A DNA stretch of 64,000 bases from Craspedostauros australis (Eukaryota > Bacillariophyta > Bacillariophyceae > Mastogloiales > Achnanthaceae), in the NCBI GenBank assembly GCA_026770025.1, contig JAMXDE010000078.1:62001-126000 (forward strand), in the 5' to 3' direction. The notes below the pieces were generated by a model, which was given only the letters and a program-made list of their open reading frames with translations, made no database searches and was not told the origin of the DNA. The first letter of the stretch is position 1. Every line of letters begins with the position of its first letter. Positions 1-64,000 of the stretch are shown here, in pieces. The position numbers and the translations under genes were made by a program.

Positions 1-2421
1 GGCACATTGCCATCCTTGCCTGCACACAAGCCCCTTGCATATGACGGGTCACCCTACAGCAGCTCACGGCCACATATCATATTCCTGAATGGTGTGCCTT
101 CCTCTGCCATCTTCTTTGGAGACAACAACAGCACATCTAATTCCGAGCGAAGTCCAACCTACAGAGACTTCCTCGGAAACAATGAATCCTGCAACACCAC
201 CAACATCTGGGGCAATCCTAATCTGCCTGGTTTGGATACCACTGCCTCCTCATTGGACATTGATGCCAACCATCAGCCCTGCCATGATGATGCCACAAAT
301 AGCAGCACAGTCAGCCCCATCCCTTCGCCAACACAAAAATCCTACACCAACAGCAGTACTACACCAGAGTTCTCCACAGACAGCACCACCACGCGAGGAA
401 GCTTGGAGGGTCGTGCATGCTTCACTGGTGATGAAAGCAACCAGAGAACCATTCCGCAACTGAACTTCCCTCCATTCCCAACACCAACAGATGGGCAATC
501 CAGGCGCAATACCGTCGTCTGCTCCAAAGAATCCACCAAGCCACCCTGGGATTCCCGCCATGCAGCCTCCCCAGGGGACAACATCGCCAGTCCTCCGGTA
601 CCTCTTCTTCATCCCATGGCTCCTCCTCCATACACACTCCTACCCATTGGAAATCACAAGCCAAGATTTGCTGGCATTCGGAATTTGAAGACAACAGTGG
701 AAAGCCTTCTCGAGATCATTTTTCCACATACCTTGATGGAAAGAATCCAATGGCATTCAAACAATCATCTGCGGAAGAGCGGCAGCATGGCCCCTGCCAT
801 CACAATTTCCAAGCTGTACATATTCGTGGCAATGTACTACTACATGGGAGTATGGAACGCACCGTCAAAAAGGGACTATTGGCGTGGCACCTGTGTATCC
901 GTCCCTACTAACACACTCATGACCCACCTGAGCAGGAATCGATATGACATCATCTTCCAGCACATCCATTTCACTGCAGAGCTTCCAGATGATGACAACG
1001 GATCATCAGCATCTTCCACCACACCCATCAACTTCGATGTCAATGAAGATGATATGCGGAAGAGTGCAGACAGTACCACCATTGCATCACGAAGTGAGCT
1101 ATCATCCATCAGCACAGTTTCATTGAAGGTGAGCAGTGCAGAGTCCAAGGATACCAGAGCCTCCAATACAAAGCCGCCAGCACAAAAGAAGGCCAAGAAG
1201 GAGGGCAGCAGTGTTCAGTTGAGCCGATCATGGTACAGGAAGGTGCAGCCACTCCTCAACCATACCAATCGAGTGGCAAAACGCATCTGTACAAGACCAG
1301 GCTCCGCATGTGCCATCAACGAAATGATGGTGCGGTTCAAAGGTTGTTCCGCACAGACACACAGGATGAAGATGAAGCCAATCAAAGAGGGCTTCAAATT
1401 CTTTGCACTTTGTTGTTCAAGCACTGGGTTCATGTACCATATCCTACCAGCAGGTCGACTTGACAAGACCACAAGAATCAACAACACTGTGGAGGAGTTG
1501 ATGAATGAACTTGATCAAAGGCATCATCATGTGGTCACCATGGACAACTTCTTCACCACCAAGATGGTTCTCCAGCGGTCAAGACAGATGGGCATTGGCA
1601 TCTTGGGCACAGCACGCAATCGGAACAGATTTCCTCCAAAGGCAGTTAAGGAGGTCAAGGATGACAGGTTCAACAGCCTGTACATCTGGACTGAACCAAA
1701 TGAGCATGTGGTGACTCGGTGGGTGGACAACAACATTGTCCTGATGGTGAGCACGGTTCACTATGGACACGAGACAGTTCTTCGTGATCGTCACAAGCCC
1801 AGAGAGACACGGATCAACAAGAAACATCTGAAGACGGTATGGGGAGATGATTGGAATGCAAGAATCCGCATTCCCAAAATGATCAATGACTACAATCACT
1901 GGATGGGTGGGGTTGACCGATGTGATCAGCTGATCTCATATTATCGTCCAAACATACGCTGCAGGAGGATATGGATGCCACTCATGTTCCATTTCCTGGA
2001 TATCCTCAGAGTGAACGCATGGATCAGTCATTGTCATCTGGCAGACAAAGAGGAGAGGTTGCCCCAAAAAGAATTCACGCTGGAGATGGTGGAAGCCCTT
2101 GTGAGGAAGTCGTCCACATGGAGTTCAAAGGGCACAAGATCATCAGAACAGATACCCAGACTGATTGTGACAAGGCACAGAATGAGGGCATCTGCGCCAA
2201 CCCTCCCAGAAGCGAGATTGATGGGAGAGGAGGCAGAGCATGAGCAAGTAATTGTGAAAGGAGAATGGGCAAGAACGTGCCGATACTGTGCATTTCTGGG
2301 CGCAAATGCGAAACTTTCTGGCAAGGAGGGAACCAAACCTAAACGAGTTACCAGGATGTGTAGCTTCTGTAGAGTCTATATCTGTAGCGAACATTGGGAT
2401 ATATACCATGGAAAGACATGA
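1..2421 (+). CDS. PiggyBac-type transposase, 5' end outside the window
   Basis: The frame is open from base 1 to the TGA at 2419-2421, about 806 codons, with no ATG near the window edge, so the true start lies upstream. The first ~210 residues are Ser/Thr/Pro-rich and low complexity. A DDE_Tnp_1_7 (PiggyBac) domain follows from about 660. The second catalytic motif (TMDNFFTT, Asp codon 1543-1545) and third (GGVDRCDQL, Asp codon 1915-1917) are present. The first, normally Asp-Glu, reads INEMMVRFKG, with AAC (Asn) at 1318-1320. A C-terminal Cys/His zinc-binding segment (CRYC, CSFC, CSEHWDIYH) matches the family's cysteine-rich tail. The family cuts and pastes DNA at TTAA; with Asn at the first catalytic position this copy is predicted inactive or repurposed. 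A 60-residue acidic/Ser insert follows the ELPDDD segment. I did not find a terminal repeat downstream. Confidence 0.85.
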   Translation, partial: GTLPSLPAHKPLAYDGSPYSSSRPHIIFLNGVPSSAIFFGDNNSTSNSERSPTYRDFLGNNESCNTTNIWGNPNLPGLDTTASSLDIDANHQPCHDDATNSSTVSPIPSPTQKSYTNSSTTPEFSTDSTTTRGSLEGRACFTGDESNQRTIPQLNFPPFPTPTDGQSRRNTVVCSKESTKPPWDSRHAASPGDNIASPPVPLLHPMAPPPYTLLPIGNHKPRFAGIRNLKTTVESLLEIIFPHTLMERIQWHSNNHLRKSGSMAPAITISKLYIFVAMYYYMGVWNAPSKRDYWRGTCVSVPTNTLMTHLSRNRYDIIFQHIHFTAELPDDDNGSSASSTTPINFDVNEDDMRKSADSTTIASRSELSSISTVSLKVSSAESKDTRASNTKPPAQKKAKKEGSSVQLSRSWYRKVQPLLNHTNRVAKRICTRPGSACAINEMMVRFKGCSAQTHRMKMKPIKEGFKFFALCCSSTGFMYHILPAGRLDKTTRINNTVEELMNELDQRHHHVVTMDNFFTTKMVLQRSRQMGIGILGTARNRNRFPPKAVKEVKDDRFNSLYIWTEPNEHVVTRWVDNNIVLMVSTVHYGHETVLRDRHKPRETRINKKHLKTVWGDDWNARIRIPKMINDYNHWMGGVDRCDQLISYYRPNIRCRRIWMPLMFHFLDILRVNAWISHCHLADKEERLPQKEFTLEMVEALVRKSSTWSSKGTRSSEQIPRLIVTRHRMRASAPTLPEARLMGEEAEHEQVIVKGEWARTCRYCAFLGANAKLSGKEGTKPKRVTRMCSFCRVYICSEHWDIYHGKT

Positions 2422-3042
2422 AATAGACACAAACAAAAAAGCTGTAGTTTCCAACGATAACACTAGTTGTAAGGGGTACAGACTTAGTTTTCACGTAGGC
2501 CCTGGTAGGGCAAATGCGTTCAAAAAACAACTAGTGTCATTATATCGCCCATAATATAGGCTTTAAGCTTGGGTCGTTAAGGGATAGTATGCGACTGAGT
2601 CTTTCCCACTGAGCATTTTGGTCCAATTCCTTGATGATGTTCATGTTGCGACAGTCGCGAAATGCTTTTTGGCTTTCACCGATTCGTGGATGAAGCGGGC
2701 CAGGCACGCGCGTGGCATCGCGCATCTCCGTTGACTGGTTGGATTGTACTATTGGAGGGGTTCGAGTGGCTATTTTTTGGCGTGGCCGGCGGCTTCAGCC
2801 AATCAAATGGATTACATTTTATCACTGGCACGAGCAAGCCATCCCATTGAAGGGTGAATTGAGGGGAGTTTGGGTCATTTCTCCCAAGCTTTGTTGCGCT
2901 TTGAGTTCTCATTTGAAACCGTGTGGCGCAGATGATCTGTTCCGTGTCGGATCGATTCTCGTTGTGAACGCTGACAGAGGTGGTGGGATTGCGAGGTTGG
3001 TTTCGCGCGAGGAATTGTGGAACTTAGTTAGGATTCGGGCGT
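2422..3042. other. Non-coding stretch after the transposase
   Basis: This holds the presumed 3' flank of the PiggyBac-type gene. Short open frames exist (for example 2712-3044 plus) but have no recognisable domain, no neighbour support and unremarkable composition. TTAA-like strings occur, but no inverted terminal repeat could be paired because the other end of the element is outside the window. Confidence 0.5.
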
Positions 3043-3710
3043 AGTTGGCGCGAATCGGTGGAGGATGCCTTGTGAATCTGCCGGCTTCGAGATAGCCGTG
3101 TAATGCAGTTCAAGAGAGGTGTATTGATTGAAGAGTTGTTACTGTAACAATGAGTAGAAGAGTGCTTTGTAGCTAATCCTTGTCTGTTTGTTATGAGTTA
3201 GCTTGTAGTGTTAGTAGGGTGAAGAAACGATGCCACACAACTTGGTGAGACTCTGCACTGATGTACTTGGTTCAGTGCTTGAGGGTAGACAATCATTACA
3301 GTTCCTTGCTCTCCTCACACGTAGATACACTGCAGTGTAGGTCATGACACCTGATGGTGACGGTCATGAAGCAGTGGCTGTGGCTGGAGCTGACCCTCGG
3401 ATTCCATTGCTCGAGTTGAAGCAAGTTGGATACACACGTTGAGACTATGGCAGTGATGCAGTAGTCGTCAGCATGAAGGGAATCGAGGTATGTTGTAGTA
3501 AGAGGATCTGAGGAGCATATAGTTCCCAAGGTGAGATGTGAGTCAGGTCGGTCATGCTTGAGTCATGACGGATTCGTGAATGGAGGAGAGAAGGGAGGAG
3601 AAAAGATTTGGTGGTCGATCAAGTCGGAAGATTTCGCGCCAAAACAAGAATTTCTCCCATCGGGTTGATACCGTGTCCGGTAATAGTCTGTCCCTTATTG
3701 AATCTCAACT
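3043..3710 (-). repeat. Diverged LTR of copia family D (remnant D2)
   Basis: The segment begins AGTTGG and ends TCAACT, the same inverted termini as the D LTRs at 53721 and 62216. It shares stretches with them (GATGAAGAAACGAT, CTCTGCACTGA, GGTTCAGTGCT) in the same order. It is followed by the same polypurine complement, CTCCCTCTCA, as the D element. At 668 bp it is shorter and much more diverged than the 753-bp D LTRs, so it is an old copy. One E2F-like site is retained at 3632-3643. In element sense (minus strand) this is the 3' LTR. Confidence 0.7.
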
Positions 3711-3762
3711 CTCCCTCTCAGTGTTGGGTCGTGATTGAGCTGTCATTTGTTGTTGTTGGTTG

Positions 3763-4265
3763 TTACCAACCCATGATCTTGAACCGCAAGTACTCAAAGA
3801 CCACGATGGATAGCCCCTTCGTAAAGATGTCGGCGAGTTGCTCCGGCGTGGCGATGTGCTGGATGCAGATGAAGCCCGCCTTGACCCAGTACCAAAAGAA
3901 GTGCCACTTGGTTAGGAAGTGTTTGGTGCGCGCGGTCGGCTGATGATTGGTGGCGAGGGAAATGCAGGCTTGGTTGTCCTCAAAGACAGTGCACTGGAGG
4001 TTGGTATGCAGCGGCATGTTGGTGCCCGCGTTGTCAATCACCTGGCAGATGAGCTGTTGGATGGGGATCAATGTTCGCATCGCAAGAGAGAGCGCTGCGT
4101 ACTCGGATTCCATCGTGGACAGTGCAATCTCAGTTTGGAGCTTTGATTTCCAAATGAGAGGGCATCTGCCTAGCATGATGAGGTACCCCGTGCGTGACTT
4201 GACCAACACAGGGTCTTTGCTGTCCTCTTGTTGGTAGAGGCCTGCGAAGTCAGCGTCCACGTAGC
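3763..4265 (-). pseudogene. RNase H end of a copia family D polyprotein (D2)
   Basis: Minus-strand translation gives the C-terminal RNase H of a copia polyprotein: VDADFAGLY, LSTMESEYAALSLAMRT, VFEDNQACISLA, and QLADIFTKG near the stop at 3763-3765. It is closely related to the end of the intact D polyprotein (54553 onward). The four metal-binding acidic positions are kept. The gene is cut at 4265/4266 by the 5' LTR of element A1, and the matching upstream half is not found on the far side of A1, so the break is not a simple insertion. It is non-functional as a fragment. Confidence 0.85.
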
Positions 4266-5043
4266 TGTCAGGAATCGGGGGTACGACTTTGCAAAGATAC
4301 CGTGTTCTACCGCAGCTCCCATGAGGACTGACCGGAACCGGAATGGTATTAAGTGCAAAGATACCCATGATTGCCGCAACCCCCAATAGCACCTCCCAGA
4401 CAAAACGCAACCTAGCAATCGACCAGTTGCACTCGGACAGCCCAATGGCCTTACCTGTCTTATGCGACATCCAAGCACCCTCATCCAGTGGCCTACTCGG
4501 CCATGTCCCGATAACGGTCGGGAACGGAGAGATCTATGAGGATGGCAACACACCAGCCCATGAGTGAATCGAGTGAGCGCGACAACCAATATATCTGAAC
4601 AAGTCGACGCGTCCCTGAGGACCTAATGTGAGAAAGCGAAACAGAGGCGATCCCTATTCACCCAAGACCACGATCCAGACGACGATAAGTTCCAAACATC
4701 CAAAGGCAACCATCGAGATGACCGGAAGGAGGAACTGAAATGAAGTGGGACCAGTGAGGTGACAGGAGACCGAAGGAGAGGTACCTACAGGTCTACGAGT
4801 ATGAACTTGACGAATGTAGGTGCTCTCCAATCCTCAGCTAAGCAAGCGATGAACCACGATGAAAGCAAGATGAAGATGCAGACGAAAGGAGCCAAGCTAA
4901 AGGGTGTAACCTCAGGTGGCTACTGCGGATCATGCTTGTTGTGAATTGGAATCGAAAAGAGATGAGCATGTTGTGCTCACAGTTCTAAAACGGTACAGAC
5001 TGATAACAGATTAGTCTACTACTATAACCCCGGATTTCCAACA
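4266..5043 (+). repeat. 5' LTR of A1
   Basis: It is 778 bp, from TGTCAGGAATC to TTTCCAACA. It is identical in length to, and one base different from, the A2 LTR at 19323-20100. A long minus-strand open frame inside it recurs in all A LTR copies and is an LTR property, not a gene. Confidence 0.93.
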
Positions 5044-5056
5044 CGTTTCGAAACGT
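5043..5056 (+). other. Palindromic primer-site region of A1
   Basis: Immediately after the LTR comes ACGTTTCGAAACGT, a perfect 14-bp palindrome (12-bp core 5044-5055). No TGG-starting tRNA primer-binding site is visible in the first 30 bases. The same core occurs in A2 (20101-20112) and in F (41173-41184, minus strand). A further inverted pair, GGATTTC in the LTR end and GAAATCC at about 5064-5070, encloses it. Confidence 0.6.
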
Positions 5057-5124
5057 TACGATTGAAATCCAACGTTTCCATCACCCACCAACACAGCAAC
5101 AAACAACACCACCACCACACCACC

Positions 5125-8100
5125 ATGAGCTCCTATCTCCGCAAGAACGACCGCGTCGTCATCTTCGACGGCAAGCGTTCCAGCTGGACAGGTTGGAGCA
5201 TCAAGTTCCTAGCTCGCGCCGCGGGCAGGGGCCTTGAGGACCTGTATCTCATGGATCTAGACAAGGTGGAGGTGAAGCCAGCTCCCTTCGGCCCCAGCGC
5301 CCTCATCTCCGATGTGAAGATCGAGAAGGGTGAGTCTATCGCGAAGAAGATAGCCTCGATGACTGCTGAGGAGAAGGAGGTATACAAGAATGGGCTGGCT
5401 AAGTGCGCGTTTGAAGAACTGACCATGGCGATCAACCATGAAACTACGGAAGGCGATGTCGCCTTCATGGCTGTGGTGGGAACCAAGGGCGGGCCCACTG
5501 AGAGTGGAGACCCACGCAAGGCGTGGAAGGCCCTTGAACGCATCTACGAACAGCGTACTGCGCCTGTCAAGGCAAAGTTGTTGGCTCAACTCAACGGGAT
5601 GCGGTTGAAGAAAGGTGAACACCCAGACACGTTCCTAACTGAGATGGAAGTGCTGCGTAATCGCCTCGGTAGTACTGGCATCAAGATGGATATGCAACAG
5701 TACCACATGCTCGTACTCAACGCCCTCGGAAGGGAATACGAGACGGACGTGAAGCTCTTGGAGCTCAAGTTCGATGGTATGGAGAATACCATGACCCTCG
5801 AAGACATCCGCGAGGCTGTCAGTGCCACCTACGACGGCCGATACCTCAAACTCGGCGGCAATAGACGTGAGAACAATAGTAACAAGGAAGAGACTGCATT
5901 CGCTGCAGTAGGAGGCTTCAAAGGTCACTGCCGCAACTGTGGTGCCTACGGCCACAAGAAAGCAGACTGCCGCTCCGCCCCCAAGAAAGACAATGGCAAG
6001 AACAAAAAGAGTGGCCAAGGAGTCAACAACAGCAAGCCCAAGTTCAATGGGGAGTGTAAGTACTGCGGTAAGAAGGGACACAAGATCCTACAGTGCTTCG
6101 AGCTGAAAGCAGCCATGAAAGAGGCAGACTCGGCTAATGTGGCAACTGATGGGATGGAGGGAAATAACGACGTGGCTCTTGTGATGACAGACGAATTAAT
6201 TTGTGTGCCCACCTCGGGAGACACGAACGAATTGGAAAATGTGACCAACTTGTCTGTGAACACAGGCGAGGCGAAAACACGTGACAACAACAGCAATTAC
6301 CAAGCTGACTCCAAGGTAATGGAGGACGTCGCCTTTGCAGCCATCGTCGAACAGACTGACACATCTCCCATTCTTTCCTTGAGACCACACAACATCAACA
6401 ACAAGATGAGCAACTCCAATCCGGGACACGAGTCCTACTACGACGCAAGCCTCACCAACGAAGGCGCCACCGACACCGAAGACGTGGATGACGACATGGG
6501 CGGTGCCAACCGAGAAGGAACGGCACGCCGTCCAGTGTTCAACTTCGCTCCAGAGCTCTCCCGCGTGGACCGAATGATCGGGAACTCGACAGGGCTCACC
6601 ACCAACACGGCCTGGTGCCCTCTGTGCCTCAAACGAGGACCACTCTATGCATGGTGCGTGGAATGCCCCCAAGTTCCTTTCTTCATCCAGCTCCACAACG
6701 AGCCAAGTGGCAATGTGCCGACCAACGATGAAGAGCGCGCGGAGCGACGCACCAGACTCGAAAGAGCTGGCTCCCTCCGCAATGCTGTGCGAGCATCGTT
6801 GAGCAACGTGCTTCGAGCCAATGAGGTGCGAAACGAACTCGCCCTATTGTGCTACGACGCTGTAGCCACCCACACTCAGGACCGCGAGCTACAGATCGAG
6901 CCGCGCACAGTGTACTTCAAGCTACACGAGATCGGGATGATCACCACACTGGGTGTGTGTCGCAACCCGTGCAACATCAACAACAGCTTGGAATCTCGTC
7001 ACTTCCAACCCTTCCCCAGCGATCTGATTTCGTGCATGACCCTCCATGCCGCGAACTCCATCCGTTGGACCCATCACCAAAGTGACAGCGGAGTCAGAGA
7101 CCCAAAGCCGGAGCACTGGGTGCTGCCAATCTACTCTGAACGCACAGACCAACACGAGGTAGCCATGGTGGTCGGCAACACGGACCATGTGAGCGCAAGG
7201 CGCTCTTCCATCGCACCGGACAGCTATGAGACCAACACCTGGTTGGGGGATTCGGGCGCATCATGCCACCTCACCAACAGCGACGAAGGAATGACCAACG
7301 TTCGCGTCTCCAATCAGGACGTGAAGATCGGAAACGGACGCTTCCTCAAGGCAACCAAGGTCGGGGACAAACGGATGACCGTCATGCAGAAGAATGGAAA
7401 GACATCCATCGTCGTACTCAAGTCAGTGAAGTACGTGCCGAAGCTGTGGGTGAACCTGCTGAGCATCAATAAAGCTCTCGAAAATGGGTTCGACATTAGC
7501 AACCGCGGCATCGTGATCAGCCTGAAGAAAGGCAGCGTGCGCATCAGCTTCGACCGCATCATGGCGACCCAGAGCGGTTTCGTTTGCGGAGTGAACATGG
7601 TGAGCAATGCCAAGGCCGACGACCAAGCTCATGTTGGTGTGTCAACCGACGCACCAGTTGACATCAACACAATTCATAAAATGTTAGGCCACGTTGACGC
7701 GTACACCATCTCTCGAACAGCAGGGAGGTACGGCTGGAACGTGACAGGAAAACTGAACGTGTGTGTTGACTGCGCGATTGGGAAATCGCGACAGAGACCA
7801 ATGTCGAAAGCGACTCAACAACGAGCGAAAGGAGTCGGGGATCGATTGTTCATGGACACATCAAGTGTTCAGACACACAGCCTGGGAAAGGGCAAATACT
7901 GGCTTCTTGTGATCGACGATTACAGTGACTACTGCTGGAGTTACTTCATCACAGAGAAAGGCGACGTGGGGTCGAAGATGCTTTTGTTGTTCCAATGGCT
8001 CCAGGCGAATCAGCGAGTAACGGTTCAAAATGTCAGATGTGACAACGCAGGAGAGAATCGTTCTGCAGAGAAACTCTTACTTAACAAGGGATTCGCCCCA

Positions 8101-10776
8101 ACCTTCGAGTACACTGCGGCATCGACTCCCCAACAGAACGGTTGCGTCGAAAGGAAATTCGCGACACTCTACGGCAAAGTACCCGCCATGCTGAACCAAA
8201 CCCATCTACCAAAAACAACGCGAGGGAAGCTGTGGGCAGAAGCTGCTCACACGGCAACGCAGCTGGAGAACATCATTGGCACGAAGTCAAGGGAACCAGC
8301 GTGCATACTGTTAAACGGAAAAATCCCAAAGTATGCAAATGACCTGCGTGTGTTCGGTGAGATGGGGATGGTACACATCGGTGGACAGGCTATCAAGGCC
8401 AAGCTAGACGACCGCTCCAAACCTGCCATGTTCGTGGGATACGGACAGTCGCACGCAAAAGGAGTGTATCGCATGATGAACCTTGCTACCTCGAGAATCT
8501 TGATGACTCGAGACATAACATGGTTGAATAAATCGTATGGAGAGTTCAAAGGTATTAAGGATGCCAGCAGATCCAGAGTGATGAACGCAGACGACAACTT
8601 CTCATCAAGAGACTCGTCCCCAGAGAGAGGAGTGACTTGGCTTCGTCAATCGGACAATGTGAGTGATATAGAGACCGATGACGATGAGCAGCGCAGCAGA
8701 ACCGGAGAACAAGGAAATTCAGAAGATGCTGCGCTAGAGCAGGACGACCTGCTACCCGTCCAAGAGGATCAGGAACCAGACGAAGACGTCGGCGATGAAT
8801 CCGGAAGGGACGAGGATGGAAGGAGTGAGGAAAGAACGGTAGAAAAAGAACCACCCTCGACTCCAGTCGCAACACCTGTTGCGTACGTACCGAGAATGGT
8901 CAGAGATCTCGCAGGGTATAACAACTCGCCCGTTCCTAAAGAGGACAGAGACTATGGATCCAGCGAGGCTTCGGAATCTGACGATGAGAAGCAAGAGACT
9001 GCCCAAGAAACAGAAGCCGAAACAACGTCGACAGAGGGGCCGAGCTTCCATACAGACGGGTCGATGTTCAACAGAGACGTCGCAGGGATGATGATAGACA
9101 CCACTCACGGAAAGATGAGATTGGATGACTTCATCGCTGCGAGCCAAGTGACGAACGATCGAGTCAGACCCGAGCAAGCAAGCGTAGCTATGATGCTAGA
9201 CCCTACCACCTTCGAAGAATGCTGGGACCATGCAGATCCCAAGAAGAGAAAGAAGTGGAGAGAGGCTATCAACAAGGAGTTCAACGATATGACCAGAAGA
9301 GGAGTATGGGAGAAGATCAAGAGGAACCGAATGCCGAGAGATCGGCGATGCGTGAAGACCAAATGGGTATTCAAGGAGAAGAGGAACGGAGTCTTCCGGG
9401 CCAGACTCGTCGCCTGCGGCTACTCACAGATCGCAGGAGTGGACTTCTCAGCACATCACGCACCAGTGATTCATGATGCAACCTACTGCATCATGCTCAC
9501 TATGAAGATGCTGCTGCACATGGATAGTATGATCATCGACTTCGAGACAGCATTCTTGCATGGAGAACTTGACGAAGAGATCTACATGCAATGCCCAAAG
9601 GGGATGAGGCATGAGGCCGACGAATGCTTGCTGCTCAAGAAGACCATCTACGGATTAGTGCAGAGCGCCAGACAATGGAACAAAAAGCTGGTCGACATTC
9701 TACTCAAGCTGGGATTTCGACAGAGCAAAGTGGATCCATGCCTTCTGATTCGAAATCAGGAAGGGAGACTACTGCTAATAGGCACCTACGTCGACGACTG
9801 CCTATGCATCGGAGAAAAGGAGGAGTTGAAACAACTGACCATCGACATCAAAGCTGAGCAATTCGGAATCAAGGTGGAGAATGACCTTGAAGACTACCTC
9901 AGCTGCAAGATCATCTTCAACAACGATCAGTCGAACTGTTGGGTGAACCAGCCACACATCATCAAGAACATCATCGATACATTCAAGGATGACGTACTGA
10001 CTCTACAACGATACGGAACTCCAGGAACACCAGGACAGGGTATCCAGAGAAACAGCGACCTACCCAAAGTGGACAGTGACCGACACAGCAGATACCGAAG
10101 CGGAGTAGGTATGCTGCTCTACTTGGTGAAGCACTCGCGACCAGACATTGCGAATGCGGTGCGCGAACTTACCAAGGTGCTGGACGGACCATCAGCTGCA
10201 GCATACAAGGAGATGCTGCGAGTAATGAAGTTCGTATCGGACACGAGGGACTACGGACTACGAATGCAACCAACCCCGCTGGAGAACGACGCATGGAAGA
10301 TCGAGATCTACGCAGACAGCGAGTTTGCGGGAGACAAGGATAACCGGATCAGTGTCGGGGGACATCTCGTCCTACTGCAAGGGGTGCCCATCGTATGGAG
10401 ATCGAAGGCACAACGAAGCGTAACTCTCAGCTCAACAGAGGCGGAATACGTCGCCCTGTCAGAAGCAGGAAAGGAGATTCGCTTCCCCACGCAACTAGTG
10501 GAGGACATCGGGTTGACAATGACCAAACCAGTGGATGTGTATGTGGACAATGTGGGGGCTATCTTCATTGCCTCCAATCCATCGACATCAGCACGAACGA
10601 GACACATCGATATACAACATCATTTCACTCGGGAGCTGATAGACAACGGAGAGGCACGAATTCAATTTGTGCGCTCAGAGGAGAACATCGCGGACGGCTT
10701 CACCAAGAACACAAAGAAGGAGATCTACGATAAACACAAAGGGAGCATCATTCAATTGAGATCGACCATGGATTAA
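5125..10776 (+). CDS. Gag-Pol polyprotein of copia element A1, intact
   Basis: Start chosen at ATG 5125 (MSSYLRKND); the frame is open slightly upstream but without an ATG. The protein is 1883 residues. Order: gag UBN2-like region (1-250); CCHC knuckles at about 269-282 (CRNCGAYGHKKADC) and 311-324; a ~330-residue unassigned cassette containing WCPLCLKRG; aspartic protease GDSGASCH (Asp709); pre-integrase HKMLGH and CVDC zinc site; integrase D911, D973, E1009 (35-residue gap before Glu); reverse transcriptase with YVDD at 1555-1558; RNase H D1731, E1772, D1808, D1857. It should make virus-like particle protein, process itself, copy the RNA and integrate the cDNA. One oddity is PQQNGCVER, where the family and copy A2 have Arg in place of Cys beside the catalytic Glu. 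Confidence 0.93.
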   Translation: MSSYLRKNDRVVIFDGKRSSWTGWSIKFLARAAGRGLEDLYLMDLDKVEVKPAPFGPSALISDVKIEKGESIAKKIASMTAEEKEVYKNGLAKCAFEELTMAINHETTEGDVAFMAVVGTKGGPTESGDPRKAWKALERIYEQRTAPVKAKLLAQLNGMRLKKGEHPDTFLTEMEVLRNRLGSTGIKMDMQQYHMLVLNALGREYETDVKLLELKFDGMENTMTLEDIREAVSATYDGRYLKLGGNRRENNSNKEETAFAAVGGFKGHCRNCGAYGHKKADCRSAPKKDNGKNKKSGQGVNNSKPKFNGECKYCGKKGHKILQCFELKAAMKEADSANVATDGMEGNNDVALVMTDELICVPTSGDTNELENVTNLSVNTGEAKTRDNNSNYQADSKVMEDVAFAAIVEQTDTSPILSLRPHNINNKMSNSNPGHESYYDASLTNEGATDTEDVDDDMGGANREGTARRPVFNFAPELSRVDRMIGNSTGLTTNTAWCPLCLKRGPLYAWCVECPQVPFFIQLHNEPSGNVPTNDEERAERRTRLERAGSLRNAVRASLSNVLRANEVRNELALLCYDAVATHTQDRELQIEPRTVYFKLHEIGMITTLGVCRNPCNINNSLESRHFQPFPSDLISCMTLHAANSIRWTHHQSDSGVRDPKPEHWVLPIYSERTDQHEVAMVVGNTDHVSARRSSIAPDSYETNTWLGDSGASCHLTNSDEGMTNVRVSNQDVKIGNGRFLKATKVGDKRMTVMQKNGKTSIVVLKSVKYVPKLWVNLLSINKALENGFDISNRGIVISLKKGSVRISFDRIMATQSGFVCGVNMVSNAKADDQAHVGVSTDAPVDINTIHKMLGHVDAYTISRTAGRYGWNVTGKLNVCVDCAIGKSRQRPMSKATQQRAKGVGDRLFMDTSSVQTHSLGKGKYWLLVIDDYSDYCWSYFITEKGDVGSKMLLLFQWLQANQRVTVQNVRCDNAGENRSAEKLLLNKGFAPTFEYTAASTPQQNGCVERKFATLYGKVPAMLNQTHLPKTTRGKLWAEAAHTATQLENIIGTKSREPACILLNGKIPKYANDLRVFGEMGMVHIGGQAIKAKLDDRSKPAMFVGYGQSHAKGVYRMMNLATSRILMTRDITWLNKSYGEFKGIKDASRSRVMNADDNFSSRDSSPERGVTWLRQSDNVSDIETDDDEQRSRTGEQGNSEDAALEQDDLLPVQEDQEPDEDVGDESGRDEDGRSEERTVEKEPPSTPVATPVAYVPRMVRDLAGYNNSPVPKEDRDYGSSEASESDDEKQETAQETEAETTSTEGPSFHTDGSMFNRDVAGMMIDTTHGKMRLDDFIAASQVTNDRVRPEQASVAMMLDPTTFEECWDHADPKKRKKWREAINKEFNDMTRRGVWEKIKRNRMPRDRRCVKTKWVFKEKRNGVFRARLVACGYSQIAGVDFSAHHAPVIHDATYCIMLTMKMLLHMDSMIIDFETAFLHGELDEEIYMQCPKGMRHEADECLLLKKTIYGLVQSARQWNKKLVDILLKLGFRQSKVDPCLLIRNQEGRLLLIGTYVDDCLCIGEKEELKQLTIDIKAEQFGIKVENDLEDYLSCKIIFNNDQSNCWVNQPHIIKNIIDTFKDDVLTLQRYGTPGTPGQGIQRNSDLPKVDSDRHSRYRSGVGMLLYLVKHSRPDIANAVRELTKVLDGPSAAAYKEMLRVMKFVSDTRDYGLRMQPTPLENDAWKIEIYADSEFAGDKDNRISVGGHLVLLQGVPIVWRSKAQRSVTLSSTEAEYVALSEAGKEIRFPTQLVEDIGLTMTKPVDVYVDNVGAIFIASNPSTSARTRHIDIQHHFTRELIDNGEARIQFVRSEENIADGFTKNTKKEIYDKHKGSIIQLRSTMD

Positions 10777-10872
10777 TGGGACAGAAGAGATGAGCGAAAG
10801 AGCGAGACAAGGGAGTATGACGAAAGACGATTTGTGTGTGTGAGTGAGTATGGTGGTGCGACAATGGAAGGG

Positions 10873-11660
10873 TGTCAGGAATCGGGGGTACGACTTTGCA
10901 AAGATACCGTATTCTGCCGCAGCTCCCATGAGGACTGACCGGAACCGGAATGGTATTAAGTGCAAAGATACCCATGATTGCCGCAACCCCCAATAGCATC
11001 TACCAGACAAAACGCAACCTAACAATCGACCAGTTGCACTCGGACAGCCCAATGGCCTTACCTGTCTTATGCGACATCCAAGCACCCTCATCCAGTGGCC
11101 TACTCGGCCATGTCCAGATAACGGTCGGGAACGGAGAGATCTATGAGGATGGCAACACACCAGCCCATGAGTGAATCGAGTGAGCGCGACAACCAATATA
11201 TCTGAACAAGTCGACGCGTCCCTGAGAACCAAATGTAAGAAAGTGAAACAGAGGCGATCCCTATTCACCCAAGACCACGATCCGAACGACAATAAGTTCC
11301 AAAGATCCAAAGGCAACCATCGAGATGACCGAAGGAAGGAACTGAAATGACACGGATCAAAGTGGGACCAGTGAGGCGACAGAAGACCGAAGGAGAGGTA
11401 CCTACAGGTCTACGAGTATGAACTTGACGAATGTAGGTGCTCTCCAACTCTCAACCAAGCAAGCGATGAACCACGATGAAAGCAAGATGAAGATGCAGAC
11501 GAAAAGAGCCAAGCTAAAGGGTGTAACCTCGGGTGGCTACTGCAGATCATGCTTGTTGTGAATTGGAATTGAAAGGAGATGAGCATGTTGTGCTCACAGT
11601 TCTAAAACGGTACAGACTGATAACAGATTAGTCTACTACTATAACCCCGGATTTCCAACA
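10873..11660 (+). repeat. 3' LTR of A1
   Basis: It is 788 bp and carries 10 bp (near 11350) absent from the other A LTRs, plus scattered substitutions relative to the 5' LTR. It is preceded by GGAAGGG, the probable polypurine tract. It ends CCAACA at 11660. Confidence 0.9.
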
Positions 11661-12060
11661 GTCATAGTCTTCCCATTCCGCTTCCTCCACACGCACTGGA
11701 TCAGTGACATTTGATGCCACAAGCAAGTCTGCGTAGCCGTTTCCGTGTTGCACCTCGTGCGTTGATCGTACAGTCATGCCCTTCGCGCGGAACCTGTTGC
11801 GCGGATTTGTCTTGTGCATCACACAGCGACCTTCCAAACCTGATGCATCAACCAAGACAGTGGTAGTACCTCTGATATTTCCCATTCGCATCGCGTCGAA
11901 GATTTCGCGTTCGGTTTGAATTTTGCCGCCGCTTTGTACGTAGGATCGTAGTACGATAGTGATGTAGGCAAAGTGAGTGTCGATTCGCCCTTTGCCTGTT
12001 TGGGCTTCTGTGTAGACCCAAACGACAAATTGGGGAAGTCCGTTGTGTGACGCATTCTTG
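11661..12060 (-). pseudogene. Unrecognised coding fragment between two LTRs
   Basis: One minus-strand frame is open across the whole 400 bp without a start or stop, encoding about 133 residues that include TEAQTGKGRIDTHFAY, GTTTVLVDASG and NPRNRFRAKG. It is truncated at 12060 by a B-family LTR and at 11661 by the 3' LTR of A1. The composition and unbroken frame suggest a piece of a once-real protein, host or DNA transposon. I do not recognise the family; the TEAQ..GK..xDTHF string resembles accessory regions of some eukaryotic DNA-transposon proteins, but that is only an impression. Confidence 0.5.
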
Positions 12061-12638
12061 TGTCGAGATGTACATGTGAGTATATGTCAAGATGTACGTG
12101 TATATGTGCATCGTTCACCCGTTATTCTCTCATACGCACTTGGATGGTATAACTACATTCGTGTCGATAGTATGCTATGATTCGTCAGAATTACAGTGGA
12201 AATGGAACACACAAAAGGAGCAAGATTTCTGGAGGAAATTTGCAATCGACAATTTCTGAGAGAATTGGAAGATCGTCCGTCCATCCATCAATGGTACCAA
12301 GAGAATCTCGAGGTACTTCCGAACTAAACCTCAGATGACGATATCATCTGACAGGCTGCTGCATCACCAATGGAACATGACATCTGGAGAGCAGAAGGAC
12401 GCCTACTGACATCGACAGGATGTCATCATGTCACCACGTTGACATCTGTCTCCAAGTCAGAGCAGGAGGCGAAGATCCGATGACCGAAGGGCATCAGCAT
12501 CATGGATACAGAAGGTGAACTTCAAATGGTAAGTACTCATGGAGTAGGAGCCAGTACTGAATGAACGGAGTGTCGAATGTGGAGTACGCATCGAATACGG
12601 AGTATCGTGTAGTACGAGCACACGATGTTGAGAGAGAG
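12061..12638 (+). repeat. Truncated LTR of copia family B
   Basis: It starts TGTCGAGATGTACATGTGAG and follows the 796-bp LTR of element B (63127-63922) for 578 bp, up to a GAGAGAGAG run where a D-family LTR begins. The remaining ~220 bp of B LTR are not found on the far side of that D LTR, so sequence has been lost. Many point differences from the two LTRs of B show an older copy. Confidence 0.85.
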
Positions 12639-13388
12639 AGTTGGATTTTCGTGTGCTGTTGTGACACGATCCGGAAGGGATGGCCTAGTTGACTGCCAGA
12701 TTCAAGGAATCTGATGATGAAGTCAACGTGTGGCGACCGTCTGGAGATTAGTAGTTAGTGACAATGAGGTAGATAAGTGTTGTAGTGCTGATCTTGAGTT
12801 GTGCTATTTGTTATTTGAATAGTCTGCATTGTGAATTGATCAGTTTGAGATGCAGGATGAAGAAACGATAGTCAGTCTGAATGGTGCGGCTCTGCACTGA
12901 CCTTCAGAGGTTCAGTGCTGAGGGCGGACGGGTCCTCTCTTTCTCTCTTTCTCCAATATCTCATCGTAGTAGTTCTACGTTCGAGTACTAAGCTTGACAC
13001 CTTGATTGAGGTTGAGATCGAGAACACAGGTTGTCGAGCCGAGGGAATTTGATGTAGGATTCCCTGCATGTGTTGAAGCAGCGAAGATCTCTTGACTGTT
13101 GTCGTGCAGGGTTATCAGGTTGGTTAGCTGACAACGGAATTCAGGTTGGCTGCATTACAATAGTTCAGGAGAGCACATAGTTCCCAGGGTGTCTTGATCC
13201 CATTGATTCGGATAGTATTTGAGTCAGTGGTGATTCATGATTGAGTGTGGGAGAAGGAGGGGAAAGAGCAATTGTTCCGTATTTGTTGGTGGGAGGTTTC
13301 GCGCCAAAATTTCGCGCCAAAAGCAATTTCAAGCAACGACACAGGACACACTAGAAAGAAAGTAGTCGGTTCTTAGTTGAACTGCAAT
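12639..13388 (-). repeat. Solo LTR of copia family D
   Basis: It runs from AGTTGGATTTTCG to about GAACTGCAATT, 750 bp, roughly 94% identical by eye to the D LTRs at 53721 and 62216. No D internal sequence is attached, so it is a solo or truncated LTR. The flanks (GAGAG and TGTGA) do not form a target duplication. Two tandem E2F-type sites are kept at 13297-13322. Orientation is given by analogy with D, whose coding strand is minus. Confidence 0.85.
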
Positions 13389-13517
13389 TGTGACAAGATG
13401 GAAATCTTGGTCTCATGATTCGCCATCGAGAACAAGAAACGATAACAACAAAACGAAATGAAGCACAATTTGTGTGAAACAAGGACTCTGAATTTACGCT
13501 AAGTGGATTTCTCAACA
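13386..13517. repeat. Left arm of a ~130-bp inverted repeat
   Basis: This segment, from AATTGTGACAAGATGG to GGATTTCTCAACA, matches the reverse complement of 17572-17713 at about 85-90% by eye. The two arms bracket the secreted-protein gene. No target duplication is visible outside the arms. Confidence 0.75.
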
Positions 13518-13636
13518 CATGAAGACCCAATGAAGAGGGCGAGTTTGCCATCATCCGTAAGGTGGCTGGCCCAAACCCTTCAAGACCTGGTGTTGGCGCG
13601 GAACCGGAGGAAGAATGTACTTGTGCTGCTGTCCCC

Positions 13637-16360
13637 TCAGGGCACAGTGGTGCAGTCTGGGCAAGTGCTGTTGGAGGCAATGGTCAAGACGGCGCCGAGG
13701 AGCGCGCAAGTGGAAGTCGACAGTACGTTGTATTGGCATCGGTTGCAGTTGGCGTTTTCCGCGGCAGGGTCCTCGTTGCACACGTTGTCGCCGAGGATGA
13801 TGTCCGCGTTAAAGGAGCCGCCGTAGCCCATCAATTCGCAGGAGGCATTCGGCACGCATGTACCATCACCGATAAGCGTGTCTCCCTTGAACCCGCTCCA
13901 TATTTGATTAAATTCGGAGCGAGAGTTCATGTCCGCGCACGATTCGGCGTTGACACAGGACCCGGTTCCCACGATAGTGTTGGATACAGGCTTGTTGTCG
14001 TCGCCGTTGCCCTGGCTGGTCGTTGTGCTGACGGGGTTGTATGGTCCAGAACCCATCGCATAGCAGGATGCAAAGCTAGCGCATGATCCTGCACCAATAT
14101 TGGTGTCGCCGTTGGAGTTGCTCGCGAGGTAGAGGCATGCGTTTTTTCCAGTGCATGATCCTGCACCAATAATGGCGTCGCCGTTGGAGTTTGCCGCAAA
14201 AATTCTGCATGCTTTTCTTCCAATGCACGATCCTGGCCCAATGATGGAGGCCTTGTCACTTCCAGAGTTGAAGTTGAAGAAGTAGCATGAATAAGTGCCA
14301 GAGTGGCAGGATCCCTGGAAGATGATGGACTGAGTCTCTATGTTTTTGCATGCCCTGTACCCCATGCAACTGTTGGATGCGATAGACGCAATGCCGATCC
14401 AGTTGCAGGTATCCTCTCCGTTACAGCATGCGCGCCCTTCTTTCTTACACCAACCCCTGGCATCAGCTGCGGTTCCCGTGAACATCTCACCGGGGGCGGA
14501 AGCGGCCGCCTCGAAGATATCGAGGACACCGGTCTTTCCGCTGATGGTATTGAAGAGAGCGACGCCGTCAGCAGTGCTGTTCTGGTTTTCGAAGATCCCG
14601 AGGAGATCAGCTTTGTCTCGGATAGTGGAGAGAAGGGCTACTCCCTCGGCTGTGTCTGGTGGTCCGAGAGCAACCGGGAATGTCAGGGGAGTTGGGGCGC
14701 TTGTTGGAGCGGTCGGTGCTGAAGTTGGTGCGCTAGTCGGTGTCGAGGTCGGCGAAGCAGTGGGGGCCGATGTCGGCACCGATGTCGGTGCGCTAGTCGG
14801 TGCTGAAGTTGGCACGCTGGTCGGTGCCGAGGTCGGCGAAGCAGTTGGAGCTGTTGGGGATGGTGTGGGAGGTGACGTGGCAGGCGTTGGGAAAGGGGTG
14901 GGGGAAAAAGTTGGAGAGTCTGTGGGCAAGGTGTCCTTGCCAATACAGTACTCATCCACTCTGTCACCAGTGGGATTCATGTTGCTGTCGTTGCCTCCCT
15001 TTGGGCAGGCCCCGTCGACATCGCTGATGATGTAGACTTTGTCGGAGTCGCACTCCGTCTTCGTCATGCATCCTCTGCAGCTATCAACACTGCCGCATCC
15101 ACCAAGAGGGACGACGAGGTCGGTCCTCATCCTGTCATGGAAGCCCATCTTCTCACATGACCCATCGGCGGCACAGCCACCAGCACCAATGGTCAGGCTG
15201 CCTGCATACTTGCCCGCAGTACCATGGTTGACAGTGGAATGGGCATCCTTGCAGGCACTGCTGCCAACGCACGCATTCGGGCCAATGTCGATATGGCTGC
15301 GGAAGCGATATGATGGCGACTTCTGCACGACGCGGCGGCCAGATGCATTGCATGCGTCTGGCCCAACGCATGCACCGGTCTGGATGGTGACATCACCATG
15401 AGAACGACGCCCCACTCCCTCACAAGAATGAGGGGTGGTGCATGCCATCTCACCAACAAAGGTGACTCCTGTGATGGACGGGTTGATCTCGTTCTCATTC
15501 ATCAACTCGCATGCACTTGTGCCAGTGCAGGAGGAATCGAGGATGAGCGGGTTGGGTCCCATGTCCTTGCAGGCGCTGTCACCAGTGCATGCCGTGATGG
15601 CGACAGTCATGAATGGAGGAGAGATGGAGGCGGAACCAGTGACTGAGGCGCATCCCGACGGTCCTTGGCAGCACAGATCCGCAGCAGGCAGCGACTGGGC
15701 CATTCCGATGGTCATGCACGCCTCCTCCATTGCATCCGCTCGCTCGGTGATGAGGATTGCGTTGGTGGCAGCGACCAACGCCAACTGCCCAGCAAGCACG
15801 TCATGCGACGCGTACTGGTTGAAGAGCTTGCGTGCAGCTCCTTCACCGAGGTCTCCTGCACATCCGAAGAAGTTCTGCAGCTGCTGGGATTCCTTGACGG
15901 CGGTCACTGCCTTGCGGCAGGATGGCTTGGCAGAGTTACAGATGATGGTCTTGGCGCTTGTCTCTTGTGGTGTGAGGGTGGTGGTGCCATCCGGCTGGCA
16001 AACGACCTCTATGGTGGAATCGAAGACGGTTGAAGCAGCTGATGGTTTGGATGTTGGCAGGCGGGTGGACTGGGAGGTCGGCGAGGCAGTTGGCGACCCA
16101 GTAGGCAATGCGGTTAGCGCTGTTGTTTCCGCACCAGCCGGGTTCTCAGTGGGTGGCACTCGGTTGTTCTTGTTGCCCTTGTTGCCCTTGTTGGTGTTTG
16201 CGTCATCGTCGGCGTCCTTGAGGATGCGGGTCTTCGTCATTGCTGTGTGGAGTTCCTTGGTTGGATCCACGGGAGTTCTGTTGCCGCGGAGGACAGCATG
16301 GGTTGTTGCCGTGTTGGTGACAGCGATAAAAGCCACGAAGGCTGCCTTGACGTTGAGCAT
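13637..16360 (-). CDS. Secreted Cys-rich repeat protein with PTSAPTS stalk
   Basis: Start chosen at ATG 16360 (MLNVKAAFVAFIAV), which opens a hydrophobic signal peptide followed by ALRGN-type context; an in-frame ATG 24 codons upstream would bury it. The protein has 907 residues and no visible intron. Residues ~65-105 are Pro/Thr/Ser-rich. Two arms of ~20-30-residue repeats of the form IGxGSCxGxxAC (about 235-450 and 620-885) flank a low-complexity SPT/SAPT stalk (about 475-560). Such regular G-C-x-G-x-x-A-C repeats suggest a disulphide-stabilised beta solenoid; the stalk is typical of diatom cell-surface proteins. Likely exported or wall-associated; substrate unknown. It is the only host-type gene here and is bracketed by a long inverted repeat. 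Confidence 0.8.
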   Translation of the reverse strand: MLNVKAAFVAFIAVTNTATTHAVLRGNRTPVDPTKELHTAMTKTRILKDADDDANTNKGNKGNKNNRVPPTENPAGAETTALTALPTGSPTASPTSQSTRLPTSKPSAASTVFDSTIEVVCQPDGTTTLTPQETSAKTIICNSAKPSCRKAVTAVKESQQLQNFFGCAGDLGEGAARKLFNQYASHDVLAGQLALVAATNAILITERADAMEEACMTIGMAQSLPAADLCCQGPSGCASVTGSASISPPFMTVAITACTGDSACKDMGPNPLILDSSCTGTSACELMNENEINPSITGVTFVGEMACTTPHSCEGVGRRSHGDVTIQTGACVGPDACNASGRRVVQKSPSYRFRSHIDIGPNACVGSSACKDAHSTVNHGTAGKYAGSLTIGAGGCAADGSCEKMGFHDRMRTDLVVPLGGCGSVDSCRGCMTKTECDSDKVYIISDVDGACPKGGNDSNMNPTGDRVDEYCIGKDTLPTDSPTFSPTPFPTPATSPPTPSPTAPTASPTSAPTSVPTSAPTSAPTSVPTSAPTASPTSTPTSAPTSAPTAPTSAPTPLTFPVALGPPDTAEGVALLSTIRDKADLLGIFENQNSTADGVALFNTISGKTGVLDIFEAAASAPGEMFTGTAADARGWCKKEGRACCNGEDTCNWIGIASIASNSCMGYRACKNIETQSIIFQGSCHSGTYSCYFFNFNSGSDKASIIGPGSCIGRKACRIFAANSNGDAIIGAGSCTGKNACLYLASNSNGDTNIGAGSCASFASCYAMGSGPYNPVSTTTSQGNGDDNKPVSNTIVGTGSCVNAESCADMNSRSEFNQIWSGFKGDTLIGDGTCVPNASCELMGYGGSFNADIILGDNVCNEDPAAENANCNRCQYNVLSTSTCALLGAVLTIASNSTCPDCTTVP

Positions 16361-17571
16361 CTTTGCTGTTGTCTTCGTTGCTGTCGTGAGACTGTTTGGT
16401 TCTGCACATCGGGCGCATTTGTATGTGTGCATGTATGCGTACGTGCCAGAAGAATGGGTTGGTATGAATCACGTATGGGTTGAGATTGGCAATGCGAGCA
16501 TCACGTGTAAGTTTGGCGGCGAGTTCCGTCCCACGAACAACGGCAACGATTGTGAGTGTTGCAGTGATATGTTCGTTTGTGTGAGCGTAATTGTTGGTGT
16601 GTGAAATGACGCAATACGTGGTGGCGAGCAATGACAACGACGGCAATCAATGAAGATTAACGAGATCCATCAATCGACACAACATCGTGACGATTCGATC
16701 ATGTCAAGATTGCGCACACAGGAGGCATCAGTTGCGCAGACGAAGGGAAGGGAAGGGAAGGGGAGAGAAGGAACGTGATGGAAAAGAGCAGCTTGAGTTA
16801 ATTCGGCTTGGAGGTGCGGGATTTGAGCACCTTGATGTGGAGTGGCGCGTGTCGGACATTGGCATGACACGAGGCATCCTGAACGAGATGGTCGCCATCG
16901 GCAGGCGCCGCAGCACCGCCGCATAACGAGGCGCGAAGATTGACTGGAATGTAGTAGGTATGGTGCTCACGCTCGTAAGTATCTTGCATCTTGAGCGTTG
17001 GTGCGTGCTGCCGTTTCACCAGTGCTGCTGCATCATCTGCGACACTGTCCGCGGCTCACGTGCGTGTTGACGTCGGTTTTGCAAATGAATACTCTCTCCG
17101 TTGTGTCGGTTTGAGTCTGTGCGTGCGCGTCTGTGCGTGCGCGTCTGTGCGTGCGCGTCTGTGCGTGTGCGTGTCTGTTGTCGATTCTTCCTCATGCACC
17201 AGCTCGGCTTCCATCCCCCTTTCTTCGTGATGTGCGCGTACCTTTTGAGCTGTTTCTCTTCGTTGCGGCCTCAGAGGGGCTTGTCTCTTTCTTACGCCTG
17301 CTGGTTGTTAGTTGATTGCTGGTTGCTGGCGTTTCCAATCTGATGATTGATCTGTTTTATGAGACTTTGTGTCGATTTCGGAGGCAACGAGGTGATTCCT
17401 GTGAGTTTGTTTCGCGGTGTTCTTCGTACACCCTTCCTCTGGAGGAAGATTGGGGGTTCAGCGAGGGCCAATTCTTCCTCCGAAGGAAAACCGCCCTCCA
17501 AAGGAAGGTTTCCGCCCTCTCAGGATACAGCCAACCGGAAACACCTCCTAACACAAACTGGAGACCACACT
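16361..17571. other. Upstream region of the secreted-protein gene
   Basis: No supported gene. It should contain the minus-strand promoter near 16361-16600. Plus-strand open frames here (for example 15435-16604) are mostly antisense to the gene or lack any domain. A GT/GC-rich tandem repeat lies at about 17110-17176. A purine-rich stretch with small inverted repeats (TTCCTC/GAGGAA types) lies at 17425-17515. Confidence 0.4.
17110..17176. repeat. Imperfect 14-bp tandem repeat (GTGCGTGCGCGTCT)
   Basis: Three to four copies of a unit close to GTGCGTGCGCGTCT, then a degenerate GTGCGTGTGCGTGTCT end. It is a simple-sequence array with alternating purine-pyrimidine character. Confidence 0.8.
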
Positions 17572-17713
17572 TGTTGAGAAATCCACTGACCGTAAATTCA
17601 GAGTCCTTGCTTCACACAAATTGTGCTTTGTTTCTCATTTTGCTTTGTTGTCATCGTTTTCTTGTTCTTGGTGGCGAATCACGAGACCAAGATTTCCATC
17701 TTGTCACACAATT
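17572..17713. repeat. Right arm of the inverted repeat
   Basis: Reverse complement of 13386-13517 with scattered substitutions and a 2-bp indel (TGTGAC versus TGTGTGAC). The inner boundary is TGTTGAGAAATCC and the outer boundary TTGTCACACAATT. Confidence 0.75.
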
Positions 17714-17783
17714 TCCTTTCTTCATTTTTGTATTCACACTTTGCATTCATTGTCTCACTCGCACAATTCTCTTCGCCTGGTGC

Positions 17784-17882
17784 GCCACTGACATGTTGCT
17801 GATCTTCATGCGGTGTGTTACTGACATGATGCTGATCTGCATGTGGTGTGCCACTGACATGCTGCTGATCTTCATGCGGTTT
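17784..17882. repeat. 33-bp tandem repeat, three copies
   Basis: Units begin GCCACTGACATG, GTTACTGACATG and GCCACTGACATG, and each is 33 bp with a few substitutions. The length is a multiple of three, but no reading frame around it has other support. Confidence 0.8.
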
Positions 17883-19322
17883 CAGAGTATTACATGCTAT
17901 TCCTGACATGCACTGCGTAAAAACAAGACGGCATTTTCGTTACGAGCCCCTCGAGCGGGTCGACCTGCACTTAGAAATGGACATTCTAATTCTTGGTCTG
18001 CGATATCCAAACCAAGCACATATTCGTAATACTTGTAATCTCCTCGTAAAGAATCAACCAACAGAATTTTAGTTATGTCCTAGTTGAAGTTTTATGGATC
18101 TATCTATGCAAACATATCAGACAGGTGGTCCAACAGCACAAAATTCGTTGTTTTTTGCCGAAGGTTCAATGTTCTTGGGAATCTGTCCTGAGATACCCAG
18201 TCACGGCAAGTTATTACACGCGTGAAACCCAAATTGAGGTGTACTACTCCGCTTGGACGAGTTTGCAGCCCCTTGCCGGCTCGCAGTTCGGTTGGTTGCC
18301 GTTCAGTGTTTTGGGAGCCGCGGCAATTTTGGAGAGAGCCCTTCGCAATGACGTTCCCGGCAAGCCTGACAGGTTGTCACGTTACTGGACATGATGACGT
18401 GGGTTGAAATGTCTGCGACCTCTGAACTCTCTTCGAGCTCCTTTGCGTATACCATATGATGAGTACCTTGGTGTGGTACTACAAATTCGATGTGATACCA
18501 TTCGTATAGAGCATGCGCCTCATCCGGCGCACTCGGTTTATCTTCGGCAGTGAATCGGGTTCTCCGCTATTCTCCCGTGCGTGCCCACTGTGACGAAGTA
18601 GACTAAAATACATGGGCACATCCATACACACAGCGTGCTGTTCATCGCGCACTCCTACCTTCGTCAGACTCAACTGAAAGGCAATGCGTCACTTTGCACC
18701 ATACTATTATCGTCCATGGTATCCATGTTGGTGCCTGCTTCCTGCTCGTGTCATCCTTGTCGTCTCCTCATGCTTCATCATGCAGATCCTGCTAGTTGCT
18801 GCTCCCTTGCTCTCCCCTCTGCTCCTACTCACATTCGTACGCACGGTTGCGCCAATGCCCTTGCCTGTGGTCCAATAGTTGTCTGCATACTCTTGCAATT
18901 CATCCTACTTCATTTTCTCCATCCAATTCATCAGTAAGCCACGTGCAAAGTGACTGTTCCACTGACCTCGTTATGCTGCTGTCTACTGTACCTATCATGG
19001 TCCTGCATGCCACTCATGGAATTCGATGCAATCATCTTCGTCCTTGTGTGCTGCGATTGTAGTACCTACTATACTGCATGTGGCCATCGATTACTCGCCA
19101 TCTCTCGATCACTGTTCTGTTCGCACTGATTGATCCCTTGTGTTTTGCTTCTACTCTCCTGTTCTTGTCACGTCTCTGATGTCGTTGTATTTGCGACAGG
19201 CACCTGTGTTGATTGCATTCTAATTGAGTCTTCTTTGTTCTCCCAATTCGTATCCCCATCAACAATACCGCACAGCGATGTCTCTTCCCTCTTCGATTAC
19301 GGACCAACTCTTCTGCGATGTT
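17883..19322. other. Intergenic stretch before the retrotransposon nest
   Basis: No gene, RNA or repeat could be supported. Short plus-strand frames at 18125-18394 and 18635-18937 have no recognisable domain. The stretch ends where the TGTCAGG terminus of the A2 LTR begins. Confidence 0.5.
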
Positions 19323-20100
19323 TGTCAGGAATCGGGGGTACGACTTTGCAAAGATACCGTGTTCTACCGCAGCTCCCATGAGGACTGACCGGAACCGGAA
19401 TGGTATTAAGTGCAAAGATACCCATGATTGCCGCAACCCCCAATAGCACCTCCCAGACAAAACGCAACCTAGCAATCGACCAGTTGCACTCGGACAGCCC
19501 AATGGCCTTACCTGTCTTATGCGACATCCAAGCACCCTCATCCAGTGGCCTACTCGGCCATGTCCCGATAACGGTCGGGAACGGAGAGATCTATGAGGAT
19601 GGCAACACACCAGCCCATGAGTGAATCGAGTGAGCGCGACAACCAATATATCTGAACAAGTCGACGCGTCCCTGAGGACCTAATGTGAGAAAGCGAAACA
19701 GAGGCGATCCCTATTCACCCAAGACCACGATCCAGACGACGATAAGTTCCAAACATCCAAAGGCAACCATCGAGATGACCGGAAGGAGGAACTGAAATGA
19801 AGTGGGACCAGTGAGGTGACAGGAGACCGAAGGAGAGGTACCTACAGGTCTACGAGTATGAACTTGACGAATGTAGGTACTCTCCAATCCTCAGCTAAGC
19901 AAGCGATGAACCACGATGAAAGCAAGATGAAGATGCAGACGAAAGGAGCCAAGCTAAAGGGTGTAACCTCAGGTGGCTACTGCGGATCATGCTTGTTGTG
20001 AATTGGAATCGAAAAGAGATGAGCATGTTGTGCTCACAGTTCTAAAACGGTACAGACTGATAACAGATTAGTCTACTACTATAACCCCGGATTTCCAACA
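19323..20100 (+). repeat. 5' LTR of A2
   Basis: It is 778 bp, differing at one base (GTAGGTACTC versus GTAGGTGCTC) from the A1 5' LTR. It is followed at 20101-20112 by the palindrome CGTTTCGAAACG at the primer-site position. Confidence 0.93.
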
Positions 20101-20181
20101 CGTTTCGAAACGTTACGATTGAAATCCAACGTTTCCATCACCCACCAACACAGCAACAAACAACACCACCACCACACCACC

Positions 20182-23003
20182 ATGAGCTCCTATCTCCGCA
20201 AGAACGACCGCGTCGTCATCTTCGACGGCAAGCGTTCCAGCTGGACAGGTTGGAGCATCAAGTTCCTAGCTCGCGCCGCGGGCAGGGGCCTTGAGGACCT
20301 GTATCTCATGGATCTAGACAAGGTGGAGGTGAAGCCAGCTCCCTTCGGCCCCAGCGCCCTCATCTCCGATGTGAAGATCGAGAAGGGTGAGTCTATCGCG
20401 AAGAAGATAGCCTCGATGACTGCTGAGGAGAAGGAGGTATACAAGAATGGGCTGGCTAAGTGCGCGTTTGAAGAACTGACCATGGCGATCAACCATGAAA
20501 CTACGGAAGGCGATGTCGCCTTCATGGCTGTGGTGGGAACCAAGGGCGGGCCCACTGAGAGTGGAGACCCACGCAAGGCGTGGAAGGCCCTTGAACGCAT
20601 CTACGAACAGCGTACTGCGCCTGTCAAGGCAAAGTTGTTGGCTCAACTCAACGGGATGCGGTTGAAGAAAGGTGAACACCCAGACACGTTCCTAACTGAG
20701 ATGGAAGTGCTGCGTAATCGCCTCGGTAGTACTGGCATCAAGATGGATATGCAACAGTACCACATGCTCGTACTCAACGCCCTCGGAAGGGAATACGAGA
20801 CGGACGTGAAGCTCTTGGAGCTCAAGTTCGACGGTATGGAGAATACCATGACCCTCGAAGACATCCGCGAGGCTGTCAGTGCCACCTACGACGGCCGATA
20901 CCTCAAACTCGGCGGCAATAGACGTGAGAACAATAGTAACAAGGAAGAGACTGCATTCGCTGCAGTAGGAGGCTTCAAAGGTCACTGCCGCAACTGTGGT
21001 GCCTACGGCCACAAGAAAGCAGACTGCCGCTCCGCCCCTAAGAAAGGCAACGGCAAGAACAAGAAGAGTGGCCAAGGAGACAACAACAGCAAGCCCAAGT
21101 TCAACGGGGAGTGTAAGTACTGCGGTAAGAAGGGACACAAGATCCTACAGTGCTTCGAGCTGAAAGCAGCCATGAAGGAGGCAGACTCGGCCAATGTGGC
21201 GACTGATGGGATGGAGGGAAACAACGACGTGGCTCTTGTGATGACAGATGAGCTAATTTGTGTCCCCACCTCGGGAAACACGAACGAATTGGAAAATGTG
21301 ACCAACTTGTCTGTGAACGCAGACGAGGGAAAACACGCGACATCGGAAGCAACAATCAATCCGACTCCAACGTAATGGAAGATGTCGCCTTTGCAGCCAT
21401 CGTCGAACAGACTGACACATCTCCCATTGTTTCCTTGAGACCACACAACGTCAACAACAAGATGAGCAACTCCAACCCAGGACAAGAGTCCTACTACAAT
21501 GCAAGCCTCACCAACGAAGGGGCCACCGACACCGAGGACGCCGATGACGACATGGGCGAGGGCAACCAACGCGGCGCAGCCCGCCTCCCCGTCTACAACT
21601 TTGCCCCCGAGCGCTCTTATGTAGACGGCATGATCGAAGAGTCTGCACGACTCCTCACCAACACGGCTTGGTGCCCATTGTGCCTCAAGCGTGGTCTGCT
21701 ATACGCATGGTGTGTGGAATGCGCCGAAGTCCCCTTTTTCATCCAGCTCGCGAACGAGCCACGCGGTGATGTACCAACCAACGACGCGGAACGCGCGGAG
21801 CGACGCGCCTTTCTCGCAAGAGCAGGGTCTCTCCGCTGTGCTGTCCGAGCATCATTGAGCAACGTGCTTACAGCCAATGACGTGCGATCTGAACTCGCCT
21901 TGTTGTGCTATGATGCAGTTGGAACCTACACGGGCGCATACCCTCCACAAGTCGAAGCACGATCGGTGTACTTCCAACTCCACGAGATCGGGATGTTCAA
22001 CGTGATCAGCGTCTGTCGCAATCCGTGCAACATCAACAACAGCCTGGAGTTTCACCACTTCAACCCGTTCCCCCACGACCTGATCTCGCACATGACCCTC
22101 CACGCTACGCATTCCATCCTCTGGATGCATCACGATAGCGACAAAGGGGTCCAAGACTCGAAGCCAGAACTCTCGGTGTTGCCACTCTACATGGAACACG
22201 ACGAGGGCCACGAGGTGGCTCTGATGATCGGGAACGTGAACGACGTCGACGCGAAGAGATCCGCCATCGCACCAGACCACTACGAAAGCAACACCTGGCT
22301 AGGCGATTCAGGCGCATCATGCCATCTCACCAACAGCGACGAAGGAATGACCAACGTCCAAGTCTCCGACCAATCGGTGAAGATCGGAAACGGACGCTTC
22401 CTCAAGGCAACCAAGGTGGGGGACAAGCGCATGACCGTCATGCAGAAGAATGGAAGGACATCCATCGTCGTACTCAAGTCAGTGAAGTACGTGCCGAAGC
22501 TGTGGGTGAACCTGCTGAGCATCAATAAAGCTCTCGAAAATGGGTTCGACATTAGCAACCGCGGTATCGTGATCAGCCTGAAGAAGGGCAGCGTGCGCAT
22601 CAGCTTCGACCGCATCATGGCGACCCAGAGCGGCTTCGTTTGCGGAGTGAACATGGTGAGCAATGCCAAGGCCGACGACCAAGCTCATGTTGGTGTGTCA
22701 ACCGACGCACCAGTCGACATCAACACAATTCATAAAATGTTAGGCCACGTTGACGCGTACACCATCTCTCGAACAGCAGGGAGGTACGGCTGGAACGTGA
22801 CAGGAAAACTGAACGTGTGTGTTGACTGCGCGATTGGGAAATCGCGTCAGAGATCGATGTCGAAAGCGACTCAACAACGAGCGAAAGAGGTCGGGGATCG
22901 ATTGTTCATGGACACATCAAGTGTTCAGACACACAGCCTGGGAAGGGGCAAATACTGGCTTCTTGTGATCGACGATTACAGTGACTACTGCTGGAGTTAC
23001 TTC
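20182..23003 (+). pseudogene. A2 gag, cassette, protease and first part of integrase
   Basis: ATG at 20182 (MSSYLRKND) as in A1. Gag and both CCHC knuckles are intact. A one-base deletion near 21328 (GAGGGAAAAC where A1 has GAGGCGAAAAC) shifts the frame, so gag ends at 21373-21375 and the rest continues in another frame from about 21330. The cassette with WCPLCLKRG is only ~70% like A1 in protein, while flanking parts are nearly identical. Protease GDSGASCH and the pre-integrase zinc site are present. Integrase is cut after the first catalytic Asp region (SDYCWSY) by the LTR of element E at 23004. Confidence 0.9.
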
Positions 23004-23279
23004 TGTTGATGCAACAGCGGTGTGCACGGTTCCCTACTCAGCTCTGAGCTGAAGGGTGGAGCCAGAGCATGCACTGTGCGAGTTCACGTGTGGTTGTTTC
23101 GTCGGATACTGTTTGTTTGATTTTATGGGGTTGTTTTCTTGCTTCTTGCTGTTGCCGTGCTTCGTGCTTCGTCGTGCTGTGCTCCGCGGCTGCGTATCTT
23201 TGCCTCTGCCCGGTCATTTGGGTCATTGTTGTGCTCTTCTGCTCTGCCACGTGGACCTTGGCCACCACAAACACCAACA
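23004..23279 (-). repeat. 3' LTR of element E (plus-strand left copy)
   Basis: It is 276 bp and contains the end of the pol frame: U3, in element sense from 23279 down to about 23123, is coding. The segment AATCAAACAAACAGTA (minus strand, 23107-23122) follows the stop codon directly. Confidence 0.93.
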
Positions 23280-26200
23280 CACTCCTGTGATGTCAACAGG
23301 GCTTCCTTGTATGTCTTGGCCTTGTTGGCAGCAGTCGGCCTGAGGTTGAGTATTGCGTTCCGGAATTCCCGGAATTTCGATCCCTGCAGAGGCTTCGTGA
23401 AGAAATCACCAATCATGTCATCGGTGGGACAATATTGGACTGTCACCTCCTTGTTTTGGATTCTGTCGTGCACAAAGAAGTATCGAATGTTGATGTGCCG
23501 AGTGCGCTTGCCACTGGATCGCCGCCCATTGTTCTCCAGCAACATCGCGCTTTGGTTGTCTTGATGTATGGTTGATGGTTTGGCTGCGACGCCTTGCTCT
23601 TGAAGGAAGTAGCGAACCCACAGCACCTGGGGCATCACATCATCCACAGCCACAAGCTCAGCTTCCGTGGAGCTCTTTGTGTTGAGCTTCTGTTTTGCCG
23701 ATGTGGCGTAGATGGCTCCTGCTCCTGTCGACATGTGTGCGCCCGTGTGGCTGCGCATGTCGTTGTGGACGCCAAAGGCACCGTCCACCCACCATTGTAC
23801 GTCACTGAGACAGGACCCACCAAGTGTGAGAGTGAGGTGTCGGGTTGCGCGGAGGTACTTGATTGTACGTGCCAATTTCTTGTAATCATCCTCATCAGGG
23901 CTCTTCACGCGGGTGCAAAGGAATGAGATGGCGGTTTGAATGTCGGGACGTGCGCGCTTGCACAGGAAAAGGAGCTTGGCCACGATGTGATGGAACATCT
24001 CCTTGGTGTCGTCATCCAGAAGAGTGGGATCGTTGTTGTTGACTTCGAATAGGTGGTTGGCAGCTGGTGTGACGGCATGGCCATCCATGTTGGCAGGCAC
24101 TCCTGCAAGAATGCCGTCGATGTATTCTTTCATATCGATTCTCACCTCACCAGGCTCAGAGTAGTCAAGTGTCATGCCCAGATATTCGTGTTGCTTTCCT
24201 CTGTGAACGGTGAGTGGAGTGCGCTTCCCGTAGGCATCATTGAGCATGGTGATCACGTCACTCACAGCCGATGACTTGATGTGGGAAATTTTCAAGTCGT
24301 CCACATGCCACACGACAGTGCATTGACTGCCATCGATGTGCTTGTTGGCGACACACCAGTCGTATGGGTTGATGGTGAATCCGTCAGCAACCAGTGTCGC
24401 CGTCAAGTCTTTCCACCATTGTAGCGCCGCCTTCAGTGTGCCATATAGTGCCTTTGTAAGCTTCACGTAGATAGCCGACTGTCCACGTTTCTTGTGCACA
24501 TATTCTGCGTACACATCAGGAGCCACCTTTGCCAATAGTTCCGCCATCCGTCCTTCGATGAGCACATGAACCACATCGCCCTTGTCGAATGTGGTCTGCA
24601 GGAACGCTCCTGGCACGTCAACGGTCGCAACGTCACGTCCTTCATGTGCATCAATCACGCATGAGAGCATCAGTCCGAGCAGTGAGACTGTAGGCGAGCT
24701 GGTTTCCTCCTTGGTGAGGTATAGGCGCTGCTTCCGTCCGTCAGCACACCCGCGTCCCTTGATGATACCGTTCCGCTTTTCCTTCAGGTACATGAGGTAC
24801 CGCAGGGACTTGGCTCTTTCGTCGCGAGTCAGCTGATGCCAATGTTTTGGTTCGAAACCATCCATCTCGTGTACCTGCTCCAGTTCCTTGCTGATTGCGT
24901 CTTCACCGCGTTCCTGAAACAGCTTGAGTCCGCGCTTCCAGTTCATCTGTTCTGTCACAAAAACGCATTCGTTGTGTTGCTCGATGTTTTCCTCAGTGGG
25001 CTCATTAGAGAGCACCGTGACTGTGGCGTGCGTGTCACCGCGCCCTGTGCTGTGTAGTTGGCGGTAGTCAATTCGTGGCCCTCTGCGCGTGGTCATGTGA
25101 TGCGTGGACGTCGTTGCAGGGGCTGGCTGGATGTTTGGTTGTTCCTCTTGTGCATCCTCTTGTGGGTCATCGAAGACATCTGGTTCGTTGTCTTGGCCGG
25201 CGATTGGTTGGATGTCATAGATTGGGCCATCTGGGTCCTCATTGATGTCTCCATCGTTGTTGTCGTCATCGCTGTCAATGGAGTCCTCATCGGATTCATC
25301 GTTGCTTGTGTCGTTGGAGTCATCATCGTCATCGTCTTCATCACTGGATTCGTCATCGTCGTCACTGAAGTCGTCATCATCATCATCATCGTCGTCGTGG
25401 CTGTCGCTGGCATCGGATTGATCATCATTGTCATCATCGCTGTCATCATCATCAGCAATGGGATACAACTCGAGACCTCGCTGAGTGGCAAAGTTCAGTT
25501 GTTTGTTTGCTTTGGCTGCCTTCGCCATTGCGTGGACACGATCGATGACTGTTTGTGTCATGGGCAGCTCTGTCCATGATCGTCTATGGATTCGCATACC
25601 GGTCTCGAGGCTGAAGAATACGTGCCCGCCCTGAACATTGCCGGATGGTCGGAGTGTGATGGCTCCGACTGTTCTTGGTCGCATGGTGTTATCATGTTGT
25701 TCATGAGTGTGCACATAGCTGCCGAACTCAATCCGACAATGTGTGTTGTAGTCGATCTTTCGCCCGACCACTATCTCAGACGGACTCATCCGCTTGCTCA
25801 CTCCATTGGGATGTGGGAACATATTGAGCCAGAAGACTGAGTGGTTGACCATCTCGATGATGAGCATTGGTGGGTAGTGCTTGAATGGTAGGCTGTGATA
25901 TGTCGATCTGGTTTTCTCCTTGATGGTACGAATGTAGCGCTCGACTTCAGGCACATGCTCGTCCCTGGACGTAACGTTGATACTGACTCCATGTTCCGCC
26001 AGGTCGCCACGAAGGGATTCGAACTGGTTATCAACCATGATGATGGTGACGCGGAACCCACGTTGCTTGTAGAGTTGTATCAATTTGTTGAATTGCGTGT
26101 TGAGGTGTTTGTTGCTCGCCGAGTCCAGTTTCGTGACCGTTCCAAACTTGATGTGTTTCGCAACAGACACAAGGAACTTGATGCCATTGACGACCATGAT

Positions 26201-28075
26201 GTCAACCGACAGCTGCACGTCTCGGTACTGTTGCATGATGTTTGCTGGTAGCTGTGCAATCTGTGCACGAACAGCTGGCGACACCTGTCTGACAGTCCTC
26301 CCTTTCAAGGATGCCACATCTGGACCAAAGATGAGGTCAGCAGTGCGGATATCCTTGGTGGTGATGGGACAGTTGGGGATGAGGCCATTGTGCACATATC
26401 GAATGAAGTTGCGCGAGGTGGGACGACCTATACGTTGTTGAATGGACCTGGCCAGCTTGGCCTGCGAGTAATCGAATGACGAGAAGCTATTTCTGTTATC
26501 GTCTACAGTGCTAATCATTGTCACTCCCGTGATGCGGCCGGTGTCAAGGTAGAACAGTCCTCCTGCCGACTCGCGGAATGACTGTGTTGACCCATCCTCT
26601 TTGTGTACAGTGAAACTGTTGGCGCCAGTGCTGTCATATGTGACCCGGAAGCGACCCTTCACCTTGCTTAGTGAGAGGATGTTGGCAACGCCTGTGGGGT
26701 GATACCAGACATCGCCGTATCCAGGGAGGGTGCCGCGCTGGTTGGTGGTGGCGGTGCCGGCGTTGCAGTGGATGGTGAGTGCGTTGTTGGTTGTGTGGAT
26801 GTCCTTGAGCAGCTGATGGTTGCTGAAGACATCCACGGTTGACTGGTTGTCGAGTAGGATCCACGAACGTGGGATGATGCCAGTGTCTTGATTGTGTGTA
26901 TGTGCAGCACTCCCGGACATGTGAGCATGGAGGAACACGAAGTCGTTGTTGTCGCATTCCTCTGTGCTGTGTACCAGTACAGTGCCATTGCTGTGGTACT
27001 TCGCGTGGCATTGCTCATCAGTGTGGTTGGAGCGCCCACAGCGTGTGCATGTCGCCTTGGTTGTATCGGCATTCACGAAGGCCATCCCGGTATCCTTTGG
27101 AGTGTGGATGCCGGGGACGTTACGTGGATCCTTCGACCAATGGCTGAGCATGGTGAGTGCTGCAACCATGGTTGTTGGGTAACGGTCTGACCCCTTGATG
27201 TGGTCGTTGCGTAGCTCCTCGATGAGAGAACCAAAACGGTGGCGGTCTGCTCCGAGGATGAATTGCACCGCCAGGAACCGCTGCTTGGCAGCAGCTGCGA
27301 TGATCTTCTTCTGTGCTGCGCTTGGACTGGTGATCGATCTGTCCTTGGTGACTGCTTCGATGATGCAGCCCACTTCGGAGATGGAGGTCTTGATTGAGTC
27401 GTTGACTTCGGAGAGGTTCAGGAAAGACTCGTAGTACTCCTGCACTGGCTGTCGTCGCTTTTGGCGAAGCCCCATGAGTTCTTGCATGATCATGCATGCT
27501 GCAACTGTGCCCTGCTCGTGCGTTTGGTAATTGAATACCACGCTCTTGATGATCTTGAGGAGGCCAGCAGTGTTGCGGCTGGTGGATGTGGATGTGTAGT
27601 CATCGGATTCTTGGATCCTGGTGCGCATGATATCGGAGCATTGGCCCCAGACTAGCGAATACACCTTCTGGTAATCGGTCTCAGCGTTGAGCAGGCGTGT
27701 TGTGTAGAGGGCGTATTGCCGCTTCCATTTGTCCTTTTGAATGTCTGTCGCATTGGCAGGATAGTCGTCTGGTTCATTGATGGTTGGTTCGGTGAGGTTC
27801 TCCACCGCCATGCTGATGAGTGGTCCGTATTGTGTCCCCACGTATGTGGTGATGGCTTCGATGGTCTTGCTGTACTCATCGACTTGTCTTGATCGGACGG
27901 CAGCACAATCAAAGACGTGTCCCTTCAGGTCTGCGCACGCGCCTTCGAACTTGGCGGGCTTTGCGAACGGGGTGTACGGCTTGTTGCGTTGTTTGCCTTT
28001 GTTGTTGTTGTTGTTGTTGCTGCCACCTTCTGCCTTCGGCTTTGCCGGGTTGGGTGGCTTGACGTCGCTGCTCAT
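23123..28075 (-). CDS. Gag-Pol polyprotein of copia element E, intact
   Basis: Start at ATG 28075 (MSSDVKPPN); 1650 residues. Gag ends with one CCHC knuckle (CTRCGRSNHTDEQC, from residue 343). The protease motif is LLDNQST (Asp409), a variant of the usual DSGA. Integrase acidic residues are near D625, D682 and E712 (VERYI). A long Asp/Glu/Ser run (plus 25190-25470) joins integrase to RT. RT has HVDD in place of YVDD (near residue 1258). RNase H shows VDGAFG, SSTEAELV, DNQSA and GDFFTKP. The last ~50 codons lie inside the 3' LTR, with the TAA (23123-23125) directly before a segment complementary to the primer site. Lineage looks closest to GalEa/CoDi6-like copia, low confidence. Confidence 0.93.
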   Translation of the reverse strand: MSSDVKPPNPAKPKAEGGSNNNNNNKGKQRNKPYTPFAKPAKFEGACADLKGHVFDCAAVRSRQVDEYSKTIEAITTYVGTQYGPLISMAVENLTEPTINEPDDYPANATDIQKDKWKRQYALYTTRLLNAETDYQKVYSLVWGQCSDIMRTRIQESDDYTSTSTSRNTAGLLKIIKSVVFNYQTHEQGTVAACMIMQELMGLRQKRRQPVQEYYESFLNLSEVNDSIKTSISEVGCIIEAVTKDRSITSPSAAQKKIIAAAAKQRFLAVQFILGADRHRFGSLIEELRNDHIKGSDRYPTTMVAALTMLSHWSKDPRNVPGIHTPKDTGMAFVNADTTKATCTRCGRSNHTDEQCHAKYHSNGTVLVHSTEECDNNDFVFLHAHMSGSAAHTHNQDTGIIPRSWILLDNQSTVDVFSNHQLLKDIHTTNNALTIHCNAGTATTNQRGTLPGYGDVWYHPTGVANILSLSKVKGRFRVTYDSTGANSFTVHKEDGSTQSFRESAGGLFYLDTGRITGVTMISTVDDNRNSFSSFDYSQAKLARSIQQRIGRPTSRNFIRYVHNGLIPNCPITTKDIRTADLIFGPDVASLKGRTVRQVSPAVRAQIAQLPANIMQQYRDVQLSVDIMVVNGIKFLVSVAKHIKFGTVTKLDSASNKHLNTQFNKLIQLYKQRGFRVTIIMVDNQFESLRGDLAEHGVSINVTSRDEHVPEVERYIRTIKEKTRSTYHSLPFKHYPPMLIIEMVNHSVFWLNMFPHPNGVSKRMSPSEIVVGRKIDYNTHCRIEFGSYVHTHEQHDNTMRPRTVGAITLRPSGNVQGGHVFFSLETGMRIHRRSWTELPMTQTVIDRVHAMAKAAKANKQLNFATQRGLELYPIADDDDSDDDNDDQSDASDSHDDDDDDDDDFSDDDDESSDEDDDDDDSNDTSNDESDEDSIDSDDDNNDGDINEDPDGPIYDIQPIAGQDNEPDVFDDPQEDAQEEQPNIQPAPATTSTHHMTTRRGPRIDYRQLHSTGRGDTHATVTVLSNEPTEENIEQHNECVFVTEQMNWKRGLKLFQERGEDAISKELEQVHEMDGFEPKHWHQLTRDERAKSLRYLMYLKEKRNGIIKGRGCADGRKQRLYLTKEETSSPTVSLLGLMLSCVIDAHEGRDVATVDVPGAFLQTTFDKGDVVHVLIEGRMAELLAKVAPDVYAEYVHKKRGQSAIYVKLTKALYGTLKAALQWWKDLTATLVADGFTINPYDWCVANKHIDGSQCTVVWHVDDLKISHIKSSAVSDVITMLNDAYGKRTPLTVHRGKQHEYLGMTLDYSEPGEVRIDMKEYIDGILAGVPANMDGHAVTPAANHLFEVNNNDPTLLDDDTKEMFHHIVAKLLFLCKRARPDIQTAISFLCTRVKSPDEDDYKKLARTIKYLRATRHLTLTLGGSCLSDVQWWVDGAFGVHNDMRSHTGAHMSTGAGAIYATSAKQKLNTKSSTEAELVAVDDVMPQVLWVRYFLQEQGVAAKPSTIHQDNQSAMLLENNGRRSSGKRTRHINIRYFFVHDRIQNKEVTVQYCPTDDMIGDFFTKPLQGSKFREFRNAILNLRPTAANKAKTYKEALLTSQECVGVCGGQGPRGRAEEHNNDPNDRAEAKIRSRGAQHDEARSTATARSKKTTP

Positions 28076-28093
28076 CGTTGTGATAGAGCGGAG

Positions 28094-28228
28094 AATCAAA
28101 CAAACAGTATGTTGATGCAACAGCGGTGTGCACGGTTCCCTACTCAGCTCTGAGCTGAAGGGTGGAGCCAGAGCATGCACTGTGCGAGTTCACGTGTGGT
28201 TGTTTCGTCGGATACTGTTTGTTTGATT
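28094..28228 (-). other. Self-complementary primer site of element E
   Basis: In element sense the 16 bases directly after the 5' LTR (28109 down to 28094) read TACTGTTTGTTTGATT. They are perfectly complementary to AATCAAACAAACAGTA inside the 5' LTR (28228 down to 28213), 103 nt upstream. No TGG-type tRNA primer site is seen. The boundary at 28109/28110 is exact because the other LTR copy is fixed by its target duplication. This would let the RNA 5' region pair with its own primer site. Confidence 0.75.
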
Positions 28229-28385
28229 TTATGGGGTTGTTTTCTTGCTTCTTGCTGTTGCCGTGCTTCGTGCTTCGTCGTGCTGTGCTCCGCGGCTGCG
28301 TATCTTTGCCTCTGCCCGGTCATTTGGGTCATTGTTGTGCTCTTCTGCTCTGCCACGTGGACCTTGGCCACCACAAACACCAACA
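28110..28385 (-). repeat. 5' LTR of element E (plus-strand right copy)
   Basis: It is 276 bp and appears identical to 23004-23279. It is followed on the plus strand by the ACTTC duplication and then A2 integrase sequence. Confidence 0.93.
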
Positions 28386-28390
28386 ACTTC

Positions 28391-29069
28391 ATCACAGAGA
28401 AAGGCGACGTGGGGTCGAAGATGCTTTTGTTGTTCCAATGGCTCCAAGCGAATCCGCGAGTAACGGTTCAAAATGTCAGATGTGACAACGCAGGAGAGAA
28501 TCGTTCTACAGAGAAACTCTTACTTAACAAGGGATTCGCCCCAACCTTCGAGTACACTGCGGCATCGACTCCCCAACAGAACGGTCGCGTCGAAAGGAAA
28601 TTCGCGACACTCTACGGCAAAGTACGCGCCATGCTGAACCAAACCCATCTACCAAAAACAACGCGAGGGAAGCTGTGGGCAGAGGCTGCTCACACGGCGA
28701 CGCAGCTGGAGAACATCATTGGCACGAAGTCAAGGGAACCAGCGTGTATACTGTTAAACGGAAAAATCCCAAAGTATGCAAATGACCTGCGTGTGTTCGG
28801 TGAAATGGGGATGGTACACATCGGTGGACAGACTATCAAGGCCAAGCTAGACGACCGCTCCAAACCTGCCATGTTCGTGGGATACGGAGAGTCGCACGCG
28901 AAAGGAGTGTACCGAATGATGAACCTTGCTACCTCGAGAATCCTGATGACTCGAGACGTAACATGGTTGAATAAGTCGTATGGAGAGTTCAAGGGTATCA
29001 AGGATGCCAACATATCCAGAGTGATGAACGCAGACGACGACTCATCATCAAGAGACTCGTCTCCAGAGA
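28391..29069 (+). pseudogene. A2 integrase, second part
   Basis: The integrase frame of A2 resumes directly after the E insertion: second catalytic Asp (VRCDNAGEN), catalytic Glu in PQQNGRVER with the usual Arg, and the integrase C-terminal region to SSRDSSPE. It differs from A1 by about 3% over 679 bp, unlike the near-identity at the gag end. It is cut at 29070 by the LTR of element B. Confidence 0.9.
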
Positions 29070-29439
29070 TGTCGAGATGTACATGTGAGTATATGTCGAG
29101 ATGTACGAGTATATGTGCATCGTTCACCCGCTATTCTCTCATACGCACTTGGACGGTATAACTACATTCGTGTCGATAGTATACTGTGATTCGTCAGAAT
29201 TACAGGGGAAACGGAACACACGAAAAGGGGCAAGATTTCTGGAGGAAATTTGCAAATGACGATTTCTGAGAGAATTAGAAGATCGTCCGTCCATCCATCA
29301 ATGGTACCAAGAGAATCTCGAGGTACTTCCCAACTAAACCTCAGATGACGATATCATCTGACAGACCACTGCATCACCAATGGAACGTGACATCTGGAGA
29401 GCAGAAGGACGCCTACTGACGTCGACAGGATGTCATCAT
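29070..29439 (+). repeat. 5' LTR of B, first 370 bp
   Basis: Identical by eye to the start of the B 3' LTR (63127 onward). Interrupted at 29440 by F after ...GATGTCATCAT; the LTR resumes at 41899. Confidence 0.92.
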
Positions 29440-30147
29440 TGTTGGAAATCCGGGGTAACCCAGCCTTATTAGTTATATCTGATTACCTATTCCTGTTGTT
29501 GCATTCTCAGAACTGTGAGCACAACATCTTCAGCTCTTCCAATTCCATTTGCCATAGCATGTATAATCCACAGTAACATCATGTCATACTGTTGCCTTCA
29601 TGCTGTCTTCATCATGCATTCTCGCTTGTATTCATCGATCCTTTCATCAGGCATCTCCATCATGCATCTCATCATGCATATCATCATCTACATTCATGCG
29701 GTACGATTCCGCAGTCATGCGCTTGACTTGTCACAGGTTTCGCCCTTGATCTCTTGACACCTTTTCTTACGATTGGTGTCAAGCTTGATGTCCTTTCTGA
29801 ATTGTTCTAGTCCGCGAGTGGCACGTGTTTCGGTTCTCTTGATGGGGTGATCACAGACCTGCTGGTCATCGATGTTTCTCCTGTGACGTCGTTGTTTGGA
29901 TTGTCGCGATGTCATGTTTGATGTTGGGACATCCTGTTTTTGCGTCGTCATGGTTTTTCTTGTTAGAGGAGGACAGGCTTGTTTTCTTGTCAAGACTGAG
30001 ATCAGTCACGTTTGTCTTGAGTCACGGTTGTGATCAACAAGACTCAAAGGTGTGATCAACAGGAGTTGATTTCAGTCGTGATTGATAATTTTGGGAGGTG
30101 CGGCAATCATGGGTATCTTGACAAAGTCGTACCCCCGATTCCTAACA
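29440..30147 (-). repeat. 3' LTR of F
   Basis: It is 708 bp. It is preceded in element sense by AATGGAAGGG, the same polypurine tract as in A1. Confidence 0.92.
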
Positions 30148-33100
30148 CCCTTCCATTGTCGCATCGACAACATATCATTCTGACTTCATACTCCCTTGAC
30201 TCTCATCACCATTACTTCTCTCTCTCTCTCTCTTTCATCACCTTTACTTCTCTCTCTCTCTTTCTTTCTTCACCTTTACTTCCCTCTCTCTCACCATCGT
30301 CATCAATCCATTGCTAACCGCAATCAGATGATGTGGCCCTTGTGTCTTCAACCCAATGTTGTTCATCAGTTGAGTCTGGAAGCGGATCTCATTTCCAGCC
30401 TCCGATAGCGCGACGTGCTCTGCCTCCGTTGAGCTGAGTGTCACACTGTGCTGTGCTCGATCTCCAGATGATCGGCACTCCTTGTAGTAGGACGATGTGT
30501 CCTCCCATGCTGATGAGATTGTCCTTGTCACCACCGAATTCGTTGTTGGTGTAGATCACAATCTTTCATGCATCGTTCTCCAATGGACTTGGCTTCATCC
30601 GCAGTCCATATTCTTTCCTGTCCGACATGTACTTCATGATCCTCAGCATTTCCTTGTATGCTGCAGCTGTTGGCTCCATCCAACATCTTGGTCAGATCTC
30701 GCGTTGCATTGGCGATGTCGGGTTGGAAGTGCTTCATTTGATATAGCAGCATACCTACTCCACTTCGGTATCTGCTGTGTCGGTCTCTTTCCACCTTGGG
30801 CGAATCGCTATCCCTCTTGGATGCTTTGCCCTGGTGTTCCTGGTGTACCGTACCATTGCAGTTGCATCACGTCGTGGTTGGATACGATCCTGCAGCTGAT
30901 GTAGTCTTCCAGATCATCCTCCACCTTGATACCGAACCGCTCTGCTTTGATATCTTCCATGAGTTTCTTCAACTCCTGTTCATCCTTGATGCATAGGCAG
31001 TCGCCGACGTAGGTTCCAATCAATAGCAGTCTCCCTTCCTGATTCCGAATCAGAAGGCATGGATCAACTTGGCTTGGTCCGAATCCCAATTTGAGTAGGA
31101 TGTCGACCAGCTTCTTCCATTGTCTTGCCCTTTGCACAAGCCCATTGATCGTCTTCTTGAGCAACAGTCATTCGCTCTCACCATGCTCCATGCCCTTCTG
31201 GCAAAGCATGTAGACCTCCACTTCGAGATCTCCATGTAGAAATGTTGTCTCAAGGTTGATAGTGGTGCTGTCCAATGTTCAGTAGCATCTTCATTGTGAG
31301 CATTCTGCGGTAGGTTGCGTCATGCATCATGGGTGTGTTGCGTTGAGGAGTCGACTCCTGCGATCTGCGAGTATCCGCATGCAATGAGTCTGGCGCTGAA
31401 TACGCTGTTCCTCTTCTCCTTGAATACCCCCTTTGTCTTCACGCATCGCCGATCTCTCGGCATCTCACTCTTCTTGATCTTCTGCCAGACTCCTCGTCTG
31501 ACCATGTCGTAGAACTCCTTATTGATGGCATCTCGCCATTTCTTTTGCTTCGCTGGATCCGCATGATCCCAGTATTCTTCAAATGTGGTGGGGTCCAGCA
31601 TCATAGCCGTGTATGCATGCTTCGGACGTCTTAACCCCTCTCTTGCGGTTGCTGAGGTCTGCTCTGTTTCCTCAGCTGACTCACCACCTCCACTGCTTGA
31701 ATCTGTGTCGGAGTGGTGTTCTGGCACGTTGTGTTGTGGTGCCAAGCCGCGTAGCATCCGTGGCATCCTCGCCACTGGTCTCGTGGGAGAGTATGTGAGC
31801 TCCTTGCCTTCAGCAGCTTGCCTCCGAGTCACTTGTACTTCATCCCTTCCACTTGTCAGGATCCACATGATCCTATCATTCCTCAGGCACATAGAGACTC
31901 GGCATCATTCCAGTGTTGATGTGCACGAATCTCTCTCGCCGTCACGTTCGCTCTCAACATCCTGACTCGCAGCGATGAAGTCGATCACTCTCATCCTTCA
32001 TTGGATAGCATCGATCCTTGTGCCTGCGACGTCCTTGTTGATGATTGACCCGTCTTGGTCGAAGTTGGGTCCGTCTGTTGCTACTGGAGCTATCATTGTC
32101 TCCTGTGCAGTTGCGTAGCCATCGTCATCTCCTGATTCTGATGCTTCGTTCGTCACCCTCGTTGGGTATTGGTACATTGTGGTCAGCTGCCAGCTCTGTC
32201 GTCGTGTTGCCTTGCAACCATGTTGTCGATCGCCTTCATCCTCTTCTGGATAGCATCGATTCATCATGCTGCAGCTTCTTCGTCATGGGAGTTGTTGGTG
32301 GCCTCCTGCCATTCATCCTCCATTCATCTGAGGTTCCTCCCTTCCAGCTCTGTCATTGGATTCTTCATCCGACATGTCCGCGTTTCTCATTGCTCTTGTA
32401 TCGACGTATCTTGACTCACTGTATCTGGAATCTGCCCTTCATGGCTCTTGCTCTCATAGCTGTGTCATATCCAGATTTGAAGCTTTCTCTCTCGTCGATT
32501 TCATTCTCATCGCACATCGATCTCAAATCTGTGCTTGTGGTATCTCGCCGATCATTCGGCGTCCGGTTCCTCTTGATCATCTGCCATGCTCATGCTGTGG
32601 CCATATTACTGAACCGTTCCATCATGGCGTCCCGCCATTCATTGCTCTTCTTGGAATCCATATGACTCCGTCATTCGTCAATTGTGGTTGGATCCAGCAT
32701 CATTGCGTCATTTGCTTGCTCGGATCCCTCTCTGTTATGTTGATTTTTCAATGCTTGGTTCACAGTGATGAAGTCACCCAAGCTCATCCTCTCATGAGTG
32801 GTGCCAATCATCATGCCTGCGATATCTCTGTTGAATGTTGACCCTTCTGTGTGAATGTCGGGTCCTCCTGTCGCCGGTAGTGTGGTAGTCGTCTCTTGAG
32901 TGGTCTCATACCCTTCATCATCCTTCTGATTCTGATTCTCCACTTGATCCAAGTTCTCGCTCCTCCTTTGGATGGGTGTATTATTGTACCCCGCGAGAGC
33001 ACTTAGCATCCTCGGCATGCGCGCAACAGGTTCTGCGATTGGGACCGTGCTTGGTTCGTCTTCGACCATATCGTCTCGTCCCGTCTCATCGTCCCTTCCG

Positions 33101-34071
33101 GATTCATCGTCGTCGTTATCGTACGATTCATTGTCCCCTTGGGTAGGGAGCAAGTCATCTCGCCCGCGAGCAGCGTCTTCTGTATCTATATCTTCTTCGG
33201 CTCTTCTGCTCTGATCAGCGTCGTCGGTCTCCATGCTTCAGATGGTATCCGTTCGTCGCTCCCAAGTCACTCTTCTATCTGGGGAAACCTTCCCCAATGT
33301 AGAGTTGTCATTTCCCAGGTCTATCAGTACTGACCTGTTGGCGTTCTTAATACTCTCGAATCGCCCGTTTGACTGATCCATCCATGTCACGTCTCTCATG
33401 ATTAGGATTCTGGTCGTTGCCAGATTCATCATGCGGTGCATACCGCTTGCGTGCGACCCATGTATCCAATCAGCATCTGTTAGATCGGGGCGGCGTTATT
33501 GTTTTCCAGCATGTCGTTGATTGCGTACGCGTTGCGAACCACATCGAGTGTGCTCCGCACGCCAATCTCATGCATCATCTAGTGCAACGCGCGTGAGTGC
33601 ACGCACCTGCACGGTCAACTTTCGAAGTCGTCGATCGCATCATAGTAGATCGTCGAAGATTCAAAGTACACATCATTGGCAAACATCATGTTGCTCAATG
33701 GTTATCGAACAGAGAGGCAGATCGGATCTGCATCCATGAGCAGTCCTCTGCACTCCTCCCTTTCCGCTTCGGTCCGTGGGATTGCTCCTCTTGGCCCGTC
33801 TGGAATCTGAATGGAGAATATGATCTCTGGGCAGTCCATGCACCATGCATTCAATGGTCCGCGCTTAAAGCGCAACGGACATCGTGCGCTGTTCATGTCC
33901 CAGCGCGACGCCTCATCGATCTTCCTGTCGAGGAAGCTCCGAATTGAGGTGAGACTATGTACTGGCACTTGGATGGCGCGGTCAATCTCCTCGTCCACGT
34001 TCACTCCATTTATTTCTATTTCGTTCTCGTCTGTGTCCGCTTCGGTTGTTATGCCTTCGTCGTAATTGGTA
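30148..34071 (-). pseudogene. F pol remnant with dead reverse transcriptase
   Basis: Minus-strand pieces in several frames resemble A1 in order: cassette with CPLRFKRGPLNAWCMDC (about 33860); a jump to the post-integrase segment MNLATTRILIMRDVTW (33430-33370); an acidic linker; RT start (RCVKTKGVFKEKRN, about 31440); RT core with TYVGDCLC, where the catalytic YVDD is YVGD (Gly codon 31003-31005); and RNase H with LSSTEAEHVALSEA (about 30420). Protease, integrase zinc site and the integrase DDE core are missing between about 33700 and 33450. CT-rich microsatellites sit at 30215-30295. It cannot encode a working polyprotein. Confidence 0.85.
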
Positions 34072-34076
34072 TCCTC

Positions 34077-34375
34077 TGCTGATACGATGGTGTGCAATGA
34101 TCAATGTTGTGAATTAGTATTTATGAGGAGCTGCATTGGTTGTTGCAGGTGTTTCGTCTCCTCCTGATCCACCGCGGTGATCGCGGTGATGTGCGGCCTT
34201 GCGGCGTCTTTCTACTCGGATCCACGGATTGTGTTCCTTGTCCTGGCCTGTTCCTGCTGTTCCTTCACCTTCGGCGAGGCTCGCCGAAGGCCGGGTTTGG
34301 AATGTGACGTGGTCCGGGTCAGGAAGCGTTTGGATGGTTGCACTTTGTCGTGACTGACTGGGGACTGGATTGGCA
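34077..34375 (-). repeat. 3' LTR of H
   Basis: It is 299 bp. Pol continues through most of it and stops at 34114-34116. The segment ATACTAATTCACAAC (34120 down to 34106) overlaps the stop codon. Confidence 0.93.
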
Positions 34376-37300
34376 CACCCTCGCGGAACACCTTGCATGC
34401 TTCGTAGTGCATTTTTGGCGCTGTCGGCGGTAGGTTTAAGATAGACGCCCCTCATGAGTCGATGATGAGAGGTGGGGTGATGCTTGGTGAAGTAGTCAGC
34501 TAAGTTCTGGCCGCCCGGCGCCCAGTAGACGACAAACTGTCCTTGTTGGATGCGGTCGCGGACCCAGTAGAAGCGCATGTCCATTGCTCGAGTGCGACGT
34601 TGCTTCATGGTGCCGTTGACGACGCCAGTGGCAGTGGAGTTGTCGGTCTTGACCGGGGTGGGTGGTTGGGGATGGCCCATCTCGTTGAGCACAGTGCGGA
34701 TGGCTGCTGCCTCGGTGCAGTTGTAGTACAGGGCACCGACTTCTGCCTCCGCTGCGGATGCCATGACGTGCGTCATGCGGTTGCACACGGTGAGGACAGC
34801 GCCGTTGTTGGGGACCGGCCGGCCTGGTGCAGCTCTCGGGTTGGTGGAGGGCTCGCCCATGTAGAGATGGCCTCCTGCGCGGCTTCGGGCCTTGGGTAGG
34901 CTCATGTAGGACGCGTCGCTGTCGACATGTAGCACCATGGAACTGCTGTGATACACGATGGTGGCGTTGGGATGTGTTGCTGCATAGTCCAGGAGCCGGT
35001 TCACCGCACGCTGCGTGTTCTCGGTCGCGTGGGCTTGCTGGGTAGCGATGTCGTGGATCGCTGGCAGCATGGTGGGATCGACTGCTCTCGCGTAGTACAA
35101 GAACGTGCCAACCACCTGTCGCATGCGCTCGATGTCCTCGGGCGGGAGTTTCGCAGACTTGTCTTCCGGTGTGGGTGCCTGTGAGGAGGAGCCGTACATC
35201 GGAGTGGCGCAATGAGCTGGCGAGTGCTGCGGTTTGTCGGGAGGCGGGTGCTGGAACTTGTGGAGCGCCTTCGCGACGTAGTTGGGCATGGACAGCTCGA
35301 CAGTGCGAGCCAAGTAGTCCCACTTGAGGCGGATCCCACAGTAGAGATCTCCGGACCACTCTATGGTGATCTTGTAGATGGATTCCAAGGCTTTGATGAG
35401 ATGCCGAGCATGTTCCTCACCGACGTATTTCACGCCGAAGTCGTCAACGACGAGCGTGAAGGAGATGGGTCGTTGGTCGTGGACCCAAAGTCCTGGGGTG
35501 TGTTGAACTGGACGATACCCGTACTTTGCCAAGTGCTTGGTGAGCTTCTGATTTGCGATGCGGCCTGCTTGTGGCAGCCCATACATTCCCTTTTGAATCT
35601 CCACGTACACTTGGCCGTTGTCAGCTTTCGCCGCGAGTTGGTACTGTTGGACGATCTCATCGGGCATGAGGGAGAGGGGCATGCGCATGTACTCGAACCG
35701 CTCCATCTCTGTGTTCAAGTAGAAATCTTTGATGTCGATGGTCATGTACTTGGCATACGGCGTGGAGACGACACTGTTGAGATGGCACTTAACTGCTGTG
35801 AGTTCGGCGGTTGGTGTGTGCACCTCAAAAGGGTATTCGACGAGATTTCCGCCGACGGTCAGTCGTGTGCGATGGGTCTCGGCCTTCTGAGGGCGCACAG
35901 CGCAGACGATGCGCCCGTAGGTGGGCTTGCGGTCGTTCGGCATTTGTTGGCGCTTGATGAAACGGATGGTGTTGGTGGCTCGTTCCGCGGTGACGCGAGT
36001 TCCCACCCCTTGCGCAAGACGTCCGATCTCGTTGGCAAAGGACTTCTTCCACACGTCGGGGTCATGGCCGTGCACCTTCCCGGAGACGAGATGCCGGTAC
36101 TCGTAAGACTTGCCAGTGGCCTCGTCGATGACAGCGTTGGCCTGTGCTGGGTTGCCCCATCGTCGCCGCTCGATCGCTCCAGTCGCCAGGCGCGTGCTGC
36201 GTCCTGGTGGGACAGCAATGTCAGGTTCAGTTGGCGCAGGCATAGCTCCGGTGGCAGGGCTGCGGGGTTCGTCGGGGACAAGGTTGCCGGCTGGCGCGTC
36301 GGGTGCAGTGGCCGCCAGTGGGGCCGTAGGCACCCTCGGAAGTTGGCGCCTGCTGGTGGTTTCGATTTCGCCGGGCTCGTATGGCACCCTCGGAGGTAGG
36401 CGTGTCGGGGGCGGTACCGGCGTCGTGGGAGGCGCTGGTGTGTCGGCAATTGGCACGGGCATGGTCGTCGGGCCGATGACTGGGGCCGCCGGTTGCGGTG
36501 GTGCGCGGGGCACGTTGCCTCGCAGTGGGGCAGCACGTGAGAAGATGGCAGATAGCTGACGGATGGCATCAAGCTGTGCGTCGCCGATCTGCGTTTGGGT
36601 GGCCTGTGGCTGCTGGAGTGCGCTGGCTAGGTCAGAGGCGGCGGCGATGGCCGCTTCTGCCGTGGACAGGAAAGGCAGAGTGCAGTGTGCTGGTTGCAGT
36701 TCAACGGTGTCGGTGATGCGGACACCTCGTGTCTTCGGGTTGTACACTTTGTAACACCGGTAATGCTCCAGAGCGGGCTCGACGTACCAGCAGGAGACGG
36801 CATGGGGTGCCCACGTCGCTCGCGCCTGTGGCTTGATGTGGACGATGGCCTTGGTGCCAGGCGGCGCCATAGGCGTGGCATCAAAGTTGTAGGAGCCGTA
36901 AATGATTTGGTATGCAGAGACATGCGGGTTGACACGCGAGGCGCGCATCATGTTGAGCGTCATATCGCACTGTGGCAAGAGTCGGCACCACAGGGTTAAT
37001 GGAAAAGCGGCATCTGCCGTGGCGAGACCTGCGATGAAATGGTCTTTCCACGTGGAGATGGCCCGCTCAGCCGCGTTGCGTCGATGGATACCTGGAGGCA
37101 CCAGCTGGTAGTCAAGGCCCTTGGACTGGATGAGCGTCCTGAGAGCAGACGGTGCTTCGTTGTCGAGTTTGTGAAGCTTCGGTCGCAGGCCGCGGGCAAT
37201 GAGGAGATCGAGGAGCTCTCCGCAAGCGGTGGTGAGTTCTTTGGACGATCGGTTGCGCATGGGCCTGGATAGGATGGCGTTGCTGTCGTAGTCGTACAAC

Positions 37301-38112
37301 ACCATGATGTATCGGAACCCTCGACTGGACTGCACCGGGAACGCTCCGGTCTGGTCGGTGTATACCTTGCCAGTGGGCTCGAACACGGATGTGAAGATAT
37401 CATGTGTGCGTTCCGTGGTGCCGACGGGCTCGGCAGCGGCCTGCATTGCTCGTCCTTTGGTGGAGCGTGAGTTCTGGTACTGTTGGCGCATGTGGCCGTG
37501 CAATGTGGCAGCGGACGGTGGGAGGTGCTGGCGCACCAATCCTTCCGTCAATCCAGGCCAAGTTGCAAAGAATCCCTTCTGTATTGCCACGGCCCACGTC
37601 GAAACGTTGGGGCTGAAGCAGCACTGATGGTAATACTTGATGAGGTCTGACTTGGATCGAAGGATGGAGGCGCGGTTGGCTTGACCCAGCGGTGGTTCGA
37701 TGCCGACGCAGTACATTCCAGTGGCAGGATCATTGTGGCCGGAGAGCACTACTCGGTTGTCGTGGATGACGCGGACGGCGCTGGCGTCAAATTCCACCTT
37801 TGCACCGGCCGCACAGATCTGTCGGACAGATAGAAGTGGGCGGCCGGCCAGATCGGGGAGAATTCGTGCCGTGCGGGCGCTGTCGGGGAGCGATGGTAGA
37901 TGGATTTGGGCTACCTGTGTGGACGCGATGGTTTCGCCGTTGGGGAGGCGGACGCGCATCGGGTCAGGATCTGGCCGTGCATGTTGGCACGGGTCTTGCG
38001 GACGAAGAAAGTGGTGCGAGCAGCCTGAATCAATGATGGCTAGGGCAGACGTCGATGGAAAGGTGCGTACTAAAGTATTAGCCTGTCCAGTGGTTGGCGC
38101 CTGCCGTGGCGG
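34114..38112 (-). CDS. Pol region of copia element H
   Basis: The frame runs 1332 codons from just after the UGA at 38113-38115. The first ATG is 37959, but the protease motif AIIDSGCSHHF (Asp codon 38029-38031) lies upstream of it, so translation most likely comes from gag by readthrough. Order: protease; pre-integrase zinc region with HLPPS context; integrase TDQTG, LDNEAP and RRNAAERAI acidic residues; Pro/Ala-rich linker (about 36650-36200); RT with MTIDIKDFYLN and FTLVVDDFG (VVDD in place of YVDD); RNase H VDSDASY, ASAAEAEVGAL, DNSTA and NLADYFTKHH. The tail of ~85 residues is encoded by the LTR. The domain set is complete, so H may be autonomous. Confidence 0.9.
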   Translation of the reverse strand, partial: PPRQAPTTGQANTLVRTFPSTSALAIIDSGCSHHFLRPQDPCQHARPDPDPMRVRLPNGETIASTQVAQIHLPSLPDSARTARILPDLAGRPLLSVRQICAAGAKVEFDASAVRVIHDNRVVLSGHNDPATGMYCVGIEPPLGQANRASILRSKSDLIKYYHQCCFSPNVSTWAVAIQKGFFATWPGLTEGLVRQHLPPSAATLHGHMRQQYQNSRSTKGRAMQAAAEPVGTTERTHDIFTSVFEPTGKVYTDQTGAFPVQSSRGFRYIMVLYDYDSNAILSRPMRNRSSKELTTACGELLDLLIARGLRPKLHKLDNEAPSALRTLIQSKGLDYQLVPPGIHRRNAAERAISTWKDHFIAGLATADAAFPLTLWCRLLPQCDMTLNMMRASRVNPHVSAYQIIYGSYNFDATPMAPPGTKAIVHIKPQARATWAPHAVSCWYVEPALEHYRCYKVYNPKTRGVRITDTVELQPAHCTLPFLSTAEAAIAAASDLASALQQPQATQTQIGDAQLDAIRQLSAIFSRAAPLRGNVPRAPPQPAAPVIGPTTMPVPIADTPAPPTTPVPPPTRLPPRVPYEPGEIETTSRRQLPRVPTAPLAATAPDAPAGNLVPDEPRSPATGAMPAPTEPDIAVPPGRSTRLATGAIERRRWGNPAQANAVIDEATGKSYEYRHLVSGKVHGHDPDVWKKSFANEIGRLAQGVGTRVTAERATNTIRFIKRQQMPNDRKPTYGRIVCAVRPQKAETHRTRLTVGGNLVEYPFEVHTPTAELTAVKCHLNSVVSTPYAKYMTIDIKDFYLNTEMERFEYMRMPLSLMPDEIVQQYQLAAKADNGQVYVEIQKGMYGLPQAGRIANQKLTKHLAKYGYRPVQHTPGLWVHDQRPISFTLVVDDFGVKYVGEEHARHLIKALESIYKITIEWSGDLYCGIRLKWDYLARTVELSMPNYVAKALHKFQHPPPDKPQHSPAHCATPMYGSSSQAPTPEDKSAKLPPEDIERMRQVVGTFLYYARAVDPTMLPAIHDIATQQAHATENTQRAVNRLLDYAATHPNATIVYHSSSMVLHVDSDASYMSLPKARSRAGGHLYMGEPSTNPRAAPGRPVPNNGAVLTVCNRMTHVMASAAEAEVGALYYNCTEAAAIRTVLNEMGHPQPPTPVKTDNSTATGVVNGTMKQRRTRAMDMRFYWVRDRIQQGQFVVYWAPGGQNLADYFTKHHPTSHHRLMRGVYLKPTADSAKNALRSMQGVPRGCANPVPSQSRQSATIQTLPDPDHVTFQTRPSASLAEGEGTAGTGQDKEHNPWIRVERRRKAAHHRDHRGGSGGDETPATTNAAPHKY

Positions 38113-39273
38113 TCAGGCCGTCGCGCCCTTGGCGGATCCTCCCAAGGTGTTGGCGGCAGTGGCCTCCTTCTGATGGCCGTGGGCAGGGTTACGGCACGTG
38201 GCGCTGTTGTGGCCGGTCGCGACGCGATGCCCATGGGTCCAGCAATACTCGCCGTTGGTCTGGCGTGCGGAGCGGACTTGCTTGGCGCTCTTCGCTTCTG
38301 CCTGCAGGCGTGCGATGGCGGCATTGGCTTCAGCGAGCTGCGCTGTCAGTGCTGCGTTGGTGCTAGTGAGGAGGGCCACCGCGTTACGGTCGGCGGCTGT
38401 GGCCTGCGCGAGGTTGGCAAGGGCTTCGGCCGTCATGCTGTCGTCGGGAGGTGGCTCCTCGCCTTGAGCATGGTTGGCTTGGAATCCCTGCTGCCCGGTG
38501 GTGACTCGGGAGTTCACCATCTCCTGGTACGCATCGGCAAAGAAGGTCTTGAACTCGGACCAGGTCTTCTGGGCTTGCGGGCGCATACGCCACTCACGGC
38601 AGGTTTCGACGAACTGGTTGGTGTCAAAGATGAGGGCATATGCGCGGGAGACGACCTGTGCGGAGGTGTAGGGTACTCCTGCTGCGTTGGCAACTTCCAT
38701 GGCATCCTCCACTTGGTCCACGAGGACCTCGAATGGTTGTTCAGTGTTGAATGGTGTGCGGAAACGGGTGTCGTTGGCCTCCATGTCGATTGGAGTGAGC
38801 TTCCCATAGGTGTCGTACAAGTGCGTCAGGATGTCGAAGGTGGATACGTTGGTGTATCCCACCACACGGTGACGGAGAGTCCTGTAGAACATCTCGCCGA
38901 AACACGCAAGGACCTGCTGCTTGAGGGCCTGTTCCATGACGAGCATCTCTCTCCAGAGCTCGGTGGCTTCTTCGTGTTCTTTCTGATGTTGTCGGATCTG
39001 GGCCTGTGTGCCATTGGGCATGGCGACGTAGGGACCAGGGTTCGCGGGCATGGCGAAGTCGATGTCTCCGGAGAGTGCGTTGTACTCTGCATTGGAGACA
39101 GTGAGAGCAAGCCATCCCAGGCTGCCATTGCCGAGGGGGCAGTGGACAGACGCTGCGTTGGCGTTGAGCTGGAGGTGGACAGCGGCGATATCCTCGTATT
39201 GAGGCGTACCGTGAACCACGGGAATCGTTGGGTGTGGGAACCCGTCGGTGTATCGCTCAAGAGATCGGACCAT
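38113..39273 (-). CDS. Gag of copia element H
   Basis: ATG 39273, only 48 bp after the 5' LTR; 386 residues; ends at UGA 38113-38115. It contains a helical UBN2-like gag core (LYDTYGKLT, FKTFFADAYQEM), a coiled-coil-like Ala/Gln stretch (LAEANAAIARLQAEAK), and a zinc-finger variant in YCWTHGHRVATGHNSATC (Cys-His-His-Cys order) near the C-terminus. Pol is in the same frame directly after the stop, so the UGA separates structural protein from enzymes. Confidence 0.88.
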   Translation of the reverse strand: MVRSLERYTDGFPHPTIPVVHGTPQYEDIAAVHLQLNANAASVHCPLGNGSLGWLALTVSNAEYNALSGDIDFAMPANPGPYVAMPNGTQAQIRQHQKEHEEATELWREMLVMEQALKQQVLACFGEMFYRTLRHRVVGYTNVSTFDILTHLYDTYGKLTPIDMEANDTRFRTPFNTEQPFEVLVDQVEDAMEVANAAGVPYTSAQVVSRAYALIFDTNQFVETCREWRMRPQAQKTWSEFKTFFADAYQEMVNSRVTTGQQGFQANHAQGEEPPPDDSMTAEALANLAQATAADRNAVALLTSTNAALTAQLAEANAAIARLQAEAKSAKQVRSARQTNGEYCWTHGHRVATGHNSATCRNPAHGHQKEATAANTLGGSAKGATA

Positions 39274-39306
39274 GGTGGACGATGGTGTGGCTCTCGAGAG
39301 CGTGCG

Positions 39307-39365
39307 ATACTAATTCACAACTGCTGATACGATGGTGTGCAATGATCAATGTTGTGAATTAGTAT
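39307..39365 (-). other. Self-complementary primer site of element H
   Basis: In element sense the 15 bases directly after the 5' LTR (39321 down to 39307) read GTTGTGAATTAGTAT. They are perfectly complementary to ATACTAATTCACAAC in the LTR (39365 down to 39351), separated by 29 nt. The arm abuts the LTR boundary exactly, and no TGG-type tRNA primer site follows the LTR. Confidence 0.75.
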
Positions 39366-39620
39366 TTATGAGGAGCTGCATTGGTTGTTGCAGGTGTTTC
39401 GTCTCCTCCTGATCCACCGCGGTGATCGCGGTGATGTGCGGCCTTGCGGCGTCTTTCTACTCGGATCCACGGATTGTGTTCCTTGTCCTGGCCTGTTCCT
39501 GCTGTTCCTTCACCTTCGGCGAGGCTCGCCGAAGGCCGGGTTTGGAATGTGACGTGGTCCGGGTCAGGAAGCGTTTGGATGGTTGCACTTTGTCGTGACT
39601 GACTGGGGACTGGATTGGCA
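39322..39620 (-). repeat. 5' LTR of H
   Basis: It is 299 bp, identical by eye to 34077-34375. F gag sequence resumes after the TCCTC duplication. Confidence 0.93.
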
Positions 39621-39625
39621 TCCTC

Positions 39626-41184
39626 CTCGTTGTCGTGAGTGCGGCCGCCTTTCTCTTTATTCTTGGATGGAGAGAGTTCTCGGTTGATCAACTCTTCGTG
39701 GTCGATCGTAGATCCGTAGTAGCCATGCACTCCCGAAGTGTACTCGGCTGTCTCCTCCCTGATCCACTCGTAGTCGTTGAATGGTGTTCCGCTGTCAAAG
39801 TCGGAGACATCATCATTGTCAGTTGTCACGAGTATCCATCGTGTAGTTTCCCGTGGTCACATTATTGTTTTGTTGTTCGCGATTTCGGTGATGACCACGA
39901 ATTTCGCGCTGGTCACATTTTTGATGTCGACCGCGTTTTTGTTGTTCGCAGTTTCGGTGGTGACCACAAATTTCGTGTTGGTCACATTTTTGATGTCGGC
40001 CACATTTTCGTTGATGGCCGCGCACATCAACTCGTCAATGATGAGAGCGATGTCATCCATCCCGTCAATCGCGACGTTGGTCGACTCAGCCTCCTGCATC
40101 GCGGCCTTTGTTTGTCATCGCGGTTGCTCTCACTCTTGGCATCACCGCTATTCTTGCTTTTGCCTTTCATTGGCAAGCGTTGATCCGTCATCTCACTGTC
40201 GTGGGCATCACGGTGAGGACAGTTGGTCCCAAACCGATCGATCCGTAGTCAGCGTTTTCTCACTCTCACTGTTGTTGCCTCGTGCGCGCTTATAACCGAT
40301 TTTGATACGGTGGCGGTCGTAGATGAGGCTCATGCTTTGCGGATTTCTTGAGTCGTCGTTTTCTCCGACGGCGAGGATACCTCCTGTTCCTCGACTTTCG
40401 TCTCGAGCGTGGGATCGAAGCGCGGTCGGACCTCCCGTCCACCTTGTTGCAGCACTGTCCCTTCTCATCGAAGCACACACTTCCTGTGTTGCTATTTTTA
40501 TTGTTGTCGCCAATTCATGGCTGGTAGGTTACATCCTTATCTCCGCGATCATATCGCAGCAGTATTCGCAGCCAGCACTCGAACCTGTATCACACGATGG
40601 CCAACAGCGCCATGTGATCATCTCGGTGCTTCCATTGCTGCTCCTCGATTGCATCTCGTTGAGCTCCTTCAGCTATCTCGCCTTCATGGCGCAGTCTGCT
40701 GAGTCTGATGCGTCCGAGAGTGTGGCCAGCTGCGTTCGAATCTCTTCTTGCGAGCAGCTTGCTCTCGTGCTCCAACCTAGCCGTGAAGGTCTCCGTGCCT
40801 TCCTCGACTTCATGGTCCCATGACCATGGACAGTTCTTCCAATGCGTGTGTCGAGCGCCTCCTTGCTTCCAGTAGTACATGCAGTGCTTGCGCTTACCTC
40901 AGCTGCGGTCTCCACTCTGCTGGTGGACTCGCGGGGGCGCTCGATTCGATCATCATCATCATCTCGACGTCGTCGTCGCTCGTGTGGGGGTTGCCGTGCC
41001 GTTCTTGGCGTCCATTGGCAAGGAGCACCGTGCTCCAGAGCGTCCTGCTCTCCTTTCTCTCGACACAGGGGACCATTACTTGCGATAGTCTTCGGTGTGG
41101 TTGATGGTCATGTCGACGATGGTGATGTTGGCTAGTGTTGGTGGTGATGGAAACGTTGGATTTCAATCATAACGTTTCGAAACG
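39626..41184 (-). pseudogene. F gag remnant and leader
   Basis: Minus-strand pieces align loosely with the A1 leader and gag: the leader begins with the palindrome CGTTTCGAAACG (41173-41184) and MKSNVSIT-like codons as in A1, followed by broken gag and linker segments (for example 40099-39857 and 39829-39626). Stops and frame changes are frequent. Two short repeats of NVTNTKFVVTTE type show internal duplication at about 40010-39870. Confidence 0.7.
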
Positions 41185-41892
41185 TGTTGGAAATCCGGGG
41201 TAACCCAGCCTTATTAGTTATATCTGATTACCTATTCCTGTTGTTGCATTCTCAGAACTGTGAGCACAACATCTTCAGCTCTTCCAATTCCATTTGCCAT
41301 AGCATGTATAATCCACAGTAACATCATGTCATACTGTTGCCTTCATGCTGTCTTCATCATGCATTCTCGCTTGTATTCATCGATCCTTTCATCAGGCATC
41401 TCCATCATGCATCTCATCATGCATATCATCATCTACATTCATGCGGTACGATTCCGCAGTCATGCGCTTGACTTGTCACAGGTTTCGCCCTTGATCTCTT
41501 GACACCTTTTCTTACGATTGGTGTCAAGCTTGATGTCCTTTCTGAATTGTTCTAGTCCGCGAGTGGCACGTGTTTCGGTTCTCTTGATGGGGTGATCACA
41601 GACCTGCTGGTCATCGATGTTTCTCCTGTGACGTCGTTGTTTGGATTGTCGCGATGTCATGTTTGATGTTGGGACACCCTGTTTTTGCGTCGTCATGGTT
41701 TTTCTTGTTAGAGGAGGACAGGCTTGTTTTCTTGTCAAGACTGAGATCAGTCACGTTTGTCTTGAGTCACGGTTGTGATCAACAAGACTCAAAGGTGTGA
41801 TCAACAGGAGTTGATTTCAGTCGTGATTGATAATTTTGGGAGGTGCGGCAATCATGGGTATCTTGACAAAGTCGTACCCTCGATTCCTAACA
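41185..41892 (-). repeat. 5' LTR of F
   Basis: It is 708 bp, about two substitutions from 29440-30147 (GGGACACCCTG versus GGGACATCCTG, and ACCCTCG versus ACCCCCG). Confidence 0.92.
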
Positions 41893-41898
41893 CATCAT

Positions 41899-42322
41899 GT
41901 CACCACGTCGACATCTGTCTCCAAGTCAGAGCAGGAGGCGAAGATCCGATGACCGAAGGGCATCAGCATCATGGATACAGAAGGTGAACTTCAAATGGCG
42001 AGTACTCATGGAGTAGGAGCCAGTACTGAATGAACGGAGTGTCGAATACGGAGTACGTATCGAACACGGAGTATCGTGTGCGACGAGCACACGATGTTGA
42101 GAGATAGAGAATACAGAAGAGGAGCGAGAGAGCATCTCGCGTACCGACTCATAGTCGGAGACCAAACCTACGAAACAGATTGAAGCACCGAGAGCATCGG
42201 GCAAGAGAACGGGCGTACACCGAGAGCATCGGAGTAGCCAAGTAATGAAATAGCAAACGAACGACTATCAACCAACACCATCTTCCACGATCGTAGGTTA
42301 CCGTGAGCGGAACTTGCCAACA
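41899..42322 (+). repeat. 5' LTR of B, remaining 424 bp
   Basis: Continues the B LTR after the F insertion and ends GAACTTGCCAACA. With the first part the LTR is 794 bp, versus 796 bp for the 3' LTR; the difference is a GA unit. Confidence 0.92.
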
Positions 42323-42334
42323 CGTTTATAAACG
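42323..42334 (+). other. Palindromic primer-site region of B
   Basis: CGTTTATAAACG, a perfect 12-bp palindrome, directly follows the LTR. It differs from the A-family palindrome CGTTTCGAAACG only in the two central bases, and both changes together preserve the symmetry. Confidence 0.6.
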
Positions 42335-42404
42335 ATAGATCAGGGCGAGCCCGCGGATCGGATCGTACGAGGAAGACGAACATCACTCAAGAGCAGCAGG
42401 CTGA

Positions 42405-42745
42405 ATGAGCGAGGAAGAGGAATTGAGAGACATCCCTCTGTCCAATCCGGCTATCAAACAAGAAGAAGGTGCGAGTGAGACTCCACCACGAGAAGAGAAG
42501 GAAGCAGCCGCGGCTACTGTCCTATCAGGCGCAGACGCAAGCGCGATCGACGAGACCGAAGAAGAACGGTCTGCGAGGCTACATCGCGAGAAGGAGAGGA
42601 TCCTCAAGGCGATCAAGCAAGAGGAGACTGGTGTGACGGAGAGCATTCGCACAGCCAAACGAAGTGGTAAAAGTGAGACACCACCAGGAGGAGAATTTGT
42701 GACGAAAACAATCTCCGCGCAACTACGAGCGAAAATCGAAGAATC
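42405..42745 (+). pseudogene. B gag, N-terminal part
   Basis: ATG 42405 (MSEEEELRD). It encodes 113 residues rich in Glu, Lys and Arg, probably helical, and lacks a counterpart in A1. The frame is cut inside a Ser codon by the LTR of G at 42746 and continues in register at 48030 once the GAATC duplication is discounted. Confidence 0.8.
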
Positions 42746-43284
42746 TGCCTTATGCCGGCGGACGATTGATGTTCATACAATTGCTAATGATAATGAATGT
42801 TGTTGTTGATGATGTAAGATCAAAATTATGATTACTTGAGCTATCTCTCTCCCTTCTGCAGTCTGCACCTCTTGTCAATCGTATTCATGCATTTCGAGAT
42901 CATGTTGTTTGTGCCTTATCCCAAACCTGCGCCACTCTCTGTTAGACTTCTCGTTTTGGATGGAGGTCAGGGTTTGGATGGCGATATTCCTTTTCATATG
43001 CAAATATTTTTACGATTGAATCTTGACCAATCATTCTTCCAACTGGAGCTTTGACTAATCAGACTTCTAGTTGGAACCTTGACTCATCCGACTTCAGTTT
43101 GAGTCTTGACTAATCTGATTTCAATTTTGATTCACGATTCGTCAGTCTTGATTGACTGTTAACACGACTCGTAGGTGTGACTGGCAATGTGATTGCTTGG
43201 GTGACTTATTGATGACTAGTATCTATTGTGCACAAGTCTAGGTCTTGTGTCACCAATAGTCTATCTAGCCAGCCGTCTAGGGCA
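42746..43284 (-). repeat. 3' LTR of G
   Basis: It is 539 bp; GGGAAGCGAG precedes it in element sense as a weak polypurine tract. Confidence 0.92.
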
Positions 43285-46200
43285 CTCGCTTCCCGATGGT
43301 CACTACTCGAAGAATGGGGTGATCCGACGCAGGTTGATGCATTCGGTTACTATCCCTTTCTGTAATAGGAGTGTGCCATTCGTAAAAAACGTCCTTGACG
43401 GTGTATGGTCCTTCCCATGGCTGTGCCATCTTTGGAAGGATGTCTGGCTTAGTCACTAAGACTTTGTCCCCAATTTTGTATTGGTGTGCAATCCTTTGAG
43501 AGAGTTTTCTCTTTGATTGGCTTGATTGATAGCATCCTGTTTACATTGTGCGATGTGAGCTCAGTCGACTTTGAATCGGACTGGTAGGAGCATGTCTCGT
43601 CCAAACACCAATTGTCCAAGGGTTGCTTGGAGTGTGGTGTGGTACGTGGTCCTTACTGCATAGGCAACTGCCATCAGGAAGGGCTCCCAAGGTTCTTCAC
43701 CTTCATATTCCATCGCATCTAGTTTGGACGTGCGGAACGCATCGCCCAATACTTAATGAATTCGCTCTATGATGGCGTTCCCATGTGGGTTGTAGCTACT
43801 TGTGATTTTCTTCTTGATTTTGAAGATATCGCACATCGTAGAGAGCAGGAGTTTGAACTCGCTTCCATTATCGAACCCGCATTGGCTGGTTCGTGGGTAA
43901 TATGCGAGCCATTGGCTATCAAAGGCCTTTTAGGTTTCATCATTGTTTGGTTTGCCAATTGCGGCAATTCTGAACCGTCCAGTTGCTGGATCAATCACTA
44001 TTATTGCTCTCATCTCGCGCTTCTTTTTAGATGGAGTGGTGATCGTGCATGGCCCAATGAGGTCGACATTGACTCTTTTTCATGGGTTTACTTCAGCTTG
44101 TTTTGCTGGTAAGTGACCATACTTCTTTCGGTTCTTCTTAGAGAGTTGGCATTGTTTACAGGATTTGCAGCGGTCAGCGATGTCTGCTTTCAATCCTGGC
44201 CAGTAGAACAATTGTCTAATGGTTGCCTCCATCCGGGTTTGCCCGGGGTGTACAAGGTAATGGTGGTACCGATCGGTTATTTTTGCGCGCAATTCTGTTG
44301 GCGCGAATATCTTGCCCTTGTAGTGTACAAGTTGGACTCCTTCGACCTCTTTTGGTCTGGTATTTTTCATCCGGACTAATTTTAATTGTTTGTTGCAACG
44401 ATTTGTCCTTTTTCTGGTATTTCTCAACCAGTGCTGGTTTCATCGGGAATTCCTCATTTTCGGTTTCCCGTGTTGACATGTACGAAAGTGGGACACTCTC
44501 GTCTTCGTTTGTATTGGGTACATCGTCGTCACGATGTTCCATTGTTGGGAGTCTTGATAGTGCATCGGCTACTACGTTGTTTTCTCCCTTTACGTGGACT
44601 ACTTTTGGCCCATATTCTTCCAGCAGGATTCGCCACCTCTGGAGTCTGTTCGAGGATAGCGGTTTGTACAACAGATTGAGATGATCTGTGTGTATTGTTA
44701 TTTGCTGACCTAGGAGAATGTTATTGAATGCTTTCAGCGATTTGACTATGCTGAGCAATTCCTTCTCTCCTGTGGTGTACCGTGTTTGAGCGGTGTTAAT
44801 TTTGTGATTATAGAATGCCAGTGGCCTTCCTTCCTGTGCTATCACGCCACCAACTTGGTAGTCGCTCGCATTGGCGTGCACATGGAACTATTTAGTGAAG
44901 TCTGGGTATGCTAGGCACTGCCTTTCGCATTACCATTTGCTTGGCCTCATCGAAAGCTTTCTTCTTCTGGGGTTTGCCCCAGTGCCATATCATTTCTTGG
45001 CGGCGAAGGCGGTAAGCGGGGTCAGTACATGACTCCTGCGCTTCCATGTATCGCGGTCATAGTTGATCATGCCTAAGAAACGTCTCAGCTGTCACTTTGT
45101 TGACAGCTACAGCACTTGCTGTATCGCTTCCACTTTCTTTGGCTGAGGCTCGAGGCCGCGTTGCATCAAGTTGTACCCCAAGTAGTCCAGCTCCTTCATT
45201 TTGAGGAATGACCTACACAGGTTCACTGCGAACCTGGCATCTTGGATACGGCCAAGTTCTGGCTGGGGGTGTCGAATGGGATATGGTAGTACCCCATCAA
45301 CAAGTTGAACGCTGCAGCATACTTGAACTGTTCCAGCTTCTGAAGCATGTCCTATATTTTTGGCAACGGATACGGTCGCCATTTCAGGTGCTTATTGAGC
45401 TCCCGGAAGTCGGTTAGTACTCGGACATCTCCAGTCTTCTTTGGCTGGATGAAGCTGGGTGCAGCCCAGTCACTGTTGGAGAACTTCTCCCACACTCCGA
45501 TCATTTCAAATCATTTACTCTCCTTCTTTATTACCTGCTCATTGGCTTTGGGTACTGGAAAGGCTTTGCCATGGAATGGTTTTGCATTTGATTTGAGTTC
45601 CAGATGTACTGGACTGATCTTCAACGTACCCAGGCCTCCTTTGAAGGTCCTCGGTGTGCGTTGGAGTGTTGCAAACAGCTTCTGCTGTTGCTCTTTCACT
45701 GAGATGGCTCAGTTTGAACATGGATTTATACAGTGCTATTTTCGCTGTAGTCAGCATCCATTATCCATTCTGTTTTCTGCTTTATTGAGCAGGATAGACT
45801 GCATTGCTATTCGGCATGCGATGCTGATCGCTTCCTTGTCCGTCAGTACTTCACGATGCCATATTGGGATCGTGACATTGTCCCATATTATTGAGTTGCT
45901 TGAGAATGACAAGTCTATTCCCAGCTCATGCATCAAGTCTGTGCCCACGATCGTATTGTACTGGGTATTCTCAGCTTGCGTTGTACTATCAACGTGCATG
46001 GTCCAACGGATGGATTTGTGCGAATGGAATTTGGGTAGCACTAGATTTATCGTGGCCAGATTGGACGTGCAGACTCTGCCGTCCATCGTTTTCCACTTCA
46101 TGATTCCCTTTTCATGTCGCAATTTGCGAGGAGTGCACTTCCTCAACACCAGGCAACTTGATGTGCCAGAGTCTAGTAGGACACGCATTTGAATCAATTT

Positions 46201-47472
46201 GCTTTTGCTATCAACCGCTTCACCAACGATTTTTGGTGAACATGTGGTCATGTTTCCTGCACTTGGCCTTTCGGCTAGCCAGGCTATAGCAATTCGCTGC
46301 ACATTTGTGTGTAGGCATTGGATATTCGGTGTATTCGCTGCTACTAGCACGGTTACCGTTATTGTTGTGGTTCAACTGACTCAGTTGGTTGGCGTTTTCA
46401 TCGTTTTCATCGGCGATGCTACGCTTCTTCTTTGGGTTCCTCTTGCTTTGGCAAGGATTGAACGAGTTGATTGAAACCTCTTGGGTCAAGACCACATTGA
46501 GGTTCTCATCACTCTTATTGGAAACCCTTTTGCCCTTTTTCGGGACATGCCAACCGCTTGGGCGGAGGCTTGCTTGCAATCTCCGGATCATGCCAGCACT
46601 TGCTGGTTTCGTGTCCGTTTCGGCCGCATCTCCCACTAACGGGAATGGATTTTTGCCGTGACTGCATTTTGCATTTATTGTTGTTGTTAAGGCTTTTACC
46701 GCGTCTTCCGCGGCCGCGTTCACAACTTGCGATACGCTTGCCTTTGTTAGCGCCATTGCCCTTTTTGAGGGGGCGATAGCTATTCGCCACATCGGAGGCG
46801 ATGGTAGAGCTGCTCAAAGGAGCGTTCATACACCTGGTACCTGTTTTGGATCAGGGCACGGCTGTATTCTTCTGGACTTGCTTGGTCCAAAATCTCCACC
46901 AGCTCAAGTCTGGGGATGCCGTTGGTGTAATGTTAGGACCCGGATTTATCATGAATGGAAGGTACTGATTTAGTTCCAATCATCGGGTGCGGAAGCTTGC
47001 CAGTTTGCCATGTTTGAAGGATGCATGCTGGTGCATCTACTTGCACTGGCGTCATCAAGCGCTCGTCAGGTGTCCACAGAATGGAGCACTCGCAGCATTC
47101 AGCCCTTCTTGGAGCTTGCTGTTTGCTGCCTGCACTGCTGGTCATACTCGAGCGGTTCTGTGCATGAGGTGCACCATCTTCTGCTCTGCAGATGCCATGC
47201 TCTTCGCTGCCATGAGAGCGTTGAATTCACAGCAAAAATTCAGTCATTCTTCTGCGCTGCAGTTGTCATGCGCTTCCATCCTTGAGCTTGAGGACTGATG
47301 TCTCCACTGTCTTGATATTGCCCTCATCTGAATGATCTTCGCGGGCATCCATCTTGATGTGCATCTGCGCAGGTGCTTCTTCACTTCTGGACTCTCCCAA
47401 TGGAGGACAGGCTCCTGCCCTGGCTTGACTTTGCTCATCTTGCTTGTACTTGGATGATGCTCAACCGCAAGG
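43285..47472 (-). pseudogene. Gag-pol remnant of gypsy element G
   Basis: In element sense: gag starting near MSKVKPGQEP (about 47438); a degenerate CCHC region (GRCGRNGHETSKCWHD, about 46620) lacking its first Cys; retropepsin VLLDSGTSSCLV and IVGTDLMHELGIDL (46350-45751); RT fragments, in which YYHIPFDTPSQN (about 45265) is followed almost at once by FLKMKELDYLGY (about 45190), so the YxDD core is deleted; RNase H ANASDYQVGGV to ENNVVADALSRLP (44881-44540); integrase HHCC zinc site (44340-44140) and C-terminal integrase (43749-43561). Several frame changes occur. Domain order RT-RNase H-integrase identifies Ty3/gypsy. Confidence 0.88.
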
Positions 47473-47484
47473 AGTGATATCACT
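47473..47484 (-). other. Palindromic primer-site region of G
   Basis: One base after the 5' LTR in element sense lies AGTGATATCACT, a perfect 12-bp palindrome. No TGG-type tRNA primer site is evident. Confidence 0.55.
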
Positions 47485-47485
47485 G

Positions 47486-48024
47486 TGCCTTATGCCGGCG
47501 GACGATTGATGTTCATACAATTGCTAATGATAATGAATGTTGTTGTTGATGATGTAAGATCAAAATTATGATTACTTGAGCTATCTCTCTCCCTTCTGCA
47601 GTCTGCACCTCTTGTCAATCGTATTCATGCATTTCGAGATCATGTTGTTTGTGCCTTATCCCAAACCTGCGCCACTCTCTGTTAGACTTCTCGTTTTGGA
47701 TGGAGGTCAGGGTTTGGATGGCGATATTCCTTTTCATATGCAAATATTTTTACGATTGAATCTTGACCAATCATTCTTCCAACTGGAGCTTTGACTAATC
47801 AGACTTCTAGTTGGAACCTTGACTCATCCGACTTCAGTTTGAGTCTTGACTAATCTGATTTCAATTTTGATTCACGATTCGTCAGTCTTGATTGACTGTT
47901 AACACGACTCGTAGGTGTGACTGGCAATGTGATTGCTTGGGTGACTTATTGATGACTAGTATCTATTGTGCACAAGTCTAGGTCTTGTGTCACCAATAGT
48001 CTATCTAGCCAGCCGTCTAGGGCA
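47486..48024 (-). repeat. 5' LTR of G
   Basis: It is 539 bp and identical by eye to 42746-43284. It is followed on the plus strand by GAATC and B gag. Confidence 0.92.
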
Positions 48025-48029
48025 GAATC

Positions 48030-51000
48030 GCTAACACAGAAACAAACGGAAATCAAGGGCGCGAGCGCACCAACAACGAAACAACGAATCAACATGGCGA
48101 CATCAGCCAACGTAAACAAGCGACGCATCAAGGCGCCGATGTTCAGCGGTGAACAGGAAGACTACAGCGCATGGGAGTCCCAAGCGAAGGCATACGCTCG
48201 TGCACAGAAGACGAGAGACGTGATGTTGGGCAAGACCAAGGTGCCAACAGTGAGCGAGATCGCGGCAGCCGCTGACGATGCCAAGGAAGCGATGGAAGAG
48301 ATCTACGAGCTGGGATGCGATTGCTTCAGCGATCTGATCCTCATGATGGATGCAGAGAAAGGAGAAGGCAAGCAAGCCATCCAGTACATCAACCAATGCA
48401 TCTCCGACGACTATCCCGAAGGAGACGCACACGCAGCGTGGAACGTTCTCGCGGAGAAGTTCCGACCATCCGATGCGGTGACGAAGATCAAACTCAAGCG
48501 CCAATTCAACAACGAAAAGATGAAGAGAGACACGGACCCCGACATCTACATCACGCAACTCGAGAGTCTACGATCGCGTCTCCACGATGTCAAGTACGAG
48601 ATCACGGACGAGGAAATGATCATGCAAATCCTCAGCACGGTGAGCAACGAGTACAGAACTCACATCGTGAACTTCCAACACCAACTCACGTTCAATCCGG
48701 AACTGGTTACCATCAACACGATCAGAGGAGTACTCCGTACTGCATACGCCACTCACAGAGGAGGCAAGGCATACGTCGACGACTTCCAAGACAGTAACAC
48801 GAAGAGCAACGACACCGGCTTCACAAGCACCAGTAACTTCAAGGGTACTTGTCACAACTGTGGCGTGTATGGTCATAGATCCGCCGATTGCCCAGAACGC
48901 AAGAAATCGAACAACAAGAAAAACAATAACAACAAAATGAACGGAAAGCGCAACAAAGGCAGCGGCTTCAAGGGGAAATGCAACTACTGCGGCATCTTCG
49001 GACATCGCGAGGCGGAGTGCCGAAAGAAGAAGTTCAACGAGAGCAAGAAGAACAACGAACAAGCCAACACGGCTACGGAAGGACACGACAAGAGCGGGCA
49101 CGAGATGGTACTCTCGGCGAAGGACATGCCGCTCTGCATGTTGGTGTCCGACGACTACATCGAAGACTCCTTCTTCGATAACTTCGAGTGCGTCGGAAGT
49201 GACGACGAAGTGCAGGACGATGAGATCGTCCCGGAGTGGCTCAGCGAGGAGCCAATCATCCACGAGGTGGATCCAAGACGCGAAGTGAGCTACGAATGCT
49301 GCTTCAACGCGCACGACCTGATCGGTTCATACGGCGACGAAGCTGAGATGGACGACAAGGCCAACGATAGCGACATCGAAGAGGCCATGAGCGATGACGA
49401 CGACGACGACGCTGACGAGGACGGCGGAGATGAAGACAACGAAACAAACCGCGGCGCGGCGCCGCCTCCTCCAGCGGCGGGGAACAACAGATCGGGTATC
49501 TTTGACGAAGATGACAGCGACGAATCCGAGGACGGCAATCATCCAGACGACAGCTTCAATCCAAACGAGCGTGTCGTCTACCCAGGGAACATCGACTTCC
49601 CACCTATTGAGGATCCCAACAGCGTCAAATACCTCCTCCGTCACAGCACCATCCCGAATGCAACAGCAACAGCATTGATAATCCAAAAACAGCTCATCTT
49701 TGACGCCGTAATGGAAGCGGGGATGCGACTGTTCCCAGAAACCACACGAGGAGCACTCATGCCAATATGGGTGAACATGATGGGATCCATCCTATCCGAG
49801 CACTTCGAATCAATCGAAGAGATCCTTGTCAATGCGATCGTCATCAACCGCATACTGGAAGCGAACAACTCGGAAACGATCCCAGAGACGGATCTGCATT
49901 ACATCCTTGGAGGATGCATGCGTGTGCTCTTGCGCGAGCGATCACGCGTCCACCCATATGATCCAGCCACAGGATCGCATCGGAACAGTACGATTCCATC
50001 GGACTACGCACAACTACCCGATGACATGGACGATGAGGACCACCGCAATCCATACAACGAAGATGGAGTCCACGAAGACGACGATGACGGCAGCTTCAAC
50101 GACGAGATAGCTGCGGCAGCCGTGGAGCAGCTCCACGAGCTGAGTAGCAGATACAAGGACAAGGTCAACAAAGACACCTGTCTCGCCGACAGTGGAGCTT
50201 CGTGTCACATCGTCAATTCAGACGCCGCTCTCTTCAACGTGCGGCACATCAAGTCCTTCGTCCAAGTGGGAGACAGCACGAAGCTGGACTCTCCCAAAAT
50301 GGGATCCATTCGCTTGAAGGTCAAGCAACGAGACAACACTGGCCACGTCATCCGGCTTGATGACGTGAAGTACACACCGAAAATGGCGGTGAACCTTTTC
50401 TCCACGAACAAGGCTCTGTACAACGGTTACCAACTTGGTAGCAACGGCATTCTGATGGACATCATCAACGGATCCGGAACGAAGATCGTATTCGACCGAG
50501 TCTTCCCCACATCCAACGGATTCATCACGGGAGTGCAGATGCATCCCATCATGCCAACGAACGACGACAAGGCTTATACAGCCCTCGTCAAGAACCCATC
50601 CAAGAAGATCAGCGCGGTGAACTTGCATCGAATGCTCGGCCACGCGCCACTCGAAGCCATGAAGCGAACAGCCGCCCAATACGGATGGAAGATTATCGGC
50701 GAGATGCCGGTATGTCGCGACTGCGCGGTCGCGAACGCAAGAGTGAAGAACATTCCGAAGGCAACCATTCCAAGAGCAACTCGCCGCAGCGAACGGCTCT
50801 TCATTGACATTAGTTACACTAAACACATAAGCTTCGGAGATAAACGCTACTGGACCCTGATCGTGGACGACTGCACGGATCACTGCTGGAGTTTCTTTCT
50901 CAAGAACAAAAGTGATCAACCAGGATACATCAAACGATTCATTCAAACGATCAAGTCACAGACTGGTGACCAACAGATCATCTTCCGAGGTGATAACAGC

Positions 51001-53715
51001 GGAGAGAACAAATCCACGCAGGATACTCTCATCGATGCAGGACTCAACGTGAAATTCGAATTCACGGCATCAAACACGCCGCAACAGAACGGCAGAGTGG
51101 AACGCAAGTTCGCGTACCTCTACACCAAGATCCGCTCCATGCTCAACGGAGCACAGCTCGACGAAGAATATAGGCATGGCCTATGGGCAGCAGCTGCTAG
51201 CACTGCCACCGCCATCGCCAACATCACCGTAGCGAAGAATCAAAAGGAGTCACCACATCGACAATTCTTCGGCAACAATCCACCATACGCGGATGCACTC
51301 CGCACTTTCGGAGAGGTGGGTGTTGTGAAGACTACCTACGGCGGGATCACCGCCAAACTCAAGAATAGAGGAGAAGAGATGGTGTTCATCGGATATGCAC
51401 ACCAACATGCATCAGGGGTCTACAACATGTACAGACCATCGACCAAGTCACTCGTCTGCTCACGCGACATCAAGTGGCTCAACCAATCATACGGACAGTT
51501 CCGTGGCTGGGCACCAGCACCGAACATATCCAGCGAAACAGGAACAACGGACGCAGACGGCTTCACAACCATCGGACGGAAGGGAGCAACGCCAAGGACG
51601 GCAACGCGTCAAGTATCGGAAGCGAAGAGAGTATCTTTCGCTGACAGCAACAGATACTATATCCTATCGGACAGCGACAATGAGGATAATGAGGACGAGG
51701 GAGTAGTAACTCAACTAGTCTATGACGACGAGAAAGATCGGAGCGAATCCAATCATGAGGATGACGAGATCATACCATCCGGCGACGAAGCCGACGATGA
51801 CACAGGCGTCACTCCTCCGAACACACCAGCGAGGTCTACACATGGTACACCATCCAAATCTCCACCGAGCAAGCCAAGCAAACGTGACATAGATAGAAAG
51901 GAGAGGATCCGACGTCACGAAGCACGAGGCAGGAAGGGAGAAGCTAATCCCAAGCCGACTACAGGGAAGAGCATTCCCAGAGCTCTGCGTGAGCTCGTAG
52001 ACTTCAACGAACGAGGTCGAAAGGAAGAAGGATATGAAAGCGATCCATCATCCAACGAAGACAGTGATGAACTCAGCGACGAGGAGATCGACAACTTCAA
52101 CAACGAAACTACAGATGACGAAGAGATTGCAGATGAAGGAGAGATCGAAATCACTCACTATAGCACAACAGGACTATATGGGATGAACGCAATTATCAAC
52201 GACGCACCAGCGATCGATATCGGATTATCGATGCAGGACGAGAACAAGGAACCAGAGAAGCACATCGAACCTACAACATTCGATGGAGCCTTCAATCATC
52301 CAGACCCTATCCATTGAAAGGGATATCGAGCAACCATCAAGAAGGAGTTCGACTCCATGGACACACGCAAAGTGTACAGCAAGATCAAACGAGACGCCAT
52401 TCCACGAGGCCGCAGATGCTGCAAGTGCAAATGGGTCTTCAAGCTGAAGCGTGACGGCACACATCGAGCGCGGCTCGTTGCATGTGGCTATTCACAAGTC
52501 GCAGGAGTGGACTTCCAAGAGCACTACTCACCCGTCATTCACGACGTGACCTATCGGGTCATGATGGTGATCATGCTGATCAAGAAGATGGACTGCGCAC
52601 TCGTCGATGTCGTAACGGCATTCCTACATGAAGACCTCGACGAGGAGATCTACATGAACTGTCCCAACGGGATGGATCATCAACCAGACGAAGCCCTGAC
52701 CCTACACAAGCCAATCTACGGACTTGTGCAGAGCGCCAGGCAATGGTTCAAGATGTTGGTATCGACCCTCAAGAATATCGACTTCGAACAGAGCGCAGCA
52801 GACCCGTGCCTGTTCTACAGGAAGACGAACGAAGGAAGCATGATCGTGGCCATCTACGTGGACGACTGCTTTTGCTGCGGAGATTCCAAAGCATTGGAGA
52901 CCTTCCTGAAAGACATCCAAGGCAGCAAATTCAAGGTGACAATCGAGCGCGGACTCGGAGACTACCTCAGCTGCAACATCGAACTGAACCATGACAAGAC
53001 TAGAGCGACATTGCGTCAACCACACCTCATCCGACACCTCATCGAAGAGTTCGGAACCAAGGTTGAGAAGATGCAACGCTATGGGACACTGGGAACCCCG
53101 GGGCAAATCATCGTACGACCATCTGAAGACAACGGATTGCAGAAGGTCGGAGCGGAAGAACATGCCGAATACCGCCGAGGCGTCGGCATGCTACTCTTCC
53201 TCATCAAACACTCGCGACCAGATATCGCGAACCCTGTGAGGGAACTCTCCAAGGTATTGATCGGGCCCACCAAAGCCGCAATGAAGGAGATGTATCGGAT
53301 CATCAAGTATGTGATCGATACAAAGGACTATGGATTGAAGATCCATCCAGCGCGTCCAGACGATGACGGCTGGGACATGGAGCTCTTCTGCGATAGCGAA
53401 TATGCAGGAGACAAGAACACGAGAATCAGCGTAGGGGGATTCATCCTATACCTGTGCAAGGTGCCAATCCTTTGGCGATCCAAGGCACAGAAGGCCGTCA
53501 CACTCAGCTCATCCGAAACAGAATACGTTGCCCTTTCCGAAGCGGCAAAGGAGATCTTCTTCGTCGTGCAGCTACTCGAAAGTGTGGGCGTCCCAGTGAA
53601 GACGCCGATCAAAGTCCGTGTGGACAACATCGGAGCGATCTTCATCGCCAAGAACCCATCGACATCCCAACGATCGCGGCACATCGACGTGCGCCATCAC
53701 TACGTGAGGAACATG
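48030..53715 (+). pseudogene. B gag-pol main part, with one in-frame UGA before RT
   Basis: Continues the B frame after G. Order: UBN2-type gag (internal ATG 48094, MATSANVNKRR); two CCHC knuckles (CHNCGVYGHRSADC and CNYCGIFGHREAEC, about 48850-49020); an acidic and helical cassette (49150-50140) unlike that of A1; protease ADSGASCH (about 50190); pre-integrase HRMLGH and CRDC; integrase FIDIS, FRGDNSGEN and NGRVERKF; linker. TGA at 52315-52317 interrupts PIH/KGYR, and the same frame continues with RT (YVDD, about 52854) and RNase H (FCDSEYAG, LSSSETEY, VDNIGA). The frame is cut at 53715 by D. Apart from that stop, no break is seen. Confidence 0.9.
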
Positions 53716-53720
53716 GTAAT

Positions 53721-54473
53721 AGTTGGATTTTCGTGTGCTGTTGTGACACGATCCGGAAGGGATGGCCTAGTTGACTGCCAGATTCAGGGAATCTGATGAT
53801 GAAGTCAACGTGTGGCGACCGTCTGGAGATTAGTAGTTAGTGACAATGAAGTAGATAAGTGTTATAGTGCTGATCTTGAGTTGTGCTATTTGTTATTTGA
53901 ATAGTCTGCATTGTGAGTTGATCAATTTGAGATGTAGGATGAAGAAACGATAGTCGGTCTGAATGGTGCGGCTCTGCACTGACCTTCAGAGGTTCAGTGC
54001 TGAGGGCGGATGGGTCCTCTCTTTCTCTCTTTCTCCAGTATCTCATCGTAGTCGTTCTACGTTCGAGTACTAAGCCTTGACACCTTGATTGAGGTTTGGG
54101 ATCGAGAACACAGGTTGTCAGGCCGCAGGAATTGATGTAAGATTCCCTGTGTGTGTTGAAGCAGGGAGGATCTCTTGGCTGTTGTCATGCAAGGTTGTCA
54201 GGTTGTTTAGCTGACAACGGAATTCAGGTTGGTTGTATTACAATAGTTCAGGAGAGCACATAGTTCTCAGGGTATCTTGATCTCATTGACTTCGGATAGT
54301 GTTTGAGTCAGTGGTGATTCATGAATGAGTGTGGGAGAAGGAGGGAAAAGAGTGATTGTTCCGTATTTGTTGGTGGGAGGTTTCGCGCCAAAATTTCGCG
54401 CCAAAATAATTTCAAGGTGCGACAAGGAACACACTGAGTGAAAAGTAGTCCGTTCTTTAGATGAACTTCAACT
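53721..54473 (-). repeat. 3' LTR of D
   Basis: It is 753 bp and contains the tandem E2F-type sites at 54381-54406. Confidence 0.93.
54381..54406 (-). promoter_or_regulatory. Two tandem E2F-type sites in the D LTR
   Basis: Two copies of TTTCGCGCCAAA (minus strand TTTGGCGCGAAA, the canonical E2F/DP site) lie 14 bp apart, about 70-95 nt into U3. The same pair is in the other D LTRs (62876-62901 and 13297-13322); the old copy D2 has one (3632-3643). They may tie element transcription to S phase. Confidence 0.55.
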
Positions 54474-54552
54474 CTCCCTCTCAGTGTTGAGTCGCAGTGA
54501 GATCATGACATCGGTGAAAACTTCATCCGTGGTTGATGTATGAATGCCTCTC

Positions 54553-57500
54553 TTACCATCCCATGATTTGGAATCGCAAGTACTGGAAGGTCTGGACGAT
54601 TGATCCCTTGGTGAAGACATCGGCCAGCTGCTCGCCTGTCGGGATGTGTTGTACACAGATGAACCCAGCCTTGACCCAATACCAGAAGAAGTGCCACTTG
54701 GTGAGGAAGTGTTTGGTTCGAGCAGTGGGTTGGTGATTGGTGGCGAGTGAGATACATGCTTCATTGTCTTCGAAGACAGTGCACTGAAGGTTTGTGTGCA
54801 GAGGCATGTCTGTGCCTGCGTTGTCGATGACCTGGCGGATTAGCTGTTGAATCGGAATGAGGGTGCGCATTGCGAGGGAAAGCGCAGCATACTCAGCCTC
54901 CATTGTTGAGAGCGCGATCTCCGTTTGAAGCTTGGACTTCCAGATGAGCGGACATCCTCCTAGTTTGATGAGGTATCCGGTACGCGACTTGACCGCTGTG
55001 CGATCCTGGTCGGGCTCTTGTCTGTAGAGTCCTGCGAAGTCGGAGTCAACGAAGCACGTGAGGTCCAGTTGTCCAGTGGGGCGTATGATGGTGCCCTTGT
55101 CCTGCGTAGCCTTCAAGTATCGCATAATTCGCTTAATCGCTTTTGCGTGCGAGCGACGAGGGTCGCTTCCGAAGCGAGCGACTTGGGAGACAGCGAATGC
55201 GAGGTCTGGACGCGTGTTGGTAGTGAGGTAGAGTAGCATGCCCACCACAGAGCGGTAGTTCCAATTTTCGTCCATGGGTGGCTCATGCTCGTTCCTGCCG
55301 AGTGCGGTTTGAGCCGCAGGTGTGGCAGCTCCGCCGCATTCCGTCATGCCTGTCGCCGCGAGCACCTTTTGAATGAGCCCTGGCTGCCGCAAGTGGATGT
55401 AGTCGGCTTGTGGGTCACGGTTGACTTCGATACCGAGGAACTCGTTGAAGCTTCCTTCCTGGGTGAGTTCGAATCCTCGGTTTCGCATGGAGCGGATGAA
55501 GTCGTCTGCAAATTTCTTGGTCTTGGATGCGATGCCAGCGTCATCGACGTAGAGCACTATCATGATGCCTTCGCGGATGAAGAGGCACTGCTCCTGGTCA
55601 CAGGCCGTGAATCCTTCAGCAAGGAGAGCTCGAATGAGGTGTTCGTACCACAGGCGAGGGGCGATGGTGAGGCCGTATAGACTCTTTCTGAGGACAAGAC
55701 AGGTGTTCGACCCCTTGCTTGACTTGAATCCTCGTGGTAGATGGAGGAACACCGGTTTGTGAATTTCGGCTTGGACGAAGGCGTTGGTGAAGTCGATTGA
55801 TGTCGTGACCCATCCCAGGACGATGGATGTGATCAGGAAGATGCGGACGGAGGACCATGCCACGACTGGCGCATAAGTCGAAGCATCTTCGAGGATGAGA
55901 TCGCCGCGGCAGCACCATCGACCCTTGTACTTCTTGATTGTACCGTCGGGGAGGCGTTTGCGGCGGAAGACCCACGTACCTGGGTAGATTCTTTCTCCAT
56001 AGGGCACGGTGTTCTTGTCGACTTCCTCCCATGTACCCTTTTCGGTGAGATCTTGGATTTCCTTGTTCGCTGCTTGCATCCATGCGTCCCTATTATCATC
56101 ACGGATGGCCTCGTCGAAGGAGAGTGTGTCTGGGTCGGAGGTGGAAGCCTTGTACGCTGCCGTTCGCTCAGAGATGTCGAGGTCGGCGCCTGTGGCGAAG
56201 TAGCTCATGAGTTGCCAGTCAACATAAGCTGGGAAGTTGGTAGCATCTGGCTGTGGCTCGATGATGTTCACGGAGTATGCGTGTTGCTCGATGTTGGCCC
56301 AATCCTTCTGTGGGATGCAGTTGTTGGTGTCAAGAATGTAGCTCGGGTCAACTGTCAGGGTGCTTTGGAGGATGGCTTGAAAGTCAGTCTCGCGCGTGTT
56401 GGGTACGTGATGGACCGGCTCGGTGCCTCCTTCTTGCACTCCAAGGTTGAATTGCTGAACTTCGAACTTGCTGGGTTGCTGCCATGGTCCTGGGCGAATG
56501 GTGCTGGTGTGCTGTCGCAAGGATTCGAATGCCAGCCGGTAGTTGTGGCTCTGTCCGATTGCATTCCAGATGGAGAGGAACTTTGCTTTGAACATTGTCG
56601 CTCCGAGTCCGCATTCTGGAGGAGTGTGCCCTTCGTTCATCAGTGTTTCGAGGTCGTCGGATTCGGCTGGATCACGAAGAGAGCTTGCTGCGAAGTCGAG
56701 TGCATCGAAGTGTGGAGTCATGATTCCTGTGAGCATGTATTTGCTCATGATCCCGAGGAACTTGCGCACAGCGTAGACTGTCACTTCGTTCTGTTGTTCC
56801 TCGAAGAGGAATTCGCACTCGCGATCCTCCATGATGTGGAGCTCCATGTCCAGGAAGAAGTCTTCGTATAGATCTGTTACGTTGAATGGGGCGTCCTCCG
56901 TCATGTCCGTTGGTTCCGGTTGCCACCAATCGACCATGTTCGCTTGAAACTCCTCAGGCTCCATTCTTGGCAAATCGTTGACTGAAGCTTGTGGATTGAG
57001 AGTTCGGTAGCGTTGGCGGAGTTGGCGCAGTAGGTATAGTGAGTTGACCTTGAAATCGTGGAGGTAGATAGAGAGAGGATCACTGCCGTTTCGTTGTAGA
57101 AATTCAATTGTGTTGAGGCAATCGATGACAGCTCGTGAGAATACGTGAATTGGATACGAATCTGGATGTATGTCAGATGTGGCGTCGTCTGATTCAATTT
57201 CTTCTTCAGCAGCCGTCGCAACACAAAGGTGGTACTCATCGCAATCGTCGTCTTCAAGCCACGCTGCCTTGCCTCCAAGGCGTCCATAGGTGAATCGCTG
57301 TGGTTCTTTGCGAATTCTGGTGCTCCGTTCTCGCTTGGGCGTAATCGTGGATGTTGGTGGAATTGGTGATGAGGTCGTGGTCTCTGGTACATTTGATGTT
57401 GGCATAGAGGACACGGGTTGAAGTGGTGGTTGAGCTGACTGATCTTTCTTCAGCGGATCAGGGAGCTGGTCAGAAGGTTCCCATTGCGGTTCTTGTGAAG

Positions 57501-60500
57501 CGGGGCCCTCTTGGAGTTCCTCGCCTTCACTAGCTGCAGGAGGATAGCTGAAGTCTCCCTCTGTCGAAGACAGTGGTTGATTCACTCCCTCTGAAGCTGA
57601 CATTGGAGGGGCGAGGTCATCATTGATGAAACCTGCGTCCGTTTGCATCATTGGTTTCTGCTTTGGAGCAGGTAGCGATGGTACCTCTGCGCCTTGATTG
57701 TCAGCGGATGGAAAGGGGATGTGAGGCGAAGCTGGGATGTTTGGTTCGATCGCATCGTTTCGCTTCAATCGACTATGGTCTTTGAGGTCGGAGTTGAGGG
57801 TTTCTTCCTGTTCCATTGCCTCTACGTCGTCGTCATCAAATGGATACTGAAAGGTTGTATCACCAAACATACGTGTCCACTCTTCTGATTGGTAGTTCGG
57901 CAGGTGTTTGGGGTCAGTTGCTGTAGTAGCGAACCAATCGTCGAACACCACATGGAATTGAGGTGTGATGGATCCAGTACGTGGTGAGAGTACCAAAGGC
58001 ACTGTCGAAGCGTGCTTCGTAGAAAGACCCACGTTGACGTATCGCTCTCCTCTTGGTTCCCATCGAGGTATCTTGCGTCCATCTGCGAGTGCTTTGTTGA
58101 GCACATACACAGGGCTGCCCCATACATGTAGATTGTGGAGCTGTTTGAGTGGAAGTCGGACACGAGAGAGAACATCGTATGGTGTTAGTCCTGTTGCTGG
58201 ATTGGGCACACGGTTGTAAATGTAAGCTGCGTGTACCACTGCCATTGGCCATAGCTGTGCATCAAACATGTCAGGCCAATGAATACTTTGGTGCATCATC
58301 ATTGTTCGAGCCATTGACACGATGGTGCGGATGCTTCGCTCTGCTATGCCATTGTGATGGTGGGCTCCGACTCCGGCGAATCGATGGACTTGATGGAAGG
58401 CTTCGAGGTGTCGAGTGTACTCTGGTGAAGTGAAGGTAGTTGCGTTGTCTGATAGGTAGGAGCGTACGGGCACGCCGACGTCGCGACACATTAGTTCAAA
58501 TCGTTCCTTGGCTTCTAGAGTAGCGTGTGTAGTCAGTGCTGCTACTGGTTCCACGTGAATGTAACTCGATGCGTGGTCAACGAAGATAGCTCCGCCCCTA
58601 TACATGTCAATTGGGTCTCCTTTTCCTCTTCCTGTAAAGAGGCGGCCTGGTGTTCGTCCGACGAAGTGGTCTACTGACACTTGTTGGCCTGGGAACAGGT
58701 GGTCGGTTCGCAACACACCTTGTTTGTCACGCACGACATGTTGGGTTATACCTGGCGAAGGGCGCCGGTGTAACTTTCCAAACTGACATGCGGCACAAAG
58801 AGGGAGGTCGATGACTTTGGCGGCTGCGGTGTGCATTTTTCGGGATGCTTCGGATCCAGTGAGAACACCTGAACGTAGAAGGAATTTCACTCTGTTGAAG
58901 GATAAGTGCCCGAGGCGGTAGTGCCAGCGGAGAAGCTCTTTTTGCGGTTGAGTGAGGTTGACGTTGTGGTCTGACACGGTTGACACAATTGACGAGAGCG
59001 CTTTGGGTAGGTCGTGGATGTTGTCCGAGTTGTAACCAACTGAAGTTGGTAGTTTCGTTGACTTCTTGTAGTTGGCAACAACAGCGCTGCGACCCTCGTG
59101 CCCGTCCAATCCGCTCAACTTGCATGAAGAATTGTCAAAGACGATTGTTTCTCCAGGGTATTCTTCGAGGAGACTCGAAGTGCTGATGAGCTTCACTTTG
59201 GACAAGGGTACATAGAAGGCGGGCAATCGTAGTTTGCGTGGGCTTCCACGCACGTCGAGCACATGCCATTCTACCGTTCCCAACGCATTCACTTGGATTT
59301 TCTTGAGGAATCCACTCAGAAAGGTTGGTTTTGGTGGAAGACTTGGGGTGGTGCAGAAGTCATCGAGGTCGTTGGTGACAGAAATAGAAGCTCCACTGTC
59401 CCATACCAATTCGAATGGAGCGTTGGGAGAGAGACAGTTTTCTGCCTTCTGTGGAGATGCAAAAGCGTGACGATTAGTGAAGAAGGAGGCAAGGCCTTGC
59501 AGAGAAAGAAGTGCAGGAGCGTCAGTATCACAGGGTTGAGTCTGACTTTTGCCGCAAGCCAAGTCAATGCCGAGCTTGGGGTAAATGTTCCAGAGATTTC
59601 GTGAGAGGGTTGATGTGCGACTTCGTGTACGTGTGATTGGATTTTGCGAATTGTTTTGTTTCGCGCCATATTTGGAGTACTCCAACGGTGTTTTGGGCTT
59701 ATTCCAATGGTGACGTTTTTGGTTGCGCTTGCGAGTTTTGGTCCGAGCAGGGCGAGGTTCTGATTTCGCGTTCCGTGGCGGACTAGTATTGAGAGCTCGC
59801 ATTGGCACAGGGTCAGTTGCCTTACTGTTCTCTGTCATCGCGTCGTAGAGAGTGCGCTTCACTGGTTCATTGAAGTGGATGGGGCGGCGAATGTTGCTCT
59901 TAGACTTGGTTCGAGACATTGTTTGGAAAGTGTCGGCAGCTTTGATGGGGCTGTGTCTTCGTGGAACATTTGAGTGAAGGAGGAGCAGCGTGGTAGCGAT
60001 TATCATCCAGGCGTTAGTTGCCGTGACGTACCACCCGTGCTCGACTCCGAGAGTGTAGACTTGAATGCTCACGAAAGAAAGGATTGATCCGATTGCACAG
60101 CTGAGGTAGTTGAAGGAGGTGAAGAGGTTCCACACAAACGACCACCATTCTTTCTCGTCTTGGCTGGTAGCAGCTGTTAAGCAGGTCCAAGCAGCCATGT
60201 CGACGACGAGATGGTCAGGCTTTGCGTTGTTGTTGCCTTTACCTTTCGGCTTGAAGTTGTCTTGATGACTTTCGGTGTTATGCAAAAGGCGCCAACGACG
60301 ACACTTCGCGCACCACATGAACGTCTTGTCATAGACGAGCTTGCGCTGTGGTTCACCCGCTTTGGGTGGCGTGGATGCCCAACCTTGGTTCGGTTTTCGA
60401 TTGCCGTTGTTGTTGTTGGGCTTCTTTGGTTGATTCTTCTTCTTCGCGTTGTTCCTTCCAAAACCCTTGTGTTGCTCAAGGATGTTGGCCTTTGGATGCT

Positions 60501-61737
60501 TGGCTACATTGTTGAAGTACGATTGCCTGGGGACGTTGCGGTCCTTGACGCGTCTAATGGCGTGCCAGCGATCTCCTCGTACTTCGTTGTCGTACGAAGC
60601 CTGCGCTTTGTTGCAGATTGCCATCCAGGTGAGCTCCTTGGCTGCGAGCTTTGGAAGAGCTTCTTGGTACGTGAATATGGGGAGACGCTTGAGGATTATC
60701 TCAAGATCATCCTTCATCACATAGAGGGGACGTCGGTATTGTTCACCGGAAAGGAACTTGCCGCCTGCCTGAAGGAAGGCGTCAAGGATGTTGCGGAGCA
60801 GATGGAGGTCGAAGCGACCAGCGTCATCGAGGCTCTTGCAGAGGGCGCGAAGCTTGACAGCCATGTCTCCGACGTTCTCACCAGCGAACTGAGAGCAGTC
60901 GACTTGACGGATGTCCTTGGCGATCTTGTCTTGCTCGTCCAACGAGTTGGCGGTGATGCTATTCATGAATTCGATGAAGAGGGTTAGGAAGTGGTTGTGA
61001 TACTTCCTTTCGATTCGGTTCATGAGCTGATCTTCGAGAACTGGGTCAAGGCTATCGAGGAAGAACGAGGCGGCTGCCCAGTTGTTTTGGACGTCGTAGT
61101 TGTCCCACTTCTCGTGGTATGCTTCGAAATGCCTCATTGAATCTTCAAGGGTGAAGGAGGCAGGTGAGTCGAGGACACATACCATTGTTGGGGTTGCAGC
61201 GTCATCGGCAATGTATGCCATGGTTAAGAGTCCCGTCTTGCTCATGTGGTTGTGTACCAGCCGAATGAATTGCTGGATGTTGCCACCTTTCTTGAACTTG
61301 TCGGTCAATCCAGTTTCGCGCTTGGCTTGGTTCGCAGAGTCGGCTCCGTTGTGGAGGATTCTCTGCTGCTGGGCGTGGGTCCATCTAGTTTGGGACCCTT
61401 CCTTGAGGCCAGTCCATTCCACGTTTGGTTCGCCTGCTGTCCAGGGTACCCAGTTGCGGCCTTGCTGGTTCATTCCACCCATGATGGGGACGATTGGCTT
61501 GGTGGTGAGGTCTTCGTCGTCATCGTCGCTGTCGTCGTCCGGACGCTTGCCTCCTTTCGGCTTGGGGTCCGTGATGGCGTCAGCTGCGGCTTGAGAGACG
61601 GCTGCTGCCATGTTCGCTGCTTCAGCGTTGGCTTCGGCTGTCAACGTTGCCTCTTGGAGACGGAGGTTTTCAGTCCAAATGGTCTCGAGCTGTGCTTGCA
61701 GCTCTTCCAACGTTGGGTTGGGTTCCCCTTCCGCCAT
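54553..61737 (-). CDS. Gag-Pol polyprotein of copia element D, intact
   Basis: ATG 61737 (MAEGEPNPTL); 2394 residues, long for copia. Order: coiled-coil-like N-terminus; gag core; basic Asn/Lys stretch; a Cys/His finger WCAKCRRWRLLHNTESH (about 475); a hydrophobic region (about 530-586) with two likely membrane segments; basic linker; protease WDSGAS (Asp780); pre-integrase HYRLGH and CAAC; integrase VSVDHF, LSDNATTF and GIAERSIR; a long acidic/Pro linker and an unassigned region of ~500 residues with YHLCVATAAEE; RT YVDDAGIA (2063-2066); RNase H FVDSDFAG, LSTMEAEYAALS, FEDNEAC and QLADVFTKG. All catalytic motifs are present, so D may be autonomous. Confidence 0.93.
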   Translation of the reverse strand: MAEGEPNPTLEELQAQLETIWTENLRLQEATLTAEANAEAANMAAAVSQAAADAITDPKPKGGKRPDDDSDDDDEDLTTKPIVPIMGGMNQQGRNWVPWTAGEPNVEWTGLKEGSQTRWTHAQQQRILHNGADSANQAKRETGLTDKFKKGGNIQQFIRLVHNHMSKTGLLTMAYIADDAATPTMVCVLDSPASFTLEDSMRHFEAYHEKWDNYDVQNNWAAASFFLDSLDPVLEDQLMNRIERKYHNHFLTLFIEFMNSITANSLDEQDKIAKDIRQVDCSQFAGENVGDMAVKLRALCKSLDDAGRFDLHLLRNILDAFLQAGGKFLSGEQYRRPLYVMKDDLEIILKRLPIFTYQEALPKLAAKELTWMAICNKAQASYDNEVRGDRWHAIRRVKDRNVPRQSYFNNVAKHPKANILEQHKGFGRNNAKKKNQPKKPNNNNGNRKPNQGWASTPPKAGEPQRKLVYDKTFMWCAKCRRWRLLHNTESHQDNFKPKGKGNNNAKPDHLVVDMAAWTCLTAATSQDEKEWWSFVWNLFTSFNYLSCAIGSILSFVSIQVYTLGVEHGWYVTATNAWMIIATTLLLLHSNVPRRHSPIKAADTFQTMSRTKSKSNIRRPIHFNEPVKRTLYDAMTENSKATDPVPMRALNTSPPRNAKSEPRPARTKTRKRNQKRHHWNKPKTPLEYSKYGAKQNNSQNPITRTRSRTSTLSRNLWNIYPKLGIDLACGKSQTQPCDTDAPALLSLQGLASFFTNRHAFASPQKAENCLSPNAPFELVWDSGASISVTNDLDDFCTTPSLPPKPTFLSGFLKKIQVNALGTVEWHVLDVRGSPRKLRLPAFYVPLSKVKLISTSSLLEEYPGETIVFDNSSCKLSGLDGHEGRSAVVANYKKSTKLPTSVGYNSDNIHDLPKALSSIVSTVSDHNVNLTQPQKELLRWHYRLGHLSFNRVKFLLRSGVLTGSEASRKMHTAAAKVIDLPLCAACQFGKLHRRPSPGITQHVVRDKQGVLRTDHLFPGQQVSVDHFVGRTPGRLFTGRGKGDPIDMYRGGAIFVDHASSYIHVEPVAALTTHATLEAKERFELMCRDVGVPVRSYLSDNATTFTSPEYTRHLEAFHQVHRFAGVGAHHHNGIAERSIRTIVSMARTMMMHQSIHWPDMFDAQLWPMAVVHAAYIYNRVPNPATGLTPYDVLSRVRLPLKQLHNLHVWGSPVYVLNKALADGRKIPRWEPRGERYVNVGLSTKHASTVPLVLSPRTGSITPQFHVVFDDWFATTATDPKHLPNYQSEEWTRMFGDTTFQYPFDDDDVEAMEQEETLNSDLKDHSRLKRNDAIEPNIPASPHIPFPSADNQGAEVPSLPAPKQKPMMQTDAGFINDDLAPPMSASEGVNQPLSSTEGDFSYPPAASEGEELQEGPASQEPQWEPSDQLPDPLKKDQSAQPPLQPVSSMPTSNVPETTTSSPIPPTSTITPKRERSTRIRKEPQRFTYGRLGGKAAWLEDDDCDEYHLCVATAAEEEIESDDATSDIHPDSYPIHVFSRAVIDCLNTIEFLQRNGSDPLSIYLHDFKVNSLYLLRQLRQRYRTLNPQASVNDLPRMEPEEFQANMVDWWQPEPTDMTEDAPFNVTDLYEDFFLDMELHIMEDRECEFLFEEQQNEVTVYAVRKFLGIMSKYMLTGIMTPHFDALDFAASSLRDPAESDDLETLMNEGHTPPECGLGATMFKAKFLSIWNAIGQSHNYRLAFESLRQHTSTIRPGPWQQPSKFEVQQFNLGVQEGGTEPVHHVPNTRETDFQAILQSTLTVDPSYILDTNNCIPQKDWANIEQHAYSVNIIEPQPDATNFPAYVDWQLMSYFATGADLDISERTAAYKASTSDPDTLSFDEAIRDDNRDAWMQAANKEIQDLTEKGTWEEVDKNTVPYGERIYPGTWVFRRKRLPDGTIKKYKGRWCCRGDLILEDASTYAPVVAWSSVRIFLITSIVLGWVTTSIDFTNAFVQAEIHKPVFLHLPRGFKSSKGSNTCLVLRKSLYGLTIAPRLWYEHLIRALLAEGFTACDQEQCLFIREGIMIVLYVDDAGIASKTKKFADDFIRSMRNRGFELTQEGSFNEFLGIEVNRDPQADYIHLRQPGLIQKVLAATGMTECGGAATPAAQTALGRNEHEPPMDENWNYRSVVGMLLYLTTNTRPDLAFAVSQVARFGSDPRRSHAKAIKRIMRYLKATQDKGTIIRPTGQLDLTCFVDSDFAGLYRQEPDQDRTAVKSRTGYLIKLGGCPLIWKSKLQTEIALSTMEAEYAALSLAMRTLIPIQQLIRQVIDNAGTDMPLHTNLQCTVFEDNEACISLATNHQPTARTKHFLTKWHFFWYWVKAGFICVQHIPTGEQLADVFTKGSIVQTFQYLRFQIMGW

Positions 61738-62215
61738 GATGGGCGGTGTCGGGTCCTTGAGGGGTCTTCTGACTTCGAAGGGATCGATCTGTTCTGCGTT
61801 CTACTGCTCTTGCTTCGACTTCACTTCGTTTTGAAGTTGTGCACTGAAGTACGATGCTGGCTTTAGAGAGGGCAGGCGCCTGGTCTGCAGGCGCGGTTGA
61901 GCTTGCTTGAGCAGAGGCTACTGCGGTCCGATGTTATGATCGGGTATCGTCAGTTTGGACTTTGTAGTCCTCTCGAGATGCTCGGTTTTCGAGCTGTGGA
62001 GCTTAGTGTCCACTTTGGACCTGAGGGTCCGCTTGGTATTGCTCGGTTTGCGAGCCGTGGAGCTTGGTGTCCACTCTGGACCTGAGGGTCCTTGCAGTTT
62101 GCTCGGTTTGCGAGCGTAGCCTTGGGGCTTGGTCTCTAAGAGACCTTGCGAGCGGTTGGCAGAGGAAGATGCTCAGTAGAGTTGGTGAACGTTGGTGTAA
62201 CCACTCGCAGCTACC
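61738..62215 (-). other. Leader of element D between 5' LTR and gag
   Basis: About 480 bp of untranslated leader. It includes near-repeats on the plus strand built on TTTGGACCTGAGGGTCC and GCTCGGTTTGCGAGC (61980-62120), which are inverted-repeat rich and could fold in the RNA, for example as a packaging or internal-initiation structure. That role is a guess. Confidence 0.5.
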
Positions 62216-62216
62216 A
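62201..62216 (-). other. tRNA-type primer-binding site of D
   Basis: In element sense the LTR end runs into TGGTAGCTGCGAGTGG, with T being the last LTR base. A tRNA ending CGCAGCTACCA would pair with it; the GCTACCA end is typical of eukaryotic initiator Met tRNA. The assignment to that tRNA is inference. Confidence 0.6.
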
Positions 62217-62968
62217 GTTGGATTTTCGTGTGCTGTTGTGACACGATCCGGAAGGGATGGCCTAGTTGACTGCCAGATTCAGGGAATCTGATGATGAAGT
62301 CAACGTGTGGCGACCGTCTGGAGATTAGTAGTTAGTGACAATGAAGTAGATAAGTGTTATAGTGCTGATCTTGAGTTGTGCTATTTGTTATTTGAATAGT
62401 CTGCATTGTGAGTTGATCAATTTGAGATGTAGGATGAAGAAACGATAGTTGGTCTGAATGGTGTGGCTCTGCACTGACCTTCAGAGGTTCAGTGCTGAGG
62501 GCGGACGGGTCCTCTCTTTCTCTCTTTCTCCAGTATCTCATCGTAGTAGTTCTACGTTCGAGTACTAAGCCTTGACACCTTGATTGAGGTTTGGGATCGA
62601 GAACACAGGTTGTCAGGCCGCAGGAATTGATGTAAGATTCCCTGTGTGTGTTGAAGCAGGGAGGATCTCTTGGCTGTTGTCATGCAAGGTTGTCAGGTTG
62701 TTTGGCTGACAACGGAATTCAGGTTGGTTGCATTACAATAGTTCAGGAGAGCACATAGTTCTCAGGGTATCTTGATCTCATTGACTTCGGATAGTGTTTG
62801 AGTCAGTGGTGATTCATGAATGAGTGTGGGAGAAGGAGGGGAAAGAGCAATTGTTCCGTATTTGTTGGTGGGAGGTTTCGCGCCAAAATTTCGCGCCAAA
62901 ATAATTTCAAGGTGCGACAAGGAACACACTGAGTGAAAAGTAGTCCGTTCTTTAGATGAACTTCAACT
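62216..62968 (-). repeat. 5' LTR of D
   Basis: It is 753 bp and carries the tandem E2F-type sites at 62876-62901. It is followed on the plus strand by GTAAT and the B RNase H tail. Confidence 0.93.
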
Positions 62969-62973
62969 GTAAT

Positions 62974-63106
62974 CAACAAAACCATCGAGATCATTTTCGT
63001 CAAATCCGAGCAAAACACAAGCGACGGATTCACCAAGAACATCAAGGCCGACTTACAACGTGAACACGAGAAGTCGTACCTTGACACATCGAGAACATTC
63101 GAATGA
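62974..63106 (+). pseudogene. B RNase H C-terminal tail
   Basis: Continues the B frame after D: IIFVKSEQNTSDGFTKN, ending at TGA 63104-63106. The SDGFTKN Asp is the last metal ligand of RNase H. ACAGGAAGGG follows as the polypurine tract before the LTR at 63127. Confidence 0.9.
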
Positions 63107-63126
63107 CCGAATGCACACAGGAAGGG

Positions 63127-63922
63127 TGTCGAGATGTACATGTGAGTATATGTCGAGATGTACGAGTATATGTGCATCGTTCACCCGCTATTCTCTCATA
63201 CGCACTTGGACGGTATAACTACATTCGTGTCGATAGTATACTGTGATTCGTCAGAATTACAGGGGAAACGGAACACACGAAAAGGGGCAAGATTTCTGGA
63301 GGAAATTTGCAAATGACGATTTCTGAGAGAATTAGAAGATCGTCCGTCCATCCATCAATGGTACCAAGAGAATCTCGAGGTACTTCCCAACTAAACCTCA
63401 GATGACGATATCATCTGACAGACCACTGCATCACCAATGGAACGTGACATCTGGAGAGCAGAAGGACGCCTACTGACGTCGACAGGATGTCATCATGTCA
63501 CCACGTCGACATCTGTCTCCAAGTCAGAGCAGGAGGCGAAGATCCGATGACCGAAGGGCATCAGCATCATGGATACAGAAGGTGAACTTCAAATGGCGAG
63601 TACTCATGGAGTAGGAGCCAGTACTGAATGAACGGAGTGTCGAATACGGAGTACGTATCGAACACGGAGTATCGTGCGCGACGAGCACACGATGTTGAGA
63701 GAGAGAGAGAATACAGAAGAGGAGCGAGAGAGCATCTCGCGTACCGACTCATAGTCGGAGACTGAATCTACGAAACAGATTGAAGCACCAAGAGCATCGG
63801 GCAAGAGAACGGGCGTACACCGAGAGCATCGGAGTAGCCAAGTAATGAAATAGCAAACGAACGACTATCAACCAACACCATCTTCCACGATCGTAGGTTA
63901 CCGTGAGCGGAACTTGCCAACA
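63127..63922 (+). repeat. 3' LTR of B
   Basis: It is 796 bp from TGTCGAGATG to TTGCCAACA, about 99.3% identical to the split 5' LTR. Confidence 0.93.
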
Positions 63923-63928
63923 CAGAGA

Positions 63929-64000
63929 GAGGAGTGACTTGGCTTCGTCAATCGGACAGTATGAGCAATGTGGCGACCGATGACGATGAACAGCGCAGCA
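63929..64000 (+). pseudogene. A2 polyprotein resumes at the window end
   Basis: GAGGAGTGACTTGGCTTCGT and the following bases correspond to A1 8632 onward (linker between integrase and RT). The remainder of A2 is outside the window. Confidence 0.88.

Follow-up and report, generated by a model that had tools for sequence, protein, structure and literature searches.

Element E occupies the minus strand of the window, by which we mean the whole 64,000-nt stretch of Craspedostauros australis DNA that was analysed (contig JAMXDE010000078.1, positions 62,001 to 126,000). It has two 276-bp LTRs, identical to each other, and is flanked by a 5-bp target site duplication (Table 1). The element that hosts E is another copia, in which E sits, by our reading, inside the integrase region; the uninterrupted target site is present near position 7943, in a sister of that host element. 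E carries a single gag-pol ORF, which encodes a CCHC knuckle and whose 3' part extends through U3 of the 3' LTR.

Table 1. Positions of repeats, coding regions and putative priming sites of LTR elements in the window
Feature	Positions	Strand	Basis
E, 5' LTR, 276 bp	28110..28385	(-)	LTR comparison
E, 3' LTR, 276 bp, same sequence as 5' LTR	23004..23279	(-)	LTR comparison
E, target site duplication ACTTC, left (5 bp)	22999..23003	.	flanks of element E
E, target site duplication ACTTC, right (5 bp)	28386..28390	.	flanks of element E
E, putative primer binding site (PBS), TACTGTTTGTTTGATT, adjoins 5' LTR	28094..28109	(-)	complementarity to LTR
E, putative self-primer segment in 5' LTR, AATCAAACAAACAGTA, perfect complement of PBS	28213..28228	(-)	complementarity
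E, copy of self-primer segment in 3' LTR, right after pol stop TAA 23123-23125	23107..23122	(-)	sequence
E, predicted U5 stem-loop (tip 28144-28158), conserved and covarying between families	28130..28178 (limits approximate)	(-)	alignment fold
E, single gag-pol ORF, 1650 aa, ATG 28075 to TAA 23123	23123..28075	(-)	translation
E, integrase region, ahead of RT (copia order)	25496..26458	(-)	AlphaFold2 model and Foldseek
E, reverse transcriptase RVT_2 (PF07727), residues 1083-1324 of 1650	24104..24829	(-)	Pfam, E = 2.6e-11
D9, 5' LTR, 299 bp, TG..CA	39322..39620	(-)	LTR pair
D9, 3' LTR; pol stop TAA 34114-34116 within segment 34106-34120	34077..34375	(-)	LTR pair, ORF
D9, putative PBS, GTTGTGAATTAGTAT	39307..39321	(-)	complementarity to own LTR
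D9, putative self-primer segment in 5' LTR, ATACTAATTCACAAC	39351..39365	(-)	complementarity
D9, target site duplication GAGGA	39621-39625 and 34072-34076		
D8, LTRs, identical	42746-43284 and 47486-48024		
D2, LTRs, ends AGTTG..CAACT; 2394-aa copia ORF	53721-54473 and 62216-62968		

The reverse transcriptase (RT) of E is of the RVT_2 type, as in all 16 members of the alignment that includes it (alignment A2). The integrase region gave no match to any Pfam or PDB sequence profile. Residues 540-860 were modelled with AlphaFold2 (pLDDT 82.7) and the model was compared by Foldseek with the solved structures of the PDB: retroviral integrases rank first, with TM-scores by query that are modest, at 0.34-0.40 among the 50 matches listed. 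These matches point to an order in which integrase precedes RT, as in Ty1/copia. By its pol, with an RVT_2-type RT, a modelled integrase ahead of it and none after RNase H, E can be assigned to Ty1/copia.

According to the preliminary description of this DNA, the 16 nt that follow the 5' LTR are perfectly complementary to a stretch of the LTR itself, and the 3' LTR copy of these 16 nt abuts the pol stop codon without a gap. Both statements are exact: read on the minus strand, 28109-28094 is the reverse complement of 28228-28213 over 16 nt, and in the 3' LTR, 23122-23107 comes directly after TAA 23125-23123. With one more pair, between the last LTR base and the base that follows the segment, E reaches 17 bp. 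The abutment of stop and segment was considered as a part of the mechanism and dropped: in sister families of E the pol stop may fall inside the segment or 2 nt beyond it, and exact abutment is peculiar to some families.

In 20,000 dinucleotide-preserving shuffles of E's LTR, the longest complement was 12 nt, attained once (1/20,000), against the 16 nt observed. When both strands of the window were scanned, at 127,320 positions in all, complementarity of at least 13 nt turned up at two places only: the PBS of E, and 39307-39365 in a second copia element, D9. Four other LTR elements that were tested (A, D7, D8 and D2) have no LTR complement of 7 nt or more at the PBS.

Relatives of E were sought throughout the genome (74.8 Mb in 90 contigs, among which we take C83 and C89, with nad6 and cox3, to be one circular mitochondrial genome cut at different points, and C90, with psbV- and dnaB-like genes that mark the host as an alga with a red-lineage plastid, to be plastid). 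E's segment, with one mismatch at most, occurs 26 times, against none for the reversed control; 23 of these occurrences lie in LTR or PBS copies of the E clade and three lie elsewhere. Searches that permitted two mismatches (27, 32, 44 and 45 matches, against 10, 45, 9 and 23 for the reversed controls) also yield chance matches, and for this reason we counted only opposite-strand pairs at fixed spacing. The genome contains 19 E-clade elements that have both segment and site, spaced 114-119 nt apart, and in 18 of them complementarity is perfect over 15-18 nt, even though the letters differ. Six types can be distinguished: E (five elements, 16 nt, spacing 119), C4 (five elements, 16 nt, spacing 114), C1b/C51 (three elements, 15 nt, spacing 115), C30 (three elements, 18 nt), C1a (two elements, 16 nt), and a C53 variant (one element, 15 nt) with an inner one-letter difference from C1b that has been made on both sides. 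The sole imperfect pair of the 19, C29:148059/147945, belongs to the C4 type and has one mismatch on each side.

When the six types are set beside L123, a relative from another assembly that is described below, pair positions 1-12 are Watson-Crick in seven of seven, and ten of those twelve positions are occupied by at least two pair types. Pairing begins at the first base past the LTR in every type for which the LTR end was seen (E, C1a, C4, C1b and C30, as well as D9). Near-full-length RT matches of at least 72% identity number 16, E included, and 15 of them are accompanied by a segment-PBS pair; for the other, C20, a 5' LTR was looked for and not found. In C29 the pair (207472/207587) lies 11 kb upstream of the RT, which we take for a nested insertion. 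Ten E-clade elements were fetched, and in eight the LTR pair was defined by alignment; in C51 the alignment ran past the LTR end and the PBS was located by pattern, as was the 5' part of C29.

Among 24 LTR matches to E, the segment is unchanged in 14 and has one to three differences in 10; five are followed by a PBS, perfectly paired in each case, and the remaining 19 are 3' or solo LTRs without a PBS. The idea that LTR similarity is restricted to the stretch after the segment was dropped, as only 12 of the 24 matches begin at position 120 or later. The preliminary description had proposed looking for compensatory changes across copies, and had named the loss of pairing in most intact copies as a result that would speak against it. 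The outcome is strongly positive: letters change on both sides and pairing is kept, in all but one of the 19 E-clade elements that have both parts. Judged from these sequences, neither chance nor shared ancestry accounts for the complementarity in the E clade.

The second element, D9 (34077-39620), is a copia with an RVT_2 RT, only 22% identical to E. Its complementarity covers 15 nt, with the parts 44 nt apart. Ten relatives of D9 were fetched (RT identity 69-72%): nine have a different 14-nt pair at 43-45 nt, and the tenth, C50, has one mismatch in its pair. Five of the first fourteen positions differ between D9 and its relatives, each of them changed on both sides. Genome-wide there are 17 pairs of the D9 clade, 15 perfect and two with one mismatch (C6:557995 and C50); the underlying pattern search gave 72 single matches, against 10 for the reversed control, and 3' copies were read from pattern matches. 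Four window elements were placed in a small tree together with three homologues, and A and D2 part from the rest with a support of 99; having no outgroup, the tree is silent on a single origin of self-priming.

In the D9-type element C50 (259857, 264883 and 264926), both LTR segments share a change, TATTTGCG, which the PBS does not have. Its sequence is possibly a snapshot of primer-site rewriting: the pattern agrees with LTR segments that come from the 3' copy and a PBS that comes from the 5' copy, and it also agrees with a simple lag.

Inverted repeats arise readily, and the match in E might be put down to chance or to an inverted duplication at this insertion alone. Such an origin has a negligible probability in view of the shuffles, the window scan, and the 18 and 15 perfect pairs, with different letters, that the genome holds in the two clades; the compensatory families already refute it.

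A more conventional possibility is that a tRNA, a half-tRNA or some other host RNA primes E and that the LTR match is secondary; this would be the usual copia mechanism, as set out in the portion of PMC8515867 available to us. Our tRNA set was drawn from 1610 candidates, of which 63 were scored and 50 loci fetched; ARAGORN identified 41 distinct tRNAs in these, a part of the host set. They were compared with the PBS of E, D9, D2, D8, A and L123. The preliminary description had suggested searching for a tRNA complementary to the primer site: none of the 41 in this partial set matches the PBS of E, for which the best anchored complement is 6 nt, and none has an internal stretch complementary to it, of the hemivirus or half-tRNA type. 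For C1a, C1b and C30 the best anchored complement in the same partial set is 4 nt. The PBS of C4 has an anchored 7-nt complement, and in that of C30, 11 nt match an internal stretch of an organellar tRNA-Gly, away from the primer end. These last two were rejected as primers and taken as chance.

The usual copia mechanism, the 7-nt and 11-nt matches and the partial nature of the tRNA set speak for a host-RNA primer. Against it, no PBS in either clade starts with TGG, the anchored complements in E, C1a, C1b and C30 are as short as those just given, and a single host RNA could not fit six PBS types. Moreover, the near-matches of E's segment fall overwhelmingly in the clade's own LTR and PBS copies, and no tRNA gene was found in the 3 kb surrounding each of the three that lie off the elements. 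We consider priming by a host RNA very improbable.

Folding predicts the pairing of segment with PBS in each leader analysed: the mean pairing probability is 0.956-0.965 in 13 of 13 leaders, some of which are identical. The U5 between segment and PBS is predicted to form a stem-loop (Table 1). In an alignment of 11 of 14 leaders (three identical ones were dropped), the folding energy is -10.6; 100 column shuffles averaged -0.48 (sd 0.76, minimum -3.62). The significance is somewhat overstated, because column shuffling keeps composition and not relatedness. Within this hairpin alignment 144 of 164 cells are paired; several pairs are swapped on both sides, and some rows break a few of the pairs. 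When nine leaders were folded singly, the folds contained the segment:PBS helix, a structured U5 and, past the PBS, a hairpin. Two further duplexes of the Tf1 'pretzel', which join the PBS flanks with the LTR, are absent from these nine folds. In nine of nine E-clade leaders folded, the PBS is followed by a second small hairpin, whose 3' arm contains the gag start codon.

We propose that E, a Ty1/copia retrotransposon, in all likelihood takes the primer for reverse transcription from its own RNA, in the manner of Tf1. Transcription would start at 28228 or up to a few nt before it, such that the segment forms the 5' end of the RNA and can fold back onto the PBS. RNase H would cleave after 28213, a position set by the LTR end, and thereby expose a 3' OH on the base that pairs with the first base of the PBS; RT would extend this primer into U5, and the minus-strand strong-stop DNA would be transferred to the 3' R. 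Plus-strand DNA that copies the primer would then give the daughter a PBS rewritten after the LTR segment, in which case the joint drift of segment and PBS would be explained. Tf1-like self-priming in a copia-type element was the central suggestion of the preliminary description, and it draws support from the compensatory change, from the pairs kept in 18 of 19 elements and from the lack of a tRNA match in the partial set. We regard self-priming as a well-supported and very probable feature of E, with a mechanism that we infer from sequence.

The placement of the RNA start turns in part on a TATA-like CATAA(A), which most families of both clades have immediately before the segment, independently of the reading frame, and which C1b/C51 and L123 lack. 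It may be an initiator, which agrees with self-priming, or a TATA box, which does not: transcription would then start downstream of the segment, and this counts against self-priming. With a TATA box directly before it, the segment would be present only at the 3' end of the RNA; its pairing with the PBS might then serve another purpose (RNA end joining via the 3' copy, dimerisation or packaging), and another RNA would prime. Ty1 uses long-range 5'-3' pairing, which counts in favour of such a role. Several observations make it improbable, however. Wherever the LTR end of a type was seen, the pairing begins where a primer would; the PBS tracks the LTR and none of the tRNAs compared; and each clade keeps an almost constant spacing (114-119 or 43-45). 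Furthermore, if transcription began about 30 nt past CATAAA, the D9 clade would have an R+U5 of only about 15-20 nt, and C1b/C51 has no CATAA at all. For the initiator reading of CATAA we do not lean on a paper on oomycete initiators, which reports that a diatom appeared to lack INR+FPR and FPR (PMC3599244).

A variant of self-priming, which overlaps the mechanism that we prefer, would have the RNA start well upstream, with a primer that is excised from a longer 5' tail or still bears it. Exactness is needed only at the 3' end of the primer, and the far end of the complementarity does vary, from 15 to 18 nt. Yet complementarity ends at or just after CATAA in most families, and in those E-clade families that were read the ORF terminates no more than a few nt from the segment, which is what a U3 ending at that point would predict. 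We think an upstream start unlikely, though not far-fetched.

Other LTR elements of the window have different sequences at the corresponding place. Three elements (A, the copia that hosts E, and D7) have after the LTR a 14-nt palindrome, ACGTTTCGAAACGT, that includes the last A of the LTR (5043-5079, 20100-20136 and 41148-41185); the palindrome is followed in turn by its own partial reverse complement, AACGTTTC, an arrangement like the Conserved Hairpin Site of GalEa. The sequence CAACACGTTTCGAAACG occurs 255 times in the genome (113 + 142, with one mismatch at most), against none for the reversed control. D8, read on the minus strand, has a palindrome just after its LTR, AGTGATATCACT (47473-47485); its 281-aa ORF has no Pfam match. 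In D2 the LTR is followed by GGTAGCTGCGAG (62200-62215), a site with no LTR complement of 7 nt and no match longer than 5 nt to the 41 tRNAs.

Outside this genome, the RT of E has at least 2881 relatives in a public protein collection (8000 candidates scored), with identities of 54-63% among the 120 relatives listed. A search of viral contigs found no relatives of E. Genome contigs of other assemblies supplied two, L123 and L124, the latter being left out as a partial match without repeats. L123 (JAJTHV010000262.1) is a contig of 5336 bp with a protein 55% identical to that of E; the stretch from the pol end to the gag start contains AATTTCTGATAA and, at a spacing of 114 nt, the complementary TTATCAGAAATT, a match of 12 nt. 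It contains one LTR-like stretch only, and its LTR ends rest on no LTR pair. L123 is filed in a bacterial assembly, a Flammeovirgaceae MAG, in which a copia contig is probably eukaryotic contamination.

The Pseudoviridae profile, in the part available to us, describes the replication of copia as primed by tRNA (PMC8515867); here, two clades in one algal genome and a relative from another assembly keep self-complementarity instead. Compensatory change across clades is stronger comparative evidence than a single element could give, and the families with differing letters, along with C50, amount to natural experiments on whether a self-primer rewrites the primer site in each generation. A broader proposition can be offered, about which we are more doubtful than confident: the copia elements of this algal lineage may largely have left tRNA priming. 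The deep E and D9 clades, 22% identical, would prime themselves from the LTR, the 14-nt palindrome of the abundant clade A could prime from a partner RNA, and each cycle would rewrite the PBS of all three from the RNA of the element itself. If this is true then, given the number of relatives of E's RT, it could be a main priming mode of planktonic copia elements.

The family profile, in its accessible text, has reverse transcription in Pseudoviridae primed by a host tRNA (PMC8515867), a trait from which E differs in that its PBS matches its LTR, with a best anchored complement of 6 nt among the 41 tRNAs of the partial set. Diatoms also have the CoDi copia elements, and a named diatom protein, P0155 of Fistulifera solaris, is 51% identical over E's integrase region. 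In the part of the CoDi paper available to us (PMC2806351), tRNA, priming and 'primer binding' were not found, and PBS occurs once. Nor do the available parts of PMC6934838 and PMC2864245 name a self-priming copia element, and in the literature searched, which includes few subscription papers and some sources only in part, we found no description of one outside green plants. Within green plants the situation is different. The preliminary description knew of no copia case, a view that does not hold: a 2019 survey, as far as its available text goes, predicts self-priming for plant copia of the TAR lineage, and it refers to previous suggestions of the kind for Houba and Osr-1 (PMC6317226). These elements and E are alike as copia with predicted self-priming; TAR belongs to green plants, and we compare it with E by description alone (PMC6317226).

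The fungal GalEa copia elements, with their Conserved Hairpin Site, resemble E in being copia without a tRNA-type PBS. From the part of PMC5445492 available, the GalEa site is a palindrome with no counterpart in the LTR, whereas the site of E is not palindromic and has such a counterpart; the window elements A and D7 resemble the GalEa type and are in this respect unlike E. In mechanism E would correspond to Tf1, a Ty3/gypsy element in which self-priming was first shown and whose 'pretzel' is a three-duplex fold (PMC10085805; self-priming is also described in PMC7175516 and PMC4600332, each source seen in part). The Tf1/sushi elements (Tf1, Tf2 and Tj1) and E are alike in that the PBS complements an LTR segment, and primer and PBS enclose a structured U5 (same sources). 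The former are Ty3/gypsy chromoviruses, whereas E, with RVT_2 and integrase before RT, is Ty1/copia. The Tf1 primer consists of the first 11 nt of its RNA; that of the E clade would have 15-18 nt, if the 5' end of the RNA lies where we place it. E is not the first copia case. What is new is another host group, the presence of two such copia clades in one genome, and strong compensatory change.
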